A program made the translations under genes and the position numbers. Under the pieces are notes generated by a model that searched no databases, was not told where the DNA came from, and saw only the letters and a list, made by a program, of their open reading frames with translations. This document shows, in pieces, positions 1 through 64,000 of a DNA stretch of 64,000 nucleotides (position 1 is its first letter; each line of letters starts with the position of its first letter). The stretch is from Steroidobacter agaridevorans (GTDB lineage: Bacteria > Pseudomonadota > Gammaproteobacteria > Steroidobacterales > Steroidobacteraceae), in assembly GCF_009932555.1 (NCBI RefSeq), contig NZ_BLJO01000001.1, positions 374,472 to 438,471 of the forward strand, given 5' to 3'.

Positions 1-485
1 AGTACATTTGTGACAGCACCTCGCCGAAATTCATGGAGGAGCTCACCGACGCCGTCGCAGCGACCGGCGCCACGCTCGCGTTCGACGCCATCAGCGGCGG
101 CAGGCTGGCGAATAAGATTCTGATTGCCATGGAAGCCGCCATCAATCGCAAGCTCACCACCTACAACCGATACGGCTCGCCCGTGCACAAGCAGGTGTAC
201 ACGTACGGGGTGCTCGACACTCGCCCGATCGAAATCGATCGCACCAACGTCGGCATGGCGTGGGGCGTCGGCGGCTGGCTGCTCACCTACTTCCTGGAGA
301 AGATCGGTCCGCAGGCCACGCAGAAGCTGCGCGAGCGGATCGTGGCCGAGCTGAAGACCACGTTCGCCAGTCATTACACCGCGGAGATCTCATTGATCGA
401 GGCTCTGCAACCCGAAGTGATCCAGGCTTACAACCGGCGGGCGACCGGCGAGAAGTACCTGATCAATCCGCACAAAGGTTCCTGA
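1..485 (+). CDS. Zinc-type alcohol dehydrogenase / quinone oxidoreductase family protein, C-terminal part
   Basis: The reading frame is open from the left edge of the window (first full codon at base 3), so the N-terminus and most of the NAD(P)-binding domain are missing. The visible 161 residues contain a segment AFDAISGG, a long helix-rich part and the ending YLINPHKG, which I recognise from medium-chain zinc-binding dehydrogenases of the quinone-oxidoreductase type. The fold would be a soluble NAD(P)H-dependent oxidoreductase; its substrate cannot be read from the fragment. The stop is 10 bases before the next gene on the same strand, so the two are probably cotranscribed. The family call rests on remembered homologues, and catalytic zinc ligands are not in view. 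Confidence 0.75.
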   Translation, partial: YICDSTSPKFMEELTDAVAATGATLAFDAISGGRLANKILIAMEAAINRKLTTYNRYGSPVHKQVYTYGVLDTRPIEIDRTNVGMAWGVGGWLLTYFLEKIGPQATQKLRERIVAELKTTFASHYTAEISLIEALQPEVIQAYNRRATGEKYLINPHKGS

Positions 486-495
486 CAATCCACCG

Positions 496-1671
496 ATGAA
501 TTCTGGTTCCAGTCCCTCGGCGCCCGCCGAAATCGCCGGCGTGCGCTTCGAAGAAATTCCCACTCAACACGGATCTCGCCTGGGGTTCGCCAGGCTCAAC
601 GCCGAGAAATCGTTGAACGCGCTGGCGCACGACATGATCCGGCTGCTCGATGCTCAGCTGCGACGCTGGGCCGCGGATCCGGACATCGCGTGCGTGATCC
701 TGCATGGCGCTGGCGAGAAAGCCTTCTGCGCCGGCGGCGACATTCGCAGCCTCTATCAATTACTGAAGAAACATCCGGACACGGTGCCCAACCCCACGGC
801 GCTGGTCTACTTCACCGACGAATATCGGCTGGATTATCTGATCCATCGCTATCCGAAACCGTTGCTGGTCTGGGGCAGCGGCATCGTGCTCGGCGGCGGG
901 CTCGGATTGATGGCCGGCGCGAGTCATCGCGTCGTCACCGAAACCTCCCGCATCGGCATGCCGGAAGTGACGATCGGATTGTTCCCCGATGTCGGCGCCA
1001 GCTGGTTTCTACAGCGCATGGCCATGCGCACCGGACTGTTCATGGCGCTCACCGGCGTGCAGATCAACGGTCACGATGCAGTCGTGGGTGGCCTCGCCGA
1101 TTATCTCCTGCGATCCACCGACCGGGACACTTTGTTCGCACGCTTGCCGAACGCGGCTTGGACGACCGATCCGATGGAGAATCGGGAAGTGCTATCTGCC
1201 CTGCTCCGCGAGTTTGCGAGTCAGGCAACGGGAGTCATGCCCGCGTCCAACTTCAAAGCCTGCGAGCAAGAGATCCAATCGTTCTGCCGCGGCGAGTCCG
1301 TCGCAGAAATGGTGTCTCGGATCGTTCGCTATGACGGCGATGTGGATTGGCTGAAGCGCGCGTCAGCCACGCTGGCCGCGGGATCGCCGACCTCCGCTGT
1401 GTTGGGTTTCGAACTGCAGCGGCGCACGCGAGAGCTCAGCCTCGCCGACACGTTCCGGCTCGAACTCATCGTGACACTCCAGTGCTGCGCCCGGCCGGAT
1501 CTCGCTGAAGGCATACGCGCGCTGCTGATCGACAAGGACCGCAAGCCGCAATGGCAACCCCGCACGATGGAAAAGATCACGCCGCAATGGATCAACGGGC
1601 ACTTCGCAGCGCCCGTCTGGCCTGACGGCCGGCATCCACTGGCTGATCTCGAAAACTCTCAATTGGCGTAG
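496..1671 (+). CDS. Enoyl-CoA hydratase/isomerase family protein, 3-hydroxyisobutyryl-CoA hydrolase-like
   Basis: 391 residues with a crotonase fold. The oxyanion-hole segments are visible as AFCAGGDIR (near residue 77) and IVLGGGLGLMAG (near residue 132). The following PEVTIGLFPDVGASWFL carries the acidic residues typical of 3-hydroxyisobutyryl-CoA hydrolases. The length exceeds that of a simple enoyl-CoA hydratase (about 260), and the C-terminal extension fits the HIBYL-CoA hydrolase group, which removes CoA from 3-hydroxyisobutyryl-CoA in valine breakdown. It follows the dehydrogenase by 10 bases. The last 73 bases have a degenerate second copy at 2169-2240. The 3' end overlaps the convergent small gene by 13 bases. 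Confidence 0.85.
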   Translation: MNSGSSPSAPAEIAGVRFEEIPTQHGSRLGFARLNAEKSLNALAHDMIRLLDAQLRRWAADPDIACVILHGAGEKAFCAGGDIRSLYQLLKKHPDTVPNPTALVYFTDEYRLDYLIHRYPKPLLVWGSGIVLGGGLGLMAGASHRVVTETSRIGMPEVTIGLFPDVGASWFLQRMAMRTGLFMALTGVQINGHDAVVGGLADYLLRSTDRDTLFARLPNAAWTTDPMENREVLSALLREFASQATGVMPASNFKACEQEIQSFCRGESVAEMVSRIVRYDGDVDWLKRASATLAAGSPTSAVLGFELQRRTRELSLADTFRLELIVTLQCCARPDLAEGIRALLIDKDRKPQWQPRTMEKITPQWINGHFAAPVWPDGRHPLADLENSQLA

Positions 1672-1988
1672 ATCTGCAGTCGCTCGATCAGCGGGCGGGA
1701 TACACCCCAAATACCGATACTGCACCCGTCGCTGTACCCGCCGATCATTTGTCCCGTGGCGCTGGCCTGCATGAGGATGGCGATGCGCTGTTTACTCTGC
1801 AGAGTATCTTCGATCCTCACCAGATACGGATTTCCGGCCGAACAGCTCCCAACACCTGGATCCGGGGTCAGATAAACGGCCATGTAATCCCCGTGATGCA
1901 GGAGCAACGACACTTTCGCATCCCACGCCCCGGCGACCGACGCCCACAGCCCGCCAACCATCACCAACAATGCTCCACGGATATTCAC
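1659..1988 (-). CDS. Small secreted protein of unknown function
   Basis: 109 residues from a GTG at 1988. This start is chosen because AAGGAG (complement of 1996-2001) lies at proper distance upstream and because the resulting N-terminus is a clean signal peptide: basic residue, hydrophobic stretch LLVMVGGLWASVAGA, then mature WDAK. An upstream extension to 2072 is open but lacks these signs. The mature part has two Cys residues (CSAGN and GCSIG) that could form a disulfide in the periplasm. I do not recognise a family. It is convergent with the hydrolase gene and overlaps its end. Confidence 0.6.
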   Translation of the reverse strand: MNIRGALLVMVGGLWASVAGAWDAKVSLLLHHGDYMAVYLTPDPGVGSCSAGNPYLVRIEDTLQSKQRIAILMQASATGQMIGGYSDGCSIGIWGVSRPLIERLQIYAN

Positions 1989-2168
1989 TTCGTCACTCCT
2001 TTTGACACGCAGAAGAATCGTCGCCAGCTGTTTGGGAAGATCGCTTGAAACTCGAGACGTCGAGCCGGGCAATGACAGACCGCCCTGTCTGACCGCGCTG
2101 TTCTTGTTCTTCGCTACATCCCTGCCGACTCATGTCGGAAATAAACTGCTACCGCGGCCGGCGATTGT

Positions 2169-2240
2169 CAATGGCAACCGCGCACGATGGAGCGATCACA
2201 CCGCGGCGGATCGACGGGCGCTTCGCAGCGCTCGTCTGGC
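2169..2240 (+). pseudogene. Degenerate copy of the 3' end of the HIBYL-CoA hydrolase-like gene
   Basis: Bases 2169-2240 align with 1549-1621 of the hydrolase gene with one gap and roughly ten to twelve substitutions (about 85 percent identity by eye). Both begin CAATGGCAACC and end CTCGTCTGGC or CCCGTCTGGC. Translated, the copy reads ITPRRIDGRFAALVW against ITPQWINGHFAAPVW in the intact gene. There is no intact reading frame of that family around it, so this is a relic, left by a tandem duplication or by loss of a former neighbour paralogue. The flanking 1989-2245 region otherwise shows only the leader of the small secreted gene. Confidence 0.7.
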
Positions 2241-2245
2241 GAGCG

Positions 2246-2956
2246 TTATTTCTTCGGTGTCGGCGGAATATTCAAGCCGGCTTCGACCGCCGGCCGCGAC
2301 AGGAATGCGTGCAGCACTCGCTGCACGTTGAGGAAGGTCTTGAAGCCCACCAGCTCGCCGGCCTCGTAATAGCCGACGAGGTTGCGCACCCACGGGAAGA
2401 TCGCGATATCGGCGATGGTGTACTGATCGCCCATCATCCAGCCCTTGCCTTCCAGCTGCTTGTCGAGCACGCCGAGCAGCCGCTTGGATTCGTTGATGTA
2501 ACGATCGCGCGGCCGCTTGTCTTCGATCTCCTTGCCGGCGAATTTGTGGAAGAAGCCGACCTGGCCGAACATCGGCCCGATACCGCCCATCTGGAACATC
2601 AGCCATTGAATGGTCTGGTAGCGCAGGATCGGATCCTGCGGGATCAGTTTGCCGGTCTTGTCGGCCAGGTAAATCAGGATCGCGCCCGACTCGAACAAGG
2701 CCAGCGGCTTGCCGCCCGGGCCATTCGGATCGATGATGGCGGGGATCTTGTTGTTCGGATTGAGCGACAGGAATTCCGGCGTCAGCTGATCGTTGGTGTC
2801 GAAGCTGACCCGATGCACTTCATACGGCAGCCCGATTTCTTCCAGCGCGATGGAGATCTTCACGCCGTTCGGCGTGGGCAACGAATACAGCTGCAGCCGG
2901 TCGGGATGTCGGGGCGGCCACTTCTTGGTGATCGGGAACGCTGAAAAATCTGCCAT
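2246..2956 (-). CDS. Glutathione S-transferase family protein (YghU/YfcG-like)
   Basis: 236 residues from ATG at 2956. The N-terminal thioredoxin-like domain contains the YSLPTPNGVKISIALEE segment with Thr/Asn in the glutathione-activating position, then NPNNKIPAI (cis-Pro loop) and LFESGAILIYLA (the ESxA-type gamma-glutamyl binding site). The C-terminal helical domain carries MMGDQYTIADIA, the usual N-capping motif. This pattern matches the bacterial nu-class YghU/YfcG enzymes, which show disulfide-bond reductase and peroxidase activity with glutathione. The open frame continues upstream to 3217 but homologues begin at this Met. Cytosolic; apparently its own transcription unit, downstream of the HAD gene. 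Confidence 0.9.
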   Translation of the reverse strand: MADFSAFPITKKWPPRHPDRLQLYSLPTPNGVKISIALEEIGLPYEVHRVSFDTNDQLTPEFLSLNPNNKIPAIIDPNGPGGKPLALFESGAILIYLADKTGKLIPQDPILRYQTIQWLMFQMGGIGPMFGQVGFFHKFAGKEIEDKRPRDRYINESKRLLGVLDKQLEGKGWMMGDQYTIADIAIFPWVRNLVGYYEAGELVGFKTFLNVQRVLHAFLSRPAVEAGLNIPPTPKK

Positions 2957-3035
2957 GACGGTGTCCTCTGAAGGTGCCGTCATTGTCGCACTATCCGGGC
3001 GCCGCGCGAGACGCGACACCGGAATAAGTGTCATG

Positions 3036-3743
3036 TCAGATTTTCCTTGTCGACTGGGAACGAATCTGCAACCGACCGTCTGGACGGATAGTCGCGCCCA
3101 AGGCGTTGTAATCCACGTAGGTGGGATGACGAGTGTCCATGGGGCGCTGATGTGTGGCCGTAATAACCACCACTGGCGCTCCCGCTGCTTCACCGGCGCG
3201 AATGCCGGCAGCTGCATCTTCGAACACCACGCAATCGTCGGCGGTCCACCCGAGCTGTCGCGCGGCGAGTTGATAACACGCCGGATCCGGCTTGCCTCTG
3301 GGAATATCCTCGGCGGTGATGAAAACGGACGGCGGCTTCAATCCGGCCGCTGCGAGCCGCCGAACGGCGAGCGCTCGTGGCGCTGAGGTGACGATGGCCC
3401 AGCGACCTTCCGGCAACGTCGAGACGAACTCCCGCGCACCTGGAATCGGGTGCACGCCTTCGACGTCCTCGATTTCCGCAAGCGTGATGGCATGCGCCTC
3501 GGCGACGGGATCCACACCGGGAATATTCAGCTGACGCACCGAGTCGACGGCGCGTTGGCCGTGAATGCCATGCAGGAACGTGCGAGCGTCGATGCCGAAT
3601 TGCGCGGCCCAGCGAGTCCAGACCCTTTCGGCGGCCTCGATGGAGCTGAGCAGCGTGCCATCCATGTCGAACAAGATGGCCGCGAACGAGCGGCCATCGA
3701 ACAAAGCCTCGAATTGAGTCATTCCAGCGCGGGTCTCCAACAT
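3036..3743 (-). CDS. HAD-superfamily phosphatase (sugar-phosphatase-like)
   Basis: 235 residues. Motif I is FDMDGTLL with the nucleophile Asp and the acid/base Asp; motif II is the Thr-Ser of VTSAPRAL; motif III is the Lys of RGKPDP; motif IV is FEDAAAG. A helical cap lies between motif I and II (subfamily I, phosphoglycolate/hexitol-phosphate phosphatase-like). It should hydrolyse a small phosphorylated metabolite in the cytosol, with Mg2+; the substrate is unknown. The ATG at 3743 has a weak AGG before it; a second Met seven codons later (3722) is an alternative start. The gene precedes the glutathione transferase by 79 bases on the same strand. Confidence 0.87.
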   Translation of the reverse strand: MLETRAGMTQFEALFDGRSFAAILFDMDGTLLSSIEAAERVWTRWAAQFGIDARTFLHGIHGQRAVDSVRQLNIPGVDPVAEAHAITLAEIEDVEGVHPIPGAREFVSTLPEGRWAIVTSAPRALAVRRLAAAGLKPPSVFITAEDIPRGKPDPACYQLAARQLGWTADDCVVFEDAAAGIRAGEAAGAPVVVITATHQRPMDTRHPTYVDYNALGATIRPDGRLQIRSQSTRKI

Positions 3744-3782
3744 CCGGCCTAAGTTAACACACCGTGCTGGAATGAAGACCCG

Positions 3783-3804
3783 GCTTGCCCGCTCACGGGC
3801 AAGC
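3783..3804 (-). terminator. Hairpin downstream of the chemoreceptor gene
   Basis: GCTTGCCCG (3783-3791), loop CTCA, and CGGGCAAGC (3796-3804) form a perfect 9-bp stem in the gap between the chemoreceptor stop and the HAD gene start. On the minus strand it follows the chemoreceptor stop by 10 bases but is not followed by a clear U-run, so it may be a weak terminator or a 3'-end stabiliser. Confidence 0.45.
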
Positions 3805-3814
3805 TCCTTGCAAC

Positions 3815-4765
3815 TCAGGCCGCCCGCTCCATTACGGCAGAATCGTCGCGATATGACTCCGCACGGCGACGCTGTGTACGCTGGGGAGCTGCGACCGATT
3901 CGCCGGTGTTGAAGTAATCCACTTCGGCGATCAGTTGCTGCGACTGTTGCTCCATGCCCTTGGCCGCAGCGGCGGCCTGTTCGACCAACGCCGCATTCTG
4001 CTGGGTCGATTCATCCATGCGCGTCAGCGCTTGGTTGACCTGCTCGATGCCGGCCGCCTGCTGATGGCTGGCGCTCGCGATCTCGGCGACGATGCCGCTG
4101 ACCTTCTTGATGCTGTCCATGATGGCATCGAGCGCTTTGGCCGATTCGTCCACCAATCCGGTGCCTGCCTGGACTTTCTGAACGGATTCGCCGATCAAAC
4201 CTTTGATCTCTTTCGCTGCCGCGGCACTACGCTGAGCCAGCGCACGCACTTCGGAGGCGACAACCGCAAAACCCCGTCCCTGCTCGCCCGCGCGGGCAAC
4301 TTCCACTGCCGCGTTCAACGCCAGCAGGTTTGTTTGAAACGCGATCTCGTCGATGACGCCGATGATATCCTCGATCTTGCGGCTCGACTGATTGATCTCG
4401 TTCATGGCACCGGTAGTACGCGAGGCAATGGCCACCGAACGTTCCGCCTGTTCGCGCGCTTCGCTGGCGAGACGATCGGCTTGTCTCGCATTGTCCGCGT
4501 TCGCTTTCACGGTGGCGGTCATTTCTTCCATGCTGGCGGCGGTCTCTTCGAGAGACGCCGCCTGCTCCTGCGTGCGTGTCGACAGGTCGTCATTGCCTTG
4601 GGAAATTTCGCCCGCGGAGAAGCCAACGGATTTCGAAGCACTGCGGACCTGACCGACGATCTCGGCGAGCCTGGCGCTCATTCGCTCGCATTCACCGATG
4701 ACACTGCCTTCCGGCGCGCCTGCGCGAATCGCGGACAAGTCGCCGGCAGCGATGCGCTTCATCAA
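3815..4765 (-). CDS. Methyl-accepting chemotaxis protein, signalling half (separated by a frameshift)
   Basis: 316 residues carrying the cytoplasmic methyl-accepting domain. The first residues ([11 protein letters not shown]) are the usual HAMP/post-HAMP start of sCache-type receptors, followed by a long coiled coil and the conserved hairpin tip with [24 protein letters not shown], which binds CheA and CheW. The Glu/Gln-rich methylation helices flank it. There is no C-terminal NWETF-type CheR tether. The reading frame opens with TTG at 4765, four bases inside the end of the sensory half, so translation may be coupled, but the natural protein is almost certainly one chain (see the finding on the one-base deletion). 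Confidence 0.85.
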
Positions 4766-5742
4766 TCCATCGCCGTTTGTGGCTCACCGCCGATCGGACG
4801 CAACACCAACTGCTGCAGCAACAGCATCAACACGCCCAGCACGGCGCAGCCCGCGACGATGGCGCCGGCGATGATGGTCATGGCGCGCGAGCGCTGAGCT
4901 GCCGCCACTTCGGCCGCCGGATAGGCTGCGACGACTTTGAAGCCCCACTCTGGAAATGTTTTCTCCAGGCGCACCCAGCCCGGTTCGTTGCTGTTGACGG
5001 CCTTGTCGACGGTCTGTTCGTCGACGTGGGACGAACGAAAGCGCACCTTGCCCTTGTCGTCGACCACGGCGACCACGCCGCCCTTCAACAAGCGGGCGCG
5101 GCCGACGGTGTCCTCCAACAATTTCACGTCCACCTGATAGCCGACATAGAGAATGCCGACGGTCGAGCCCGCGGCATTTCTGATGGGCTCGTAGCCGGTG
5201 ACATAGGGCGTGCCCAGGATGTCCACCTGGCCGTAGAACGCCCGGCCCGCGTCGATCTGGGCGATGGCGCTGCCGTTCGGATCGAGCACCGTGCCCACCG
5301 CGCGTTTGCCCTCCTTCATCACGTTGGTCGACACACGCACGAATTTGTCGCCGGACTTCGAGAAGAGCGTGACGGTGCCGCCGGCAACAGCGGTCACCGC
5401 ATCGGCCAACTCATATTTCTCGGCCTGACCGTGAGCGCCGAACATCAGGTTCGGAACGGTGTGCTCGCCCACTTGCACCATGGGACCCGCCGTGGCCGGT
5501 CCGAGCGCCTGGCTGCGTTCCTGCAGCAGCTTCATGGCAGACTGCACGCGCAATCCCAACTGCTGATCCGTCATCGCCAGCAAATCGAGAACGCTCGCGA
5601 CCTCACGCGCTGCCTGTGCGGACGCCTGTTCGCGCAGCTGCGTGCCTTCATGGACAGCGAAATAGACCGCGACAGCAATGGAAATGGGCAGCAGCACACT
5701 GCTGATGAACAGGGCAATACGCCCTTTCAGCGACTTCGGCAT
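4762..5742 (-). CDS. Methyl-accepting chemotaxis protein, sensory half (separated by a frameshift)
   Basis: 326 residues from ATG 5742 (an upstream extension to 5835 is possible but less likely). A first membrane segment ([21 protein letters not shown]) is followed by a periplasmic Cache-type sensor of about 240 residues with the [26 protein letters not shown] signature. A second membrane segment ([21 protein letters not shown]) leads to [13 protein letters not shown] and then a stop. Homologous receptors run straight on through AM[11 protein letters not shown] into the signalling domain, which here is found in the next frame. The ligand is unknown; sensors of this Cache_3/Cache_2 type usually bind small organic acids. 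Confidence 0.85.
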
Positions 5743-5951
5743 GAACAACGAATCCTCTCGGGAGCGACCGCGCCGCCCCATCAAAATGGCAGCGAGTTTG
5801 CCGACGCGAGCCCCAGCAAACCGGGCAATGTTCACGCTACCAATGGCTCGCAGTGTGATCCAAACCCGAAATCGGGGAACCCCGTAGACGGCGGGCGACG
5901 AGACGAGGCGCTCGTGTCAGACTATTCCTCCAAACCTCCTCGGGCGAACGC

Positions 5952-6788
5952 ATGATCATCCACCTCGTCGACGGCACCTACGAGCTGTTCCGCCATTTCT
6001 ATGGCCTGCGCCGGTTCAACAAGGGCCAGGACAAGCCGCTTGGCGCGGCCAACGGCGTGTTGCACACGGTGCTGGAGTTGATCGAACAAGGCGCGACTCA
6101 CGTCGGAGTCGCCACCGATCACGTCATCGAGTCGTTTCGCAACCAACTGTGGGCGGGCTACAAAACCGGCGAAGGCATCGAGCCGGCGCTGTGGTCGCAA
6201 TTTCATCCGCTCGAGCGCGCGCTGCTCGCAATGGGTGTCGCGACCTGGCCCATGGTCGAACTGGAAGCCGACGATGCCTTGGCCTCCGCCGCCCACCTCG
6301 CCGCGCTGGATCCTCGCGTCGAGAAGATTTGTATCTGGACGCCGGACAAGGACCTCGCTCAATGCGTGCAGGAGGATCGGATCGTGCAGATGGATCGCAA
6401 AGGCAAAGCGATCCGCAACGCCAAGGACGTGCAGGAAAAGTTCGGTGTGCCGCCCGCGTTGATTCCGGATTTTCTGGCGCTGGTCGGCGATACGGCCGAC
6501 GGCTATCCCGGGCTCGAAGGCATCGGCAAGGTCGGCGCCGCGCGTCTGGTCAACAAATATGGGGCGATCGAGAAATTCCCGGCTGACGTGCTCGGCGCCG
6601 AGCGCTGGGAAGAAGCACTCTTGTTCAAGCGTCTCGCGACGCTGCGAACGGACGCACCGCTGTTCGATAACGTCGACGCGATCGAGTGGCGCGGCCCAAA
6701 GGAAGAATTCGTCGCCTATGCCGAGCAATCCGGCGATGCGCGACTGCTCGAGCGCTGCCGGAACGCGGCAGCGAAGATCGCCGCTTGA
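5952..6788 (+). CDS. Stand-alone 5'-3' exonuclease / flap endonuclease-like protein (Pol I N-domain type)
   Basis: 278 residues. The PIN-like nuclease core shows LVDGTYELFR (first metal Asp), ELEADDALA (paired acidic residues) and TPDKDLAQ (further metal-binding Asp). It is followed by the helix-3-turn-helix DNA-binding segment VGDTADGYPGLEGIGKVGAARL. This is the architecture of the 5'-3' exonuclease domain of DNA polymerase I without a polymerase domain. It would remove RNA primers or process 5' flaps. It starts about 210 bases from the divergent chemoreceptor gene, and a purine-poor leader offers only a weak ribosome-binding site. The ExoIX/Pol I split is not resolved from the sequence. Confidence 0.85.
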   Translation: MIIHLVDGTYELFRHFYGLRRFNKGQDKPLGAANGVLHTVLELIEQGATHVGVATDHVIESFRNQLWAGYKTGEGIEPALWSQFHPLERALLAMGVATWPMVELEADDALASAAHLAALDPRVEKICIWTPDKDLAQCVQEDRIVQMDRKGKAIRNAKDVQEKFGVPPALIPDFLALVGDTADGYPGLEGIGKVGAARLVNKYGAIEKFPADVLGAERWEEALLFKRLATLRTDAPLFDNVDAIEWRGPKEEFVAYAEQSGDARLLERCRNAAAKIAA

Positions 6789-6789
6789 T

Positions 6790-8409
6790 CTACCGCTTGG
6801 TGACGTACTGCCGCGCGTCCTTGAGCGCCGTTCGCGGCGAATCCGGCGCCGCGAGCTCAAGTAGCTGAGAGTAGAAAGCGCGAGCCTTCGCCGTATCGCC
6901 GGCAGTGCGCGCCGCCGTAGCCGCACCCAGCAGACTGTTGAAACGTCGCGGGTACAACTGCAGCGATTTTTGATACGCCTCGAGCGCTTCGGCGGGGTTC
7001 TTTTGTTCGGTGTACAGATCGCCCAGCAATTCGTACGCGGGCAACGTCGGCCCGGGCGTCACGGCATGTTTCGGGGTCGAGACTTCCAGCTCGGCCGCCC
7101 GCCGCATGATTTCGATGCTCTTCGCCTCCTGCCCCTGAGCATGCGCCGACCACGCCGCGAGTTCGAGATTGAGCACGCGGATATTGCGAGCAAACAAATC
7201 CTCACCGGCCTTGCTCGCGACGCCTTCCAGCTCATCGAGCCGCGTTAGCGCGAGTTGCACCTCGGCGTTCTTGCCAAGATGAGCAGCACCGAGACCCCGG
7301 CCGAATCTCGCCGTCGCTTCGGCCCACATGAAACGATCCCAATCGAGATAGGTCGGCGTGCGCGGCTCGATCTTCAACGCTGCATTCCAATCGCGCCGTT
7401 CGAGCGCGGAGCGCGTTTGCGTGGAGGCGAGATGAAACGCCGTCTTGAACGTCGGCTCCATTCGCGGCGTGCTCTGCAATCGGTGCAACTGCGCCGCCGC
7501 TTCGTTGTCCGCGCCCTGCTGTAGATAGGCGTAGATCAGATATTCGATGGCGTGAGCGAACTCATCCCAAACCCACTCACCCTGCTCGCCCGCCGGATGT
7601 GACAACGCCGCATCGGCGGCCCGCAGATTGCCCTTGATCACGCCGTCCCAATCGCCGAGGCGCGTATAGATATGCGTCGGCATGTGCAGCGCATGAGGAT
7701 TGTTGGGCGCGATCGAATCGTACTTTCTGATGATGTCCAGGAGCTCACGCTCTCGCCCCGGCACATCGTTGGCATGCACGAGGTAATGCATCACGCCCGG
7801 ATGGTCCGGCTGCTTCCGATACACCTCGAGCAGAATCGCCGCCGACTGGTCGGCATGTTCTCGAAGGTTGCCGCTGGCCGGCGTCGTGGCCAGATGAGAC
7901 AACGCGAACAAGACCGCCGCCTCGTCGTCTCCCGGCAGCGCTTCGTAGGCCTGGCGCGACGCTTGTTCCCAACGGCGGATGCGCGCCCAGTAGTCAGTCG
8001 ATTCGGGCTGCGTGTAGAACGCCTCCACTGCGTCGATGAATCGCAGCTCCCGCGGACTCGATTGCAACGCCTTGGCCTTCTGCACCTCGTCCCATCCACG
8101 AGACAGCGCGGCGGCGTTCGGACGCGTCGGCCACAACGGCTGAAACAACGTCATCGCCACGCCCCAGTGCGCCATGGCACAGCCCGGCTCGGCCTGGGTG
8201 ATTTGTTCGAAGGCCTGGCGCGCCTGCGGGTAAGTCATGTGATGGAGCAGCGTGACAGCACGATTGAACTGCTGCTGCGCCGGCGCCGAACAGGACACCG
8301 GAAAGTCGACTTTGCCTGACGAGGCATGGTCGTGCTCGGCGGCGCTGGCCATCGCGGCCAGCAGCGCCATCGATAACAACGCTTTTCGCAAGTCGGGCCG
8401 ATTCGCCAT
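6790..8409 (-). CDS. Secreted tetratricopeptide-repeat protein
   Basis: 539 residues from ATG 8409. This start is preferred because GGGGGCGAGC precedes it and the N-terminus is then a short signal peptide (KALLSMALLAAMASA, mature AEHDHASSG). The mature protein consists of helical pairs with TPR character: early QFNRAVTLLHH and AHWGVAMTLFQPLW, late YELLGDLYTEQKNPAEALEAYQKSLQLYP and FNSLLGAATAARTAGDTAKARAFY. A His-rich stretch HALHMPTHIYTRLGDW lies mid-protein. It is expected in the periplasm as a protein-interaction scaffold. Its stop is adjacent to the convergent exonuclease end. No specific function is known to me. Confidence 0.8.
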   Translation of the reverse strand: MANRPDLRKALLSMALLAAMASAAEHDHASSGKVDFPVSCSAPAQQQFNRAVTLLHHMTYPQARQAFEQITQAEPGCAMAHWGVAMTLFQPLWPTRPNAAALSRGWDEVQKAKALQSSPRELRFIDAVEAFYTQPESTDYWARIRRWEQASRQAYEALPGDDEAAVLFALSHLATTPASGNLREHADQSAAILLEVYRKQPDHPGVMHYLVHANDVPGRERELLDIIRKYDSIAPNNPHALHMPTHIYTRLGDWDGVIKGNLRAADAALSHPAGEQGEWVWDEFAHAIEYLIYAYLQQGADNEAAAQLHRLQSTPRMEPTFKTAFHLASTQTRSALERRDWNAALKIEPRTPTYLDWDRFMWAEATARFGRGLGAAHLGKNAEVQLALTRLDELEGVASKAGEDLFARNIRVLNLELAAWSAHAQGQEAKSIEIMRRAAELEVSTPKHAVTPGPTLPAYELLGDLYTEQKNPAEALEAYQKSLQLYPRRFNSLLGAATAARTAGDTAKARAFYSQLLELAAPDSPRTALKDARQYVTKR

Positions 8410-8481
8410 GCTCGCCCCCATCGTTGTAATGGGGGCTAGCCTGGGCGCTCCGCGCGCCGGTTGCAATGGTCAAATGGGCCC

Positions 8482-10692
8482 TCAGAAGCCTACTTGGTAG
8501 AGCACGCGGAAGGTGCGGCCAATTCCCTTGAAATACCGCACGTCGATCGGGCTGGTTTGCGAGTAGTAGGTGAAATAGTCTTCGTTGGTCAGATTCTGGA
8601 CGGCGGCAGTGAACGTGCCCCCGAACGCTGCGAGATCGGCGCTCAGATCGACAGTGGTGTAGCCGTCGAATTCGTTGATCGTGACGCCGGCGCGGTTCTC
8701 GAAGTCGCGATCCAACAAATGATTCACCTGCAACCGCGACGTGATGGACGGCGTCCAGGCACGGTCCCAGCTCACATTCACGCGATCGGGCGCGATGTTG
8801 GCGCCGCCGAGATCCGAGTCGACGCGGCCGTCGGCGTTGGAGTCAAAGCGACCCTCGGTCTGCGCATAACGCACACCGAAGGTGTCAGCGTCCGTCGCGC
8901 GCCACGACGTGCGGAACTCGAAACCATCGATCTCCGTCTTCTCGCGCTGAACGGTGTAGATGCCGTCGTTGCCACGCTGCAGGCGCTGGCCCAAATCGGA
9001 ATTGGAGCGGAAGTAGGCGACCTGCGCGTCCAGGATGGCGTTCTTGAATTCGAGGCCGACCTCGGCGTTGCGGGTCAGCACCGGCTTCAGATCGAGAAAA
9101 CTCTCGACGCTCTGATTGGGAACATTGATGCCTCGGAGCACGCGCCCCACATCGGGCATGGAGAACGCTTCGGCGCGATTGGCAAACACACGCCATGCAT
9201 CGGTCAGTCGATAGGTGGCGCCGATGTTGTACAGGGTCTCCGAGAAGTCAGGCTCGCCGCCGCGAACGAAACGACTGCCCGCCGAGGCCAGGGTCGTGAA
9301 GTCATCGACCTCGAGCTTCGCTTTCTCATAACGCACGCCGCCCGTCACCGTCAGCCGGTCGATGCCGGTGTAATCGAGCTGCAGGAATGGCGCGTAATTC
9401 TCGTAGCGCGACTTCGGCACCCAGCTGCGCCCGGTCTGGATCAGCTCCTGCCAGGTCTCATCGATCAGCACGTCGAAGCCGTACACCAGCGTGACTGGGA
9501 CGCCTGCGACATCCCGCTTCGACAAGGTCACCTTGAGTCCCTGCTTTTCCGAATTGTTCTGCGATTGATCGATCAGATTCGGGCCATAGGCCGGGTCCTG
9601 GAACGTATCGAGCGGCGTGGCCTCGGCGCCATAGGTCGCTTCCAGATCCTGACTGAACAGCTGCGCTTTGAGGTTCTGGCCGAGGAACACCTCGTTCGTG
9701 TAAGTCAGCGCGAGATTCGTCACCCTGTTACGAGCGCCCTCGCCCGCGATGTAACCTTTCACCGCGCTGCTCGGCACGCCGTTCGCCACACTGCCCGGCA
9801 CCGAGATCCAGTCGTTGTTGCCCTCGATGTCGTAGCGATTGAGCATCAGCTCGATGCGCTGATCGTCCCAGTCATAACCTGTCTTGAGGAACGCGTTCAG
9901 GGTGCGCGAGTCCATCGTGTCGCCCTGCGTGTTGTCGGAGCCGATCACATCGCCGTTGGCGTCGTATGAGATGCCGGACTCGCGATAGCTCAAGCTCGCC
10001 AGCACATCGGCATTGCCGAAACGATTCGAGAGGCTGTAGGTCACGCCGTAATCCGCGCTCTCGCCCACGTCCTCGGTTTGAAATGTGCTGTCGACGCGAA
10101 CGTTCTGCTCGAACTTCTCGGACGGTCGCTTGGTGATCAGGTTGATGATGCCGCCCGAGGCGCCCAGACCATGGATCGCATTCGCACCGTGGAGCACTTC
10201 AACACGCGACAGCACGGCGGAGTCGATGATGTGTCCGTCGCGCCCGCCTTCGCGCAGCGGGCTGGACTGCGGGATGCCATCGATCATATAGAGCGGCTTG
10301 CGACCGCGCAGGCTCTCGCCGGCGTTGGTCATCTTCTGACGGCTCGGCGAATAGCTCGGGATCAGATTGCCCAGCACCGTCGAGATGTCGTTGTGGATGG
10401 CCAGCTGCTGCGCGAGCTCGACCGAGCTGATGACGGTCACGGTATTGGGGATGGTGCTCAGCGGCCGGTCGATGCGGCTCGACGTCACCATGACCTCTTC
10501 CAGCTCCGTGCCGGCGGCGTCCGCCGCGAGCACATTGCCACTGAATGCCGTCACGACCAGCGCGGACACGGCAACGCATTCTTTCCCGATCAAAATCGCG
10601 ATCTCCCGACAGGTTTGCGCACGAACGGACGTCGCGACATGCCGGCGGGTGGTCGCTAGAGGTGCGGCGCGAAGCATACGCTCCAGTCGCAT
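8482..10692 (-). CDS. TonB-dependent outer-membrane receptor (siderophore-type)
   Basis: About 736 residues if ATG 10692 is used; ATG 10677, which has GGAG four bases upstream, is equally possible. After an unusually long basic leader comes a hydrophobic stretch (ECVAVSALVVTAFSGNVLA), then the TonB-box region TELEEVMVTSSRIDRPLS. The plug domain carries YMIDGIPQSSP and VEVLHGANAIHGLGASGGIINLITKRP. The 22-strand barrel ends in the canonical aromatic Phe (RVLYQVGF). Such receptors import ferric siderophores or other scarce ligands using TonB energy. Two palindromes overlap its promoter, and a TetR gene lies in the divergent unit, so TetR control is likely. Confidence 0.9.
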   Translation of the reverse strand: MRLERMLRAAPLATTRRHVATSVRAQTCREIAILIGKECVAVSALVVTAFSGNVLAADAAGTELEEVMVTSSRIDRPLSTIPNTVTVISSVELAQQLAIHNDISTVLGNLIPSYSPSRQKMTNAGESLRGRKPLYMIDGIPQSSPLREGGRDGHIIDSAVLSRVEVLHGANAIHGLGASGGIINLITKRPSEKFEQNVRVDSTFQTEDVGESADYGVTYSLSNRFGNADVLASLSYRESGISYDANGDVIGSDNTQGDTMDSRTLNAFLKTGYDWDDQRIELMLNRYDIEGNNDWISVPGSVANGVPSSAVKGYIAGEGARNRVTNLALTYTNEVFLGQNLKAQLFSQDLEATYGAEATPLDTFQDPAYGPNLIDQSQNNSEKQGLKVTLSKRDVAGVPVTLVYGFDVLIDETWQELIQTGRSWVPKSRYENYAPFLQLDYTGIDRLTVTGGVRYEKAKLEVDDFTTLASAGSRFVRGGEPDFSETLYNIGATYRLTDAWRVFANRAEAFSMPDVGRVLRGINVPNQSVESFLDLKPVLTRNAEVGLEFKNAILDAQVAYFRSNSDLGQRLQRGNDGIYTVQREKTEIDGFEFRTSWRATDADTFGVRYAQTEGRFDSNADGRVDSDLGGANIAPDRVNVSWDRAWTPSITSRLQVNHLLDRDFENRAGVTINEFDGYTTVDLSADLAAFGGTFTAAVQNLTNEDYFTYYSQTSPIDVRYFKGIGRTFRVLYQVGF

Positions 10693-10717
10693 CAAATGCG
10701 AGCCGTTCGCATTTGAT
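10691..10717. promoter_or_regulatory. 27-bp inverted repeat at the start of the TonB receptor gene
   Basis: ATCAAATGCGA (10691-10701), spacer GCCGT, and TCGCATTTGAT (10707-10717) form a perfect 11-bp inverted repeat. It overlaps the candidate start codon at 10690-10692 on the minus strand. It could be an operator, or an RNA hairpin in the receptor mRNA that hides the start site. Confidence 0.6.
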
Positions 10718-10724
10718 TGACTAC

Positions 10725-10741
10725 TGACTGACCGCCAGTCA
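10725..10741. promoter_or_regulatory. Predicted TetR-family operator
   Basis: TGACTG (10725-10730), spacer ACCGC, CAGTCA (10736-10741) is a perfect 17-bp hyphenated palindrome between the divergent TonB receptor and the 10752 gene. TGACTGAC-type half sites are common among TetR/AcrR operators, and a TetR gene is the second gene of the rightward unit, so autoregulation plus receptor control is the simplest reading. Confidence 0.6.
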
Positions 10742-10751
10742 TTATTTACCC

Positions 10752-11186
10752 ATGACACAGCACGATGTGAGTCAGTGGCCGCTGGTCGTTTCCATCATCG
10801 ATAGCAACACCTTGCAGGACGACCTGCGCGAAGTGGCCGAGCGCTGGCGCGATTGGCTGAGCTGGAACGAGCCGTTCGCGGCCCTGCAGATCTTCAGTGC
10901 CTGCGACGAAGGCCTGCTGACCGAGCGCGACCGTGTGTTGAGCTGGTGGCTCGATGCGCAGCGCCGCCAGATCCGGCGCAATGTGGTCGCCCTCGCCTCC
11001 GTCATCCCCTGCGCTCATTATGAAAAGATGCCGCACATGGGGACGCACGAGTTCTTCGGCATCCCGACCGCGACCTTCGCATCGATCAGCACCGCGTTGT
11101 GCTGGCTCGAAGCGCGAGCGTTCCGGCCTCACGATCTCGCGTTCAATCGAGCCGCCGTCGAAGCCACCCTGGCCGGTGTCGCGTAG
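10752..11186 (+). CDS. Hypothetical protein, 144 residues
   Basis: I do not recognise a family. The product is a soluble protein with several Trp residues (WPLVV, WRDWLSW, SWWLD), an early beta-strand/helix alternation and no signal peptide or membrane segment. The stop codon TAG overlaps the GTG start of the TetR gene (TAGTG), so the two are translationally coupled. No good Shine-Dalgarno lies before ATG 10752, and the predicted TetR operator ends only 10 bases upstream, so the transcript may have a very short leader. The context suggests a role linked to whatever signal the TetR protein senses. It is likely expressed together with the divergent TonB receptor. Confidence 0.65.
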   Translation: MTQHDVSQWPLVVSIIDSNTLQDDLREVAERWRDWLSWNEPFAALQIFSACDEGLLTERDRVLSWWLDAQRRQIRRNVVALASVIPCAHYEKMPHMGTHEFFGIPTATFASISTALCWLEARAFRPHDLAFNRAAVEATLAGVA

Positions 11187-11797
11187 TGACGGCAGCACCG
11201 GTTCGAGCGCGCGGCCGCCCCCGCACCAAGCCTGCCGAGCTGCGTCGTGAAGAATTGCTCGACGCCGCTCAACAGCGCTTTCTCGACAAAGGCATCGGCG
11301 CGACCAGCATCGATGACATCGCCAGCGCCGCCCACGTCGCCAAGGGCACCTTCTATTTGTACTTCCCTTCCAAGGAAGCGCTGCTGCTTGCGCTCCAGGA
11401 ACGATTCGTCGCCGGCTTCCTGGAGCGCCTGGAGCAAGCCATGGAAAGTTGCGGCCCGGAGCGTTGGCGGCCCAAGCTGCAAGCGTGGGTGAGCACCGTC
11501 ATCGAGGGCTACCTCGACAATGTCCGGCTGCACGATGTGATCTTCCATGAGACCCAGCCGTACGATCGCCACGCCATGAGCAACAACTCGGTGATCGATC
11601 AATTGACGACGCTGCTCGACGACGGCGCCCGGGCCGGCGCCTGGCTCGCCGAGGAGCCTCGCGCCACGGCGGTCATGTTCTTCCATGCCCTGCACGGCGG
11701 CGTGGATGCCGCCATCGCCGACAGCAAGAAGATCGATCGGGCAAAACTGATTCGCAATATCTCCACGTTCATCGAGCGGGCGCTGAACGCGACTTAA
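11186..11797 (+). CDS. TetR/AcrR-family transcriptional regulator
   Basis: 203 residues from GTG 11186, which overlaps the preceding stop; the upstream open stretch to 11099 is not used. A basic Pro-rich tail (RARGRPRTKPAELRREELL) precedes the helix-turn-helix with ATSIDDIASAAHVAKGTFYLYFPSKEALL, the classical TetR signature at about residues 33-61. The C-terminal all-helical ligand-binding and dimerisation domain is of normal length. It is expected to be a repressor that leaves its operator when a small ligand binds. The palindrome at 10725-10741 is the best operator candidate. ThuA follows 11 bases downstream and probably belongs to the same unit. Confidence 0.9.
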   Translation: MTAAPVRARGRPRTKPAELRREELLDAAQQRFLDKGIGATSIDDIASAAHVAKGTFYLYFPSKEALLLALQERFVAGFLERLEQAMESCGPERWRPKLQAWVSTVIEGYLDNVRLHDVIFHETQPYDRHAMSNNSVIDQLTTLLDDGARAGAWLAEEPRATAVMFFHALHGGVDAAIADSKKIDRAKLIRNISTFIERALNAT

Positions 11798-11808
11798 GGC
11801 CGTTACCT

Positions 11809-12573
11809 ATGAAGCATTCGAGAGTCTGGTGGTTGGCTGCGCTCGGCTGTCTGATCGCGCCGATCGCGTTTGCGCAGCAGTTCAGTGTCGCGGTCTTCAG
11901 CAAGACCGCCGGTTGGCATCACGAGTCCATCAATGAAGGCGTGACCGCGATACGAGAGCTCGGCAAGCTGCACCACTTCGAGGTGTTCTGGACCGAAGAT
12001 CCGAACCGTCTGTTCAAGGACGAGGAGCTTTCCAAGCACGCGGCCGTCGTGTTCCTGCTCACGACCGGCGATGCGTTGAACGATGAGCAGCAAGCCACGT
12101 TCGAGCGCTACATCCGTCAAGGTCGTGGCTTCGTCGGCGTGCACAGCGCCGCGGACACGGAGTATCAATGGCCGTGGTACACCAAGATGCTCGGGCACAT
12201 GTTCCGTCGCCATCCGGCCATTCAAACCGCCATGGTGAAGGTCGAGAGCCGCGACTTCCCCGGCATGGAGCGCTTCGCACCGCGCTTTCTCGCGACCGAG
12301 GAGTGGTATGAGTTCGACGCATCTCGCTCACCGGCGCTGAAGTATCTGTTATCGGTGGATGAGTCGACGTATCAGCCGTCCGAGCAACGTCGGGCGGAAG
12401 CCAAGACAGTGCCGCTGCATCCGATCAGCTGGTATCAGCCGTACGACGGCGGGCGCGCCTTCTACACAGCGCTAGGACATCTGCCCGCGACCTACTCCGA
12501 CCCGCTCTTCACGCATCACCTCTATGGCGGCATCTATTGGGCCGCGACCGGCAAAGGTCTCACCAAGCCTTAA
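11809..12573 (+). CDS. ThuA domain-containing secreted protein
   Basis: 254 residues. A signal peptide (VWWLAALGCLIAPIAFA, mature QQFS) is followed by a ThuA-like glutamine-amidotransferase fold. The signs are VAVFSKTAGWHHESI near the N-terminus, VVFLLTTGDALNDEQQATFERYI, and GRGFVGVHSAADTEYQWPWY. The final segment has GGRAFYTALGHLPATYSDPLFTHHL, typical of ThuA proteins from sugar-related operons. The exact reaction of this periplasmic group is unknown; ThuA was first described in trehalose utilisation. The stop TTAA is shared with the convergent APC permease (4-base overlap). Confidence 0.88.
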   Translation: MKHSRVWWLAALGCLIAPIAFAQQFSVAVFSKTAGWHHESINEGVTAIRELGKLHHFEVFWTEDPNRLFKDEELSKHAAVVFLLTTGDALNDEQQATFERYIRQGRGFVGVHSAADTEYQWPWYTKMLGHMFRRHPAIQTAMVKVESRDFPGMERFAPRFLATEEWYEFDASRSPALKYLLSVDESTYQPSEQRRAEAKTVPLHPISWYQPYDGGRAFYTALGHLPATYSDPLFTHHLYGGIYWAATGKGLTKP

Positions 12574-13943
12574 GCTTTCCGAAAGCGTAAGCCCAGCAGC
12601 ACGACCGCGCCGCTGATCATCACGATGAGCGCGACGTAAGTTGCGTGCTTCGACTGTGCGTAAGTGATGCTCGAATAGAGCAGATAGGCGCAGGTCGCGA
12701 TGAACAGCAGCGGAAGCACTGGATACAGCGGCACGCGAAACGGCCGCGGGCGCTCCGGGTCTCGCCGCCGTAGCACGAGCAACGCGATGCCGCTGAGCAT
12801 GAAGAAGAACCAGAACACCGGCGCGGTGAATTCGACCATGGTGGAGAAACCATCTTTCTCCAGCGCGCCGAATACGATCAGCGCCAGCGCGATCGCAGCC
12901 TGAACGATGAAGCCCACGGTGGGCGCATGGCGCTCGCCCTGCCACTGACCCATGAAGCGCAGCGCCGACCAGTCCTGCGCCACCGAATAGTTACTGCGTG
13001 CGCCGACGATCATGGTCGAATTCATCGAGGTCAACGCCGCGACGGCGACGATCACGCCGAGCAACTGCCCGCCGAACGGCCCCAACGCCCGCTCGATCAC
13101 ATCGATGCCGACGGCTTGACTCGACTTGAGCTGCTCGAAGCCCAGGCCATGCAGGACGCTCGCGACGAAAATCAGATAAGCGAGCGTGATGATGCCGATC
13201 GAAACGACCAGTGCGCGCACGATCGCACGCGGCCCGCCACGAACTTCGGCGGAGACATACGCCGCTTCATTCCAGCCACCGAACGTCAACAGCACGAACA
13301 CCATCGCAAGACCGAACGCACCGGCTCCGTCCGACGACGCCGTGGCGGCGACCGGCGCCGACGATTCGAGCGTCATCCCCGCCGCAGCCACCAACAGCAC
13401 GCCTGTGATCTCGATCAACGTGAGTGCATTTTGCATTCGCGAGGAGCCGCGCAGTCCGATGAGGTTGATGACGGTCAACAGCACGACTGCCAGCGCCGCA
13501 TACATCGCTGAGGAGTATTCGCCGAGGCTGAACAGGCGTGTGAGATAGTCGCCGAGAATGAAGCCGAGCAAGGCGATCGAGCCGGTGCAGATCACGGCGC
13601 TGCGCGCCCAGGCGAATAGAAAACTCACATTCTTGCCATAGGCGCGCGTGAGAAAGGTGTAGTCGCCGCCGGCGCTCGGATAGGTCGTGGCCAGCTCCGC
13701 ATACGTGAGCGCGCCGATCAATGACAGGACCCCGCCCAGGACCCACGCCAACAACATCAGCTCCGGTGAGCCTGCGATGCCGGCGACCAGCGAAGGTGTC
13801 TGGAAGATACCGGCGCCGATCACGATGCCGACCGTGATCATGGTCGCATCGAAGACGCTCAGTGTCGGCGTCGGAACGTCTCGGTCTGCTAGCGGCGCGG
13901 CAATTCCCTCTGATGCACGATCACCTTCGAGGGACATGCTCAT
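12570..13943 (-). CDS. APC-superfamily amino acid permease
   Basis: 457 residues with about 12 hydrophobic segments. The first membrane helix carries the substrate and cation-binding signature VGIVIGAGIFQTPSLVAGIAG, and TYAELATTYPSAGGDYTFL follows in helix 2-3; both are hallmarks of APC transporters. It should sit in the inner membrane and take up an amino acid or polyamine by proton symport or exchange. The substrate cannot be assigned. The start ATG 13943 lies just inside the end region of the neighbouring methyltransferase gene on the same strand (3-base gap), so the two may be cotranscribed. Confidence 0.88.
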   Translation of the reverse strand: MSMSLEGDRASEGIAAPLADRDVPTPTLSVFDATMITVGIVIGAGIFQTPSLVAGIAGSPELMLLAWVLGGVLSLIGALTYAELATTYPSAGGDYTFLTRAYGKNVSFLFAWARSAVICTGSIALLGFILGDYLTRLFSLGEYSSAMYAALAVVLLTVINLIGLRGSSRMQNALTLIEITGVLLVAAAGMTLESSAPVAATASSDGAGAFGLAMVFVLLTFGGWNEAAYVSAEVRGGPRAIVRALVVSIGIITLAYLIFVASVLHGLGFEQLKSSQAVGIDVIERALGPFGGQLLGVIVAVAALTSMNSTMIVGARSNYSVAQDWSALRFMGQWQGERHAPTVGFIVQAAIALALIVFGALEKDGFSTMVEFTAPVFWFFFMLSGIALLVLRRRDPERPRPFRVPLYPVLPLLFIATCAYLLYSSITYAQSKHATYVALIVMISGAVVLLGLRFRKA

Positions 13944-13946
13944 GCG

Positions 13947-14810
13947 CTAGCTGCGTGTCCCAATGTACGTCGAAGTCGAATCGTTGCGGGTGACCTGCGC
14001 TTCGATGCGATTGCCTTTCAGCTCGCCCTTCAGGCGCGTGTGCACATCGCCCTCCGAAAACATCATCTCGACCTGGTTGCCGCGCACCTCGGCATTGGTG
14101 ACGTCGTCGCTGCCCTTGCCCACCGTGCCGGACAACTTCTGGAATGTTTGCACCAGCTTCACATCGAAGCTGTCCTGGCCGCGCTGCTGCTTGAACGTCC
14201 ACTTGCCCGAAACATCGGCAGGGACGATCCACAGGTAAGCCGAGCCGTCGGTGGACACGGAGCTTTCATCCGGCCGCCAGTCGTCCATGAGAAACGAATG
14301 CGACACGACGCGCGTACCCGGCTTCATTTTCAGGAGGGTGGGCCGCAGTTTCAGATTCAGTTCCGGCAGCAAATACAGCGTGACGACATTGGCGGCGCTG
14401 AAGTCCGTCTCGAAGATATCGCCCTGGATGACTTTGACTTTGTCGGCGACGCCTTCGGCGCGGACGAAGCATTGAGCCAGTTGCGCCATCTCGGGATTGT
14501 ATTCCACCCCTACCGCTCGAGCGCCGAACTGTTTCGCGGCCGCGATGGCGATTTTGCCGTCGCCGGCGCCGAGGTCGTAAACCAGATCGCTTTTGCCGAC
14601 CCGCGCCATCTCGAGCATCCGCGTGACCAGCGGATCGTTGGTCGGCACCCAGACCACGTCTTTGCCGGGCTGGCCGGTGGAAGGCTTGTATGATTTTTCG
14701 CAGTCCTGGCGGGAGGTCTCGGCGCCGAGCGCCTGAGCCGCGATGCCAACGATCAGCAGCAGCCCGAGACCCCAGGCCCGTTGCAAACGATGACGAGGCG
14801 ACATCGGCAT
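13947..14810 (-). CDS. Exported class I SAM-dependent methyltransferase with C-terminal beta domain
   Basis: 287 residues from ATG 14810, which has GGGAGG eight bases upstream; a longer open frame to 14882 lacks this. The N-terminus is a signal peptide ([19 protein letters not shown]). Residues of about 70-180 form a Rossmann methyltransferase: [14 protein letters not shown] is motif I, GVEYNPEM is motif II, and [11 protein letters not shown] follows. The last 90 residues look beta-rich ([16 protein letters not shown] onward) and are not part of the core fold. A SAM enzyme predicted outside the cytoplasm is odd because SAM is cytoplasmic. The substrate is unknown. Confidence 0.8.
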
Positions 14811-15022
14811 GTTCGATCCCTCCCACGGACGATCTGGGTGAACGCGGCGCGAGCCGGGAAAGTTCACCGACAACAGCGTCATTGATTGCCTATCGTGGCG
14901 CCCAGGTCGCGCATCGCAGGCTCAGTACTTGGCGCACGCCACGGCAAAACCAGGAACCAGTCCGGGACACGGGCCGTCGTTATGCCGGGCCTCGCCAGCT
15001 TCGGCGTCGTCAGGGAGTCTGT

Positions 15023-15478
15023 ATGCCCGCCCTCACCGTCAATGGCAAATCCCATTCCCTCGATGTTCCGCCCGACATGCCCCTGTTATGGGCGCTGCGC
15101 GATGTCATCGGACTGACGGGGACGAAGTTCGGCTGCGGAATCGCGGCTTGCGGCGCCTGTACGGTGCACGTCGACGGCCAGCCCACTCGTTCCTGCGTCA
15201 CCCCGGTCTCGGCCGTCGCCGGCAAGAAGATCGTCACCATCGAGGCGCTCGACCAGGATCCGGTCGGTCGCAAAGTGCAGGCAGCATGGCGTGAGATCGA
15301 CGTCGTCCAATGCGGTTATTGCCAGTCCGGGCAAATCATGTCGGCCGCTGCCCTGCTCGCCACCCAGCCGCGACCGTCGGATGCCGATATCGATGCGGCG
15401 ATGGCCGGGAATATTTGCCGATGCGGCACGTATGGACGCATTCGCACCGCCATCAAACGTGCGGCGGAGTCGACATGA
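15023..15478 (+). CDS. (2Fe-2S)-binding small subunit of a molybdenum hydroxylase (IorA-like)
   Basis: 151 residues from ATG 15023, preceded by GGGAG. The N-terminal plant-type ferredoxin domain has [17 protein letters not shown] and the later Cys of RSCVTP. The C-terminal helical domain has [10 protein letters not shown] and [13 protein letters not shown], which bind the second 2Fe-2S cluster. This matches the small subunit of isoquinoline 1-oxidoreductase and membrane-linked aldehyde dehydrogenases. It passes electrons from the molybdopterin subunit to an acceptor. The gene overlaps the large-subunit start by four bases (ATGA at 15475-15478), the normal sign of coupled translation for this complex. 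Confidence 0.93.
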
Positions 15479-17694
15479 ACGCCGTCGTCCGCGCGCTCGG
15501 CGAACAGAGCACCTCGCGACGACGGTTTCTGCAAGGGGGCGGCGGCCTGCTGCTCGGATTTGCATTGCCCGGTTTCGGTGCGGAACAGCCTCGCAATGAA
15601 AAGCCGCCCGAGGCGGCGGTCGGCCACGCCACACGCGCGATGACACAAGAGTCATCCGGCCTGGAGCCCAATGCCTTCATTCGCATCGATCGCGCCGGCG
15701 CCGTGACTTTGATCGTCCACAAAGTCGAGATGGGCCAGGGAACGTTCACTTCGCTGCCCATGCTGCTCGCCGAGGAGCTGGAAGTCGATCTGCAGCAGGT
15801 GAAGCTGGAACAGGCGCCAGCGGACAACGAACGCTATGGCGATCCCCTGCTGGGCGGTCAGGTCACCGGCGGCAGCACGTCGATTCGCGCCACTTGGAAA
15901 CCGCTGCGCCAGGCCGGCGCCACCGCGCGAACCATGCTCGTCTCGGCAGCGGCCCAGCAATGGAAGGTCGATCCCAGCACCTGCGTCGCTCGCAACGGCG
16001 TGGTGACCCATGGGGCCAGCAATCGCTCGCTGAAGTACGGCGAACTGGTCGACGCGGCGGCCAAGCTCCCCGTGCCCAAAGATGTCGCCTTGAAGCAGCC
16101 GAAAGATTTCACGCTGATCGGCAAGGCGCACCATCGGCTCGACTCGCCCGACAAGATCGACGGCAAGGCCCAGTTCGGCATCGATGTGAGGTTGCCGAAC
16201 ATGAGTGTCGCGGCCGTCGCGATCTCGCCCGTGCCCGGCGGCAAGCTGCAGTCGGCCGACGACAAGAAGGCGATGGCGGTCAAAGGCGTGCGGCAAGTGG
16301 TCAAGCTCGATCATGCGGTCGCCGTACTCGGCGATCACATGTGGGCCGCGAAGCAAGGACTCGCGGCGCTGTCCCCGAAATGGAACGAGGGTGCGAACGC
16401 CACGCTCACGACGGCAAGCCTGGTAGCGGGCTTGCGTGCCGCTTCGGAGAAACAAGGCGCTGTCGCTCGCAACGACGGCCAAGCGGACAAAGCCATCGCC
16501 GCCGCGCCTCGCAAGATCGAAGCGATCTATGAAATGCCGTATCTCGCGCACGCCACGATGGAGCCGATGAACTGCACCGTCGATCTGCGCAATGGACTAT
16601 GCGAGCTGTGGGTTGGCACCCAGGTGCCCGCGCTCGCTCAAGGCACCGCCGCCAAGCTGACCGGCCTGGCCTTGGATAAAGTGCGCGTTCACAATCATTA
16701 TCTCGGCGGCGGCTTCGGTCGTCGGCTCGAGACCGACTTCATTGCGTTGGCGGTGGAGATCGCCAAACAGGCGAATGGACCGGTGAAGGTCGTTTATTCG
16801 CGCGAGGACGACATACAGCACGACATGTATCGTCCTTACTACCTCGATCGCATGTCCGCGGGCCTGGACGATGCGTTCGTACCTCTCGGATGGTTCCACC
16901 GCATCGTGGGCTCTTCGATCATGGCGCGCTTCGCGCCGGCGGCCGTGCAGAATGGCATCGACAGTGACGCCGTCGAGGGCGCGAAAGATCAGCCCTATGC
17001 CATTCCCAATGTGCGGGTCGAGTATGTAAGACATGAGTCGCCCGTGCCGACCGCTTTCTGGCGTGGCGTAGGCGCGACGCATAACATCTGGGTCGTCGAA
17101 AGCTTCATTGACGAGCTCGCCGCGGCGGCGAAGCAGGATCCACTCACCTATCGGCGCGGCTTGTTGAAGGATCAGCCCCGCATGCGCACCGTGCTCGATC
17201 TCGCTGCCAACAAAGCGGGATGGTCCAAGCCACTCCGCGCGATCGAAGGACGGCGCGTGGGGCGAGGCATCTCGGTGCAGTTCGCGTTCGGCAGCTACAT
17301 GAGTCAGGTCGCGGAGATATCGGTCGGCGCGGATGGCGAGGTGCAAGTCCATCGCGTGGTGTGCGCGGTCGACTGCGGGCAGATCGTCAATCCGGACACG
17401 GTGATTGCGCAGATCGAAAGCGGCGTCGTCTTCGGTTTGGGCGCCGCGCTCTGGAATGAAGTCACCTTCGACAAAGGCCGCGTGCAGCAGAACAACTTCA
17501 CCGACTATCGCGTGATGCGAATCAACGAGGCGCCCGCCATCGAGGTCTACATGGTGAAGAGCAACGACGCGCCGGGCGGCATTGGCGAGCCCGGCACGTC
17601 GGCGATTGCACCGGCTTTGACCAATGCGATCTTTGCCGCCACTGGCCAGCGGCTACGCAAATTGCCCGTGACCGCGACCTCGCTGAAAGCGTAG
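15475..17694 (+). CDS. Molybdopterin-binding large subunit of a xanthine oxidase-family dehydrogenase (IorB-like), Tat-exported
   Basis: 739 residues from ATG 15475. A twin-arginine signal is visible ([23 protein letters not shown]), so the holoenzyme is folded with cofactor before export to the periplasm. Family segments include [31 protein letters not shown] (molybdopterin-binding loop), the substrate-channel region [10 protein letters not shown] and the C-terminal [15 protein letters not shown] with the catalytic Glu. It oxidises aldehydes or N-heterocycles by hydroxylation at the Mo centre. No cytochrome c subunit and no XdhC/CoxI-type maturation gene lies next to it in the window, so the electron acceptor is unknown. 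Confidence 0.92.
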
Positions 17695-17715
17695 TTGCAG
17701 CAGCCCGCAATGAGC

Positions 17716-18837
17716 CTACCGAGCGCGGCCGCTTGGCGGCGCTCTGCCAGTCGGCGGTGGCCACGCGTTCGGAAACAGGCGGCGAACATTGCCGCTGTAA
17801 ATCTTGTCGATCACATCGCGCGGCAACGCCAGGCCACGGAAGGACGCAGCAAACTCCGTAGAGTGCAACGTATCTGCGCCCGTGAGAAAGCGCCAATCGT
17901 CATGCCACGCCTCATCCGCCTGCGCGGCGCAGGCGCTGTCTTCCTGCGGACCCTGGCACGCGATATCGGTGGCGTACAGGATGCGATCCTGAAACTGCAG
18001 GAAGAAACGTCGGACCTTGTCGCGATCCACGCTCGCCTGTAACTGCAGATGCGACAGGCGAGCGGCGAGATCCACCGAGGCGTTGGGATAACGATTCAAG
18101 AACTCCGTGACTCGATCGACGCTCCATTCGAGCGAGGCCAGGTGCACGCCAACGAATCGTAGCTTCGGGTGCCTGTCGAGCAGTCGATCGCGCGCGGCGA
18201 TCTGTTGCTCATAGGTGGGCCACTCGGCATGCAGGGCCATGTGATACTGAGGATGTTCCTTGAAATACTGTCGATCGCCGTTGATGGTCATCTCCGCTAA
18301 CGGCAACCAGGCATTGCGCGGCTCCCCTAAATGACCGAGGACGACCGTGCCGCGCTCCTCGAGCATGCGGAAGATCGGAGTGAAGCGTGGGTCGTCGATC
18401 ATCACCGCGCGACCATTGGCGTCTCGCTGCTGCATGCCAATGTCCTTCCATACTTTCACAGCAACCGCCCCAGCATCGAGCGCATCGCTCAGCTGACGCT
18501 TTACGCCCTGCTCCCAGCCGGGCTGATCGCTGCCGGCCGCATCGAAGGTGGTCGCGAACGCCACGCGATCGGGATAAGCGCCACGCAGCGCCAGGGCATC
18601 GCGATTCTGTTCCGGAAGCGGCGGAAAGTCGCTGTAATTGACGTTGATGGTCAGCAGTCGGATGTTGTCGGCGGCCGCGCGCGACATGAACGTCGGCAGC
18701 GTTCCATGCAGGTGAACGTGCGCATCGATCTTTTCGACTACGGTGAAGTCGCTGTCCTGATAGGGCGGCTGCTCTGCATGCGCGAATGACGTCGCGAGCA
18801 AGCCCGCGAACAGGATTCCCTGAGTTACGGCGAGCAC
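17716..18837 (-). CDS. Secreted amidohydrolase-2-type metal-dependent hydrolase
   Basis: 373 residues from GTG 18837, inside the end of the sugar-kinase gene (13-base overlap). The N-terminus is a signal peptide (TQGILFAGLLATSFAHA). The TIM-barrel metal site begins with KIDAHVHLHG (HxH); further ligand candidates are LGHLGEP, VGVHLASLEW and ILYATDIAC (Asp). This is the Amidohydrolase_2 (PF04909) type, which includes decarboxylases and lactonases, rather than the NagA deacetylase type. It is the last gene of the putative N-acetylgalactosamine operon. The signal peptide places it in the periplasm, so a role in GalNAc-6-phosphate deacetylation is unlikely; its substrate is unknown. Confidence 0.8.
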   Translation of the reverse strand: MLAVTQGILFAGLLATSFAHAEQPPYQDSDFTVVEKIDAHVHLHGTLPTFMSRAAADNIRLLTINVNYSDFPPLPEQNRDALALRGAYPDRVAFATTFDAAGSDQPGWEQGVKRQLSDALDAGAVAVKVWKDIGMQQRDANGRAVMIDDPRFTPIFRMLEERGTVVLGHLGEPRNAWLPLAEMTINGDRQYFKEHPQYHMALHAEWPTYEQQIAARDRLLDRHPKLRFVGVHLASLEWSVDRVTEFLNRYPNASVDLAARLSHLQLQASVDRDKVRRFFLQFQDRILYATDIACQGPQEDSACAAQADEAWHDDWRFLTGADTLHSTEFAASFRGLALPRDVIDKIYSGNVRRLFPNAWPPPTGRAPPSGRAR

Positions 18838-19796
18838 TGCTGCCTCAATGCTTGTTTCGCTGCTTCATTGAGCGGCTGAGCGGCGAGCTGAGCTGCATAC
18901 AACGCAGCGCCAACATCGGGCGAGTACACCGGCGCGCGATATTCAAAGCTCTGGCTTGCAGCTTCCAGCGCTGAGCGGAAGGCGTCGCGCGAGAATTCCG
19001 CGCCGTTAAACACGCCGCCGCTGTGTGAGACGGGGATGATGTCTCCTTCCGGCACCGCCAATGAGCGACGCACGGCAATTACGCAGTCGACCAGTTCCCT
19101 AGCGCCGCGATCGAAGATCGCCGATGCCTGGCGATCCCCCGCCTGAGCGGCTTCATGCACCAACGTTGCGAACTGAGCAAACACGCTGCGCACGCTACCC
19201 GATTCGCCGTAGATGCGAGCACACAGATCGAGGTCGATGGTCAGTCCAAAGCGTGCACGCACGAGCTCATAGAGCGGGCCTCGAGCAGTCCGCCCATCGC
19301 TCATGCGAGAGAACAGATTCAGCCCTTCCCGAGCAAGCCAATACGCCGAACCCTCATCGCCGATCAACTCGCCCCACCCGCCCGCTCGCGCATTGCGTGC
19401 GGCGTATTCGCCGTAAGCGATGGAGCCTGTGCCCGCGATAACGCTGATGCCGTCCTCGCACGCCAAGGAGCCTGCCCAACTGCATACGGTGTCGTTGCCA
19501 CAGCGATAGCGGCTCGGATCGAGCAGCGTCGCCGGCATTGCGTCCATCGTTGAGGTCGTCGCACTGTCTTCCCCGTAAGAGGGCAAGCCAACGAACGAGA
19601 ATGTCAGGTTGGAAGGCGCGCTGGCCGCCTTTTCCAAGGTCGTCGCGATACCGCCGAACAATAACTCCGTGGCGCGCGCGAAGCCTACGGCCAGATGGCT
19701 GACGCTCGGACCGACATGCCGCGCACGAATGCGACCGCTCGCGTCGATCAGCGCATACGCCGTTTTGGTGCCGCCGCCATCAACGCCGAGAAACAT
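18825..19796 (-). CDS. BadF/BadG/BcrA/BcrD-type ATPase, probable N-acetylhexosamine kinase
   Basis: 323 residues of the ASKHA fold. The phosphate-1 loop is FLGVDGGGTKTAYALIDASG; the central region has VIAGTGSIAYG and GGWGELIGDEGSAYWLAREGL, typical of N-acetylglucosamine kinases and of the kinase (AgaK) proposed for GalNAc in Shewanella. It would phosphorylate GalNAc to GalNAc-6-phosphate using ATP in the cytosol. Kinase-based entry fits the neighbouring permease, because no phosphotransferase system gene is present. It lies seven bases after the SIS-domain gene. Substrate choice between GlcNAc and GalNAc is inferred from context only. Confidence 0.85.
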   Translation of the reverse strand: MFLGVDGGGTKTAYALIDASGRIRARHVGPSVSHLAVGFARATELLFGGIATTLEKAASAPSNLTFSFVGLPSYGEDSATTSTMDAMPATLLDPSRYRCGNDTVCSWAGSLACEDGISVIAGTGSIAYGEYAARNARAGGWGELIGDEGSAYWLAREGLNLFSRMSDGRTARGPLYELVRARFGLTIDLDLCARIYGESGSVRSVFAQFATLVHEAAQAGDRQASAIFDRGARELVDCVIAVRRSLAVPEGDIIPVSHSGGVFNGAEFSRDAFRSALEAASQSFEYRAPVYSPDVGAALYAAQLAAQPLNEAAKQALRQQCSP

Positions 19797-19803
19797 GCTC
19801 TCG

Positions 19804-20961
19804 TTACTCTGACCAAGGATGAATGATCACGCCCTGAACGACCCGATTCACCACGCCCGCCGCATTGGGACGATCCGGCGTCAGGCCGAGCGCGAGCGAT
19901 TGCAATAGCGCGAAGCTCTGGGCCACCAGAATGTGCGCGAAGGCCGTCTCGAAATCGCCATGCTCGCGCAAGCCGTCGTAGACCACGTTGTCTCCTTCGG
20001 GCAAACCCTCGTTACGGGCACTGAGCGCAAGGATAGCGCCGGCGCGCTTGTCCCGCCGCAGTTCGGTAAGCAGATCCAGATCGTAAGCGCGCGTGTATGC
20101 GTCGTTCGAAACCATCACGACGACCAGCGTCTTCTCGTCGATCACCGTCTTGGGGCCATGGCGGAAACCGAGCGTCGAATCGGCCAACGCGACGACCTTA
20201 CCATCGGTCAGCTCCAACAGCTTGAGCGCCGCCTCCGAGGCCAACCCTCGCAGCTCATTGCTGCCAAGATACACGACCCGCTGAAACTCGCGAGCGACCA
20301 GGCGCTGCGCCACCGGCGATGCCTGTTGTAACACCTTGGCAGCCGCGTTCGCCACCGACGAAACGGCTTCCGAGCGCATGACGCCGAAGGCCAAGGCTGC
20401 CGTCAGCAGCATCGACGTAAAGCTCGACGTCATTGCAAAGCTGCGATCGTTGGTCGCCTCGGGCAGCACGATCAACTGAGCGCTCCGCAGCCGGGGCGCA
20501 CGTTTGGCCAGCTCGCCTTCGGCGTTGCAGGTGATGATGAGGTGATGCACGTCGCTCACGACCCGTTCGGCGAGATCGACCGCGGCGACACTCTCGGGGC
20601 TGTTGCCTGAACGGGCAAAGGATACGAGCAACGTTGGCGCGTCGCCTTGCAGGCGCAGATGCGGGCCGCTGACGAGATCGGTGGTCGCAATCGACTCGAC
20701 GCGACGTTGCAGCCGGACGGACAACGCCGGCACCAGACAATCGCCGATGAACGACGACGTGCCTGCGCCGCTCATCACGACGCGCAACGAAGACTTCGTC
20801 AGCAGCGGCTGCAGAAATCGATCCAACTGCGTGCGTTGTTCAGACACGAGCCGATCGACTTGCGGCCACACGGAGGGCTGCTGCGCAATCTCGCGAGCAG
20901 TCCATTCGGCGCCGCGGGCTTGCAGCTCTGCCTGCCCCACGCCGGGAAAATCAGTCGCCAT
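19804..20961 (-). CDS. agaS: SIS-domain galactosamine-6-phosphate deaminase/isomerase (AgaS-like)
   Basis: 385 residues with two SIS domains. The first contains VVMSGAGTSSFIGDCLVPAL and LVSFARSGNSPESVAAVDLA, the phosphosugar-binding Ser/Thr-rich loops; the second has VVYLGSNELRGLASEAALKLLELTDGKVVAL. This combination and length fit AgaS, which converts galactosamine-6-phosphate to tagatose-6-phosphate with release of ammonia. The gene sits between kbaZ-like and kinase genes, with gaps of six and seven bases, as in aga operons of other Proteobacteria. A glucosamine-6-phosphate deaminase (NagB-II) role is the main alternative. Confidence 0.85.
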   Translation of the reverse strand: MATDFPGVGQAELQARGAEWTAREIAQQPSVWPQVDRLVSEQRTQLDRFLQPLLTKSSLRVVMSGAGTSSFIGDCLVPALSVRLQRRVESIATTDLVSGPHLRLQGDAPTLLVSFARSGNSPESVAAVDLAERVVSDVHHLIITCNAEGELAKRAPRLRSAQLIVLPEATNDRSFAMTSSFTSMLLTAALAFGVMRSEAVSSVANAAAKVLQQASPVAQRLVAREFQRVVYLGSNELRGLASEAALKLLELTDGKVVALADSTLGFRHGPKTVIDEKTLVVVMVSNDAYTRAYDLDLLTELRRDKRAGAILALSARNEGLPEGDNVVYDGLREHGDFETAFAHILVAQSFALLQSLALGLTPDRPNAAGVVNRVVQGVIIHPWSE

Positions 20962-20967
20962 TGACCA

Positions 20968-22254
20968 TTACTCCTGAGAACCGGGCACACCGCAGGCGCG
21001 CATGTAGGGGCGCAGCGCCAGTGCGATGCCTTCGTTGAGTAGCGCGTCGACATCGGCCTGCACTCGGCCGGCGCGCACTGCCTCGTATTGATGGGGTAGG
21101 AACTGACTCAGCAAGGTGAGCGGCAACGACCCCCCTCTCAGCCGAGCCAGCAGCGAGTCGCAGGCCTGTTTCACTCGAGGATGCGGCCAGTAATAACGAA
21201 TGCGGTCGCTGAGACTGAACTGCAGATCGAGCGTCTCGCGCTCCGCGTCGTGGTAATAGCTGCGCCAATACTTCGGATCGCTGCGCATGACCTCGATCGC
21301 CGTCGCGCGCAGATCTTCTCGATCGGCGCCCCCCGGCAATTCGTGTGCGATGGCCGCCAGGCCCCACAAGGTTTCGCGAAGCGCATACGTCGCGCCCGGA
21401 CCGACCTTCAGGATCGCGAAGTGATCGCGGACCAACGCCTGCAGATTCGGCGCCGTTTGATAGTCGGTCGAATGCGCCTCGAAAATGAACTGCCGATCGC
21501 CCGCGATGAAGGCGCTCAAGGCCTGTGCTTTGTGGGGCCGATAGTCGATCACCTTGTGATGATCGAACTCGACGCCGGGTTGGACCACCAATGCGATGAC
21601 CCGCGACCACGCCGTATCCAGACCGATCTCTGCAAACGCCGCTTGATGAGCCTGGAGGGTTGCGCGAGCGGCATCGGGACTGGTGACTGCCAACTCGCCG
21701 AGAGATTCCGTTGCGCCCCCCGGCACCGGCACCTCTGTGCCAATGACATAGACCGGCGGCTCACCGCCCGCCTCGCGCCATGTGTTCTCGGCGACGGCAC
21801 AAAGGTGCGCCGCGCGTCGCGCGATGATGGACTCCGGCAACGGCTCGGGATCGCCGTCGCACGCCATGGAACAATCGAGATGGATCTTGCGGAAGCCGGC
21901 CGCGACATATTGCCGAATCATTTCCGCGGACTTCGCCAACGCCACGTCCGCAGGCTCGTGACGCCACGCGTTGGGCCCCAGATGATCCCCGCCCAGCCAC
22001 AGCATTTGCTCGCGAAAGCCGACCTGCTGCGCGATGTCGAGCACGAAGCGACGGAAGTCGACCGGCGTCATCCCCGTATACCCGCCGAACTGATTCACTT
22101 GATTCGACGTAGCCTCGACGAGCAGCGGCGCATGGCTGGCGCTCGCTTCTCGCATGGCGCTCTCAATAACCCGAGGATGCGCCGAGCACAAGGAGTAAAC
22201 ACCCGCCTGCTCTCCTCGCTTGTGCCGCGCCACGATGTCGAGCAACGTCTTCAT
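20968..22254 (-). CDS. kbaZ: D-tagatose-1,6-bisphosphate aldolase non-catalytic subunit family (KbaZ/GatZ/AgaZ)
   Basis: 428 residues from ATG 22254 (ATGA overlap with the permease stop). Typical segments are GVYSLCSAHPRVIESAM, LVEATSNQVNQFGGYTGM, GGDHLGPNAW, KIHLDCSMAC, IGTEVPVPGG and LKVGPGATYALRET. In enterobacteria this protein stabilises the class II aldolase KbaY/GatY; in the Shewanella-type GalNAc pathway AgaZ has been proposed to act on tagatose-6-phosphate. No KbaY/GatY or separate tagatose-6-phosphate kinase is in the window, so this subunit would need a partner encoded elsewhere or act alone. Cytosolic. Confidence 0.9.
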   Translation of the reverse strand: MKTLLDIVARHKRGEQAGVYSLCSAHPRVIESAMREASASHAPLLVEATSNQVNQFGGYTGMTPVDFRRFVLDIAQQVGFREQMLWLGGDHLGPNAWRHEPADVALAKSAEMIRQYVAAGFRKIHLDCSMACDGDPEPLPESIIARRAAHLCAVAENTWREAGGEPPVYVIGTEVPVPGGATESLGELAVTSPDAARATLQAHQAAFAEIGLDTAWSRVIALVVQPGVEFDHHKVIDYRPHKAQALSAFIAGDRQFIFEAHSTDYQTAPNLQALVRDHFAILKVGPGATYALRETLWGLAAIAHELPGGADREDLRATAIEVMRSDPKYWRSYYHDAERETLDLQFSLSDRIRYYWPHPRVKQACDSLLARLRGGSLPLTLLSQFLPHQYEAVRAGRVQADVDALLNEGIALALRPYMRACGVPGSQE

Positions 22255-23129
22255 CGCTGCACCGGCTCCTCGGGCTGCGCGGCCAGCAGCAACGCCGCCG
22301 TGAGTGCGAGCACGATCCCAGCGATCTTGTATGAGCTCGGTATCGCGCCCGCCAACAACAGCGACAGCAGCGCCGTCAACAACGGCGCGCCGGCATTCAC
22401 CAGCGGAGAAACAATGATTGCCTTGCCGTAACGAAAGGCGAACACGAGCGTGAGCGCACCCACGGCGTTCAAGAACTGAATCGCAGCGGCCAGGCCCGGG
22501 CCATCCAGCGAGTAATTGATGGGCTGAGAGAAATCCGTCATTGCCAGGGCCACGGGGCACAACAGCAAGCCACTCAGCATCATGTAGAAGAAGATGCTCG
22601 CCGCATCCATGCTCGCGTTCGCCAGCTTGATGACATATGCCTGCACACCCCACGCGGCGAGCACAGCTAGCGCCATCGCGAACCAACTGCCGTAACCGGC
22701 GGGTTCGCCATCGGCGCGATAGTCGAACAACGGCAGCGACAACAATGCGAGCACGATACCCACCAATCCAAGCAGGCCCGTGCGCTCGCGCAGAAGTGCA
22801 AACGAGAGCGCGATCGTGAGCGCCGGCGACAACGAAATGATTGGAAAAATGAGATACGGCGGACCGATCCGGACCGCATGAAACAACAGCAGCTGCCCAC
22901 CCGCGCCGAGCAGGCCGATGGCCAATCCCAAGGTCACGGAGCGGCGGTCACGTTGCAACGGCTGGCCGCTGCGGCTCAAAACCAGCAGCGCCGGTGGAAT
23001 CATCGTCAGCGACCACACGACGTAGTTCAGCGTCTCCGGCAGACCATTGGCGCTCGGCAGCCCGGCGAAGGCGCCCCACACTCCCCACAGGAGCAGCGTG
23101 GTCAACGCATAGAGCAGCCAAGGCTTCAT
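22251..23129 (-). CDS. EamA/DMT-family permease, probable sugar importer of the GalNAc operon
   Basis: 292 residues with ten predicted membrane helices in two repeats of the DMT type. It begins MKPWLLYALTTLLLWGVWGAFAGL and ends in a helix LAGAIPSSYKIAGIVLALTAALLLA followed by a short basic tail. Four-base overlaps join it to the GH27 gene upstream and the kbaZ gene downstream, so it is translationally coupled within the operon. Its place in the slot normally held by a GalNAc transporter (AgaP or a PTS) suggests inner-membrane uptake of the freed sugar. Import rather than export is an inference from context. Confidence 0.85.
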   Translation of the reverse strand: MKPWLLYALTTLLLWGVWGAFAGLPSANGLPETLNYVVWSLTMIPPALLVLSRSGQPLQRDRRSVTLGLAIGLLGAGGQLLLFHAVRIGPPYLIFPIISLSPALTIALSFALLRERTGLLGLVGIVLALLSLPLFDYRADGEPAGYGSWFAMALAVLAAWGVQAYVIKLANASMDAASIFFYMMLSGLLLCPVALAMTDFSQPINYSLDGPGLAAAIQFLNAVGALTLVFAFRYGKAIIVSPLVNAGAPLLTALLSLLLAGAIPSSYKIAGIVLALTAALLLAAQPEEPVQR

Positions 23130-24451
23130 CGAGCTAACTCTTGCTCGGCAGCGTCGCTCACGGAGCGGCCGTTCGCGCTGGTCGCCAGCTGACGAATGCG
23201 GAACACGCGCGCCTCATGACTCTGCACTTCGGTGGTGAAAGGAATGTCGTAAGTGCCGAGATCGCGATGTTTCCACAGATCACGGATGCTGTAGCGATCC
23301 ATGGGTGCTTGCAGATCCGCGCGCGGGCTGAAGGTCATCGTCGCCGTCGCGGCGCCCCGATTGAGCAGCAGCACGGCGTGACTGCCATCGGCAAGCTCCT
23401 TGGCGAACACTTCAAGGTCGCCGTCGTCGCGCACCTTGTGGGCAATGTTACCGGCGGGATCCTGGTTGAGAGCGACGATCTCCTTATTCGTCAGCGTCTC
23501 CAGCGAGTACTGATCGAGCTTGCGCACATCCGCGCCCACGAGCATGGGTGAGGACACCATGGCCCACAGGCTGAAGTGAGTCCGGTATTCGATGTTGGAG
23601 GCGCCGGTGCCGACCAACTGCTTGCTCTGGCCGTCGAGGCCGACGATGAGCATGTCGTAATCGTTCCAGTGGCCCGGGCCGGCGTACTTCTCCAGGCCGA
23701 CGCCGCGGTCCAGTTGATCGAGCACGTCGAAGTAATATTGCTCGCGATTGCCCGGATAGTTGAAGTCATCGGAGATGTCCTGGCCGATACGCCAGTGATT
23801 GACGCCGAGCCCCGCCGCCCATTCCCAGATGTCGCCCCAGCCGCAGTGACAGGCGTGCAGCACGATGCCGTGCTTCTGCGTCATCAGCGCGTTCGACATG
23901 GTCCGAAAGATCTTTTGCAGTTCTTCCTTGGGCGCTTCGCGGTGCGAGCAGCAGCTGTCGTACTTGAGATGATCGACGCCCCAATTGGCGAACATTCTGG
24001 CGTCTTCGGCTTCGTGCCCTTCGCTGCCCGTGTAGCCGGCGCAGGTCGTCTGCCCGGGACCGGAGTAGATGCCGAGCTTCATGCCGCGCTGATGCGCGTA
24101 GTCGGCGAGATAGCTGATGCCCCGTGGGAATTTCTTCGGATCGAACTCGAGCGGGTGATCCCGCCGTGCGCCCTTGTAGCGCTGCCAGCCGTCGTCCAGG
24201 TTGACGAACACGTAGCCGGCGTCACGCATCCCGTTGGCGATCATGGCATCGATGGTTTCGATGACGATCTGCTCGTTGATGTCGTCGCCGAAGTTGTTCC
24301 AGCTGCTCCAACCCACGGGCGGCGTTTGCGCCAGGCCGTTGCTGCGAGGTGCGGGCTGTGCCGCCGGCGCGGCGCTGGCAAACGCCACCGACAGGAGCGC
24401 GAACATCCAGATCAGGCCCGCGCATTTTTGCTTTTTATTGACCACAAACAT
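23126..24451 (-). CDS. Glycoside hydrolase family 27 protein, probable alpha-N-acetylgalactosaminidase
   Basis: 441 residues. The signal peptide (GLIWMFALLSVAFASA) sends it to the periplasm or beyond. The (beta/alpha)8 domain starts with PPVGWSSWNNFGDDINEQ. The nucleophile is the Asp of HLKYDSCC and the acid/base is the Asp of WRIGQDISDD. The C-terminal beta domain ends near ARVFRIRQ. GH27 covers alpha-galactosidases and alpha-N-acetylgalactosaminidases. In the loop before WEWA the Glu that contacts the galactose 2-OH in alpha-galactosidases appears replaced (ACHCGWG), which favours a 2-acetamido substrate. The gene follows the TonB receptor by six bases. Confidence 0.88.
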   Translation of the reverse strand: MFVVNKKQKCAGLIWMFALLSVAFASAAPAAQPAPRSNGLAQTPPVGWSSWNNFGDDINEQIVIETIDAMIANGMRDAGYVFVNLDDGWQRYKGARRDHPLEFDPKKFPRGISYLADYAHQRGMKLGIYSGPGQTTCAGYTGSEGHEAEDARMFANWGVDHLKYDSCCSHREAPKEELQKIFRTMSNALMTQKHGIVLHACHCGWGDIWEWAAGLGVNHWRIGQDISDDFNYPGNREQYYFDVLDQLDRGVGLEKYAGPGHWNDYDMLIVGLDGQSKQLVGTGASNIEYRTHFSLWAMVSSPMLVGADVRKLDQYSLETLTNKEIVALNQDPAGNIAHKVRDDGDLEVFAKELADGSHAVLLLNRGAATATMTFSPRADLQAPMDRYSIRDLWKHRDLGTYDIPFTTEVQSHEARVFRIRQLATSANGRSVSDAAEQELAR

Positions 24452-24457
24452 TCCTCG

Positions 24458-27247
24458 TCAGAACTTCGCGCTGGCGCCCACCAAGTACGAACGTCCCCAG
24501 GTCTCGAAGCCGGCCAGCATGTCGTTGCGACCGAGATACGCGACGTAGTACTCGTCGAGCAGGTTGCGACCTTCCAGCGACACGCTCAGCCCTTCGGTGA
24601 TCTTGTAAGCGACCGAAGCGGTCACCCACGTAATGGGCTCGACCTGTTGCGACCGGTCGGCGACCGAGTCGCTCACTTCCGTGTACTCACCGCTGTAGTC
24701 GGCCGCGAGCTGCACGTCCCAGCGATCGTTCTCGAACATCAGCGCAACCGAATACGCCGACTCGGAAACATTCTCGAGCGGACCGACGTGCACGCCGCCG
24801 ACATAGGCTTTCGTATCGGTGTACGTGTAGTTGGCGCGCACGCCGAAGCCGTTGTCGAAGAAGTGCTGGAGCCCGAGCTCCGCGCCGAGCACCTTGGCTT
24901 TGTCGCCATTGATGGGGCGACTCACGTCGTACAGCACGGGCGACTCGCCCGCACCGCCGATGTTGCCGACGACGCCGATGTCGACGTTCTCCTGCAACTC
25001 GGTCGTGATGAAGTTCGTAATCTTCTTCCAGAACACCGCCGCGCTCAGCACCGACTTATCCGCGAAGTACCATTCAGCCGACAGGTCGGCTTGATCCGCT
25101 TCGACCGGCTGCAGATCCGCATTACCGTCGTAGACTACGAGGTAGCTGCGATCCAGCGTGTTGTCGATACGCGTGGGCGCCAGCTGATTGAGCGACGGCC
25201 GCGCCATCACCTTGGCCGTTGCAAAACGCAGCAGTACATCGTCGCGCAGCCAATAACCGACGTTGAGCGCCGGCAGGAACTTGTCGTAGCTGCCCTTCTG
25301 GGTCAGCGGCTCGGCCGGGCTGTATGTGACATCCGGATGGGAGGTGGGAATCCCGGGCGTCGGATCGTCGACGAACTCGATGCTGTCGACCGCCGTTCTG
25401 GCCGTCGTGTCGGTCGAGATCCAACGCACGCCCGCGCTCGCGAACCACGCATCGCCGCGGAAGTTCGCATTCAAATACAGCGCCGTGGTCTCTTCGTCCA
25501 CATCGTAGGATTGCACCGGATTGAACTCCGGCGCCGTCAAGGACGAGTCGAAGACATCGCCGGTGGGTTCGCCATGCTCATCGAGGATGGGTTGGCCATC
25601 GAGCGCGCGCAATGCATTCAGATATTCGCTCGCCCGGATCGACACGAAACGCCGCGGATAGCTGCCGCCGGCGTTGCGCATGAAGTTTGGCAGCGACACC
25701 GGCCGGACGACATTCGCCCCGAGACTCTCGAAGGTCGTGTCGTACATGTCGCAGTACTGGCACGAGCCGCCGTTGGTGTCGTTCTCGAGGGTGTTGCGCA
25801 CCTTGTTACGGTCGGTGCTCGAGACGCCGAACTGCACGGTTTCGAGCGCACCGAACTCGAGCTTCAGCTCGCCGCCGATGGACAGGCCAGTGACCTCATC
25901 CGTCACATCCGTACCGGACAAGCCGATGAAATGCAGGCCATAGTCGGCATCCCCGAGCGCCCCGCTCTGCAACGCCGCCGCGAGGTCGCGGCCATCTTCC
26001 AGCGTCACAGCGATATTCGGCACGCCGCCACTGCGCATGTCGACCCGGCCGGTGTGATGGCCGCCGATGCCCGACACCATCCAAGTGTCCTTGCCGCCCG
26101 AGTCGCGCTCGGCCTTGGACCGATAAGCATCGAACGTGAACTTGAGTCGGTCGCTCGCCTGCCAGGCCGCATTCCAGCCGAACTGCGTGGTATCGACAAC
26201 CCGATGCTCGGTGATCGTGGACACCTCCGGCACGAGCTGGTCGATATCCATGCCCGTGACCCAGTGGTCGCGAATGCTCACATTGCTCCAGCGATGCAAA
26301 CCCGCGTCTTCATCGAGGATGGAGTCCTCGACATAGTACGACTGGTGATAACCGACGGTCGGCGCATCCAGGCGCGTAAACATGCCGTCCACCGTCATCT
26401 GGAAGGCGTCATTGACCTGCCATTGCCACACGCCGGTGAGACCGGTGCGCTTCCTTTCCTGGATGCGGGTGCCAAAGCTGGTACAGCACAGTCCGAGCAG
26501 CTCGCTCTCGGCGTCGGAGATCTCGCCATCGCCATTGGCGTCGAACTCGCCCGGCGAATCGGGCGTGATGAAGAACTCATGCACGGCGTCCGAGCGGACT
26601 TCGGTGTCTTGATACACCGCGGTGAATAGCACGCCCATGCGATCCTCGGCGAACGTATCGCTGATCACGCCGCTGACTTTGTAACCCGAGTTCTCGGATA
26701 GATCGTTGTAATCGCCCTCGACCGACAAGGAGGTACGCAGCCCGGGCCGATCGAGCGGCCGCGCCGAGGTGAGATTGATCGCGCCACCGATGCTGCCTTC
26801 GAGATTGACGGCGTTGGCGGACTTGAACACGTCCGCGCCCGCGATGATTTCGGAGGGCAACACGTCGAACGCGAATTCGCGGCCGTCGCCGTCGGTCGCG
26901 AGGATGCGATTGTTCAATGTAACGATGCTGAACTCGGGCCCCAGGCCGCGCACGTTGACGTACTGGCCTTCACCGCCCCGGGTACGCTGCAAGGTGATGC
27001 CAGTGATGTGAGACAGCGAGTCGGCGACGTTGTCGTCCGGGAATCGCCCGAGGTCTTCGGCAACGATCGAGTCCTGCACGATCGCCGCCTCGCGCTTCTT
27101 GTCGAGGCTTTCGGCGAGCGCGGCACGCGTGCCGGATACCACGATTTCTTCCAACGGATCCGACGAGGACGTTTCCTCGCCCAGCGCTGCCGCGCCGAGC
27201 GTGACGCCCATCAAGGCGAGTGAGACGGCTTTATATATGTGTGACAT
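24458..27247 (-). CDS. TonB-dependent receptor of the GalNAc-type operon
   Basis: 929 residues from ATG 27247. A signal peptide (AVSLALMGVTLGAAALG) and a TonB-box region (DPLEEIVVSGTRAALAESLD) precede a plug of the carbohydrate-receptor type with FPDDNVADSLSHITGITL and QYVNVRGLGPEFSIVTLN. The barrel is long and ends SYLVGASAKF with the terminal Phe. The AESLDKKREAAIVQDSI linker is shared with sugar receptors of Caulobacter and Xanthomonas. It should import GalNAc-containing oligosaccharides across the outer membrane to the GH27 enzyme. Weak GGTGA precedes the start. It is the first gene of the operon and faces the AgaR-type regulator. Confidence 0.92.
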   Translation of the reverse strand: MSHIYKAVSLALMGVTLGAAALGEETSSSDPLEEIVVSGTRAALAESLDKKREAAIVQDSIVAEDLGRFPDDNVADSLSHITGITLQRTRGGEGQYVNVRGLGPEFSIVTLNNRILATDGDGREFAFDVLPSEIIAGADVFKSANAVNLEGSIGGAINLTSARPLDRPGLRTSLSVEGDYNDLSENSGYKVSGVISDTFAEDRMGVLFTAVYQDTEVRSDAVHEFFITPDSPGEFDANGDGEISDAESELLGLCCTSFGTRIQERKRTGLTGVWQWQVNDAFQMTVDGMFTRLDAPTVGYHQSYYVEDSILDEDAGLHRWSNVSIRDHWVTGMDIDQLVPEVSTITEHRVVDTTQFGWNAAWQASDRLKFTFDAYRSKAERDSGGKDTWMVSGIGGHHTGRVDMRSGGVPNIAVTLEDGRDLAAALQSGALGDADYGLHFIGLSGTDVTDEVTGLSIGGELKLEFGALETVQFGVSSTDRNKVRNTLENDTNGGSCQYCDMYDTTFESLGANVVRPVSLPNFMRNAGGSYPRRFVSIRASEYLNALRALDGQPILDEHGEPTGDVFDSSLTAPEFNPVQSYDVDEETTALYLNANFRGDAWFASAGVRWISTDTTARTAVDSIEFVDDPTPGIPTSHPDVTYSPAEPLTQKGSYDKFLPALNVGYWLRDDVLLRFATAKVMARPSLNQLAPTRIDNTLDRSYLVVYDGNADLQPVEADQADLSAEWYFADKSVLSAAVFWKKITNFITTELQENVDIGVVGNIGGAGESPVLYDVSRPINGDKAKVLGAELGLQHFFDNGFGVRANYTYTDTKAYVGGVHVGPLENVSESAYSVALMFENDRWDVQLAADYSGEYTEVSDSVADRSQQVEPITWVTASVAYKITEGLSVSLEGRNLLDEYYVAYLGRNDMLAGFETWGRSYLVGASAKF

Positions 27248-27292
27248 GGGTTCACCGCATGTTCTTTGGCCAGGCGCAGCCATCCTATGCGA

Positions 27293-27389
27293 CGAAAATC
27301 GAAAGTACAAGAAACTTTCGTTTACTTTCGTTTTCAGCTTGACCGCAAGAATTAAGGAGCTATTCTTTCGGCTGTGACACAAACGAAAG
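27293..27389. promoter_or_regulatory. Cluster of AgaR-like operator repeats
   Basis: The divergent region contains CTTTCGTTTA and CTTTCGTTTT back to back (27315-27334), an inverted arm CGAAAATCGAAAG (27293-27305) and a further CTTTCG (27365-27370) and CGAAAG (27384-27389) pair around the regulator start. Tandem CTTTCGTTT-type repeats with 10-base spacing resemble the DeoR-family AgaR boxes described in E. coli (TTTC repeats with CGTTT). The cluster lies where it can control both the TonB receptor operon and the regulator itself. Confidence 0.7.
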
Positions 27390-28219
27390 CTACTCATCTG
27401 CCCAACGCAACCATGGCCAAGCTCAAGAAAAGCACCCGCGCCGGCCACGGGGTTCTGTCGATGGAAGAGCGCCGCCGCCGGATTCGCTCGCTCATCGAGA
27501 CGAACACTCAAGGCACGGTCGCCGAACTGGCGGAGAGCTTTGGCGTCTCAGCGGTCACCATCAGGACCGATTTGACGGCGCTCGAGCACATGGGCGTCGT
27601 GGTCCGCACGCATGGCGGCGCCCTGCCCCGCGGCGACAGCGATGAGCTGCCGATCAACGTCAAACAAACATTGCATCGGGCCGAGAAAGTACGCATCGCC
27701 ACGGCGGCGGCCGAAATGATCCGGGATGGCGAGACCGTCATCCTCGATTCCGGCACGACGACGGCCGAAATCGCGAAACAGATCCGAACGCTGAAGCTCG
27801 GCTCCATCAACGTGATCACGAATGCACTCAACATCGCGGTGCTGCTCGCGAACTCTTCGCACGTGAACGTGATCATTCCGGGCGGCGTGCTGCGTCAGAA
27901 ATCGTTTTCTTTATCCGGCCCGCAAGCCGAGCAAGCGCTGAGCACGCTGCATGCCGATGTGTTGTTTCTGGGCGTGGACAGCCTGGACCCGCAGATCGGG
28001 CTGATGACGCCGTACGTGCTGGAAGCTCAGTTGAATGCGCAGATGATCCGCATCTCACAGCGCGTCGTCGCGGTCACGGACTCATCCAAGCTGCTGCGGC
28101 GGAATCTTTCGGTGATCGCACCGGTGGATCAGATGGACGTCTTGATCACGGATAGCGGCGCGGACGCGGCCTGCATCGAAGCGATCCGCGCGCAAGGCGT
28201 CGATGTTCGATTGGTGTGA
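27374..28219 (+). CDS. agaR: DeoR-family transcriptional regulator, AgaR-like
   Basis: 281 residues from GTG 27374; an internal ATG (MAKLKKS, 27413) gives a slightly shorter alternative. The winged helix-turn-helix has ERRRRIRSLIETNTQGTVAELAESFGVSAVTIRTDLTAL followed by GVVVRTHGGAL, the DeoR signature. The C-terminal sugar-phosphate sensing domain has ILDSGTTTAEIA and the later VAVTDSSKLLRRNLSVIAP. Family members respond to sugar phosphates; AgaR in E. coli represses GalNAc/galactosamine genes. It is encoded divergently from the putative GalNAc operon and its operator-like repeats lie between. The effector is probably a phosphorylated galactosamine intermediate (inference). Confidence 0.88.
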   Translation: MTQTKATHLPNATMAKLKKSTRAGHGVLSMEERRRRIRSLIETNTQGTVAELAESFGVSAVTIRTDLTALEHMGVVVRTHGGALPRGDSDELPINVKQTLHRAEKVRIATAAAEMIRDGETVILDSGTTTAEIAKQIRTLKLGSINVITNALNIAVLLANSSHVNVIIPGGVLRQKSFSLSGPQAEQALSTLHADVLFLGVDSLDPQIGLMTPYVLEAQLNAQMIRISQRVVAVTDSSKLLRRNLSVIAPVDQMDVLITDSGADAACIEAIRAQGVDVRLV

Positions 28220-28222
28220 GAC

Positions 28223-28717
28223 TCAGAACAGCTGCACGATGCCGTAGATGACCAGCACCGGAATCGCGATCATCATCAGCACCACCAAGGTGAGCAATAG
28301 AGAGAAGCCCGCGACAAACCAGCGGCTGCCCCGCCGGCTGCCAACCGGGTCCAGCTGGTACCGGGCGAGCAACGCCAGGTTGCGCATGTTGGCTTTGTAG
28401 GCGGCATCGAACACATCGCCTGCGAACGGGATCGCGCCGACGACGGTCTCCATCATCACATTGCTCATCATGCGGTAGAGCACGCTGCGGGGCGCGCCCA
28501 TGCTGCGGGCTTCATTGATGATGTACGCCGAGATCACCGCGCCAATGGCGTCGCCGATACCGGGCACGAGGCCGATGATGGCGTCGAGGCCGATGCGGAA
28601 ACCGCCTGGCAGCGGAATCGAGTTGTCCATCAACCAGGCCAGCGTTCGCAGCCGCTTGGTGCGCTCGGCGCTATCGACCTCTCGCGCCGTGATCAAGGTG
28701 CCGGTGACTGTCTTCAT
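28223..28717 (-). CDS. DUF4112 domain-containing membrane protein
   Basis: 164 residues from ATG 28717. The conserved DUF4112 part is LAWLMDNSIPLPGGFRIGLDAIIGLVPGIGDAIGAVISAYII, and the C-terminus has a strong membrane helix (WFVAGFSLLLTLVVLMMIAIPVLVIYGIVQLF). The function is unknown; it is presumably an inner-membrane protein. A longer frame to 28792 exists but starts in sequence without the family pattern. The stop is next to the convergent regulator gene. Confidence 0.82.
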   Translation of the reverse strand: MKTVTGTLITAREVDSAERTKRLRTLAWLMDNSIPLPGGFRIGLDAIIGLVPGIGDAIGAVISAYIINEARSMGAPRSVLYRMMSNVMMETVVGAIPFAGDVFDAAYKANMRNLALLARYQLDPVGSRRGSRWFVAGFSLLLTLVVLMMIAIPVLVIYGIVQLF

Positions 28718-28792
28718 GTCTGTGGAACGCGCCCCGGATAGGCTGGTTCCGGTCCGCGCCACTGCCAAGACTACACCGTCGACACGAAGCAA

Positions 28793-29956
28793 TTAAGCCG
28801 CGGCGGCGTCGTCCTTCTTCTCGGGCTCGCTCGGGGCCAGAGATAACGTTTCGGCGGTCTGCGGGCGGCCGTTGAGCTTGATGTTCAGGCGCAGCTCGTT
28901 CGCCGAATCCGCGTTCCGGATCGCCTCGTCGAACGAAATCACGCCTTCGTTGTACAGCTCGAACAAGGACGCATCGAAGGTGCGCATGCCCAGTTCCTGC
29001 GACTTACCCATGATGGCCTTGATCTCGTGGAACTCGCCCTTGAGCAGCTTGTCCGCGATGATCGGGGTATTCAGCAGGATTTCGACGGCGGCGCGCCGGC
29101 CTTTGCCGTCCGCGGTCCGGACCAGCCGTTGCGAAATGATCGCGCGCAGATTGCTGGAAAGATCCATCAGCAGCTGCTTGCGACGATCCTCGGAAAAGAA
29201 ATTGATGATGCGATCGAGCGTCTGATTGGCGCTGTTCGAATGCAGCGTGCCCAGGCACAGGTGGCCGGTTTCGGCGAACGTGATGGCGTGCTCCATCGTT
29301 TCGGTGTCGCGGATCTCGCCGATCAGAATCACGTCCGGCGCCTGACGCAGCGTGTTCTTCAGCGCGTTGTGCCAGGAGTGCGTGTCGATGCCCACTTCGC
29401 GATGCGTGATCAACGACTGCTTCGACTGATGCACGAACTCCACCGGATCTTCCACGGTGACGATGTGGCCGGGCGACGTGCGATTGCGATGATCGATCAT
29501 CGCTGCCAGCGACGTCGATTTGCCAGAGCCGGTCGCGCCCACGACCAGCACCAGACCGCGCTTGGTCATGATGATGTCCTTGAGCGTTTCGGGCAGGCCG
29601 AGCTTGGCCAGATCGGGGATGTCGTTGGCGATGGTTCGAATCACCATGCCGACGTTCTGCTGCTGCACGAACACGTTCACGCGGAAGCGCGCCACGGCCG
29701 GCACCGAGATCGCGAAGTTGCATTCCAGGTCACGGGCGAATTCTTCGCGCTGCTTCTCGCTCATGAGCGAGTGCGCCAGAGCACGGGTCACCTCGCCGGT
29801 GAGCTTCTGGTTGGTCATGGGCTTCATCGCGCCCTGCAGCTTCATCGACGGCGGGAAATCCCTGGAGACGAACAGGTCCGAACCGCCCGCCTGGCTCATG
29901 GCCGTCAAGAGCTTGACGATATACGACTTGGCCTGTTCTTCCGTCAGCGCGCCCAT
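28793..29956 (-). CDS. pilU: Type IV pilus retraction ATPase accessory PilU
   Basis: 387 residues. The N-terminal PAS-like region begins LTAMSQAGGSDLFVSRDFPPSMKLQG. Walker A is GATGSGKST (about residue 140), the Asp box and Walker B are DPVEFVHQ and DVILIGEIRDTETM, and the His box is GHLCLGTLHS. The length (387, against about 345 for PilT) and the extended Ala/Lys-rich C-tail EPEKKDDAAAA favour PilU. It is a cytoplasmic hexameric motor that assists PilT in pulling back the pilus. PilT is not adjacent in this window. Confidence 0.9.
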   Translation of the reverse strand: MGALTEEQAKSYIVKLLTAMSQAGGSDLFVSRDFPPSMKLQGAMKPMTNQKLTGEVTRALAHSLMSEKQREEFARDLECNFAISVPAVARFRVNVFVQQQNVGMVIRTIANDIPDLAKLGLPETLKDIIMTKRGLVLVVGATGSGKSTSLAAMIDHRNRTSPGHIVTVEDPVEFVHQSKQSLITHREVGIDTHSWHNALKNTLRQAPDVILIGEIRDTETMEHAITFAETGHLCLGTLHSNSANQTLDRIINFFSEDRRKQLLMDLSSNLRAIISQRLVRTADGKGRRAAVEILLNTPIIADKLLKGEFHEIKAIMGKSQELGMRTFDASLFELYNEGVISFDEAIRNADSANELRLNIKLNGRPQTAETLSLAPSEPEKKDDAAAA

Positions 29957-30064
29957 TGCCTACCCGCTTCGAAGCTGTCGCAAAGCCCCGGATGCTAGCC
30001 AAGCTGCAACCTTTTGCCTGCGACGCTCGTCGCAAGCCCCGTGCCTCACAAAGGAGCAGGACCA

Positions 30065-31549
30065 ATGAGCATGGGCAGCGCCGGCCGGACCCTGGCCACG
30101 ATGACGATCCTTGGCATGCTGGGCAGTGCCGCTGCCCAGGCCGCCGAGCTACGCATCGACAACGTCACCATCGTCTCGCCGGAGCAACCCACGCCTCGAC
30201 GCCATGCCACCGTTCACATCAAGGATGAGCGCATCGTCTCCATCACCGATGGCAAGGCCGCCAAAGCGGCGTCGACGATCAGGGTCATCGATGGCGCCGG
30301 CTTGTATCTGTCACCCGGACTGATCGACAGCCACGTGCACCTGACCGGCGTGCCGGGCATGTTTCCCGAACACATGCAGGCGCATCCAGAAATCGTGGCC
30401 GCCGCCGAGAAACAAATTCCCCGCAGCTATCTTTATTTTGGTTTCACGAGTCTGTTCGATCTGCTCTCCACTCCAGAGGAGATGCGCCACTGGCAGAAGC
30501 ACGAGCTGCGGCCGGACGCCTACTTCTGCGGCTCGACCCCCGTGCAGGATGGCTATCCGATGAACTGGGCGCCCAAACCCCAGCGCTATGAACATCAACC
30601 GTACATGATCATCCAGCGGGGCGAAGAAGCCGCGGCACCGCAAGGATTCGATCCAGCCAAACACACGCCAACTGCGGTGGTCGCACGGATGAAAGCCGAC
30701 GGCGCATCTTGTGTGAAAACATTTTTCGAGACCGGCTTCGGCCCGCAGAAAAATCTTCCCACGCCGCGCCCCGACACCTTGCAGGAATTGATCGGCGCCG
30801 CCCATGCCGCCGGACTGCCGGTCTTCATGCACGCGAATTCATTGATTGCGCAGGAAGCTGCCGTCAACGCCGGCGCCGACGTGATCGCACACGGCCTTTG
30901 GCACGCAGACGAAGGCGTGGATCTCAATCCGGTCCTGGACCGCATCGTCAAAGCCAACGTCGGCTGGCAACCGACGATCCAGGTCCTGCACGGCGAGCTC
31001 GATGTTTTCGATCCGGACTACCTCGCAGACCCCAGGCTGTCACGTGTGCTGCCCCAGAGCCTGATCGATTGGTATCGCACCTCGGAGGGCCAAACGTACC
31101 GTAACAACATCACATCGGCGCTGTTCTCGGGCGAAAAGGATCCCGAAGCCGCAGCGAATAAAGCTCGCGCCCACTACGCTCCGTATATCGCACGCAATAG
31201 AAACGCGACTGGCTATCTCGCCGCACGCAATGCCCGCTTCCTGTTTGGCACCGACACGCCGAGCTCGCCGACCTATGCAAATCCACCTGGGCTCAATGGC
31301 TGGATGGAAATGAAGCGGCAGATCGAGGCCGGACTCACGCCCGCGCAGATATTCAAGGCCGCGACGCTATCGAATGCAGCGGCGCTGGGGCTGGAGCGCG
31401 AGGTGGGCAGCGTGCAGGCTGGCCGGATCGCCAACCTGCTGCTGTCGAGAAAGAATCCCGCGGAGACCGTCGACGCTTACGATGAAATCGTGACGGTCAT
31501 TCTGCGCGGCCGAGTCATCGACCGCGCCGAACTCGCGGCGAATCGATGA
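30065..31549 (+). CDS. Secreted amidohydrolase family protein (imidazolonepropionase-like)
   Basis: 494 residues from ATG 30065, with GGAG 9 bases upstream. A signal peptide (LATMTILGMLGSAAAQAAE) is followed by a composite-domain metal-dependent hydrolase. LSPGLIDSHVHLTG supplies the HxH ligands; FMHANSLIAQEA and VIAHGLWHAD supply the His pair; RFLFGTDTPSSP supplies the Asp. The C-terminal part (LGLEREVGSVQAGRIANLLL, then VDAYDEIVTVILRGRVIDR) is characteristic of the imidazolonepropionase/aminoacylase group. It hydrolyses a C-N or C-O bond in the periplasm; the substrate is unknown. It is convergent with the SapC gene and overlaps nothing. Confidence 0.87.
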   Translation: MSMGSAGRTLATMTILGMLGSAAAQAAELRIDNVTIVSPEQPTPRRHATVHIKDERIVSITDGKAAKAASTIRVIDGAGLYLSPGLIDSHVHLTGVPGMFPEHMQAHPEIVAAAEKQIPRSYLYFGFTSLFDLLSTPEEMRHWQKHELRPDAYFCGSTPVQDGYPMNWAPKPQRYEHQPYMIIQRGEEAAAPQGFDPAKHTPTAVVARMKADGASCVKTFFETGFGPQKNLPTPRPDTLQELIGAAHAAGLPVFMHANSLIAQEAAVNAGADVIAHGLWHADEGVDLNPVLDRIVKANVGWQPTIQVLHGELDVFDPDYLADPRLSRVLPQSLIDWYRTSEGQTYRNNITSALFSGEKDPEAAANKARAHYAPYIARNRNATGYLAARNARFLFGTDTPSSPTYANPPGLNGWMEMKRQIEAGLTPAQIFKAATLSNAAALGLEREVGSVQAGRIANLLLSRKNPAETVDAYDEIVTVILRGRVIDRAELAANR

Positions 31550-32317
31550 TTACGACGGCTGGTTGGCAGCGGCACCCGCGCGCGTGCGCGTCAGGTGACC
31601 GAGCAGACCCCAGTTCTGCAACGACTGCAGATGGAAATGCAGCAACGGCAGCCAGCCTCGCTTATGCAACTCGAGCACCTGCGCGTCTTCCAGAGTGCGC
31701 AGGCGATCCGGGTTCAGCAGCTTGAAGCCACGCAGCGTGAACGTCTGACCGCCGCCGAGATCGGCGCGCGCCATGCGGTCCTCGAGCATGTTGTTCTTAT
31801 CGAGCCACTCGCCGAAACGGCGCGTGTCCATGTAGTGCTGCTGGAAAGTCTCGTTGAACTGCAGAGCGCGCTGCAAAGCCTCCGACGGCTTGCCGTCGGT
31901 GAACAGCGGCTGAGCGGAGCTGGTCTCGAAATTGGCCGCGCCCTCGTCGATGCACAACACCAGGCGCTGCGACTCGGGAACTTCGGAAAAAATGAACGGA
32001 TAGCGGCGCACGTAAGCCGGAATGTAGCTGTCGTCGCGCCATGCGCCTTCGGCATTGACGAACAGATTTTCGTTGTCGCGCAGACCCACGACCGCGAACG
32101 GCACGATCGGCGCGTTCACCGAAAACACGATCGGATAGGTGCGCGCCGCGTGCGGCATCTCGGACGCAGTCAACGGGATGGCGTTGGTGCCGGCGGCAAA
32201 CCTGAATTCGACCTCCGGCTTCAGCCCGGCCTGCGCGTGGCGCGCGGGCTCCAACGGCACGGGATTCTTATAGAACATCGGCAAAGGCGCGGCAGGCGCG
32301 GCGGCGGCGTCAGTCAT
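31550..32317 (-). CDS. SapC family protein (copy 1)
   Basis: 255 residues. SapC-type markers are FYKNPVPLEPARHAQAGLKP near the N-terminus, SEMPHAARTYPIVFS, NENLFVNAEGAWRDDSYIPAYVRRYPF and the C-terminal TLRGFKLLNPDRLRTLEDAQV. The Pfam family SapC (PF07277) was named after an S-layer-export locus but in Xanthomonadales and Caulobacterales it mostly sits beside TonB receptors for sugars. No signal peptide is visible. It is divergent from the large TonB receptor across a 611-base region and is the leftward arm of that locus. The biochemical role is unknown. Confidence 0.87.
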   Translation of the reverse strand: MTDAAAAPAAPLPMFYKNPVPLEPARHAQAGLKPEVEFRFAAGTNAIPLTASEMPHAARTYPIVFSVNAPIVPFAVVGLRDNENLFVNAEGAWRDDSYIPAYVRRYPFIFSEVPESQRLVLCIDEGAANFETSSAQPLFTDGKPSEALQRALQFNETFQQHYMDTRRFGEWLDKNNMLEDRMARADLGGGQTFTLRGFKLLNPDRLRTLEDAQVLELHKRGWLPLLHFHLQSLQNWGLLGHLTRTRAGAAANQPS

Positions 32318-32581
32318 GAGCGTTCCGTATCCATAAAAGGCGGCGCATTCTGAACCCCCGGCCAGCGCGCGGCAACGCTAAATTGACGACGCCATCGTCG
32401 TCGTTCCCGCCACGGTCACGAACTGTGCCGCACGTCATGGACCGCAACAAAACCCGAGGCTTGCGTCGCTCGCACGGCGTATTGTCGGACCTGGATCGGG
32501 CCGCCATGACCACCGCTCGCCAACAATGTAGCAATAGGTGTTGCAAACCGGCGCGGACTGGCTCATCGTATGGGCCAATAA

Positions 32582-32595
32582 TGATAGCGGTATCA
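32582..32595. promoter_or_regulatory. LacI-type operator-like palindrome (site 1)
   Basis: TGATAGCGGTATCA has arms TGATA and TATCA around a CG-rich centre. It resembles LacI-family sites controlling sugar TonB receptors in Xanthomonas (for example the xyl box TGGTAGCGCTAACA). It matches the site at 32838 in 12 of 14 positions. Confidence 0.5.
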
Positions 32596-32837
32596 CCAGG
32601 GGATACACCGTGTCGTACAGGGTGGAACGACAAAACGAGCACCGCCGATTGACAGCGATGTCAGAGCTGCAAAGCGCCTCTGACCGCTCCGCCTCCCATG
32701 CCGAGGCCTGTACCCGTGACCCTCTTTCGATCTTGGCTGCCTCGCGCAGCCAACGTGTAACTGCCCGCCGCACCATACTTTTTCTTCAACGCAGCCAGTG
32801 AAGCAAAAGCCATGGGTGGACGGCACAGCAATGGCGA

Positions 32838-32851
32838 TGGTAGCGGTATCC
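32838..32851. promoter_or_regulatory. LacI-type operator-like palindrome (site 2)
   Basis: TGGTAGCGGTATCC lies about 78 bases upstream of the TonB receptor start, in a usual promoter position. The core TAGCGGTATC is identical to site 1, 256 bases upstream. Two copies that far apart could support looping by a tetrameric repressor. Confidence 0.5.
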
Positions 32852-32928
32852 GTGCCCTCGCCGACTCTTATTGGAGCCACTTTTAATCAGTGACTGGGTT
32901 CGACGTCCGTTAATCAGGGGGATTCGAG

Positions 32929-35900
32929 ATGATGAGAAATAACAGGCTCGCGATAGCCATCGCCGCGGCCTTGGCTTCGGTTGCGCCTCTGCATGGCGCA
33001 AACGCCCAGCAAGCCGCGGCAGGCGCTTCCACGCCCGGCCAGACCGAGCTGGAAGAAGTGGTCGTCACTGGCATGAGGGCCAGCTTGGAAACGTCGATGG
33101 ACATGAAGCGCGACGCGATCGGCGTCGTCGACGCCATCAGCGCCGAAGACATCGGCAAGTTTCCGGACAGCAACCTTTCCGAATCGCTGCAGCGTATTAC
33201 CGGCATCTCCATCGACCGTCGCAACGGCGAAGGCGCATTGGTGACGGCGCGCGGCTTCGGCGCTCAATACAACATGGTGACGTTGAATGGACGCACGATG
33301 CCCGCGGCAGACGCGTTTGCCGGCGGCAACTCGGGTGACGGCGGTGTCGCGGGCCAGTCGCGCGCTTTCAACTTCGCGAATCTCGCCAGCGAAAGCATCA
33401 GTGCGATCGAGGTCTACAAGACCGGCCGCGCCGACCAGGCCACCGGCGGCATCGGCGCCACGCTGAACGTGCGCACCGCTCGTCCGTTCGACAGCGACGA
33501 GCCGGTGATGAATGTCGGCGTCAAGGCAGTGACCGACACCACCAATCGCGTCGGCGACGACATCACTCCCGAAGTGTCCGGCATCTTCAGCTTCGCCAAT
33601 GACGACAAGACCTGGGGCGTCGGCCTGTCCGCGAGCTATCAGAAGCGCGACAGCGGCTCCTCCAGCTCCACCGTCAACGACTGGAACATCCGCAACTGGA
33701 CTCCGGGTGCCCAGACGACGAACTTCGCCCCGAACGCGGTCATCCTCAATGCGCCCGCCGAGGGCGCGCTGTATGCCATTCCGAACGACATCCGCTATCA
33801 CTTCTCCGATCGCGAGCGCGAGCGCACGAACGCACAGCTGACTGTGCAATTCGCGCCGACCGATACGCTGACGCTCACTGCCGACTACACGTATGCAGAA
33901 ACCGATCTGACCGAAGATCGCGGCGATCAGACGTTGTGGATGAACGCGAACCGCTACAGCCTGGTCGATTTCGACACGGGCCACGCGGTCGCAACCCCGT
34001 TGCTGCTGCAGGAAGACGAAGGCACCGCCAAGGACTTCGGCTTCGAGCAACAGCATCGCGAACAGCGCAACGAGCTGAAGTCGATCGGCTTCAACGCCGA
34101 ATGGCACGTCACAGACAACTTCTCGCTGGCCCTGGACGTGCACGACTCGACGGCGGAAAGCTTGCCGGACGATCCCATGACCGGTGGCGGCGAAACCCTG
34201 TTCAGCTTCGCCGCGCGCGTGCCGAGCACCTGCGATGCCGCCGTCACGAACCTCTGCACCAACCGTTTCGTGCAAACGTTCCGGTTCAACGATGGCCTGC
34301 CGATCGCGCAGCGGACGCTGTATCGCGACCCGACGACCACCGCACCGACGAACGGCGTCGGCGGCGATCCGAACTACGCGTTCACGAACGCCGACCTGGG
34401 CAGCCAATACCTGCGTATCAACTACCAGGAACAGGTCAGCGATATCACGCAGGCGCGCATCGACGGCAACCTGAAGTTCGAGAACGACAGCCGCGTGCAG
34501 TTCGGTGTCGAGACGCGCGCGATGGAGTCTCGTCAGCGGGCTTCCAACGCACAGATGACGTTGGGCGACTGGGGCGTGGCAAGGCCGGGCGAATTGCCAG
34601 CCAATCTGTTGCAGCCGTTCAGCCTCGTGGGCCAATTCGAGGACTTCTCAACCACGGGCGCGCCGCTCGCAGGCTGGAAAGGCAATGCGAACGCACTCGC
34701 GCAGTGGGCCGTGGACACCTATCGCAACTGGCGCGATCCCACCAACACCACCGGCGTGCTGGGCTACAACCCCGCCTTCGAACAGGATCACACCGTCTCG
34801 GAGGACACGGTCTCCGCGTACGTTCAGTACGGCATGAACTTCGATCTGTTCTCGCGCAATGCCAACCTGTTGTTGGGCGTGCGTTACGAAAAGACCGACC
34901 TGGAAGCCGTGAGCAACCAGATCGTGCCGCTCGGCCTGATCTGGCAAGACAACAACGACTTCTCCGAGCAGCAAGGCACGGGCATGTCGCAGGTCAAGCA
35001 AGAGAACGACTACGACTACGTGCTGCCGAATCTGGACTTCGACATCGAGGTCGTCGACAACGTCAAGGCGCGCTTCTCTTACAGCAAGACCATTGCCCGC
35101 GCGCAATACAACCAGCTGCGTGCAGCTGTGGACGTGGGCGGCTCGCAAGGTTCGTCGCTCAACGGGTTCAATCCGACGGCGAACGCGGCGAACCCGCTGC
35201 TCGAACCGCTCGAGTCCGACAACATCGACCTGTCCGTGGAATGGTACTTCGGCGACGCCAGCTACCTGTCCGCGGGCTTCTTCCACAAGAAGGTGGCGAA
35301 CTTCATCGGCAACGAAGTGGTCACGGAAGGGCTCTTCGGCATCACCGATCAAACCTCCGGTCCGCGTGCTCAGGCGGCAGTTGCCGCCCTGCAAGCTGGT
35401 GGCTACAGCACGGACGACACCAATCTGTTCGTGATGATGGCCATGATGTCGCGCCCCGAGGGGTTCACCGATGACAATGATGTGAGGTGGGAAGGCGGCG
35501 CCGGGGCCTTCAACGGCTCCGAAGCGCAGCACCTGGCGTGGGCCACCGAGGTCGACCTGCTCTCTGACCCTGCCTCGGATCCGGAATATCAGTTCGACAT
35601 CACGCGTCCGGTCAACAACAAGGATGCGAAGATCCACGGCTGGGAGCTGGGCGGCCAGCACTTCTTCGGCCAGACCGGCTTCGGCATCCAGGCGAACTAC
35701 ACCATCGTCAAAGGCGACGTGAGCTTCAACGATGCCGGCGCTCAGGACCTCAACCAGTTCGCCCTGCTCGGCTTGAGCGACTCGGCGAACCTGATCCTGA
35801 TGTACGAGAACTACGGCTTCCAGGTGCGTCTCGCCTACAACTGGCGCGATGAATTCCTGCAAAACACCAACCGTGGCAACGACCACAATCCTGAGTATGT

Positions 35901-36084
35901 GGAGGAGTACTACCAGGTCGACTTGAGCGTCGGCTACGAGGTCAACGAGAACCTCACGCTGTCGCTGGAAGGCTTGAACCTCACCGAAGAGGACGTGCGC
36001 TGGCACGGCCGTTCCATCAACCAACCCTGGTACGTGGAAGATCAGGGAGCGCGTTACGCACTGGGCGCGCGCTATAAGTTCTAA
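32929..36084 (+). CDS. TonB-dependent receptor of a SapC/cupin/halogenase locus
   Basis: 1051 residues. A signal peptide (LAIAIAAALASVAPLHGANA) is followed by the TonB-box region TELEEVVVTGMRASLETSMD and a plug with FPDSNLSESLQRITGISIDR and GALVTARGFGAQYNMVTLN. The MRASLETSMDMKR linker is characteristic of large carbohydrate receptors of Caulobacter and Xanthomonas. The barrel is very long and ends with YALGARYKF. It presumably takes up a large glycan fragment across the outer membrane. Strong GGGGGA lies 6 bases before ATG. The substrate is unknown; LacI-like operators upstream suggest sugar control. Confidence 0.93.
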   Translation: MMRNNRLAIAIAAALASVAPLHGANAQQAAAGASTPGQTELEEVVVTGMRASLETSMDMKRDAIGVVDAISAEDIGKFPDSNLSESLQRITGISIDRRNGEGALVTARGFGAQYNMVTLNGRTMPAADAFAGGNSGDGGVAGQSRAFNFANLASESISAIEVYKTGRADQATGGIGATLNVRTARPFDSDEPVMNVGVKAVTDTTNRVGDDITPEVSGIFSFANDDKTWGVGLSASYQKRDSGSSSSTVNDWNIRNWTPGAQTTNFAPNAVILNAPAEGALYAIPNDIRYHFSDRERERTNAQLTVQFAPTDTLTLTADYTYAETDLTEDRGDQTLWMNANRYSLVDFDTGHAVATPLLLQEDEGTAKDFGFEQQHREQRNELKSIGFNAEWHVTDNFSLALDVHDSTAESLPDDPMTGGGETLFSFAARVPSTCDAAVTNLCTNRFVQTFRFNDGLPIAQRTLYRDPTTTAPTNGVGGDPNYAFTNADLGSQYLRINYQEQVSDITQARIDGNLKFENDSRVQFGVETRAMESRQRASNAQMTLGDWGVARPGELPANLLQPFSLVGQFEDFSTTGAPLAGWKGNANALAQWAVDTYRNWRDPTNTTGVLGYNPAFEQDHTVSEDTVSAYVQYGMNFDLFSRNANLLLGVRYEKTDLEAVSNQIVPLGLIWQDNNDFSEQQGTGMSQVKQENDYDYVLPNLDFDIEVVDNVKARFSYSKTIARAQYNQLRAAVDVGGSQGSSLNGFNPTANAANPLLEPLESDNIDLSVEWYFGDASYLSAGFFHKKVANFIGNEVVTEGLFGITDQTSGPRAQAAVAALQAGGYSTDDTNLFVMMAMMSRPEGFTDDNDVRWEGGAGAFNGSEAQHLAWATEVDLLSDPASDPEYQFDITRPVNNKDAKIHGWELGGQHFFGQTGFGIQANYTIVKGDVSFNDAGAQDLNQFALLGLSDSANLILMYENYGFQVRLAYNWRDEFLQNTNRGNDHNPEYVEEYYQVDLSVGYEVNENLTLSLEGLNLTEEDVRWHGRSINQPWYVEDQGARYALGARYKF

Positions 36085-36093
36085 GTCGATGAA

Positions 36094-36123
36094 GCGGCCG
36101 GGTACTCTTCAGTACCCGGCCGC
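36094..36123 (+). terminator. Strong hairpin between the TonB receptor and SapC genes
   Basis: GCGGCCGGGTACT (36094-36106), loop CTTC, AGTACCCGGCCGC (36111-36123) is a perfect 13-bp stem with a stable tetraloop, starting 10 bases after the receptor stop. No U-run follows, so full termination is unlikely. It may protect the 3' end of the receptor mRNA or partly end transcription, giving less SapC/cupin/halogenase than receptor. Confidence 0.65.
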
Positions 36124-36188
36124 CCTCGGTCGTGGCAGGATGCCTGAGCCCGAAGTTGACGCTGGGGGAAGTCTTGGCCAGGCATGTG

Positions 36189-36926
36189 ATGCTCAATAAC
36201 GTCGCCCACAAGGATTTGCGGGTGATCGCTCGGCACGGCGCCGAATTCGGCGACAATCTCGGGACGGTACTCACCTTCCCCACCGAATACGGGGATGTGC
36301 AGCGGGAGTACCCGATTTTCTTCCGTAAAGATCCCCAGACCGGCGAGTTCCAATCGATCGCGCTGCTGGGCTTTCAGCAGGACGAAAACCTGTTCCTCGA
36401 CAAGGATGGCTGGCATGCCGCCTACATTCCCGGCATCGTCGCCCGCGGACCGTTTCTGATCGGCTTCCAGAATCAGGACGTGGACGGCCAGTTGCGCAGG
36501 GAGCCGGTGATCCACGTCGATCTGGACAATCCCCGCATCAGCGCCACCGAAGGCGAGCCGGTGTTCCTGCCTCAAGGCGGCAACTCGCGATATCTCGAGC
36601 GCATCACCGCCATTCTGCACGGCATCCATCAAGGGCTCGCCGTCAGCAAGGCCATGTTCGACGCGTTCACGGCGCACGGGCTGATCGAACCGGTGAATGT
36701 CGAGATCAAATTCAATGCCGAAGAGCAGTTCAACCTGCGCGGGCTGTACACGATCAGCGAAGAGAAGCTGCGCGGCCTGAGCGGCGACGCGTTGTTCGCA
36801 TTGAACGGCGCCGGCTTCTTGCAGGGCGCATTCCTGGTGATCGCCTCGCTCAACAACATGAAGAAGCTCATCGATATGAAACATCGGCGCCGACAGCAGC
36901 AGGCGGGGGTGGCCGCGGCATCATGA
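36189..36926 (+). CDS. SapC family protein (copy 2)
   Basis: 245 residues from ATG 36189, chosen because family members begin MLNNVAHKDLRVI; an upstream ATG at 36132 would add 19 residues without family pattern. Recognisable segments are TFPTEYGDVQREYPIFFRK, LGFQQDENLFLDKDGWHAAYIPGI and VNVEIKFNAEEQFNLRGLYTISEEKL. It shares the block order of copy 1 at 31550-32317 but is clearly diverged. No signal peptide is visible. It overlaps the cupin gene by four bases (ATGA), so production of the two is coupled. The role within sugar loci is unknown. Confidence 0.85.
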   Translation: MLNNVAHKDLRVIARHGAEFGDNLGTVLTFPTEYGDVQREYPIFFRKDPQTGEFQSIALLGFQQDENLFLDKDGWHAAYIPGIVARGPFLIGFQNQDVDGQLRREPVIHVDLDNPRISATEGEPVFLPQGGNSRYLERITAILHGIHQGLAVSKAMFDAFTAHGLIEPVNVEIKFNAEEQFNLRGLYTISEEKLRGLSGDALFALNGAGFLQGAFLVIASLNNMKKLIDMKHRRRQQQAGVAAAS

Positions 36927-37945
36927 CCGGCGAACTTAAGCGCACCCGAGAGCTGCACGGCTACACGGCCGACACGCTTCCCTTGCAAGAATTGTTGACT
37001 GGCGACGAGCCGGTCGTGCTGAAAGGCCTCGTCGCGCAGTGGCCGCTGGTGCAAGCCGGCCTGCGCTCGCATCACGAGGCGATGAGTTATCTGCGCTCCT
37101 TCTATAACGGTAAAACCGTCGGCACCTCGCGCGGCGATCCGCAGATCAAGGGCCGGTTGTTTTACAACGACGACTACACACAACTGAATTTCCTCAGTCA
37201 GCGCGCGCCGCTCGACCACGTGCTGATGGACATCGAGAAACATCTCGAGGACGAGCGCCCGCCCACCAACTACATCGCGTCGACGACCATCGACGCTTGC
37301 CTGCCCGGCTTCCGGCGAGACAACGATGTGCCGTTCGCCGCGCAAGGCTACGAGCCGCTGGCGAGCATCTGGATCGGCAACCGCACGATCGCATCCTGTC
37401 ACTACGACGCGCCCAACAATCTCGCGTGCTGCGCAGTCGGGCGCCGGCGCTTCACGATGTTTCCTCCCGAGCAGATCTTCAATCTGTATCCCGGGCCGCT
37501 CGAGCCGACGCCCGGCGGCCAGGCCGTGAGTCTGGTGGATTTCTCGAATCCCGACTTCGAGCGTTTCCCGCGCTTCCGCGAAGCGTTGGCGGCCGGACAA
37601 TCCGTGGAAGTCGAGCCCGGCGATGCAGTGTTCATTCCGAGCCTGTGGTGGCATCACGTCGAAGCGCTGAGCCCGTTCAATACGCTGATCAACTATTGGT
37701 GGAGCACGGCGCCGAAGTTCATGCCGTCGCCGATGAACGCGCTCTATCACGCAATCTGGGCCTTGCGCGACCGGCCGGAGCGCGAGAAGCGCGCCTGGCA
37801 GAGCGTTTTCGATTACTACGTCTTCGGCCGCGCCGAGCAGGCTGGCGAGCACTTGCCCGAGCAGGCCCGTGGCGCGCTCGGGCCGATGGATGACAGCAGC
37901 GCGCGTCGCATCCGGGCGATGCTGCTCAACAATTTGAATCGCTGA
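36923..37945 (+). CDS. Cupin_8/JmjC-like Fe(II)-dependent oxygenase
   Basis: 340 residues with a double-stranded beta-helix core. The metal motif HxD is in SCHYDAPNN (about residue 157) and the distal His is in PGDAVFIPSLWWHHVEA. The Lys/Arg that binds 2-oxoglutarate is probably in the GRRRFTMFPPEQ segment. This is the cupin-like domain 8 group related to factor-inhibiting HIF. It should hydroxylate a protein or small-molecule side chain. It starts inside the SapC end (ATGA overlap) and is followed 11 bases later by the halogenase, so the three are one operon with the receptor. Confidence 0.87.
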   Translation: MTGELKRTRELHGYTADTLPLQELLTGDEPVVLKGLVAQWPLVQAGLRSHHEAMSYLRSFYNGKTVGTSRGDPQIKGRLFYNDDYTQLNFLSQRAPLDHVLMDIEKHLEDERPPTNYIASTTIDACLPGFRRDNDVPFAAQGYEPLASIWIGNRTIASCHYDAPNNLACCAVGRRRFTMFPPEQIFNLYPGPLEPTPGGQAVSLVDFSNPDFERFPRFREALAAGQSVEVEPGDAVFIPSLWWHHVEALSPFNTLINYWWSTAPKFMPSPMNALYHAIWALRDRPEREKRAWQSVFDYYVFGRAEQAGEHLPEQARGALGPMDDSSARRIRAMLLNNLNR

Positions 37946-37955
37946 TGGAGCGACC

Positions 37956-39437
37956 ATGACGCCAATCAAACGAGTGGTCATTGCCGGCGGCGGCACCGCC
38001 GGCTGGGTCACCGCCGCCGCCCTGTCGCACCAGCTCGGTCAAATCCTCGATATCACCCTGGTCGAGTCGGATGATATCGGCACCATCGGCGTCGGCGAAT
38101 CGACCGTGCCGCCGATCCGCGTCTTTCATCAGCTGCTCGGCATCGACGAGCAGGAGTTCATGCGCAGCGTCTCGGCGACGTTCAAGCTCGGCATCTGGTT
38201 CGAGAACTGGGGCCAGATCGGCGATCGCTACATCCATCCGTTCGGCCGGCACGGCAAGCCGACCTGGCTCGCCGAGTTTCATCACTTCTGGCTGCACGGT
38301 CTGCGCTCGGGCATGAACTCGGAGCTCGGCGAGTATTGCGTCGAGTGGCTCGCCGCCAAGCAAGGCCGCTTCGGCACCTCGCCGCAATCCGACATCAACT
38401 ACGCTTATCACATCGATGCCACCGCTTACGCGAGGTTTCTGCGGCGCTTCGCCGAGAACCGCGGCGTCAAGCGCGTCGAGGGCAAGATCAAATCGGTCCA
38501 GCAGCATCCCACGACCGGCTTCGTCGAGTCGCTCACGCTGGCCTCGGATCGCGTGGTTCCCGGCGATCTGTTCATCGACTGCACCGGCTTCCGCGCCCTG
38601 CTGATCGAACAAACATTGCACACCGGTTTCGAGGATTGGTCGCACTGGCTTCCGTGCGACAGCGCGGCCGCGGTGCAGACCGAGATCACCGGCCCGCCGA
38701 ATCCTTATACCTGCGCGTTCGCGCACGAAGCCGGCTGGCGCTGGATGATTCCGTTGCAGCATCGCATGGGCAACGGCTTCGTTTATTGCAGCCGCTATAT
38801 CTCGGACGACGACGCCAAACAAAAGCTGATGCAGGCCGTCAGCGGCGCCCCGGTGCGACCGCCGTTCGTGCTGAAGTTCCAGCCGGGCCGCCGCCGCAAG
38901 AGCTGGAACAAGAATGTGGTCGCGATCGGATTGTCCAGCGGCTTCGTCGAGCCGCTGGAGTCCACCAGCATTCACGTCATCATGACCGCCGCGACCCGGT
39001 TGATGCAGATGTTTCCTTTCGACGGCGTCAGCCAGCCGCTGGTCGATCAGTTCAACGAGGAGTCGCGTGTCGAGATCGAGAAGATCCGCGACTTCATCAT
39101 CCTGCACTATAAGACCACCGACCGCGACGACTCGGCGTTCTGGCGCTACTGCAGGAACATGGAGATCCCCGCAGCGCTCGCCCATCGCGTCGAGATGTTC
39201 AAGGAGGGCGCGCACGCCTATCAGGACGCCGGCGAGCTCTTTCGCGTGGACTCCTGGACCCAGGTGCTGCTTGGCCAGGGCATCGTGCCCAAGCACTATC
39301 ACCCGCTCCCGCGCGGCATGCAGGAGCAGGAATTGGCGCGGGTCTTGAGCAGCCTCCGGGCCGGCGTCGCCCAGACCGTCGCCAAGCTGCCGAAGCATCA
39401 GGACTTCATCAACAGCTACTGCCGGACGACGGCTTAA
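37956..39437 (+). CDS. Flavin-dependent tryptophan halogenase family protein
   Basis: 493 residues. The FAD-binding Rossmann start is VVIAGGGTAGWVTAAAL. VGESTVPPIRVFHQLLGIDEQEFM follows, and the segment ATFKLGIWFENW contains the Lys that aligns with the catalytic Lys79 of PrnA. The diagnostic WxWxIP motif is present as GWRWMIPLQHR, and the region SSGFVEPLESTSIHV is conserved. The family halogenates indoles and phenols using FADH2; many locus-associated members have unknown substrates. No partner flavin reductase is in the cluster. Cytosolic. Confidence 0.92.
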   Translation: MTPIKRVVIAGGGTAGWVTAAALSHQLGQILDITLVESDDIGTIGVGESTVPPIRVFHQLLGIDEQEFMRSVSATFKLGIWFENWGQIGDRYIHPFGRHGKPTWLAEFHHFWLHGLRSGMNSELGEYCVEWLAAKQGRFGTSPQSDINYAYHIDATAYARFLRRFAENRGVKRVEGKIKSVQQHPTTGFVESLTLASDRVVPGDLFIDCTGFRALLIEQTLHTGFEDWSHWLPCDSAAAVQTEITGPPNPYTCAFAHEAGWRWMIPLQHRMGNGFVYCSRYISDDDAKQKLMQAVSGAPVRPPFVLKFQPGRRRKSWNKNVVAIGLSSGFVEPLESTSIHVIMTAATRLMQMFPFDGVSQPLVDQFNEESRVEIEKIRDFIILHYKTTDRDDSAFWRYCRNMEIPAALAHRVEMFKEGAHAYQDAGELFRVDSWTQVLLGQGIVPKHYHPLPRGMQEQELARVLSSLRAGVAQTVAKLPKHQDFINSYCRTTA

Positions 39438-39495
39438 CAACATCCGCCAGGCTTGGTGCAAAATAGCGGCTTCCTACGCCGCCGAACGCTGCCCC

Positions 39496-40152
39496 ATGCC
39501 TGCCAAGTCCAAGTCTGCCGCCAAGCGCCGTCCCGCTCCGCTCGCTGCCAAGCCGGCAGCCGCTCCCGCGAAGGTCGTCAAGATCGGCAAGCGCCTCGAG
39601 TCGGTCGCCCGGGAGATCAAGGACGCCGACGACTTCGTCGAGCACGTCGCCGGCCTGGCCAAGCGCTTTCGGCGCGAACACGCCCTGCGGATCGGCGATG
39701 CTCAGACGGAATTGCGGCAATCGCTGCGCACGTTCCACAAACACGCCAGCGCGCTCGCCGAGTGGCTGGAGCAGGCAAACAACGGCAAGGCAACGGCGAT
39801 CGAACGCAAAGCCTTCGATGCCTTTGGCACGAAGCTTTACGGTTCACCCGTGCTGGCCCGGCCGCCGAGCGCGCAGGCCCTCGACTGGCTGACCCGCGCA
39901 AGCGAAGCCGCCGACGCCACCGCGATCGAAATGAAGCAAGGCGGCGCCGACGACGCCCTGCGAATCGCGGCCGAAGGACTGCGCGCCACGTTCGAGCATC
40001 ACAAACTCAAACTCGCCGCCGGCACGGACAAGAAGCCCGGCGACGCCGTGCGGCTCTTATGCGCCATCGCTCGCGAGGCTGGCGAAACCATCGAGCCCGC
40101 GACCGCCAAGGCTGCGCTCAAAGACACCCATCGTCCGGCAGCGGCCGCGTAG
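39496..40152 (+). CDS. Hypothetical protein with basic Ala/Lys/Pro-rich N-terminus
   Basis: 218 residues. The first 30 are rich in Lys, Ala and Pro (KSKSAAKRRPAP, then AAKPAAAPAK), like the flexible tails of histone-H1-like bacterial proteins. The rest is predicted helical (RLESVAREIKDADDFVEHVAGLAKRFRREH and further helices) with no signal or membrane segment. I know no family. A possible -10 element AAAATAG lies in its leader about 38 bases before ATG. It follows the halogenase stop by 58 bases and may be a separate unit. Confidence 0.6.
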   Translation: MPAKSKSAAKRRPAPLAAKPAAAPAKVVKIGKRLESVAREIKDADDFVEHVAGLAKRFRREHALRIGDAQTELRQSLRTFHKHASALAEWLEQANNGKATAIERKAFDAFGTKLYGSPVLARPPSAQALDWLTRASEAADATAIEMKQGGADDALRIAAEGLRATFEHHKLKLAAGTDKKPGDAVRLLCAIAREAGETIEPATAKAALKDTHRPAAAA

Positions 40153-40154
40153 CA

Positions 40155-40931
40155 CTACGTGGCATCGTGAAAGATCACGCCCAGCGTGTGCCTGTGACCC
40201 GATCGCAGACGACTCACGCCATGCCGCATGTTCACTCGATAGATGCCACGCGTTCCCTGCACAGGTCGATGATGGACCGCGAACACCACCGCATCGCCCT
40301 GCTCTAGCGGCACGACCTCCGCCCGCGACTGCATGCGTGGCCGCTGCTCGGTGAGCACGAACTCGCCGCCGCTGAAATCCCGTCCCGGTTGCGACAACAG
40401 CACGGCGACCTGCAGTGGAAACACATGTTCTCCATACAAGTCCTGATGGAGACAGTTGTAATCGCCCGCTTCGTACTGAAGCAGTAACGGCGTGGGCCGA
40501 AGCTGCCCCGCCTCATGACATCGCGCGATGAATTCCTGGTGCTCGCTGGGATAGCGCACGTCGATGCGCAGCAACTCGTTCCAGCGATTCGCGATCGGCG
40601 CCAGGTGCGGATACAGCGCACGTCGCAGCGAGCCGACCAGCTCAGGCAGCGGGTACTTGAAATACTGATACTCGCCCCGGCCGAAGCCATGCCGGCTCAT
40701 GACCACCCGACTGCGAAACAGATCTTTCGACGCGTACAGATCGGCCAGCGCCGAGCACTGTTTCGGCTGCAGTAGACTGGGAATAATCGCATGCCCGTGC
40801 CCGCCCAACTCGTCAGACAGGCGCTGCCAATCGAGCGCATCGATCCCATCCGCCAAACCGCGAGTCGCGACCTCAGAGACTTTGTTTGCAGCCGTAGCGG
40901 CCATCGTCGAATCCTGCTGAATCAACTGCAT
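40155..40931 (-). CDS. 2OG-Fe(II) oxygenase superfamily protein
   Basis: 258 residues. The beta-helix iron site starts with the HxD of NCLHQDLYG and the distal His lies in VNMRHGVSRLRSG, after which the RHTLGVIFHDA segment has the Arg that should bind 2-oxoglutarate. It resembles prolyl-4-hydroxylase-like and related bacterial 2OG dioxygenases. The segment GGEFVLTEQRPRMQSRA is conserved in the group. It would hydroxylate a protein or small metabolite with succinate and CO2 as coproducts; the substrate is unknown. Convergent with the hypothetical gene (2-base gap), and about 190 bases from the divergent glycan cluster. Confidence 0.87.
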   Translation of the reverse strand: MQLIQQDSTMAATAANKVSEVATRGLADGIDALDWQRLSDELGGHGHAIIPSLLQPKQCSALADLYASKDLFRSRVVMSRHGFGRGEYQYFKYPLPELVGSLRRALYPHLAPIANRWNELLRIDVRYPSEHQEFIARCHEAGQLRPTPLLLQYEAGDYNCLHQDLYGEHVFPLQVAVLLSQPGRDFSGGEFVLTEQRPRMQSRAEVVPLEQGDAVVFAVHHRPVQGTRGIYRVNMRHGVSRLRSGHRHTLGVIFHDAT

Positions 40932-41122
40932 TCAGAGTAAGTCCAAGCAGGCCGCCTGCACACTCCGGGTCTTGCGGCGATGGGTCAAGCCACTCGCCCG
41001 TCCTGCGCGGAACCTGGCGCGCTCGTTACCGCTTGATTACACCGATGGCGGCGTAGCAGCGTAAAAGTTTAAATCTGGCAAACCGGCCTGCGCACTGTCG
41101 CGGCGAAACGAAAGGCGGGTCC

Positions 41123-42235
41123 ATGAGTGGGTTCGGACGGTTGATGCGGACCTTGGCGCGAATCTCGCGAACTCGTTATCCGGGATTCGTTTTCGGCTTG
41201 CCGCTCTCGCGCCGGGAAATTCCCGTATTCATCTATCACGATATCGAGACGGACGCGTTCGCGCGGGATCTGGAGTTCCTGCGCCGGAACAGCTACCGGA
41301 CCTTGGGATTGGATGAGTACCTTGCCGCGCGTGAAGGCCGCGTGCGCCCCGGGCGCTCCGTGCTCCTGACGTTCGATGATGCGCGCAAGAGCTTCGGGTC
41401 AGTCGCACTTCCCTTGCTACGTCAATTCGATGCCCGCGCAGTGCTGTTCGCACCGACCTATTGGATGCAGCCCCCGCAGCGTGCCGCGGACGACCTGTTC
41501 ATGTCGTGGGAGCAACTGCGTGCCTGTGTCGAATCGGGTCACGTGGACGTGCAGTCGCACGCCCATCGCCATGCACTCGTGGCCACCGCGCCGCAGGTGG
41601 TCGATTTCGCGAATCCATCGGCGCTCGCGCGCTTCGACATTTACGACTGGCCCATACGCTTCATCGACGCCCAGGATGAGTTGGGCAAGCCTGCGTTGGG
41701 CACACCGGTGTATCGAGCCGCACCGCTGCTGTCGGCGCAGCGCCGCTATCTGGAAAGTGGCGATATAACTCGAGCGTGTCGCGACTTTGTCGACGGCCAC
41801 GGCGGGCCCGAATTCTTCGCGCAGCCGGACTGGCGCATGCAGCTCGATCGCATTTTCGACGAGCACGCGCGACGCACGCCCGGGCGATTCATGGACGCGG
41901 ACGCCTTCGAACGTCTGGTCGCCTCCGAGTTCGAGCTGTGCCGTGAGGAGTTCAAACGTCATCTGGGCTATGCACCTCACTGCATCGCCTACCCCTGGCA
42001 TCTCGGCTCGACGCCCTCGTTGCAGCAGGCCCGGCGCACGGGCTTTCAGGTCGCCTTCGGTGTTGCGATGGACTATCGCGCCGAGCGGCATCGCTCCCGA
42101 CTGCCGATACCGGCTTACGGCCGGCTGAAATCCGATTGGCTGCAGTTTTTGCCTGGAGATCAACGCGCCAGCATCCTGGGCGCACTACGCCGCAAGGTCG
42201 CGGGGTTTGGGACGGTTCAACATCTCGCACACTGA
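41123..42235 (+). CDS. Polysaccharide deacetylase family protein
   Basis: 370 residues of the NodB-homology (CE4) fold. The metal triad is visible as LTFDDARKSF (Asp-Asp) and the HxxxH of VQSHAHRHALV. FIYHDIETDAFARDLEFL marks the N-terminus of the domain. A longer insertion follows and the C-terminal catalytic region contains HCIAYPWHLGSTPS. Such enzymes remove acetyl groups from N-acetylhexosamines in surface polysaccharides. No signal peptide is evident, so it probably acts in the cytosol or at the membrane face. It starts the cluster of sugar-modifying genes and is followed by the glycosyltransferase after 11 bases. Confidence 0.88.
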   Translation: MSGFGRLMRTLARISRTRYPGFVFGLPLSRREIPVFIYHDIETDAFARDLEFLRRNSYRTLGLDEYLAAREGRVRPGRSVLLTFDDARKSFGSVALPLLRQFDARAVLFAPTYWMQPPQRAADDLFMSWEQLRACVESGHVDVQSHAHRHALVATAPQVVDFANPSALARFDIYDWPIRFIDAQDELGKPALGTPVYRAAPLLSAQRRYLESGDITRACRDFVDGHGGPEFFAQPDWRMQLDRIFDEHARRTPGRFMDADAFERLVASEFELCREEFKRHLGYAPHCIAYPWHLGSTPSLQQARRTGFQVAFGVAMDYRAERHRSRLPIPAYGRLKSDWLQFLPGDQRASILGALRRKVAGFGTVQHLAH

Positions 42236-42246
42236 GCGAAAAGACG

Positions 42247-43404
42247 ATGTCGAAGCGAACGATCGCGGTGATGGCCCGACTGGTGGATCAAAAGGACGGC
42301 ATAGGCATCTACGGACAGTACTTGTTGCGCGAGCTGCTGCTGGCGGACCCCGAGACAAGATACGTCATCCTGCTCGAGACCCCGGCCTGCGAGCAGCTGT
42401 TCCGGGATTACAGTAACGCCCAGGTCGTGGTGATGCCCGCCCGAAGCAAGCTCTACTGGGATCAGGTGAGCGTGCCACGCGCGGCGCGCGAGTTCGATGC
42501 GGACCTGATCTTCAACCCGAAATTCTCATTGCCGTTCTTCACACGGCGGCCTTGCGTATTCGTGCAGCAAGGATCGGACTGGTACGTCAACCCGCAGAAT
42601 TATCCGTGGTGGGACAACTTGTATATTCGCTTGATGCTGCCTCTGTACAGCAGGAAAGCGAGCCGCACGCTGGCGATCTCGCAGACGACGCTCGACGATC
42701 TCGCCAATTACACGTCCATCGATGTGCGGGAATCCGTGGTGAGTTACGCGGGCATCGGTGCGAATTTCACCATGGATCGCGATCCACGCGCGCTGGAAGC
42801 CTTTCGTGCGGAATATCACTTGCCGGAGCGCTTCATCCTGACCGTCGCCCGTGTTTTGCACGGCGGACAGAAGCTGGTGCGGGAGTATCCGGGCGGCAAC
42901 AACGAACGGTTGATTCGTGCCTATCGGCGCTACCGGCGCAACGGCGGCGATCTGCCCCTGGTCGTGGTTGGCCGTCACGTAGAGGAGTACTTGAGGGCGC
43001 GGTCATTCTCCGATGCGGATCTGCAGGACGTGCTGTTCCTGGGCTTCGTGCCGAACCAGCGGCTGCATCTGGCCTATCAGCTGGCGGATTGTTTCGTGCT
43101 GGCCACGCTGTGCGAAAGCTTTGGCATCCCGATCGTGGAAGCCTTCGCCTGTGGCTGCCCTGCCATCGTCCCGAATACCTGTTCGGCTCCGGAGATTGCA
43201 GGCGGCGCGGCGTTCCTGATCAATCCGCGCGACGAGGCAGATATCGCGCGCGCGTTTGCCGAAGTTACAGGTTCGGAGCAGCTACGAGGACGTCTACGCG
43301 AGCTGGGCGTTGAGCGCGCGCGAACGTTGACGTGGAAGGAAACGGCCCGACGCACGCTGGCTGTATTCAACGAGTTGGTCCCGCTTCAAGCCTCGATGCA
43401 CTAG
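42247..43404 (+). CDS. Glycosyltransferase family 1/4 (GT-B) protein
   Basis: 385 residues from ATG 42247. The GT-B fold has an N-terminal acceptor domain (IAVMARLVDQKDGIGIYGQYLLREL) and a C-terminal donor domain beginning near ERFILTVARVLHGG. The EX7E-type region is CESFGIPIVEAFACGCPAIVPNTCSAPEIAGGAAFLINP, which binds the nucleotide-sugar. It transfers a sugar onto a lipid-linked or glycan acceptor at the cytoplasmic membrane face. It follows the deacetylase gene by 11 bases and overlaps the convergent methyltransferase by four bases. Confidence 0.92.
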   Translation: MSKRTIAVMARLVDQKDGIGIYGQYLLRELLLADPETRYVILLETPACEQLFRDYSNAQVVVMPARSKLYWDQVSVPRAAREFDADLIFNPKFSLPFFTRRPCVFVQQGSDWYVNPQNYPWWDNLYIRLMLPLYSRKASRTLAISQTTLDDLANYTSIDVRESVVSYAGIGANFTMDRDPRALEAFRAEYHLPERFILTVARVLHGGQKLVREYPGGNNERLIRAYRRYRRNGGDLPLVVVGRHVEEYLRARSFSDADLQDVLFLGFVPNQRLHLAYQLADCFVLATLCESFGIPIVEAFACGCPAIVPNTCSAPEIAGGAAFLINPRDEADIARAFAEVTGSEQLRGRLRELGVERARTLTWKETARRTLAVFNELVPLQASMH

Positions 43405-44138
43405 CTCCTGCGAGTTCGGCACACGAAATACAGATAGACGGCAAAGCGCTTCGGGAGCGCGGCGGCTTGCTCGGCCCACCGCCATGCGCTCAGCGGCATC
43501 AGTCGCAGCAGCGATTTGTCATAGGAGCCGATGCCATACCACTCGACCACCTCGAGCCCATGGCGTTCGACCAAGTCTATGCATTCGCGCACCGACATGG
43601 AGGCGAACTGCTCGCGCGTGAAGTGCGCCTTCGCCGCGACGAGCGCGCGAGTGCTGTGGCGATTTCCATGCACGTTGAACAGCAATCGCGATTGGTCGTT
43701 CTTCAGGGCCGATGCAACGAAGCTCATCGCTTCCTCGCGCAGCGAAGGCTGCGCGTTGAGGAAGAACCGGAAGGCGGTGATGAAATCGAATTTCTGTCCG
43801 CCTAGCAGCAAGGGATCCCGGGTCGCATCGCCCTCCACGAGCATCGCGGCTCGGACACGCTGTTTCGCGATGGCCAGCATCGTCTCCGAGATGTCGAGGC
43901 CCACCGCCGTCTGAAAATGGGGCTCGACATGAGCGAGCACACGCCCGGTGCCGCAGGCGAAATCCAGATAGCTGTCGCGGCCAGTGACGTGTTGTTGCAG
44001 GATCCGATCGAGCAGACGTTGTTCGCGTTCCCACAGGGCGGCGTCGAAAGACCCCGGCGAGAACAGCTTGGTGTCATAGTCCTTGGCCCAGGACTCCGGC
44101 CCCATGTGAGATTTTCTGTAGTCCTGCCCGTGCTTCAC
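43401..44138 (-). CDS. Class I SAM-dependent methyltransferase
   Basis: 245 residues. The SAM site is DFACGTGRVLAHVE (motif I) with VGLDISETMLAIAK (motif II) and DFITAFRFFLN. The C-terminal part has RECIDLVERHGLEVVEWYGIG and an additional basic end. The start GTG 44138 overlaps the previous stop (GTGA); an ATG at 44105 is an alternative. It likely methylates a sugar or polar head group in the surface-glycan pathway of the neighbours. Third gene of the minus-strand group. Confidence 0.85.
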   Translation of the reverse strand: MKHGQDYRKSHMGPESWAKDYDTKLFSPGSFDAALWEREQRLLDRILQQHVTGRDSYLDFACGTGRVLAHVEPHFQTAVGLDISETMLAIAKQRVRAAMLVEGDATRDPLLLGGQKFDFITAFRFFLNAQPSLREEAMSFVASALKNDQSRLLFNVHGNRHSTRALVAAKAHFTREQFASMSVRECIDLVERHGLEVVEWYGIGSYDKSLLRLMPLSAWRWAEQAAALPKRFAVYLYFVCRTRRS

Positions 44139-44824
44139 GGCTCTGGTGCTAGATCGTCGGTTCGGAACAGTCGGCTGCGCCGCAAATACCTAGCGCTGAA
44201 CGTTTTGCCGAGATAAGTGTTCCGCAACAGCTCGTTCATGTGACGCTCGAGCATGCACCGGTCGTACTCCGCGGGCGCATCCCGGAAGTAACCTGACATG
44301 AAGCTGCGCGCGAGCTCCGGCAGCAGCGGCCTGAACGCAAGATAGAGCAGCTGCGGCGGGTACTTAGCCCGCACGAAGATGACGAACGTGGCGATGTCCC
44401 GGTACGGATTCTCCTGGTTGTAGCGGCGGAAGGCGCTGTAGGTGGGAGGGGTGAAATCTACGAATGCGACGCGCTCTTCGCCGCGCTTCACCAGGATGTT
44501 GTCGAAATCGAAGTCGCCGTGAATTCGATGCGTGCGCCGATGCAGCTCCTCCAACGCCGCCCCGACCGTCCAAAACGTCCGCGTCAGCTCCGCCTCCGTC
44601 AGCCCGGCGAAAGCGCGATCCCGCAGCACTGTATGCAAGGGGTGCCAGCCGTCGAGAAACTCATAGTCGATGCGCAGCTCGCGATGGTCGGCGCGCAGCA
44701 CCTGCGGGACCCGCAGCCAGGACGATCGCTGCGAGGCCACCCAGGCACGCAGCGAATTGCGCAGGGTCGCACGGAACAACCATTCCTCGGTAAAGCGCTT
44801 GCTGAAACAGGAAGGCTCGTCCAC
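44135..44824 (-). CDS. Lipopolysaccharide-kinase-like / small-molecule kinase fold protein
   Basis: 229 residues from GTG 44824, chosen because GGAGGAG lies directly upstream and because the longer open frame runs through the flippase gene in another frame. The kinase-type catalytic loop is HRIHGDFDFDNILV (HxDxxxxN) followed by the metal-binding Asp of VAFVDFTPP; the Ser/Arg-rich start is FSKRFTEEWLFRATLRNSLRAW. The small size, and the lack of an obvious glycine-rich loop, match lipopolysaccharide-kinase-like proteins rather than protein kinases. It may phosphorylate a sugar of the surface glycan. It is 14 bases downstream of the flippase. Confidence 0.72.
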   Translation of the reverse strand: MDEPSCFSKRFTEEWLFRATLRNSLRAWVASQRSSWLRVPQVLRADHRELRIDYEFLDGWHPLHTVLRDRAFAGLTEAELTRTFWTVGAALEELHRRTHRIHGDFDFDNILVKRGEERVAFVDFTPPTYSAFRRYNQENPYRDIATFVIFVRAKYPPQLLYLAFRPLLPELARSFMSGYFRDAPAEYDRCMLERHMNELLRNTYLGKTFSARYLRRSRLFRTDDLAPEP

Positions 44825-44838
44825 ATGCTCCTCCGACG

Positions 44839-45822
44839 CTAGGCCGAGGCGCCCTTGGGCAACGGGCGCCCGCTCGTCGCCAGCACAATCGCTCCAGGCA
44901 ACAGCGAAATCAAGAACATCACGACCAAGGTCATCAGCAGAACCAGCGCCGTGGAGTAATCGTAGCCCAGCGCCACCAGCAACGCCGCCGCACTTCCTTC
45001 GCGCAGCCCCAGTCCCCCATAGGTCAGCGGCAGACGCTGAATGATCACCGCCACCGGGGTCACGGCGAGACATACCATCCATGGCAAGTCCATACCGATC
45101 GCGTGCGACGCGACCCACATGGTAAACACCGGCGCCGTCTGCTCGATCATCGACAGGCCGAGATTGATGGCAAGGGTGAGCGGCCGCCTGGAATAGGCGC
45201 GCGCCGCGACCACATACTTGGCGAAGCGCCCGCTCTCGAGGGTCGCAGGCCGCTTGATGAGCTTGAGCAGGCGCCGACCCAGTGCGGGATAGAAAATCAA
45301 CGTCGCGGCAGCCGCCCCCGCAGCGCCAGCGCCAACGGCCGCGATGAGCGCAAAATTCCGCAAGGCCGGCTGCGGCGCCAGCCTCGCAAGCACAACACAT
45401 CCGGCCACGATCAGCGCCAACGTGGCAATCGCGCCGTTCAGGCGCTCCATCACCATGGAAGACAGCGTTACGGATGGATCGATGCCGCGGGTCTTCAGCC
45501 GCAGGAAGCGCACGATGTCGGGGCCAAAGCCGCCGAGCGGCAAGGCGAAACCGATGAACGTGCTCTCGTAATAGACGCCAATCGCGCTCCAGCGCGACAG
45601 CCGGTCGTCGAGCACTCGCAGCAGCTGATGCCACTTCAGGGCCATCAAGACTCGGTCCGCGACGTGAATCAGGACGATCGTGGCCAGCAGCAACGGATTG
45701 GCGCCGGCGATCAGTGTCCGGCTTTGCTGCCAGTCGAGCCGGGAGAGCAGATACGCAAGCAATCCCACGCTTGCGCCGAGCTGCAAAGCCACCCGAATCC
45801 TCGGTCCGATCCGCAGCTTCAT
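44839..45822 (-). CDS. UPF0104 / lysylphosphatidylglycerol-synthase-TM-family membrane protein
   Basis: 327 residues from ATG 45822, with GAGGATCGTT just upstream. About eight or nine membrane helices are seen. Conserved segments of the family are the N-terminal IRVALQLGASVGLLAYLLSRL, VLIHVADRVLMALKWHQLL, YYESTFIGFALPLGGFGPDIVRFLRL and the C-terminal RLPLTYGGLGLREGSAAALL. Members act as lipid or glycolipid flippases or partners of polysaccharide assembly. It is the first gene of the minus-strand group, and 71 bases separate it from the divergent CapK-like gene, so a shared promoter region is likely. Confidence 0.88.
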   Translation of the reverse strand: MKLRIGPRIRVALQLGASVGLLAYLLSRLDWQQSRTLIAGANPLLLATIVLIHVADRVLMALKWHQLLRVLDDRLSRWSAIGVYYESTFIGFALPLGGFGPDIVRFLRLKTRGIDPSVTLSSMVMERLNGAIATLALIVAGCVVLARLAPQPALRNFALIAAVGAGAAGAAAATLIFYPALGRRLLKLIKRPATLESGRFAKYVVAARAYSRRPLTLAINLGLSMIEQTAPVFTMWVASHAIGMDLPWMVCLAVTPVAVIIQRLPLTYGGLGLREGSAAALLVALGYDYSTALVLLMTLVVMFLISLLPGAIVLATSGRPLPKGASA

Positions 45823-45893
45823 AACGATCCTCGATGCGCGGAACCATCGTACCGTGACGGAACAGATTCTGGTATGCCTGCATTCATCACACG

Positions 45894-47234
45894 ATGAACC
45901 ACCGAGCCGAGCAACGATTCCACAAGAATCTCTACTACACGCTGCAATCGCTGCGTGGCCGGCACGTCGGCCCGTTCGTGCGCCGCCTGCAGTCTTGGGA
46001 GCAGCTCGATCGGGCATCGTTCGAGCACCTTACACGGATGCTACTGAGCGACGCTCTGAGATATGCGCGCTCGCAGGTTCCTCTCTACTCCTCCGGTGCA
46101 TGGCAATCGTCATTGTCGCGCGCTCGCGCCGATGAGTTGAGCGCCTGGCCCGTGCTCGAGAGAAAAATGTTGATCACACATCGCGAGCAGTTGCAGGCGC
46201 GTCGCTTCGCGCTCGGCGTTTTCCCGCGACACAGCTCCGGGTCGACGGGCGAGGTCGTCACTGTCCGATACAACCCTCACGCGGGTGGATGGAGCTGGGC
46301 GCAGGAGTATCGCTCCATGCATTGGTTCGGCATCCCCACCGGCAGCCGCACTTTGTTGCTGTGGGGTGGCGGCCACCCGCTGCTCGACTGGGTGCGCAAC
46401 TGCCGGGTGTTCTCGACCAAGAACCTGACCTTCGACCAGCTCGAGCGCGCGACGAACTATCTATTGGAGCAGCGTCCGATGCTTTGCATGGGCCTGCCCT
46501 CCGCGATTGCGCAGCTCGCACGGCACGTGCGCGCCCACCGGCCACAAGCGCCGGCGCAACTCGTGCCGTTCGTCAAACTGGGCGGCGAACAGGTTTATCC
46601 CTTCCAACGCGACGAGATCGCGCAACACTTCGGCGCCCGGGTGTTCGAGTCGTACGGCTCGACCGAGATGGGACCGATTGCCCACGAATGCCCCGCCGGT
46701 TCGCGTCACGTCATGGCGGACCACGTGCATCTGGAAATATTCAACGGCGATGAGCCGGCGCGGCCCGGTGAGTTCGGCGATCTGGTGCTCACGTCATTGT
46801 TCAATCGCGCCATGCCGCTCGTGCGCTGTCGCATCGGCGACCGCGGCCGGCTGTCGCCCGACCCGTGTCCGTGCGGACTGCCGCATCCCGTGCTATCCGA
46901 ACTCGTCGGACGCGCAGCGGATATGTTTGTAACGGCCGATGGCAAGCTGGTGCACGGTTCGGAGATCGGGCGCCGCCTGCAGTTGTTTCTTTCGCAGGCG
47001 CCGCTCGGCTCGGTGGCCCAGGTCTTGTTTCAACAAAAGAATGCGTCGCACTGGAACGTGCTGGTCGAAAGCGCGGCCGGCTTCAACGATGAGCTGGCGG
47101 CGCAGCTGCGTCAGATCGTGCACTCGACGTTCGGAGAGAGTTGCCGCGTCGATATCGAGCGAGTGACGCTGGTGCCTCGCGAAAAGTCCGGCAAGTACCG
47201 CTATTACCGGCGGCTTCCTGAGTCGGCGCACTGA
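45894..47234 (+). CDS. CapK-like phenylacetate-CoA ligase family protein
   Basis: 446 residues of the ANL adenylate-forming superfamily. The phosphate-loop is RHSSGSTGEVVTVRYN; the adenylate-binding motif is VFESYGSTEMGPIAHECPAG; the late motif is CRIGDRGRLSPDPCPCGLPHPV; and the end carries EKSGKYRYYRR with the catalytic Lys. The CapK group is often found beside capsule and glycolipid genes and probably activates an acyl or amino-acid substituent for transfer to the glycan. The acyl substrate is unknown. It is divergent from the flippase gene. Confidence 0.87.
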   Translation: MNHRAEQRFHKNLYYTLQSLRGRHVGPFVRRLQSWEQLDRASFEHLTRMLLSDALRYARSQVPLYSSGAWQSSLSRARADELSAWPVLERKMLITHREQLQARRFALGVFPRHSSGSTGEVVTVRYNPHAGGWSWAQEYRSMHWFGIPTGSRTLLLWGGGHPLLDWVRNCRVFSTKNLTFDQLERATNYLLEQRPMLCMGLPSAIAQLARHVRAHRPQAPAQLVPFVKLGGEQVYPFQRDEIAQHFGARVFESYGSTEMGPIAHECPAGSRHVMADHVHLEIFNGDEPARPGEFGDLVLTSLFNRAMPLVRCRIGDRGRLSPDPCPCGLPHPVLSELVGRAADMFVTADGKLVHGSEIGRRLQLFLSQAPLGSVAQVLFQQKNASHWNVLVESAAGFNDELAAQLRQIVHSTFGESCRVDIERVTLVPREKSGKYRYYRRLPESAH

Positions 47235-47241
47235 GCTGCTG

Positions 47242-50200
47242 TCAGGCCGAGTGCACCAACCGCAACTGCGGATGCGTCCGCGTAATCCGGCTCAGCGATT
47301 CCACCGATTCCGGCATGGCGATGTAGATACCCTGCGCATACTCGACGCCGATATCCGCGAGACACTTGAGCACCTCGGCGCTCTCGACGCGTTCGGCGAC
47401 TGTTTTCAAGCCCATGGCCCGGCCGATCTGGGTGATCGCCTCCACCATGCTGCGATCGACATGGTCGGTGGTGACGTTCTGAATGAATGAGCCGTCGATC
47501 TTCAGGAAGTCCACCGGCAGATTCTTCAAATACATGAACGAGGACAAGCCGCTGCCGAAGTCGTCCAGCGAGAACAGGCAGCCGCGCGCCCGGAACTCAC
47601 GCATGAAGTGAACGACGTTGGCGAGATTGGAAATCGCCGCGGTCTCGGTGATCTCGAAGCACACGGCGCCCGGACTGAGATCATAGGTCTGCAGCTCGTT
47701 GATCAAGAACTCCAGGAAACGATCGTCGTTCAGCGACGTGCCCGACAGGTTGATGGATAACGTATAGCCGTGACGCGGATCGCCATCGGCGCGGTAATGC
47801 GCTAGCGCGCCGAGCGCCTGGCTCACCACCCAACGGTCGATCATCGGCATCACGTTGTATCGTTCCGCCGCGGGAATGAACTCCGCCGGCTGCACCAGTT
47901 CGCCGTGCTCGCCGCGCATGCGGAGCAGCAGCTCGTAGTGACCACGCGTGTCGCGCGTCGCGCCGATCGGCACGATCGGCTGATAATAAAGCTCGAGCCG
48001 ATTCTCTTCGCAGGCGCGCGTCAGGCGCGACACCCACTGCATCTCGCGATGCCGCTCGGGTGCCGAGCCAGACTGATACATGTGGACACGATTGCGTCCC
48101 GAGTCTTTCGCCGCGTAACAGGCCACGTCGGCCGCAGCCATGACGCTTGCGATGCTCTCGCTGGCGCTGTTGATTTCAACGATGCCGATGCTGACGCCGA
48201 CGTTCATCGCGCCGTCCTGCCACTCGAAACGGTACTCGCGAATCGCCTGGCGCAGGTTGTCCGCAATCTTCGCCGCACGGTCGGCGGTGCAGTCCTGGAG
48301 CAGCACGCCGAACTCATCGCCACCCAGGCGCGCAATCGTGTCGCTGGTCCGAATCCGCGTTTGCAGCAACCCGGTGATCTGTTTGAGCAGACGATCGCCG
48401 GCCTGGTGGCCGCACGTATCGTTGACCAGCTTGAATTGATCGAGGTCGAGGTACATCAGCGCGTGTGTCGTGCCCTCGTCCGAGCGCGCGGTCAGCAACG
48501 CCTCGTTGAGACGATTCTCGAACTCGCGCCGATTGATCAGGCCTGTCAGCGCATCGTGGCTCGCCTGATACGCCAGCGCGCGACGCAAGCGACGTTCCTT
48601 GCTCACGTCATGGAACACCATGACCGCGCCGATGATCTTGCCGCTGCGGTCTCGAATCGGCGCGGCGGAATCTTGAATCGCGATCTCCTGGCCACGACGG
48701 TTCACGAGCACCGTGTGGTCCGCGACCGCGATGACCTGCCCTTCGCGAATCGCGCGAGTAACTGGGTTTTCCAGCGGCTCGCGAGTCGCTTCGTTCAGGA
48801 TGTTGAAGACTTCCTGCAGCTTCTTCCCTTTCGCCTCGGCCGCTTCCCAACCCGTGAGATTCTCGGCGACGGGATTCAACGTCTCGATGCAGCCGTTGGC
48901 GTCGGTCGTGATGACGCCGTCGCCGATCGACTGCAATGTGACTTGCGCCTTTTCCTTTTCCTCGAACACCGCGGTTTCAGCGCGCTTGCGTTCGCTGATA
49001 TCGGAGATCGTGCCTTCGTAGCCGATCAGCTGCCCGCTCTTGTCGCGCACGGCCCGGGCGCTTTCGATCACGGTGAGCACCGTGCCGTCCAGGCGCTGCA
49101 ACTGGAACTCGGCGTTGCGGACTTCGCCGTCGCGTTGAATGGTCGCGATGATGGCTGCGCGTTCGGCCGGATCGCGGTACATGCTCGCAGGCGGCAGCGC
49201 GAGCAGTTCGCCCGGCGAGGAATAACCGATCATGCGGGCCAACGCCGGGTTCACGGAGACGAAGCGGCCATCGCTGGTCGAGCTGTAGACGCCTTCCATG
49301 ACGTTGTCGAACAAGCGCCGATAGCGCGCCTCACTGTCACGCAGCGCGTTCTCGGCGAAGCGCCGCTCGATGGCGATGCCGGCCAGCTGCGTCATGCGCG
49401 ACATCAATTCGAAATCCCGGCGCAGCGGGCTCTTCGGCGTTCGGAAGTACAGCGCCAGCGTGCCTAGAATGCGGCCGTCGGACGAATGAATCAGCGTCGA
49501 CCAGCAGCTGCGCAATCCGGCGGCGAGCACGGAATCGCGAGTGTTCTCCCACAGCGCATCGCGGGCGATGTCCGCGACGATGACTTGTCGTTGCAGATAA
49601 ACCGCCGCCGCACACGAGCCGTTGCGGGCCGCGATTGCGATACCTTCCATCGCTTGCGCGTACACCGCCGGCAAGCGCGGCCCGGAACAAAGATTCAGAT
49701 GCTTGCCGGTATCGTCGAGCATGCGAATCGCACACACGCAATCCAGCGCGACGCGCTCGACGACGTCTGTGATCGCTTGCAACGTGATACGCAGATCGAC
49801 GTTGGCGGCCAGACGCTCGAACACCCGACGCTCGCCGGCAGCGAGCAGTTCAGAGCGCTTGCGCTCGGTGATATCGGTGATGCTGCCGCGAACCAGGCGC
49901 TGCCCATGCGACTGCAGCCGCACCCAGCGCACTTCACAAGGAATGTCGTTGCCGAAGCTGTCCCGGAACATCCACTCGAGCACCGGCGCCTCGCCCGCCA
50001 ACGTGCGATCGAACTGCGCCCGATTGGCGTGCGATGACAGCGCACCGTCGGGTTGATGCGGCGGACACAACGTATCGGGGCTGCTCTTGAGCAGCGCCTC
50101 GCGCTCCATCTTGAAGAAACGCACCGCGTTTTCGTTCACATCGACCAGTCGGTTCTGATCCAGATCGACGACGACGATGATTTCGGGGGCGTGCTCGACC

Positions 50201-50802
50201 AACGTGCGATACCGAGCCTCGCTGTCGCGCAGCGCCGCTTCGGCCATCTTGCGATCACTGGTATCGCGCAGACAGACGACGAACACTTCGCGACGGTTCA
50301 TCTTCGTCTTGCTGACGGCGACTTCGGCGGAGAACTGCGTGCCGTCGGCGCGCTGACCGAGCGTCTCGTGGGGTGCGAGGTCGATCTGTGTATCGTCGAG
50401 GCGTGCGGCGAGTTGTTCCAGCTCGGCAGCGATGGGTTGTTTGGCCGTGACTTGCGGCAGCAGGAAACTGAGCGGACGGCCGATGGCGTCGGATTCGGCG
50501 TGACCGAACACTCGTTGGCCAGTGGCGTTGATGGAAGCGATGTGGCCGGCAGCGTCCACCGTCATGATCACGTCTTTCACGTGATCGAGCACGGCCTGCA
50601 ACTGGCTCGCGGTGCTCTCCCGCAGCTCTCGGGTCAGCGCGGTGGCCTCATCGGACATGAGCTGCATGGAACGCACGATGCCCCGGCGTTCCTCATCGGT
50701 CTTGCTATAGGCAGCACCGATCGCGGCAAGCAGCTTGCCGAGATCCAGCTCTCCGTCCGAGCGCGTCGCGTCCCTGACTTGCTGTTCGAGCAGTCGATGC
50801 AT
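47242..50802 (-). CDS. Multi-PAS/GAF diguanylate cyclase-phosphodiesterase
   Basis: 1186 residues. Domain order by eye: helical N-terminus (1-60), PAS (about 65-165), PAS (about 195-300), GAF (about 325-480), PAS (about 490-610), PAS (about 615-735), GGDEF (about 745-910), EAL (about 935-1180). The cyclase site is RLGGDEFGVLL (about residue 828) with an I-site RTSD five residues before, so product inhibition by c-di-GMP is possible. The phosphodiesterase has ELLLRM in place of EAL, DDFGSG and LKIDGSF, and later AERVES; these support an active hydrolase. No membrane segment is seen, so it is cytosolic and tunes motile-sessile choices. Confidence 0.93.
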   Translation of the reverse strand: MHRLLEQQVRDATRSDGELDLGKLLAAIGAAYSKTDEERRGIVRSMQLMSDEATALTRELRESTASQLQAVLDHVKDVIMTVDAAGHIASINATGQRVFGHAESDAIGRPLSFLLPQVTAKQPIAAELEQLAARLDDTQIDLAPHETLGQRADGTQFSAEVAVSKTKMNRREVFVVCLRDTSDRKMAEAALRDSEARYRTLVEHAPEIIVVVDLDQNRLVDVNENAVRFFKMEREALLKSSPDTLCPPHQPDGALSSHANRAQFDRTLAGEAPVLEWMFRDSFGNDIPCEVRWVRLQSHGQRLVRGSITDITERKRSELLAAGERRVFERLAANVDLRITLQAITDVVERVALDCVCAIRMLDDTGKHLNLCSGPRLPAVYAQAMEGIAIAARNGSCAAAVYLQRQVIVADIARDALWENTRDSVLAAGLRSCWSTLIHSSDGRILGTLALYFRTPKSPLRRDFELMSRMTQLAGIAIERRFAENALRDSEARYRRLFDNVMEGVYSSTSDGRFVSVNPALARMIGYSSPGELLALPPASMYRDPAERAAIIATIQRDGEVRNAEFQLQRLDGTVLTVIESARAVRDKSGQLIGYEGTISDISERKRAETAVFEEKEKAQVTLQSIGDGVITTDANGCIETLNPVAENLTGWEAAEAKGKKLQEVFNILNEATREPLENPVTRAIREGQVIAVADHTVLVNRRGQEIAIQDSAAPIRDRSGKIIGAVMVFHDVSKERRLRRALAYQASHDALTGLINRREFENRLNEALLTARSDEGTTHALMYLDLDQFKLVNDTCGHQAGDRLLKQITGLLQTRIRTSDTIARLGGDEFGVLLQDCTADRAAKIADNLRQAIREYRFEWQDGAMNVGVSIGIVEINSASESIASVMAAADVACYAAKDSGRNRVHMYQSGSAPERHREMQWVSRLTRACEENRLELYYQPIVPIGATRDTRGHYELLLRMRGEHGELVQPAEFIPAAERYNVMPMIDRWVVSQALGALAHYRADGDPRHGYTLSINLSGTSLNDDRFLEFLINELQTYDLSPGAVCFEITETAAISNLANVVHFMREFRARGCLFSLDDFGSGLSSFMYLKNLPVDFLKIDGSFIQNVTTDHVDRSMVEAITQIGRAMGLKTVAERVESAEVLKCLADIGVEYAQGIYIAMPESVESLSRITRTHPQLRLVHSA

Positions 50803-51033
50803 TTGTCCTTCCGACGTTGTACGACGCTTGGCGCGCGTCGTCTCGTCCCCGCATTGTTAGTGTGAACCACTACCGTGGCGAGGCATCGTAAGGCGTTGAC
50901 CCTGAAGGAGGTGTGAAACAGCTCCCGGTTTTATGTGAAAGCAAGGCAAAGCACTGAGGGCGCAGCGCGGGTTATGTCTGATATGGCAGACAGGAGGCGC
51001 CGGCGGCAAAAAGCCCCGACGCCCCCGGTAGGG

Positions 51034-52872
<1,839 letters not shown>

Positions 52873-53041
52873 GCAGGGATTGGGAACCGGTGGGAGGGCA
52901 AAAAGGCGCGCATTGTAGAGGCACGGCGGGGGTTCCGGCCACCTCCGCCGCATTATTTAGATAAATCCTCAAGGCTGACGCCCGGATACGACCTCCCCGG
53001 AGGCGGCTTCCCTACGCCGGGACGGCCGCTCCCTACCCGGT

Positions 53042-53212
53042 TCAGCCCCTCAAAGCCTCGGTTGCCGCCGAGTTTGGGGCCGGGGCATGGGCCTCGTTCA
53101 AGGCCCGGGCGCAGTCATCGCAACAGACCTCGACCGTCTTGCCTCCCACCGTCACACTGATCGACTCGCCTTCGATCCTGCAGTCACAAGCCGCACAAGT
53201 TTTGTAAGTCAC
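53042..53212 (-). CDS. Small cysteine-rich protein, likely metal-binding
   Basis: 56 residues from GTG 53212, preceded by GAGGG; an ATG at 53245 would add 11 residues without a good ribosome site. Cysteines occur as CAACDC and VCCDDCA, so it has two CxxC-like pairs suitable for zinc or iron, resembling TRASH/YHS-type mini proteins. Its function is unknown. Its upstream region carries the 18-bp motif that also precedes the DUF4331 gene. Confidence 0.55.
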   Translation of the reverse strand: MTYKTCAACDCRIEGESISVTVGGKTVEVCCDDCARALNEAHAPAPNSAATEALRG

Positions 53213-53269
53213 GATCTCGCCCTCACGCACTATCCTGGGGCACATTGTTTGCCGGGGCGACGTGACCGC

Positions 53270-53287
53270 GCTGTCACAATCTTTAGC
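53270..53287. promoter_or_regulatory. 18-bp motif upstream of the Cys-rich gene
   Basis: GCTGTCACAATCTTTAGC (plus strand) occurs 58 bases upstream of the predicted GTG start on the minus strand, and again with two changes at 56143-56160. It may bind a shared regulator, such as the AraC protein encoded between the two sites, or be part of an alternative promoter. Confidence 0.45.
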
Positions 53288-53302
53288 GAAGTTTTCTGAA
53301 CG

Positions 53303-54133
53303 TCAGCGCAAGTTCGCGGAGCGCTGAAACTGCGCCGGCGTGCGGCCGTAGGCTTGCCGAAATGCGGCGGTGAAATGGCTGTGACTGGAGAACCCGAGCT
53401 CCAAGCCCAGCGCCGACAGGTCGTCATAACTGCCGAGCAGATCCAACGCGCGCGCCAGACGCAGGCGCAATTGATATCGATACAATGGCACGCCTTCGAC
53501 TTGTGCGAACGCTTGCGTCAGATACACGGGCGATACGCCAACCTCCGCGGCGATCTCGGCGAGCGTCCAACGACGCGACAGCTCCGAAGAAAGCACCAGC
53601 TTCGCGCGGTCGACGAGCTTCTGCCGGCCGTAGGTGGCGCGCGTTGCATTCACGGCCCGTTCGCCAAGCGCTCGTCGGATCAGCGTCAACGTCAATGTTT
53701 CCGCCTCCAGCATTTCGATCGAATTGTTCAGCAGGCTATGACGCAGCAGCGCGACCAGAACCTGTGCTCGCGGATCGATTTGCCAGCGCTGCTTACGAAA
53801 CATCACAGCGTGGTTGTCCTGCAACTGCTCTTTCGGCGCAAGCTCCCGCAATAACTCTTCGCGCACCGAGATCGAGAGACAGGCATCGCCGCCCTGCACG
53901 GGATGGCTGATGCGATAACCTTCCCTCTGATTGAAGAACACCACCTGATTGGCTTCGGCAACCGCCTCGCTACTGCCAAGGTGCCGCAGGTACACGCCGC
54001 GATACGGAAACACCAGATAGGTCGAGTTGGGACACTCCTCCGCACTCTTGTGACGGCACTTGCCATCGCAGACGACGTCGCGAATCGCGACGGTCTGCGT
54101 GTCCAGCAAGTCCTGTATGGCGAGCTCCGTCAT
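53303..54133 (-). CDS. AraC-family transcriptional regulator with Cys-bearing N-terminus
   Basis: 276 residues. The C-terminal double helix-turn-helix is LAEIAAEVGVSPVYLTQAFAQVEGVPLYRYQ followed by LSALGLELGFSSHSHFTAAFRQAYGRTPAQFQ. The N-terminal sensor starts with the segment AIRDVVCDGKCRHKSAEEC, three Cys in a 13-residue stretch, which could bind metal or sense redox. The gene is coupled (ATGA) to the DUF4198 gene upstream. It probably controls its own operon, and perhaps the Cys-rich gene on its 3' side. Confidence 0.88.
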   Translation of the reverse strand: MTELAIQDLLDTQTVAIRDVVCDGKCRHKSAEECPNSTYLVFPYRGVYLRHLGSSEAVAEANQVVFFNQREGYRISHPVQGGDACLSISVREELLRELAPKEQLQDNHAVMFRKQRWQIDPRAQVLVALLRHSLLNNSIEMLEAETLTLTLIRRALGERAVNATRATYGRQKLVDRAKLVLSSELSRRWTLAEIAAEVGVSPVYLTQAFAQVEGVPLYRYQLRLRLARALDLLGSYDDLSALGLELGFSSHSHFTAAFRQAYGRTPAQFQRSANLR

Positions 54134-54957
54134 GGAAAGCCGAAGGTGAGACTGGAAAAGATCGTGTCGAAGTCTACCTCGGACGGCGCCGTCACGGGCT
54201 CGGTCCAGACCACATTCAACAACCAGTTGCCGTTCCGGGTCAGCGAAAAACGGGCCCGGCCCGATGAATCCGTCCGACGCTCCTCGACCGGTAACTCGTC
54301 ATGTTCCAGCCGCGTGAGTTTCACGAGCGCTCCCGCCAGCGGCTGCCCCTCGAAATACACACGCACTGGCAAGTCGCTGCCAGACGCTGCGTAAGGATTG
54401 CGCTCCGGTACGATTTCCAGCGGCAGTCCCAGCGGCGACGTAATGTGAGATCCGGATTGCGTGGCTGCCGTTCCCACCTGAACGATCGCCTTCGTCACAC
54501 GGCGATAGCTCTCAGCGGCATCGGTTGCCATCTTGCCCATGCGCTGCCGGTAATCGAGCGCTGGCGTCAGCCCCTCCTCCTGCGCGTATTTGTTGAAACG
54601 CTGCGCAGGCAATGCACTTCGACCGCGATTGTCTGTTTCCAGCACCACGACATACGTTCCCGAAGTCTCGACGTGCAAATGACCGTCGTCGCTCGCGCCA
54701 CGTAGATGCAGGTCTGCATGCATGTCGCGCGCCGCGCCATCCGGAGCAAAGGCGACGACGCGAGCAATGCGGCCCGAGCGAATCTGCGATCGTTGCCGTT
54801 CAGCGCCGTGTCCGACTTGTAACGTGATTGGAATCGATGCGTTGGCTTGCGACCAGTACGCCTGCGGCTGGATCCAGAAGTCGTGCGCGTGCGCCGAAGA
54901 TGTGAGGACGAACCCGGCCAGCAGCGCAATTGCGACAATGCCAGGGCAGCTCTTCAT
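54130..54957 (-). CDS. DUF4198 domain-containing secreted protein
   Basis: 275 residues. A signal peptide (GIVAIALLAGFVLTSSAHA) is followed by the family start HDFWIQPQAYW. Two beta-sandwich-like regions follow, with DLPVRVYFEGQPLAGALVKLTR and GRARFSLTRNGNWLLNVVW near the end. DUF4198 proteins are related to NikM-type periplasmic metal-uptake components. It probably assists metal or co-substrate handling in the periplasm. It is joined by four-base overlaps to DUF4331 upstream and AraC downstream, so all three form one operon. Confidence 0.85.
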   Translation of the reverse strand: MKSCPGIVAIALLAGFVLTSSAHAHDFWIQPQAYWSQANASIPITLQVGHGAERQRSQIRSGRIARVVAFAPDGAARDMHADLHLRGASDDGHLHVETSGTYVVVLETDNRGRSALPAQRFNKYAQEEGLTPALDYRQRMGKMATDAAESYRRVTKAIVQVGTAATQSGSHITSPLGLPLEIVPERNPYAASGSDLPVRVYFEGQPLAGALVKLTRLEHDELPVEERRTDSSGRARFSLTRNGNWLLNVVWTEPVTAPSEVDFDTIFSSLTFGFP

Positions 54958-56096
54958 GGCGCCGCCAGGAACGGAAAGTCACTGATCGAATGCTCGCGGT
55001 CGTCGCGATCGACGCCGTCATCGATGCCCGTCGCCTGCCCCATCGACAACACCGAGCGATACACGTCGATGGCGTCGTCGTTCGGGGTCCGGCCGCCGCA
55101 ATAGATCACTTTCGAATCGTCACCGCCCAACGCAGCGAACTCGACCGAGAAGAACTCGCCGCAGATGCTGGATTCGCTGTTGATCCACAGCCGGTCATCC
55201 GCAAGCACCGTCGCCAATGCACGATATCGCGCCGGCGACGCAGCCTTTGGGTCGGCGAGCAGTTGATTGCCGCACGTCCCATCGAAGCCATCGTAGATGC
55301 CCAACGTTCTTTCCATTTCGGGAATGAATTCGGCGCCCGTGGCGGGAGTCGCGCTGTTGTAACGCTCCTTGAGCCGATCGCTCGCGGCCTCATCGGCGAA
55401 CGAACCCAATAGCGCGTTGCCGGTGAGCGGACGGCCCATGCGATCGATCTGTTTGTTTCCTTGCCCCGTCGTCGCCCAGACGCCGAGCATCGTTCCGCCG
55501 CGATTGACCGCATTCAGATCGACCGAGACGACCAACGACGCCGGCGTCCAACCGGCCAGGAAATTCTTCGCCGGCCCACCGCCGGTGTGCCGCCACGTTT
55601 CCAGGATCGATCTGGACGTCGCCTCGCTGAACACCGGGCAGCCGGCCGCATCGCTCTTCGCGCTGCCCATCATCGCGTCCGCCGCCACGGCATAGGCCTC
55701 CCGAGTGCCCTTCACGTTGTTGTAAAACGGATCGTCCCGCAGCCCGGCAAACACGCGCGCGACAGCGGCATCACCCACCTTACAAAGGACGTTGCTGGCA
55801 TTCGCGATCCGACACACGATGTCGGTCGTTGCAGTGGTTTCGCCAAATCGCTTGCCGCTGTCGATATGGAACACGTACTCCAGTTGGTCGGAGAACGTGT
55901 GCCCGACGATCGTCATCGCCAGGTTGAGCTGACGGCCGTCATAGGACGTCCAGGCATACAGATCGCCGATGTCGGCGCGCGGGTCCGCGATCACGCTGGC
56001 CGTGTCGAGATGATCGGCAGCAAACAACGGGCTGGCGGCGAGCAGCGCCGTCAGGATCGGGGCGCGATTCCGGATTCTTTGCGTCATGCGTTGCAT
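54954..56096 (-). CDS. DUF4331 domain-containing secreted protein
   Basis: 380 residues. A signal peptide (APILTALLAASPLFA) precedes the family start DHLDTASVIADPRADIGDLYAWTS, typical of DUF4331. Acidic residues in this stretch could bind calcium or other metals. The rest has SVDLNAVNRGGTMLGVWATTG and several Cys residues that may form disulfides. The family is found in organisms with many secreted beta-rich proteins; the function is unknown. It is the promoter-proximal gene of the DUF4331-DUF4198-AraC operon, with a palindromic element 47 bases upstream of the start codon. Confidence 0.87.
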   Translation of the reverse strand: MQRMTQRIRNRAPILTALLAASPLFAADHLDTASVIADPRADIGDLYAWTSYDGRQLNLAMTIVGHTFSDQLEYVFHIDSGKRFGETTATTDIVCRIANASNVLCKVGDAAVARVFAGLRDDPFYNNVKGTREAYAVAADAMMGSAKSDAAGCPVFSEATSRSILETWRHTGGGPAKNFLAGWTPASLVVSVDLNAVNRGGTMLGVWATTGQGNKQIDRMGRPLTGNALLGSFADEAASDRLKERYNSATPATGAEFIPEMERTLGIYDGFDGTCGNQLLADPKAASPARYRALATVLADDRLWINSESSICGEFFSVEFAALGGDDSKVIYCGGRTPNDDAIDVYRSVLSMGQATGIDDGVDRDDREHSISDFPFLAAP

Positions 56097-56142
56097 CCAT
56101 CACCGAAGATGGACCGGACGGTAGACGCAGCGCGCGGGCGGG

Positions 56143-56173
56143 GCTGTCGAAATCTTTAGCTAAATGATTTCGA
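56143..56173. promoter_or_regulatory. Palindromic element upstream of the DUF4331 operon
   Basis: TCGAAATC (56147-56154), inner palindrome TTTAGCTAAA (56155-56164), T, and GATTTCGA (56166-56173) form a nested dyad with perfect 8-bp outer arms. The left part, GCTGTCGAAATCTTTAGC (56143-56160), repeats the motif at 53270-53287 in 16 of 18 positions. It lies about 47 bases from the start codon. Confidence 0.55.
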
Positions 56174-56220
56174 CGGATGAGAACGGACGCGGCGACGCCG
56201 CGTCCGTTGCAGAGACGGGA

Positions 56221-56817
56221 TTACTGCTTCGGCTCGGTGCTTTCTTCGGCCGGCATCGACTTGATGGACTGGCCCTTGTCATCCTTGGGCGGCGTCGGCT
56301 TCTGCTGTACGGCGACGTTGCCGACCACGAACGGGATCGAGAAGGTGCGGTTCAACGCGGAGCCTGCGATCTGGGTGTTCACCGATGCGGTGATGTAGAA
56401 CACGCCGGTGCGATCCGGCAGCACCGAGATCTTGTGATGGTAGGACTTGCCGGCTTCCACCGGCGCAAAGTTCGCGATCAGCGTGCCCGCGAGCGTGATG
56501 CCTTCCATGCCGCCGAGCTTGGCATCCATCGCATCGACGCCGGCGCTGGGAATGAACACCACGTCGAGCTCGGTCGGCACGCCGATCGTCGGCTTGCTGC
56601 TGAATTCGTAGCGGATATTTACGGCCGCGCCGGGCTTGCCGTCGCCCACGGCTCTGGCGAAGTTCGCCGTCTCATCCTTCGGCGCCACCGCTACGGTCGG
56701 CTTGGCCGGCGCTGCGGGCGAAGCCGCTTCCGGCTCGGGCTCGGAACCGCACGCGCCCAGCAAGACGAGGGTGGCCATTGGCAAACAAACCCGCAACCGC
56801 CGCGATGAAAGCTTCAT
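56221..56817 (-). CDS. Outer-membrane or periplasmic lipoprotein of unknown function
   Basis: 198 residues from ATG 56817 (ATG 56826 is equally possible). The lipoprotein signal is LRVCLPMATLVLLGACGSEPEPE; the lipidated Cys lies in LLGAC. A Pro/Ala/Glu linker follows, then a beta-rich domain (VNIRYEFSSKPTIGVPTELDVVFIPSAG, later YHHKISVLPDRTGVFYITASV). Charged tail KPTPPKDDKGQ. No known family. It is 58 bases after the metalloprotease-like gene on the same strand, and probably cotranscribed with it. Confidence 0.72.
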   Translation of the reverse strand: MKLSSRRLRVCLPMATLVLLGACGSEPEPEAASPAAPAKPTVAVAPKDETANFARAVGDGKPGAAVNIRYEFSSKPTIGVPTELDVVFIPSAGVDAMDAKLGGMEGITLAGTLIANFAPVEAGKSYHHKISVLPDRTGVFYITASVNTQIAGSALNRTFSIPFVVGNVAVQQKPTPPKDDKGQSIKSMPAEESTEPKQ

Positions 56818-56874
56818 TCTGATCATGCCTCTATTATGACGCGCCCGAAGGTCGACGCTCGCCATCCTTTGTTA

Positions 56875-58617
56875 TCAGCTACCGGTGATGCTCAGGGTCA
56901 TGCAACGCGGCGGCTGATTGATGCCGGTGGTGTCGAAGTCCGACACGTCGATGATGTACGTGCCCGCAGCCAGTTGCTGTCCGGAGATCGTTTCCACATT
57001 GGTCCCGGTGCTCGTACCCGCCAACACCACCTCGCCGCGCCGGAGCACATAGATGTCCGGATCGGTGGCCGCCACCTCAGCGGCCGTGCGGGCGGCACCC
57101 TGCGCACGGATAGTCACCAGGCGATTCGTCTCGTTGACGAAGCGGAAGAAACGGTGATTGCCCAACTTGTTCGGATTGGCCTCGAGCTCGGTCTTCGGGT
57201 CCTTGCTGCCGGCAAACGAGACACTGCATACGCCGGTTTTCTGCTGACCCAGCAGGAGCTCGTCGTAAATCGGCAGCGCCCGGGGATCGATATCGCCGCC
57301 GGCATTCGACTCGCCCGTTCCGAAGTCGTCGGGCGTGCTATCGATGTCCTCATTTCGGAGCAGGTCGGCGATGGCGCCAGCCGAGCCCGCATTCTGCGAG
57401 CGCAGCGCCGTGGCGAACGAATAAATGCTCGTCAGCGCATCGGTGTCGACCTGCTCGCCCGTCATCACGGTGTAGATCGGCGTAAAGCCGAGCGCAACGT
57501 TATCGCCGGCATCGGCCGCCGAGTCGAACACATCCCACAGGATCTCGCCCACCGAAGCTTCCGAGAACCAGCCTTCCGGAGCGCCCTGGTCGCTCTCGAG
57601 ATTGAATCCGAAGTCCTGGCTGACGCCGCGCGACGAATCGCGGTACTGCGGATCGTTCAAGGACATCGAGCCGAACGCGTTGCCCCACCCTTCGCCAAAG
57701 GCGACGCGCAGGTCGAGACGATCGCCGAGGCCGTGCTGGCCGCCGATGGAATCGGAGCGGCTGAAACGATCCTCGAAGTAATGACCGAACTCGTGCGCGA
57801 TCACGTGCGAGTCATATTCATCCGTGTCGCCAAGCGCGTCCTCTGAATAATAACCGAGGACATAAATGCCGTCCGGCAGCTGACTCGGCGTGGCGCAGTC
57901 ATCGTTGGTCCGGCGGGTCGAGTCGCGGAAATAAAACGACGTGCCGATGTCTCCGGTATCGGGGCAGAACGTGTCGGTGCTGCCCTTGTTGTCCTCGCTC
58001 CAGAACAGATTCAGCTCCGGAAAATCTGCGTTCGCGTTCGCGTTCAGGATGAGCTGTTTGGCCTGATACACGGTGTCGAGAATGGCAAAGGGCGCAGCTC
58101 GACGGCCCGCACTATAGCCATTGCCGTTCCAGTCCGAGGGAGCACGCAGATTGCGAGTCACATTGGCGGTGCCGGTGTTGAAGGTTGAGCCATCCAGCGC
58201 ATAGATCGCATCGGCGCTGGTGTTGTCGCGAACTGCGAACGTCCACGTCGGCGCGCTGCCGCTCTTGATCATCTCCGCACGCGCACGGATAAACATGTTT
58301 CTATTCGCCGGCACGGACAAAGAGTAATCGCCGTTGGCGTCGGTGGTCGTGGCCACAGTGGGGCAGCCGTCGGACACCGCCTGCACGGTAACCTGGCGCG
58401 CCGGCGACTCGACCGGAGCGTTCGGGTTCAAGCCGCCGTCAGGCGTGGTCGAGAACACCAGGCGGTCGAAGGTGATCTTGCCGCTGACCGTGACGGTGCT
58501 GCCGGTGTCGCAGCCGGCCGCCGGGCCGCTGCCGCCGCCGCCGCCGCATGCGGCGAGCACCGTCAAACCGGCCAGCGTAGTGAACAAGCGAGCGAGACGG
58601 GAGAATTCCTGCGGCAT
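56875..58617 (-). CDS. Putative secreted lipoprotein metalloprotease (HEXXH)
   Basis: 580 residues from ATG 58617; an upstream TTG frame exists but the lipoprotein signal starts here (RLFTTLAGLTVLAACGGGGGS, lipobox LAAC). Residues about 40-130 look like a carboxypeptidase-regulatory beta domain (VTVQAVSDGCPTVATTTDANGDYSLSV). The metal site is VIAHEFGHYFED with a second Glu in the FGEGWGNAFG segment about 35 residues later, the pattern of a gluzincin. The C-terminus (PDIYVLRRGEVVLAGTSTG onward) resembles a PPC-type domain. The substrate is unknown, and it is probably on the outer membrane or released. Confidence 0.78.
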   Translation of the reverse strand: MPQEFSRLARLFTTLAGLTVLAACGGGGGSGPAAGCDTGSTVTVSGKITFDRLVFSTTPDGGLNPNAPVESPARQVTVQAVSDGCPTVATTTDANGDYSLSVPANRNMFIRARAEMIKSGSAPTWTFAVRDNTSADAIYALDGSTFNTGTANVTRNLRAPSDWNGNGYSAGRRAAPFAILDTVYQAKQLILNANANADFPELNLFWSEDNKGSTDTFCPDTGDIGTSFYFRDSTRRTNDDCATPSQLPDGIYVLGYYSEDALGDTDEYDSHVIAHEFGHYFEDRFSRSDSIGGQHGLGDRLDLRVAFGEGWGNAFGSMSLNDPQYRDSSRGVSQDFGFNLESDQGAPEGWFSEASVGEILWDVFDSAADAGDNVALGFTPIYTVMTGEQVDTDALTSIYSFATALRSQNAGSAGAIADLLRNEDIDSTPDDFGTGESNAGGDIDPRALPIYDELLLGQQKTGVCSVSFAGSKDPKTELEANPNKLGNHRFFRFVNETNRLVTIRAQGAARTAAEVAATDPDIYVLRRGEVVLAGTSTGTNVETISGQQLAAGTYIIDVSDFDTTGINQPPRCMTLSITGS

Positions 58618-58832
58618 TGGTTCGGTACTCGAGCGCCCCTGCCGGGCGATGTTTGCGATGCTCAAAAGATATCCCTATACGGCTATTCGTTTCTTGCCCG
58701 TATCAGCACACGAGCTGCCGACTTGGCGCGGGACGCTATCACAGCGTCGGAACTGCAAAAAGTCGATGCGTTCGCATTCCCGATTGACGCGATGGCGCAT
58801 CCATGGCGCGAATGACGTCATTCAGCATGCGT

Positions 58833-59822
58833 TCAGCGCAAGTCGAGCGGCCCTTCGGCAATCGCCCCCAACTGCTCGCGCAGCGACAGCACCTGGTTCT
58901 CCCAATAGCGCGGCTCGACGAACCACGGGAAGGCCGCGGGAAAGGCTGGATCTGACCAGCGGCGCGCGAGCCACGCCGAATAATGAATCATGCGCAACGT
59001 ACGCAAGCTCTCGACCAGCACCAGCTCGCGATAGTCGAAGTCCGCGAACTGCGAATAGCCCTCGAGCAATTGTGACAACTGCTCGCCCATGTCATTGCGA
59101 TTCCCGGACAGCAGCATCCACAGATCCTGGATCGCCGGCCCCATCGCGCAGTCATCCAGATCCACGAAGTGCGGCCCGTCATCGGTCCAGAGCACATTGC
59201 CGCGATGACAATCGCCATGCAGCCGCAGCTCGGCCACGCCGTGCGCGTTATCGAATGTTTCACTCACCGCCTCGAGCAGGTCGCGCGTCAGCGACTCGTA
59301 GGCGGCTTCCAGGTGCTGCGGAATCCAGCCGTTGTCCAGCAGGAACTCGCGTGACTGTTCGCCCATGCGCCCGATGTCGATGCGCTCCCGATGACGAAAG
59401 CGCTGCCGCCGGCCGATCATATGAATGCGCCCGAGGAAACGCCCCATCCATTCGCGCTCGGTGGCCGAGCCCAGTTCCGGCCAGCGGCCGCCACGGCGCT
59501 CGAACAGCGCGAAACGAAAGCCTTCGTACTCGAACAGCGTGCGTCCATCGCGCACCAGCGGCGGCACCACCGGCACTTCGGCCGCGGCCAGCTCGAGTGC
59601 GAAGCCATGTTCTTCATGGATCGCGGCGTCCGACCAGCGGCCCGGCCGATAAAACTTCACGATCAGCGGCGCGCTCTGCTCCATGCCCACCTGATAGACA
59701 CGATTCTCGTAACTATTGAGTGCCAGGATGCGCCGGTCGGAATCGCGGCCCAGCGATTCCACGGCGGCAATGATTACATCGGGCGTCAGTCGGTCGTAGG
59801 GATGCGGATCGGGTCTGGGCAT
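58833..59822 (-). CDS. srkA: Stress response kinase A (SrkA/YihE)
   Basis: 329 residues from ATG 59822 (a TTG 12 bases upstream would add four residues). The start is PHPYDRLTPDVIIAAVESLG and ALNSYENRVYQVG, which is diagnostic. The Lys of LIVKFYRPGRW binds ATP; the catalytic loop is LHGDCHRGNVLW; the metal Asp is in FVDLDDCAMGP. SrkA is an atypical Ser/Thr kinase that counteracts stress-induced programmed death in E. coli. The gene stands alone between the metalloprotease-like gene and galE. Confidence 0.93.
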   Translation of the reverse strand: MPRPDPHPYDRLTPDVIIAAVESLGRDSDRRILALNSYENRVYQVGMEQSAPLIVKFYRPGRWSDAAIHEEHGFALELAAAEVPVVPPLVRDGRTLFEYEGFRFALFERRGGRWPELGSATEREWMGRFLGRIHMIGRRQRFRHRERIDIGRMGEQSREFLLDNGWIPQHLEAAYESLTRDLLEAVSETFDNAHGVAELRLHGDCHRGNVLWTDDGPHFVDLDDCAMGPAIQDLWMLLSGNRNDMGEQLSQLLEGYSQFADFDYRELVLVESLRTLRMIHYSAWLARRWSDPAFPAAFPWFVEPRYWENQVLSLREQLGAIAEGPLDLR

Positions 59823-59965
59823 GAAGTTCGGCAAGGCAACGCTCTGGCAGTGCCCATGGTGACCGGCGACAGCGACTGAAGTCCATTGCAGATTGTCGGG
59901 CTGTCTGATTCGAGCGACGCGTGCGCCACGAATGGACTACCGATGAGCTACTGACGCAGAGCAAC

Positions 59966-59974
59966 TGCTAGAAT
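59966..59974 (+). promoter_or_regulatory. Possible extended -10 promoter element of galE
   Basis: TGCTAGAAT at 59966-59974 has the TGn extension plus a TAGAAT hexamer 41 bases upstream of galE. No good -35 is visible at 16-18 bp. A similar GCTAGAATC lies 8 bases upstream of glrK (61151-61159). Confidence 0.35.
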
Positions 59975-60015
59975 CGGCGCAACGTTCCCTATCGACATCG
60001 GATCGACATCGACCT

Positions 60016-61011
60016 ATGACCATCCTCGTCACCGGCGGCGCCGGCTACATCGGCAGTCACGTAGTTCGGCAGCTCGGCGAGCGCCAGGAAAAAGTAGTGG
60101 TGCTGGACAACCTGTCCACCGGCTTCCGCTCGGCGGTGTTGCACGGTGAGCTGGTGGTCGGCGACACCGGCGATCGCGAGCTGGTCGGTCGCATCCTGCG
60201 CGAGCACCGCATCGAAACCATCATGCACTTCGCCGCGCACACGATCGTTCCGGAATCGGTGTCGAATCCGCTGAAGTACTACGGCAATAACACGTGCTCG
60301 ACTCGCAACCTGCTGCAGGCGAGCCAGGAAGCCGGCGTCAAACATTTCGTGTTCTCCTCCACCGCCGCCGTGTATGGCATTCCCGAGGGCGGCCTGGCCG
60401 CCGAGGACAGCCCGACGCAGCCGATCAATCCGTACGGCACCTCGAAGCTGATGAGCGAATGGATGTTGCGCGATCTGGCCGCCGCCACGCCGCTGCGCTA
60501 TGTGGTGTTGCGCTACTTCAACGTCGCCGGCTGCGATCCGGGCCAGCGCATCGGCCAGTCGACGCTCAAGGCGACGCTGCTCACGAAGGTGGTCGCCGAA
60601 GCGGCCGTGGGCAAACGTCCGCACGTGTCGATCTTCGGCACCGACTATCCGACCGCCGACGGCACCGGCGTGCGCGACTACATCCACGTCGAAGACCTGG
60701 CCAGCGCCCACTTGAAGGCGCTCGATTACCTGCGCGCCAATGGCGCATCGGTGACGCTCAATTGTGGCTACGGCCACGGCTACAGCGTCCGCGAGGTGAT
60801 CTCGACGATGAATCGCCTGACCGGCCAGCCGCTCAAGACGCTCGAGGAGCCCCGCCGGGCGGGCGACCCGCCGTCGCTGGTCGCCAAGGCCACCCGCGTC
60901 CGCGAATTGCTGGGCTGGGTTCCACAGCACGATGACCTCGAGGCCATCATCCGCTCGCAGCTGGCCTGGGAGCGCCGCCTGCAACAGGAACCGGGCTTGC
61001 AGAAGAACTAA
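60016..61011 (+). CDS. galE: UDP-glucose 4-epimerase GalE
   Basis: 331 residues. NAD-binding ILVTGGAGYIGSHVVRQL, substrate region FSSTAAVYGIPEGG, catalytic YGTSKLMSEWML (YxxxK) and nucleotide loop YFNVAGCDPGQRIGQS are all intact, and HPRRRP-like GTGVRDYIHVEDLASAHLKAL follows. It interconverts UDP-glucose and UDP-galactose (or the N-acetyl forms) for surface-glycan synthesis and galactose use. It is 330 residues, normal for the family. A GC-rich hairpin follows the stop. Confidence 0.95.
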   Translation: MTILVTGGAGYIGSHVVRQLGERQEKVVVLDNLSTGFRSAVLHGELVVGDTGDRELVGRILREHRIETIMHFAAHTIVPESVSNPLKYYGNNTCSTRNLLQASQEAGVKHFVFSSTAAVYGIPEGGLAAEDSPTQPINPYGTSKLMSEWMLRDLAAATPLRYVVLRYFNVAGCDPGQRIGQSTLKATLLTKVVAEAAVGKRPHVSIFGTDYPTADGTGVRDYIHVEDLASAHLKALDYLRANGASVTLNCGYGHGYSVREVISTMNRLTGQPLKTLEEPRRAGDPPSLVAKATRVRELLGWVPQHDDLEAIIRSQLAWERRLQQEPGLQKN

Positions 61012-61033
61012 CGACTGGACGGCGCGAGCCTGA

Positions 61034-61075
61034 GGCGACTGCTGAAGCCGGCATGCGACCGGCCCTGCAGTCGCC
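61034..61075 (+). terminator. GC-rich stem-loop downstream of galE
   Basis: GGCGACTGC (61034-61042) pairs with GCAGTCGCC (61067-61075); the 24-base loop itself contains GCCGG and CCGGC. It begins 23 bases after the galE stop. No U-run follows, so termination efficiency is uncertain. Confidence 0.45.
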
Positions 61076-61166
61076 CCTGAGATCGGCCTGGAAAAGACAT
61101 GGATGCCACCTCTCTCCTACGCACTTTCCGCGCATCGCTTTACTCCGAGCGCTAGAATCCGCCCCC

Positions 61167-62621
61167 ATGCGTTTGCCCCGCCCGAGCTCACTGAACAGCC
61201 TGATGCTGACCGGTTTCGCGCTGGTTTCCATCCCGCTGCTGCTCGGGGTGGTCATTGCCGCAACCAAGGTGCGGAACCTGTCCGAGGAGAGCGCGACGCT
61301 GGTCCGCAGCGGCGTGCAGACCACGCATTACACCCAGCAGCTGTTCCAGCAGATCGCGCCCATCGAGCGCAGCGCCAAGCTGTACCAGGTGCTGAACGAT
61401 CCGGGGCTGCTCGACGTTTATGGCGACAGCCGCGAACGCTTGCTTGCGACGCTGGCCAGTATCGAGACGACCGCGGCCGATCAGGAACACGCGGTCCAGC
61501 TGCGGGCCATCCGCAACTCGCTCCGGCGCATCGACGCCGCCCTGCTGTCGCCCACGCCGGCCTCGCCGGAAGTGATTCGCGACGCGGTCGATGCCATCCA
61601 GCCCATGTGGCAGGCGGCGTTCGCGCTGACGGCGGCGACCGGCGAGCAGGTCGAGACCGGTTTGTCACGGCTGCAGCAGTCGACCTCCGATACGCAGAAA
61701 TATCTGTTCTGGCAGTCGGCGGTGCTGATCCTGCTCACCGCGATGCTGGTGGGCGTGTTCACGTTCCTGTTGATGCGCCCGATCCGCCAGATCGATATGG
61801 CGATCAGCCAGCTCGGCAAGGGCACCTTCTCGAAGTCGATCGCGGTGCGCGGCCCGGTGGACCTGGTGAACCTCGGCCGGCAGCTGGAGTGGCTGCGCGT
61901 GCGTTTGCTGGAGCTGGCGCAGGAGCGCAATCGATTCCTGCGACATATGTCGCATGAGTTGAAGACGCCCCTTGCCAGTATTCGCGAAGGCACGGAACTG
62001 CTGATGGATGGCGCGGTCGGTGAACTGGACAGCGCGCAGCGGGAGGTCACCACCATCCTGCGCGACAACGGCATCAAGCTGCAGCAACTGATCGAGAACC
62101 TGTTGGAGTTCAGCGCCTGGCAGGCGCGGCACGCGGGGCTGGAGATTTCCGAGTTCCGGCTGCGGCCGCTGATCAAGTCGGCCCTGGAAACGCATCAGCT
62201 GACGCTGCTCGCGCAGCGGGTGCACCTGGACCTGAAAGTACAAGACATCGAGCTGCACGCGGACCGCGCCAAGCTCAAGCTGATCCTGGATAACTTGCTG
62301 TCGAACGCGCTCAAATACAGCCCCCGGGGCGGGACCATTTTCATTCATGCCAAAGCGGACAAGGATCAACTGGTGCTCGATGTCGCGGATACCGGCCCCG
62401 GCATTTCCAAGGATGAGCGCTCCGCGATTTTCGACGCCTTCTATTCGGGGCGTGCCCCGGTCTCCGGCCATCTCAAAGGCACCGGCATCGGCCTGTCGGT
62501 GGTTTCGGAATTCGTGCAGGCGCACGGCGGTTCCATCGAGATCCTCGATGGAATGTTTCCTGGCGCCCATTTCCGCGTCCGGCTGCCTCTGGCGCCCGCG
62601 CTCGAAGGCGAGCCGGCATAG
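61167..62621 (+). CDS. glrK: Sensor histidine kinase GlrK-like
   Basis: 484 residues from ATG 61167. The protein has two membrane segments (LMLTGFALVSIPLLLGVVIAA and SAVLILLTAMLVGVFTFLLM) flanking a helical periplasmic sensor of about 150 residues, then HAMP (MRPIRQIDMAISQLGKG). The H-box is RHMSHELKTPLASIREG; the ATP domain has LDNLLSNALKYS, VADTGPGIS and GTGIGLSVV. With QseG and GlrR downstream it matches the enterobacterial glrK-qseG-glrR (yfhK-yfhG-yfhA) locus that controls sigma-54 genes. A TAGAAT element lies only 8 bases upstream of ATG, so the mRNA may be leaderless. Confidence 0.92.
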   Translation: MRLPRPSSLNSLMLTGFALVSIPLLLGVVIAATKVRNLSEESATLVRSGVQTTHYTQQLFQQIAPIERSAKLYQVLNDPGLLDVYGDSRERLLATLASIETTAADQEHAVQLRAIRNSLRRIDAALLSPTPASPEVIRDAVDAIQPMWQAAFALTAATGEQVETGLSRLQQSTSDTQKYLFWQSAVLILLTAMLVGVFTFLLMRPIRQIDMAISQLGKGTFSKSIAVRGPVDLVNLGRQLEWLRVRLLELAQERNRFLRHMSHELKTPLASIREGTELLMDGAVGELDSAQREVTTILRDNGIKLQQLIENLLEFSAWQARHAGLEISEFRLRPLIKSALETHQLTLLAQRVHLDLKVQDIELHADRAKLKLILDNLLSNALKYSPRGGTIFIHAKADKDQLVLDVADTGPGISKDERSAIFDAFYSGRAPVSGHLKGTGIGLSVVSEFVQAHGGSIEILDGMFPGAHFRVRLPLAPALEGEPA

Positions 62622-62627
62622 CGGCGC

Positions 62628-63308
62628 ATGATGACGCTCAAACACATCATCGGGCTGCTTTGCGTATGCGTCGCCTCCCTGTCGTTACAGGGCTGCGAGA
62701 TCGTGGATCAATTCCGCCAGCAATCGGCAGCAAACTCCGCGGCGAGCGTGCCACCCTCGCCCGCGCCGCTGAGCGGCAATACGCCTGCCTATCTGGACAT
62801 CATGAATGGCTTGAGCACGCCGGATCCGGCGCGCCAGGCCGATTTGTTTTATGAAGTCGAGCGCGAATACACACGCGCGCCGACCACCGCGAGCACGCTG
62901 AGATATGCCGTTGCACTGGTCACGCCCGGCCATCCCGCAAGTAGTCCCTCGGAGGGCAAACGTTTGCTGGAAACGCTGCTGGCCACACCGGAACGGCTCA
63001 CTCAGGATGAGCGCACGCTCGCCTCGGTATTGCTGCACGAAACTGATGTTAGATTGAAACTCGAGGCTGAAAATCGTCGGTTGCTTGCGACACTCGACGA
63101 CCGTCACCGGTCGCAGGCAAACTCGGATAAGCGCATTCAGGCGCAGATCGAAGAGAACGCACGTTTGCGCCGTGCCCTCGCCGAAGCCCAGCAGAAGCTG
63201 GACGCGATCAAAGAAATCGAGAGGTCTATCATTGAACGCAGTCCCACGCCCCCTGGCAATCGCGATGCCGCCCCAAGTGAAACGCAAAGCCCGCCTGCTA
63301 GTCGTTGA
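62628..63308 (+). CDS. qseG: Outer-membrane lipoprotein QseG-like
   Basis: 226 residues. The lipoprotein signal is [21 protein letters not shown] with lipidated Cys in SLQGC. The mature part is helical with a possible coiled coil ([39 protein letters not shown]) that fits a partner-binding role. In E. coli QseG sits between the kinase and regulator genes and modulates the kinase from the outer membrane. It follows glrK by six bases and overlaps the beginning of glrR. Confidence 0.85.
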
Positions 63309-64000
63309 CGACGATCCGGGGCTGCTCCGGCTGCTCACGATTCGTCTGCGCGCCGAGAACTACGAAGTCGACGCGGTCGAAAGCGCCGCCGCGGCTCTGG
63401 CTGCTCTCGCCCGCGTCCGCCCGGATCTGGTGATCACCGATCTGCGCATGGACCAGATGGACGGCATCGGCCTGCTCAAGGAAATCCAGAGCCGGGCCCC
63501 CGGCCTGCGAGTCATCATCCTCACCGCCCACGGCACGATTCCCGATGCGGTGCAGGCGACCCAGAGCGGCGCGTTCGCGTTTCTCACCAAGCCGGTCGAC
63601 AAGCAGGAGCTGCTCGATCAGGTGCAGAAGGCATTGAAGGTTTCCGGCTTCGCCGACACCACCGAAGACTGGCGCAGCGAAATCATCACCCGCAGCGCGG
63701 TGATGGAAGAGCGCATGGCGCAGGCTCACATGGTGGCTGGCACCGACGCGCGCGTCATGATCACTGGCGAGAGCGGCACCGGCAAAGAGCTGCTGGCTCG
63801 CGCCATCCACAAGGCGAGCCCGCGCCGCAACCGTCCGTTCGTTGCCATCAATTGCAGCGCCATGGCCGAGAACCTGCTCGAGAGCGAGCTGTTCGGCCAC
63901 GTGAAAGGCGCGTTCACCGGCGCCATCCGCGAGCATCGCGGCCTGTTCCAGGCGGCCGATGGCGGCACGCTGCTGCTCGATGAAATCGGCGACATGCCGA
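63265..64000 (+). CDS. glrR: Sigma-54-dependent response regulator GlrR-like (3' end outside the window)
   Basis: At least 245 residues, open to the right edge. The receiver domain is [26 protein letters not shown], with phosphorylatable Asp in [14 protein letters not shown] and switch Lys in FLTKPVDK. The AAA+ sigma-54-activation domain begins with [23 protein letters not shown] and includes [14 protein letters not shown], the GAFTGA loop that contacts sigma-54. The ATG at 63265 overlaps qseG. A TTG at 63232, preceded by GAGAGG seven bases upstream, is an alternative start that would add 11 residues. With GlrK it forms a two-component system. Confidence 0.92.

Follow-up and report, generated by a model that had tools for sequence, protein, structure and literature searches.

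A SapC-TonB receptor-cupin-halogenase locus of Steroidobacter agaridevorans as a probable arm of a xylan/xylose regulon under predicted XylR control

The locus described here lies in a 64,000-nt stretch of DNA, referred to as the window, from the soil bacterium Steroidobacter agaridevorans (GCF_009932555.1, NZ_BLJO01000001.1, positions 374,472-438,471, forward strand), which sits on contig C1 of its genome (G000). It comprises the following genes and sites, numbered from the start of the window:

31550-32317, minus strand: SapC-family protein 1, 255 aa (PF07277, E 7.9e-63)
32541-32546, plus strand: TTGCAA, putative part of a conserved promoter-like block 5' of xyl-box 1
32582-32595: xyl-box 1, TGATAGCGGTATCA, 347 bp 5' of the receptor gene and 265 bp 5' of the SapC 1 gene
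32650-32663: third CG-centred palindrome, TGACAGCGATGTCA, a second LacI-type site or a leader hairpin
32838-32851: xyl-box 2, TGGTAGCGGTATCC, 91 bp 5' of the receptor gene
32929-36084, plus strand: TonB-dependent receptor, 1051 aa (Pfam plug and barrel; TIGR01782, 731 bits)
36156-36926, plus strand: SapC-family protein 2, 256 aa (PF07277, E 4.3e-67)
36923-37945, plus strand: Cupin_8 protein, FIH-/JMJD5-like 2-oxoglutarate oxygenase, 340 aa (Pfam E 4.8e-72)
37956-39437, plus strand: flavin-dependent halogenase of the BrvH type, 493 aa (PF04820, Trp_halogenase, E 3.8e-191)
39496-40152, plus strand: 218-aa protein 3' of the halogenase gene, no family assigned and no Pfam match

Open reading frames and Pfam matches agree with the first-pass annotation of this DNA on the positions of the two SapC proteins, the TonB receptor, the FIH-like cupin and the flavin halogenase. 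Likewise, its description of two diverged SapC proteins around a 1051-residue receptor is borne out by an identity of 60 in 242 aligned positions (24.8%), both proteins matching PF07277 (212.4 and 226.3 bits against a cut-off of 28.9). The assignment of all these genes to one operon holds for the receptor, SapC 2, cupin and halogenase genes, but not for SapC 1, whose gene is divergent and therefore stands outside the receptor operon; it adjoins the cassette also in the four nearest genomes. The receptor belongs to the TonB-Xanth-Caul subfamily (TIGR01782). The AlphaFold2 model of SapC 2 has a pLDDT of 95.1; an alternative GTG start of its gene is possible at 36132. Since the 218-aa protein has matches solely in the four nearest (L070-L073) of the 79 loci compared, which derive from the best 80 of 544, its membership of the operon is uncertain. 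With respect to the definition of a CUT locus, the window locus contains a receptor, but neither a glycoside hydrolase nor an inner-membrane sugar transporter nor a regulator lies next to it. Carbohydrate systems split over several loci are allowed for in PMC1790865, and by analogy the window locus would form an outlying arm of a carbohydrate utilisation system with several parts.

The intergenic region between SapC 1 and the receptor (32318-32928, 611 bases) contains both 14-mers described previously, identified here as xyl-boxes. Their core, TAGCGGTATC, occurs twice in the 64-kb window, at 32585 and 32841, as compared to a mean of 0.04 in shuffled windows and two copies in none of 100 shuffles. 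Absence of the sites from relatives had been named as evidence against the proposal of the first-pass annotation; this check did not refute it, both boxes being kept in all five close genomes, xyl-box 1 being invariant in 5/5 close Steroidobacter genomes and xyl-box 2, which has one weaker half, in the first 13 of its 14 columns in five genomes. Beyond these, a strict xyl-box was found in 10 of 70 relatives with a readable receptor upstream region (71 loci minus L107, which has no upstream sequence), four of the ten being the nearest genomes. The promoter-like block, to which TTGCAA would belong, includes GTTGCAAA, invariant in five genomes, and TTGCAAAC, found at the equivalent place also in G016, a member of another genus of the same family; a scan for consensus promoters gave no match. 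The CG-centred palindrome TGACAGCGATGTCA is additional to the two 14-mers noted earlier.

The genome-wide search for the 14-mer and for adjacent LacI genes that the first-pass annotation had suggested led to a candidate regulator, xylR, and to boxes at xylan and xylose genes. The pattern TGNTANCGNTANCA has 15 sites in the S. agaridevorans genome, 14 of them intergenic and one intragenic, while none of the 12 sites of the reversed pattern is intergenic (Fisher p 7.5e-7); placement alone differs, as the number of sites is not above that of the control, and a looser pattern with two mismatches gave 91 sites versus 162 for its reversed control. Of the 13 intergenic sites that lie elsewhere than in the window, 11 stand 5' of plant-wall or xylose genes, namely GH67/xylR, the oxidative xylose operon, GH10 with GntP, GH43 (in three places), a GH35-like enzyme, GH3 and receptor-CE15, a GH9-like enzyme and, with two boxes, a receptor-halogenase-SapC-esterase-esterase-cupin-GH3 run; the sites at C7:165784 and C7:192445 are without a clear xylan link. 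Three of the 11 full-length halogenases of this genome are encoded in gene runs that start with xyl-boxes. Genes outside the window were called by a codon-usage ORF caller trained on 16 window ORFs; their names come from phmmer comparison with references from the same genome or, for selected proteins, from Pfam.

The earlier statement that the window has no LacI gene and that the regulator is encoded elsewhere proved correct, since none of the nine LacI genes found in the genome is on contig C1. The xylR gene (G000:C5:232551-233624) lies on another contig between GH67 and the oxidative xylose operon, flanked by two xyl-boxes, both of which were recovered with the looser pattern. Among 12 xylR-bearing genomes, including that of S. 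agaridevorans, xylR is box-flanked in nine. Boxes at the receptor and at xylR were both present in eight genomes and both absent in three, a count that ignores kinship and omits G001 (xylR but no receptor match), G003 and G009 (neither), the fragment G006:C798 and G049. The receptor gene of G013 has a single site, which departs from the pattern by one mismatch. Regulation of the locus by XylR is a prediction well supported by sequence. Similar to the situation found here, the XylR/xyl-box regulon and xylan CUT loci of Xanthomonas and the XylR system of Caulobacter involve a LacI-type repressor and a CG-centred 14-mer, and in all of them scattered receptor, xylanase, xylosidase, glucuronidase and xylose genes share one repressor. 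The regulon described here differs in that it adds receptor-SapC-cupin-halogenase cassettes, although the 2013 Xanthomonas paper, cited in PMC10380989 and PMC13282271, may list such genes. In PMC10380989 the xyl-box is given as TGGTAGCGCTAACA and XylR as released by xylose; each window box agrees with this sequence at 11 of 14 positions, and the three differing positions count against the XylR reading.

The proposal of sugar-dependent LacI-type repression with possible DNA looping stands, as far as sequence can tell, for a distant repressor, XylR, and xylose as the sugar, but not for looping. The C-terminal segment of LacI mediates tetramerisation. Residues 19-355 of the 358-residue XylR candidate align to LacI residues 3-332, and the protein ends three residues past the position of LacI 332; because the alignment stops there, the XylR candidate has no counterpart of this segment, and looping is not supported. 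In addition, six box spacings in related genomes (245-256 and 294 bp) show no more than loose helical phasing (R 0.73 at 10.5 bp/turn), and several relatives have a single strict box.

In relatives the receptor-SapC-cupin-halogenase cassette stands behind xyl-boxes (Steroidobacter, Microbulbifer, Sphingomonas), behind another type of LacI box, TGTAAGCGCTTACA (for instance in Shewanella and Colwellia), or behind neither, and since different boxes or none precede it, the cassette appears to be a portable module that has been joined to several glycan regulons. G016 has two boxes at -369/-75, and in Microbulbifer (L077, L083) the order box-GH67-box-receptor-SapC-cupin-halogenase is followed by an XylR homologue. 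In G022 one cassette (L231) lies beside an oxidative xylose operon, yet without a box, and another (L236) has the other LacI box type together with one xyl-like box. Many relatives also encode DUF6445, a second predicted 2-oxoglutarate oxygenase. The 79 loci are not independent: L070, L071, L072, L073, L075 and L090 were taken as the records of G011, G002, G010, G008, G005 and G004, L081 and L082 look alike, and L132 and L136 are on one contig; the receptor set includes five further own-genome receptors besides that of the window and leaves out L082 and receptors below 700 aa. No account of the receptor-SapC-cupin-halogenase cassette was found in titles and abstract openings of mostly open-access literature.

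In the halogenase, the GxGxxG motif, catalytic lysine, WxWxIP motif and catalytic glutamate are conserved, each in 97% or more of 80 aligned rows, K77 and E335 (493-aa numbering) being the catalytic residues by alignment to BrvH. Its PDB matches are 6y1w, 9luq and 6frl; 6frl (BrvH) and 6y1w (Xcc4156) are among the closest PDB sequences and share its family and catalytic residues. The cupin resembles FIH and JMJD5 of the Cupin_8 family in its PDB sequence matches and its HxD...H metal triad (H160, D162, H244; at least 97% of 55 rows), but differs from them in being bacterial and tied to TonB receptor operons; since it has no evident signal peptide, it is probably cytoplasmic. The chemistry of both enzymes is a prediction from these likenesses. 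BrvH brominates indole in vitro (PMC5945002), and no native substrate is known for either BrvH or Xcc4156 (PMC5945002, PMC7336383). Whereas the consulted passages of these papers name no receptor, SapC or regulator, the window halogenase has an operon, a putative regulator and a likely inducing condition.

Taken together, we consider it very probable that the locus belongs, as one of several arms, to a xylan/xylose regulon with many sites, repressed by XylR and released by xylose, to which a portable oxidative module is attached. Without xylose, XylR would bind both xyl-boxes between the divergent SapC 1 gene and the receptor operon, box 1 just 3' of the promoter-like block and box 2 shortly before the receptor gene, and block transcription. 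Xylose or short xylo-oligosaccharides would release XylR and so induce the locus, and the derepressed cell would make a TonB receptor presumably importing xylan fragments, SapC, the FIH-like oxygenase and the halogenase. SapC, cupin and halogenase would form the module attached elsewhere to other glycan receptors and regulators, and the enzymes may act on a substrate that arrives together with the glycan or arises because of it.

It is very unlikely that another LacI-family protein is the main ligand of the boxes and that the locus responds to a different sugar from xylose. Motifs of this kind are typical of the LacI family in general, and for four of the eight other LacI genes the palindrome scan gave no operator type; however, in that scan xylR alone has the xyl-box type in its flanks, two other LacI genes carry clearly different boxes, and the xylR boxes are retained or lost jointly with those of the receptor. 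A reading of two sugars, which would extend rather than replace the XylR explanation, is tentatively conceivable: a second LacI protein (C10:9443, beside a GH3 enzyme) would bind TGACAGCGATGTCA, so that the locus integrates xylan with cellulose or beta-glucoside signals. This palindrome is invariant in 14/14 columns in five of five genomes, and with one mismatch its pattern occurs at 37 places versus 8 for the reversed control; moreover, TGACAACGTTGTCA stands 5' of the GH3-LacI pair on C10 and of an MFS gene on C8, and TGACAGCGATGTCT 5' of a GH9-GH62-GH10 cluster. Against it, TGACAGCGATGTCA was not found in G016, G004, G005 and G007, and four TGACACCGGTGTCA sites are uninformative (one intragenic, one 148 bp 5' of a receptor gene, two before unannotated genes). 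The palindrome could also fold into a leader hairpin with GCGA as its loop; as none of 30 predicted pairs showed a double change and Rfam gave no match, neither a LacI site nor a hairpin is favoured.

With regard to the enzymes, the halogenase-like protein is unlikely to have given up halogenation and to work as another flavin monooxygenase. Such a change would agree with the lack of known native substrates and with weak NCBIfam matches that fall short of the cut-off, to QhpG (36.9 against 240 bits) and LodB (21.8 against 400), which are flavoproteins of protein maturation, but the conserved catalytic elements and the bromination of indole by its relative BrvH argue against it. We assign little probability to the idea that SapC, cupin and halogenase, joined in many relatives by DUF6445, form a maturation system that modifies the TonB receptor for glycans or one of its partner proteins, whereby cells induced by sugar would carry out hydroxylation and halogenation of protein residues and so obtain a better glycan-capturing surface. 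This would account for the presence of common enzymes behind receptors of different glycan regulons, for the likeness of the cupin to protein hydroxylases and for the lack of a known small-molecule substrate of such halogenases.

Under the preferred XylR explanation, the placement of the xyl-boxes bears on halogenases of the BrvH/Xcc4156 type, which have been characterised structurally and are active in vitro but have no known natural substrate, by providing a growth condition (xylan or xylose versus glucose) and partner enzymes for the substrate question. The putative control by xylose would tie these halogenases to plant-fibre digestion and suggests where their natural substrate may be sought.

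The genes of the locus proved to be those placed by the first-pass annotation, namely a divergent SapC gene and genes for a TonB receptor (1051 residues), a second SapC protein, an FIH-like Cupin_8 protein and a flavin halogenase. Since the receptor and SapC genes are separated by 71 bases (47 if the GTG start of SapC is used), the SapC and cupin genes overlap by 4 bases and the cupin and halogenase genes lie 10 bases apart, the arrangement from receptor through halogenase is consistent with one operon. Just 3' of the locus, 40155-40931 encodes an Oxygenase-NA family (PF09859) protein on the opposite strand. The region 17716-28219, with DeoR regulator, TonB receptor, alpha-galactosidase (Melibiase_2), EamA transporter, GatZ/KbaZ-like, SIS and BadF-type genes, resembles an aga-type locus for the use of galactose/galactosamine, equipped with a receptor of its own. 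The two 14-mers reported earlier are likewise present between the divergent SapC and receptor genes, and their shared 10-mer, found nowhere else in the window, occurred twice in none of 100 shuffles of it.

Palindromic elements of the intergenic region
32582-32595: box 1, 14-mer
32838-32851: box 2, 14-mer
32650-32663: third palindrome, TGACAGCGATGTCA

In a scan of the 8.0 Mb genome, TGRTAGCGSTATCM yielded a few near-perfect copies amid noise (91 sites with at most two mismatches versus 162 for the control). For the symmetric pattern TGNTANCGNTANCA there are 15 sites, 14 intergenic and one within a gene; its reverse, used as a control, has 12, every one of them within a gene. Because site counts alone do not differ from this control, the signal is one of placement. 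Outside the window, 11 of 13 intergenic sites stand upstream of plant-wall or xylose genes, those at C7:165784 and C7:192445 having no clear link to such genes.

TGNTANCGNTANCA sites and neighbouring genes
between GH67 and a LacI gene
between the same LacI gene (xylR) and an oxidative-xylose-type operon
upstream of GH10 with a GntP permease
upstream of a receptor with GH43, and a GH35-like enzyme
GH43 opposite GH5
GH3 opposite a receptor and glucuronoyl esterase
upstream of a further GH43
upstream of a GH9-like enzyme
two sites before a second run, receptor-halogenase-SapC-esterase-esterase-cupin-GH3

Given the plant-wall and xylose genes behind these sites, we named the LacI protein encoded beside GH67 XylR. 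By family content, the adjoining operon (sugar transporter, FAA-hydrolase-like protein, SDR, SMP-30-type lactonase, IlvD/EDD dehydratase) would be an oxidative xylose route. In Xanthomonas and Caulobacter XylR is reported to be released by xylose, the published xyl-box being TGGTAGCGCTAACA (PMC10380989), and to act as a repressor (also PMC13282271); each window box is identical to that xyl-box at 11 of 14 positions. The earlier proposal of sugar-dependent repression by a LacI-type regulator encoded elsewhere is borne out at the level of sequence and made specific (xylose, XylR, xyl-box), with xylR the LacI gene that has matching sites on both sides.

Both boxes are kept in the equivalent regions of five Steroidobacter genomes, in which only 219 of 611 columns are invariant; all 14 columns of box 1 and all 13 compared columns of box 2 are unchanged, a result equalled by 0 of 610 circular shifts. 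A member of another genus of the family (G016) has two boxes, at -369 and -75. Counting the own genome, 12 of the genus's 14 genomes encode XylR, and in 9 of these 12 its gene is flanked by boxes; among comparable genomes, eight have boxes at both xylR and the receptor and three at neither (Fisher p 0.006, relatedness ignored). The third palindrome is invariant in the same five genomes and absent at the G016, G004, G005 and G007 loci, and similar sites stand upstream of a GH3-LacI pair, an MFS gene and a GH9-GH62-GH10 cluster; it is a possible second LacI input, or may form an RNA hairpin. Between it and box 1, GTGTCGTACAGGGYGGAACGAC (32610-32632, arms TGTCGT/ACGACA) is also kept in five Steroidobacter genomes.

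Most likely, XylR would repress from both boxes until xylose lifts this repression, whereupon a xylan-fragment receptor would be made along with the oxidative module. Box 1, lying 3' of a TTGCAA block that is itself conserved, possibly overlaps the start site; a consensus promoter scan returned no promoter. The DNA looping suggested earlier is unsupported, since the end of XylR aligns with LacI residue 332, box spacings are 245-256 and 294 bp (six genomes) and several relatives carry a single strict box upstream of the receptor.

The closest PDB entries to the halogenase are 6y1w (which we take to be Xcc4156), 9luq and BrvH (6frl). Its GxGxxG and WxWxIP motifs and its catalytic lysine and glutamate (K77 and E335 in 493-residue numbering), with roles as described in PMC5945002, are each retained in no fewer than 97% of 80 rows, and the cupin HxD...H is retained in at least 97% of 55 rows; judged by these residues, both enzymes look active. 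The portions available of PMC5945002 and PMC7336383 name no known native substrate for BrvH or Xcc4156. The SapC prediction is a confident model, for which a search found no structural relative.

The best 80 of 544 halogenase matches represent 79 loci, in which a receptor, SapC or cupin gene precedes the halogenase in 71, 56 and 54 cases (all three in 52). The fetched flanks of at least 48 of the 79 contain a glycoside hydrolase, esterase or LacI gene that matches the reference set; as this set comprised 12 enzymes of the own genome plus the LacI proteins, the figure is a minimum. DUF6445, the common fifth member, was matched in 36 of the 79 (directly 3' of the halogenase in 31 by list reading); its HxD...H...R residues, presumably the pattern of 2-oxoglutarate oxygenases, suggest a further such enzyme. 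In its place the window carries a 218-residue gene, matched among these loci in the four nearest only. The own genome has eleven full-length Trp_halogenase genes (L035-L045): nine follow a TonB receptor, another is transcribed divergently from a receptor, and the remaining one neighbours a LysR gene.

Cassette loci and DUF6445 genes
L055 (own genome, C7:148000-167999), 2457-10914: receptor, halogenase, SapC, two esterases, cupin, then GH3; two xyl-boxes upstream
L058 (own genome, C6:8000-27999), 4330-16198: receptor-halogenase-SapC-cupin-halogenase beside GH1, MFS and LacI genes; TGTAAGCGCTTACA at 8298
DUF6445: L077, 11488-12183; L083, 11494-12189; L090, 6982-7683; L075, 9536-10261

Upstream sequence was readable at 70 of these loci. 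At 10 of them a strict xyl-box stands no more than 400 bp from the receptor, against 0.0004 per region when shuffled; 19 have TGTAAGCGCTTACA, and the remainder have related palindromes or none. In the own genome TGTAAGCGCTTACA adjoins a LacI gene other than xylR, accompanied by GH1 and a paralogous cassette, so that L058 reads as the window's module in a different glycan regulon. When box type is mapped onto the 75-row receptor tree, 8 changes suffice, versus 32.4 with shuffled labels. Two Microbulbifer loci (L077, L083) show box, GH67, box and cassette in order, then an XylR homologue; in G022, one cassette (L231) adjoins an oxidative xylose operon but itself has no box, and a second-type cassette (L236) has one xyl-like box.

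The oxidative module may act on aromatic groups that decorate hemicellulose, on a signal or defence compound, or on protein residues; that it is joined to receptors belonging to different regulons speaks against a xylan-specific substrate. The type of regulation is already known, and what is new, as far as the literature searched shows, is the repeated placement of an orphan halogenase module in a xylan regulon.
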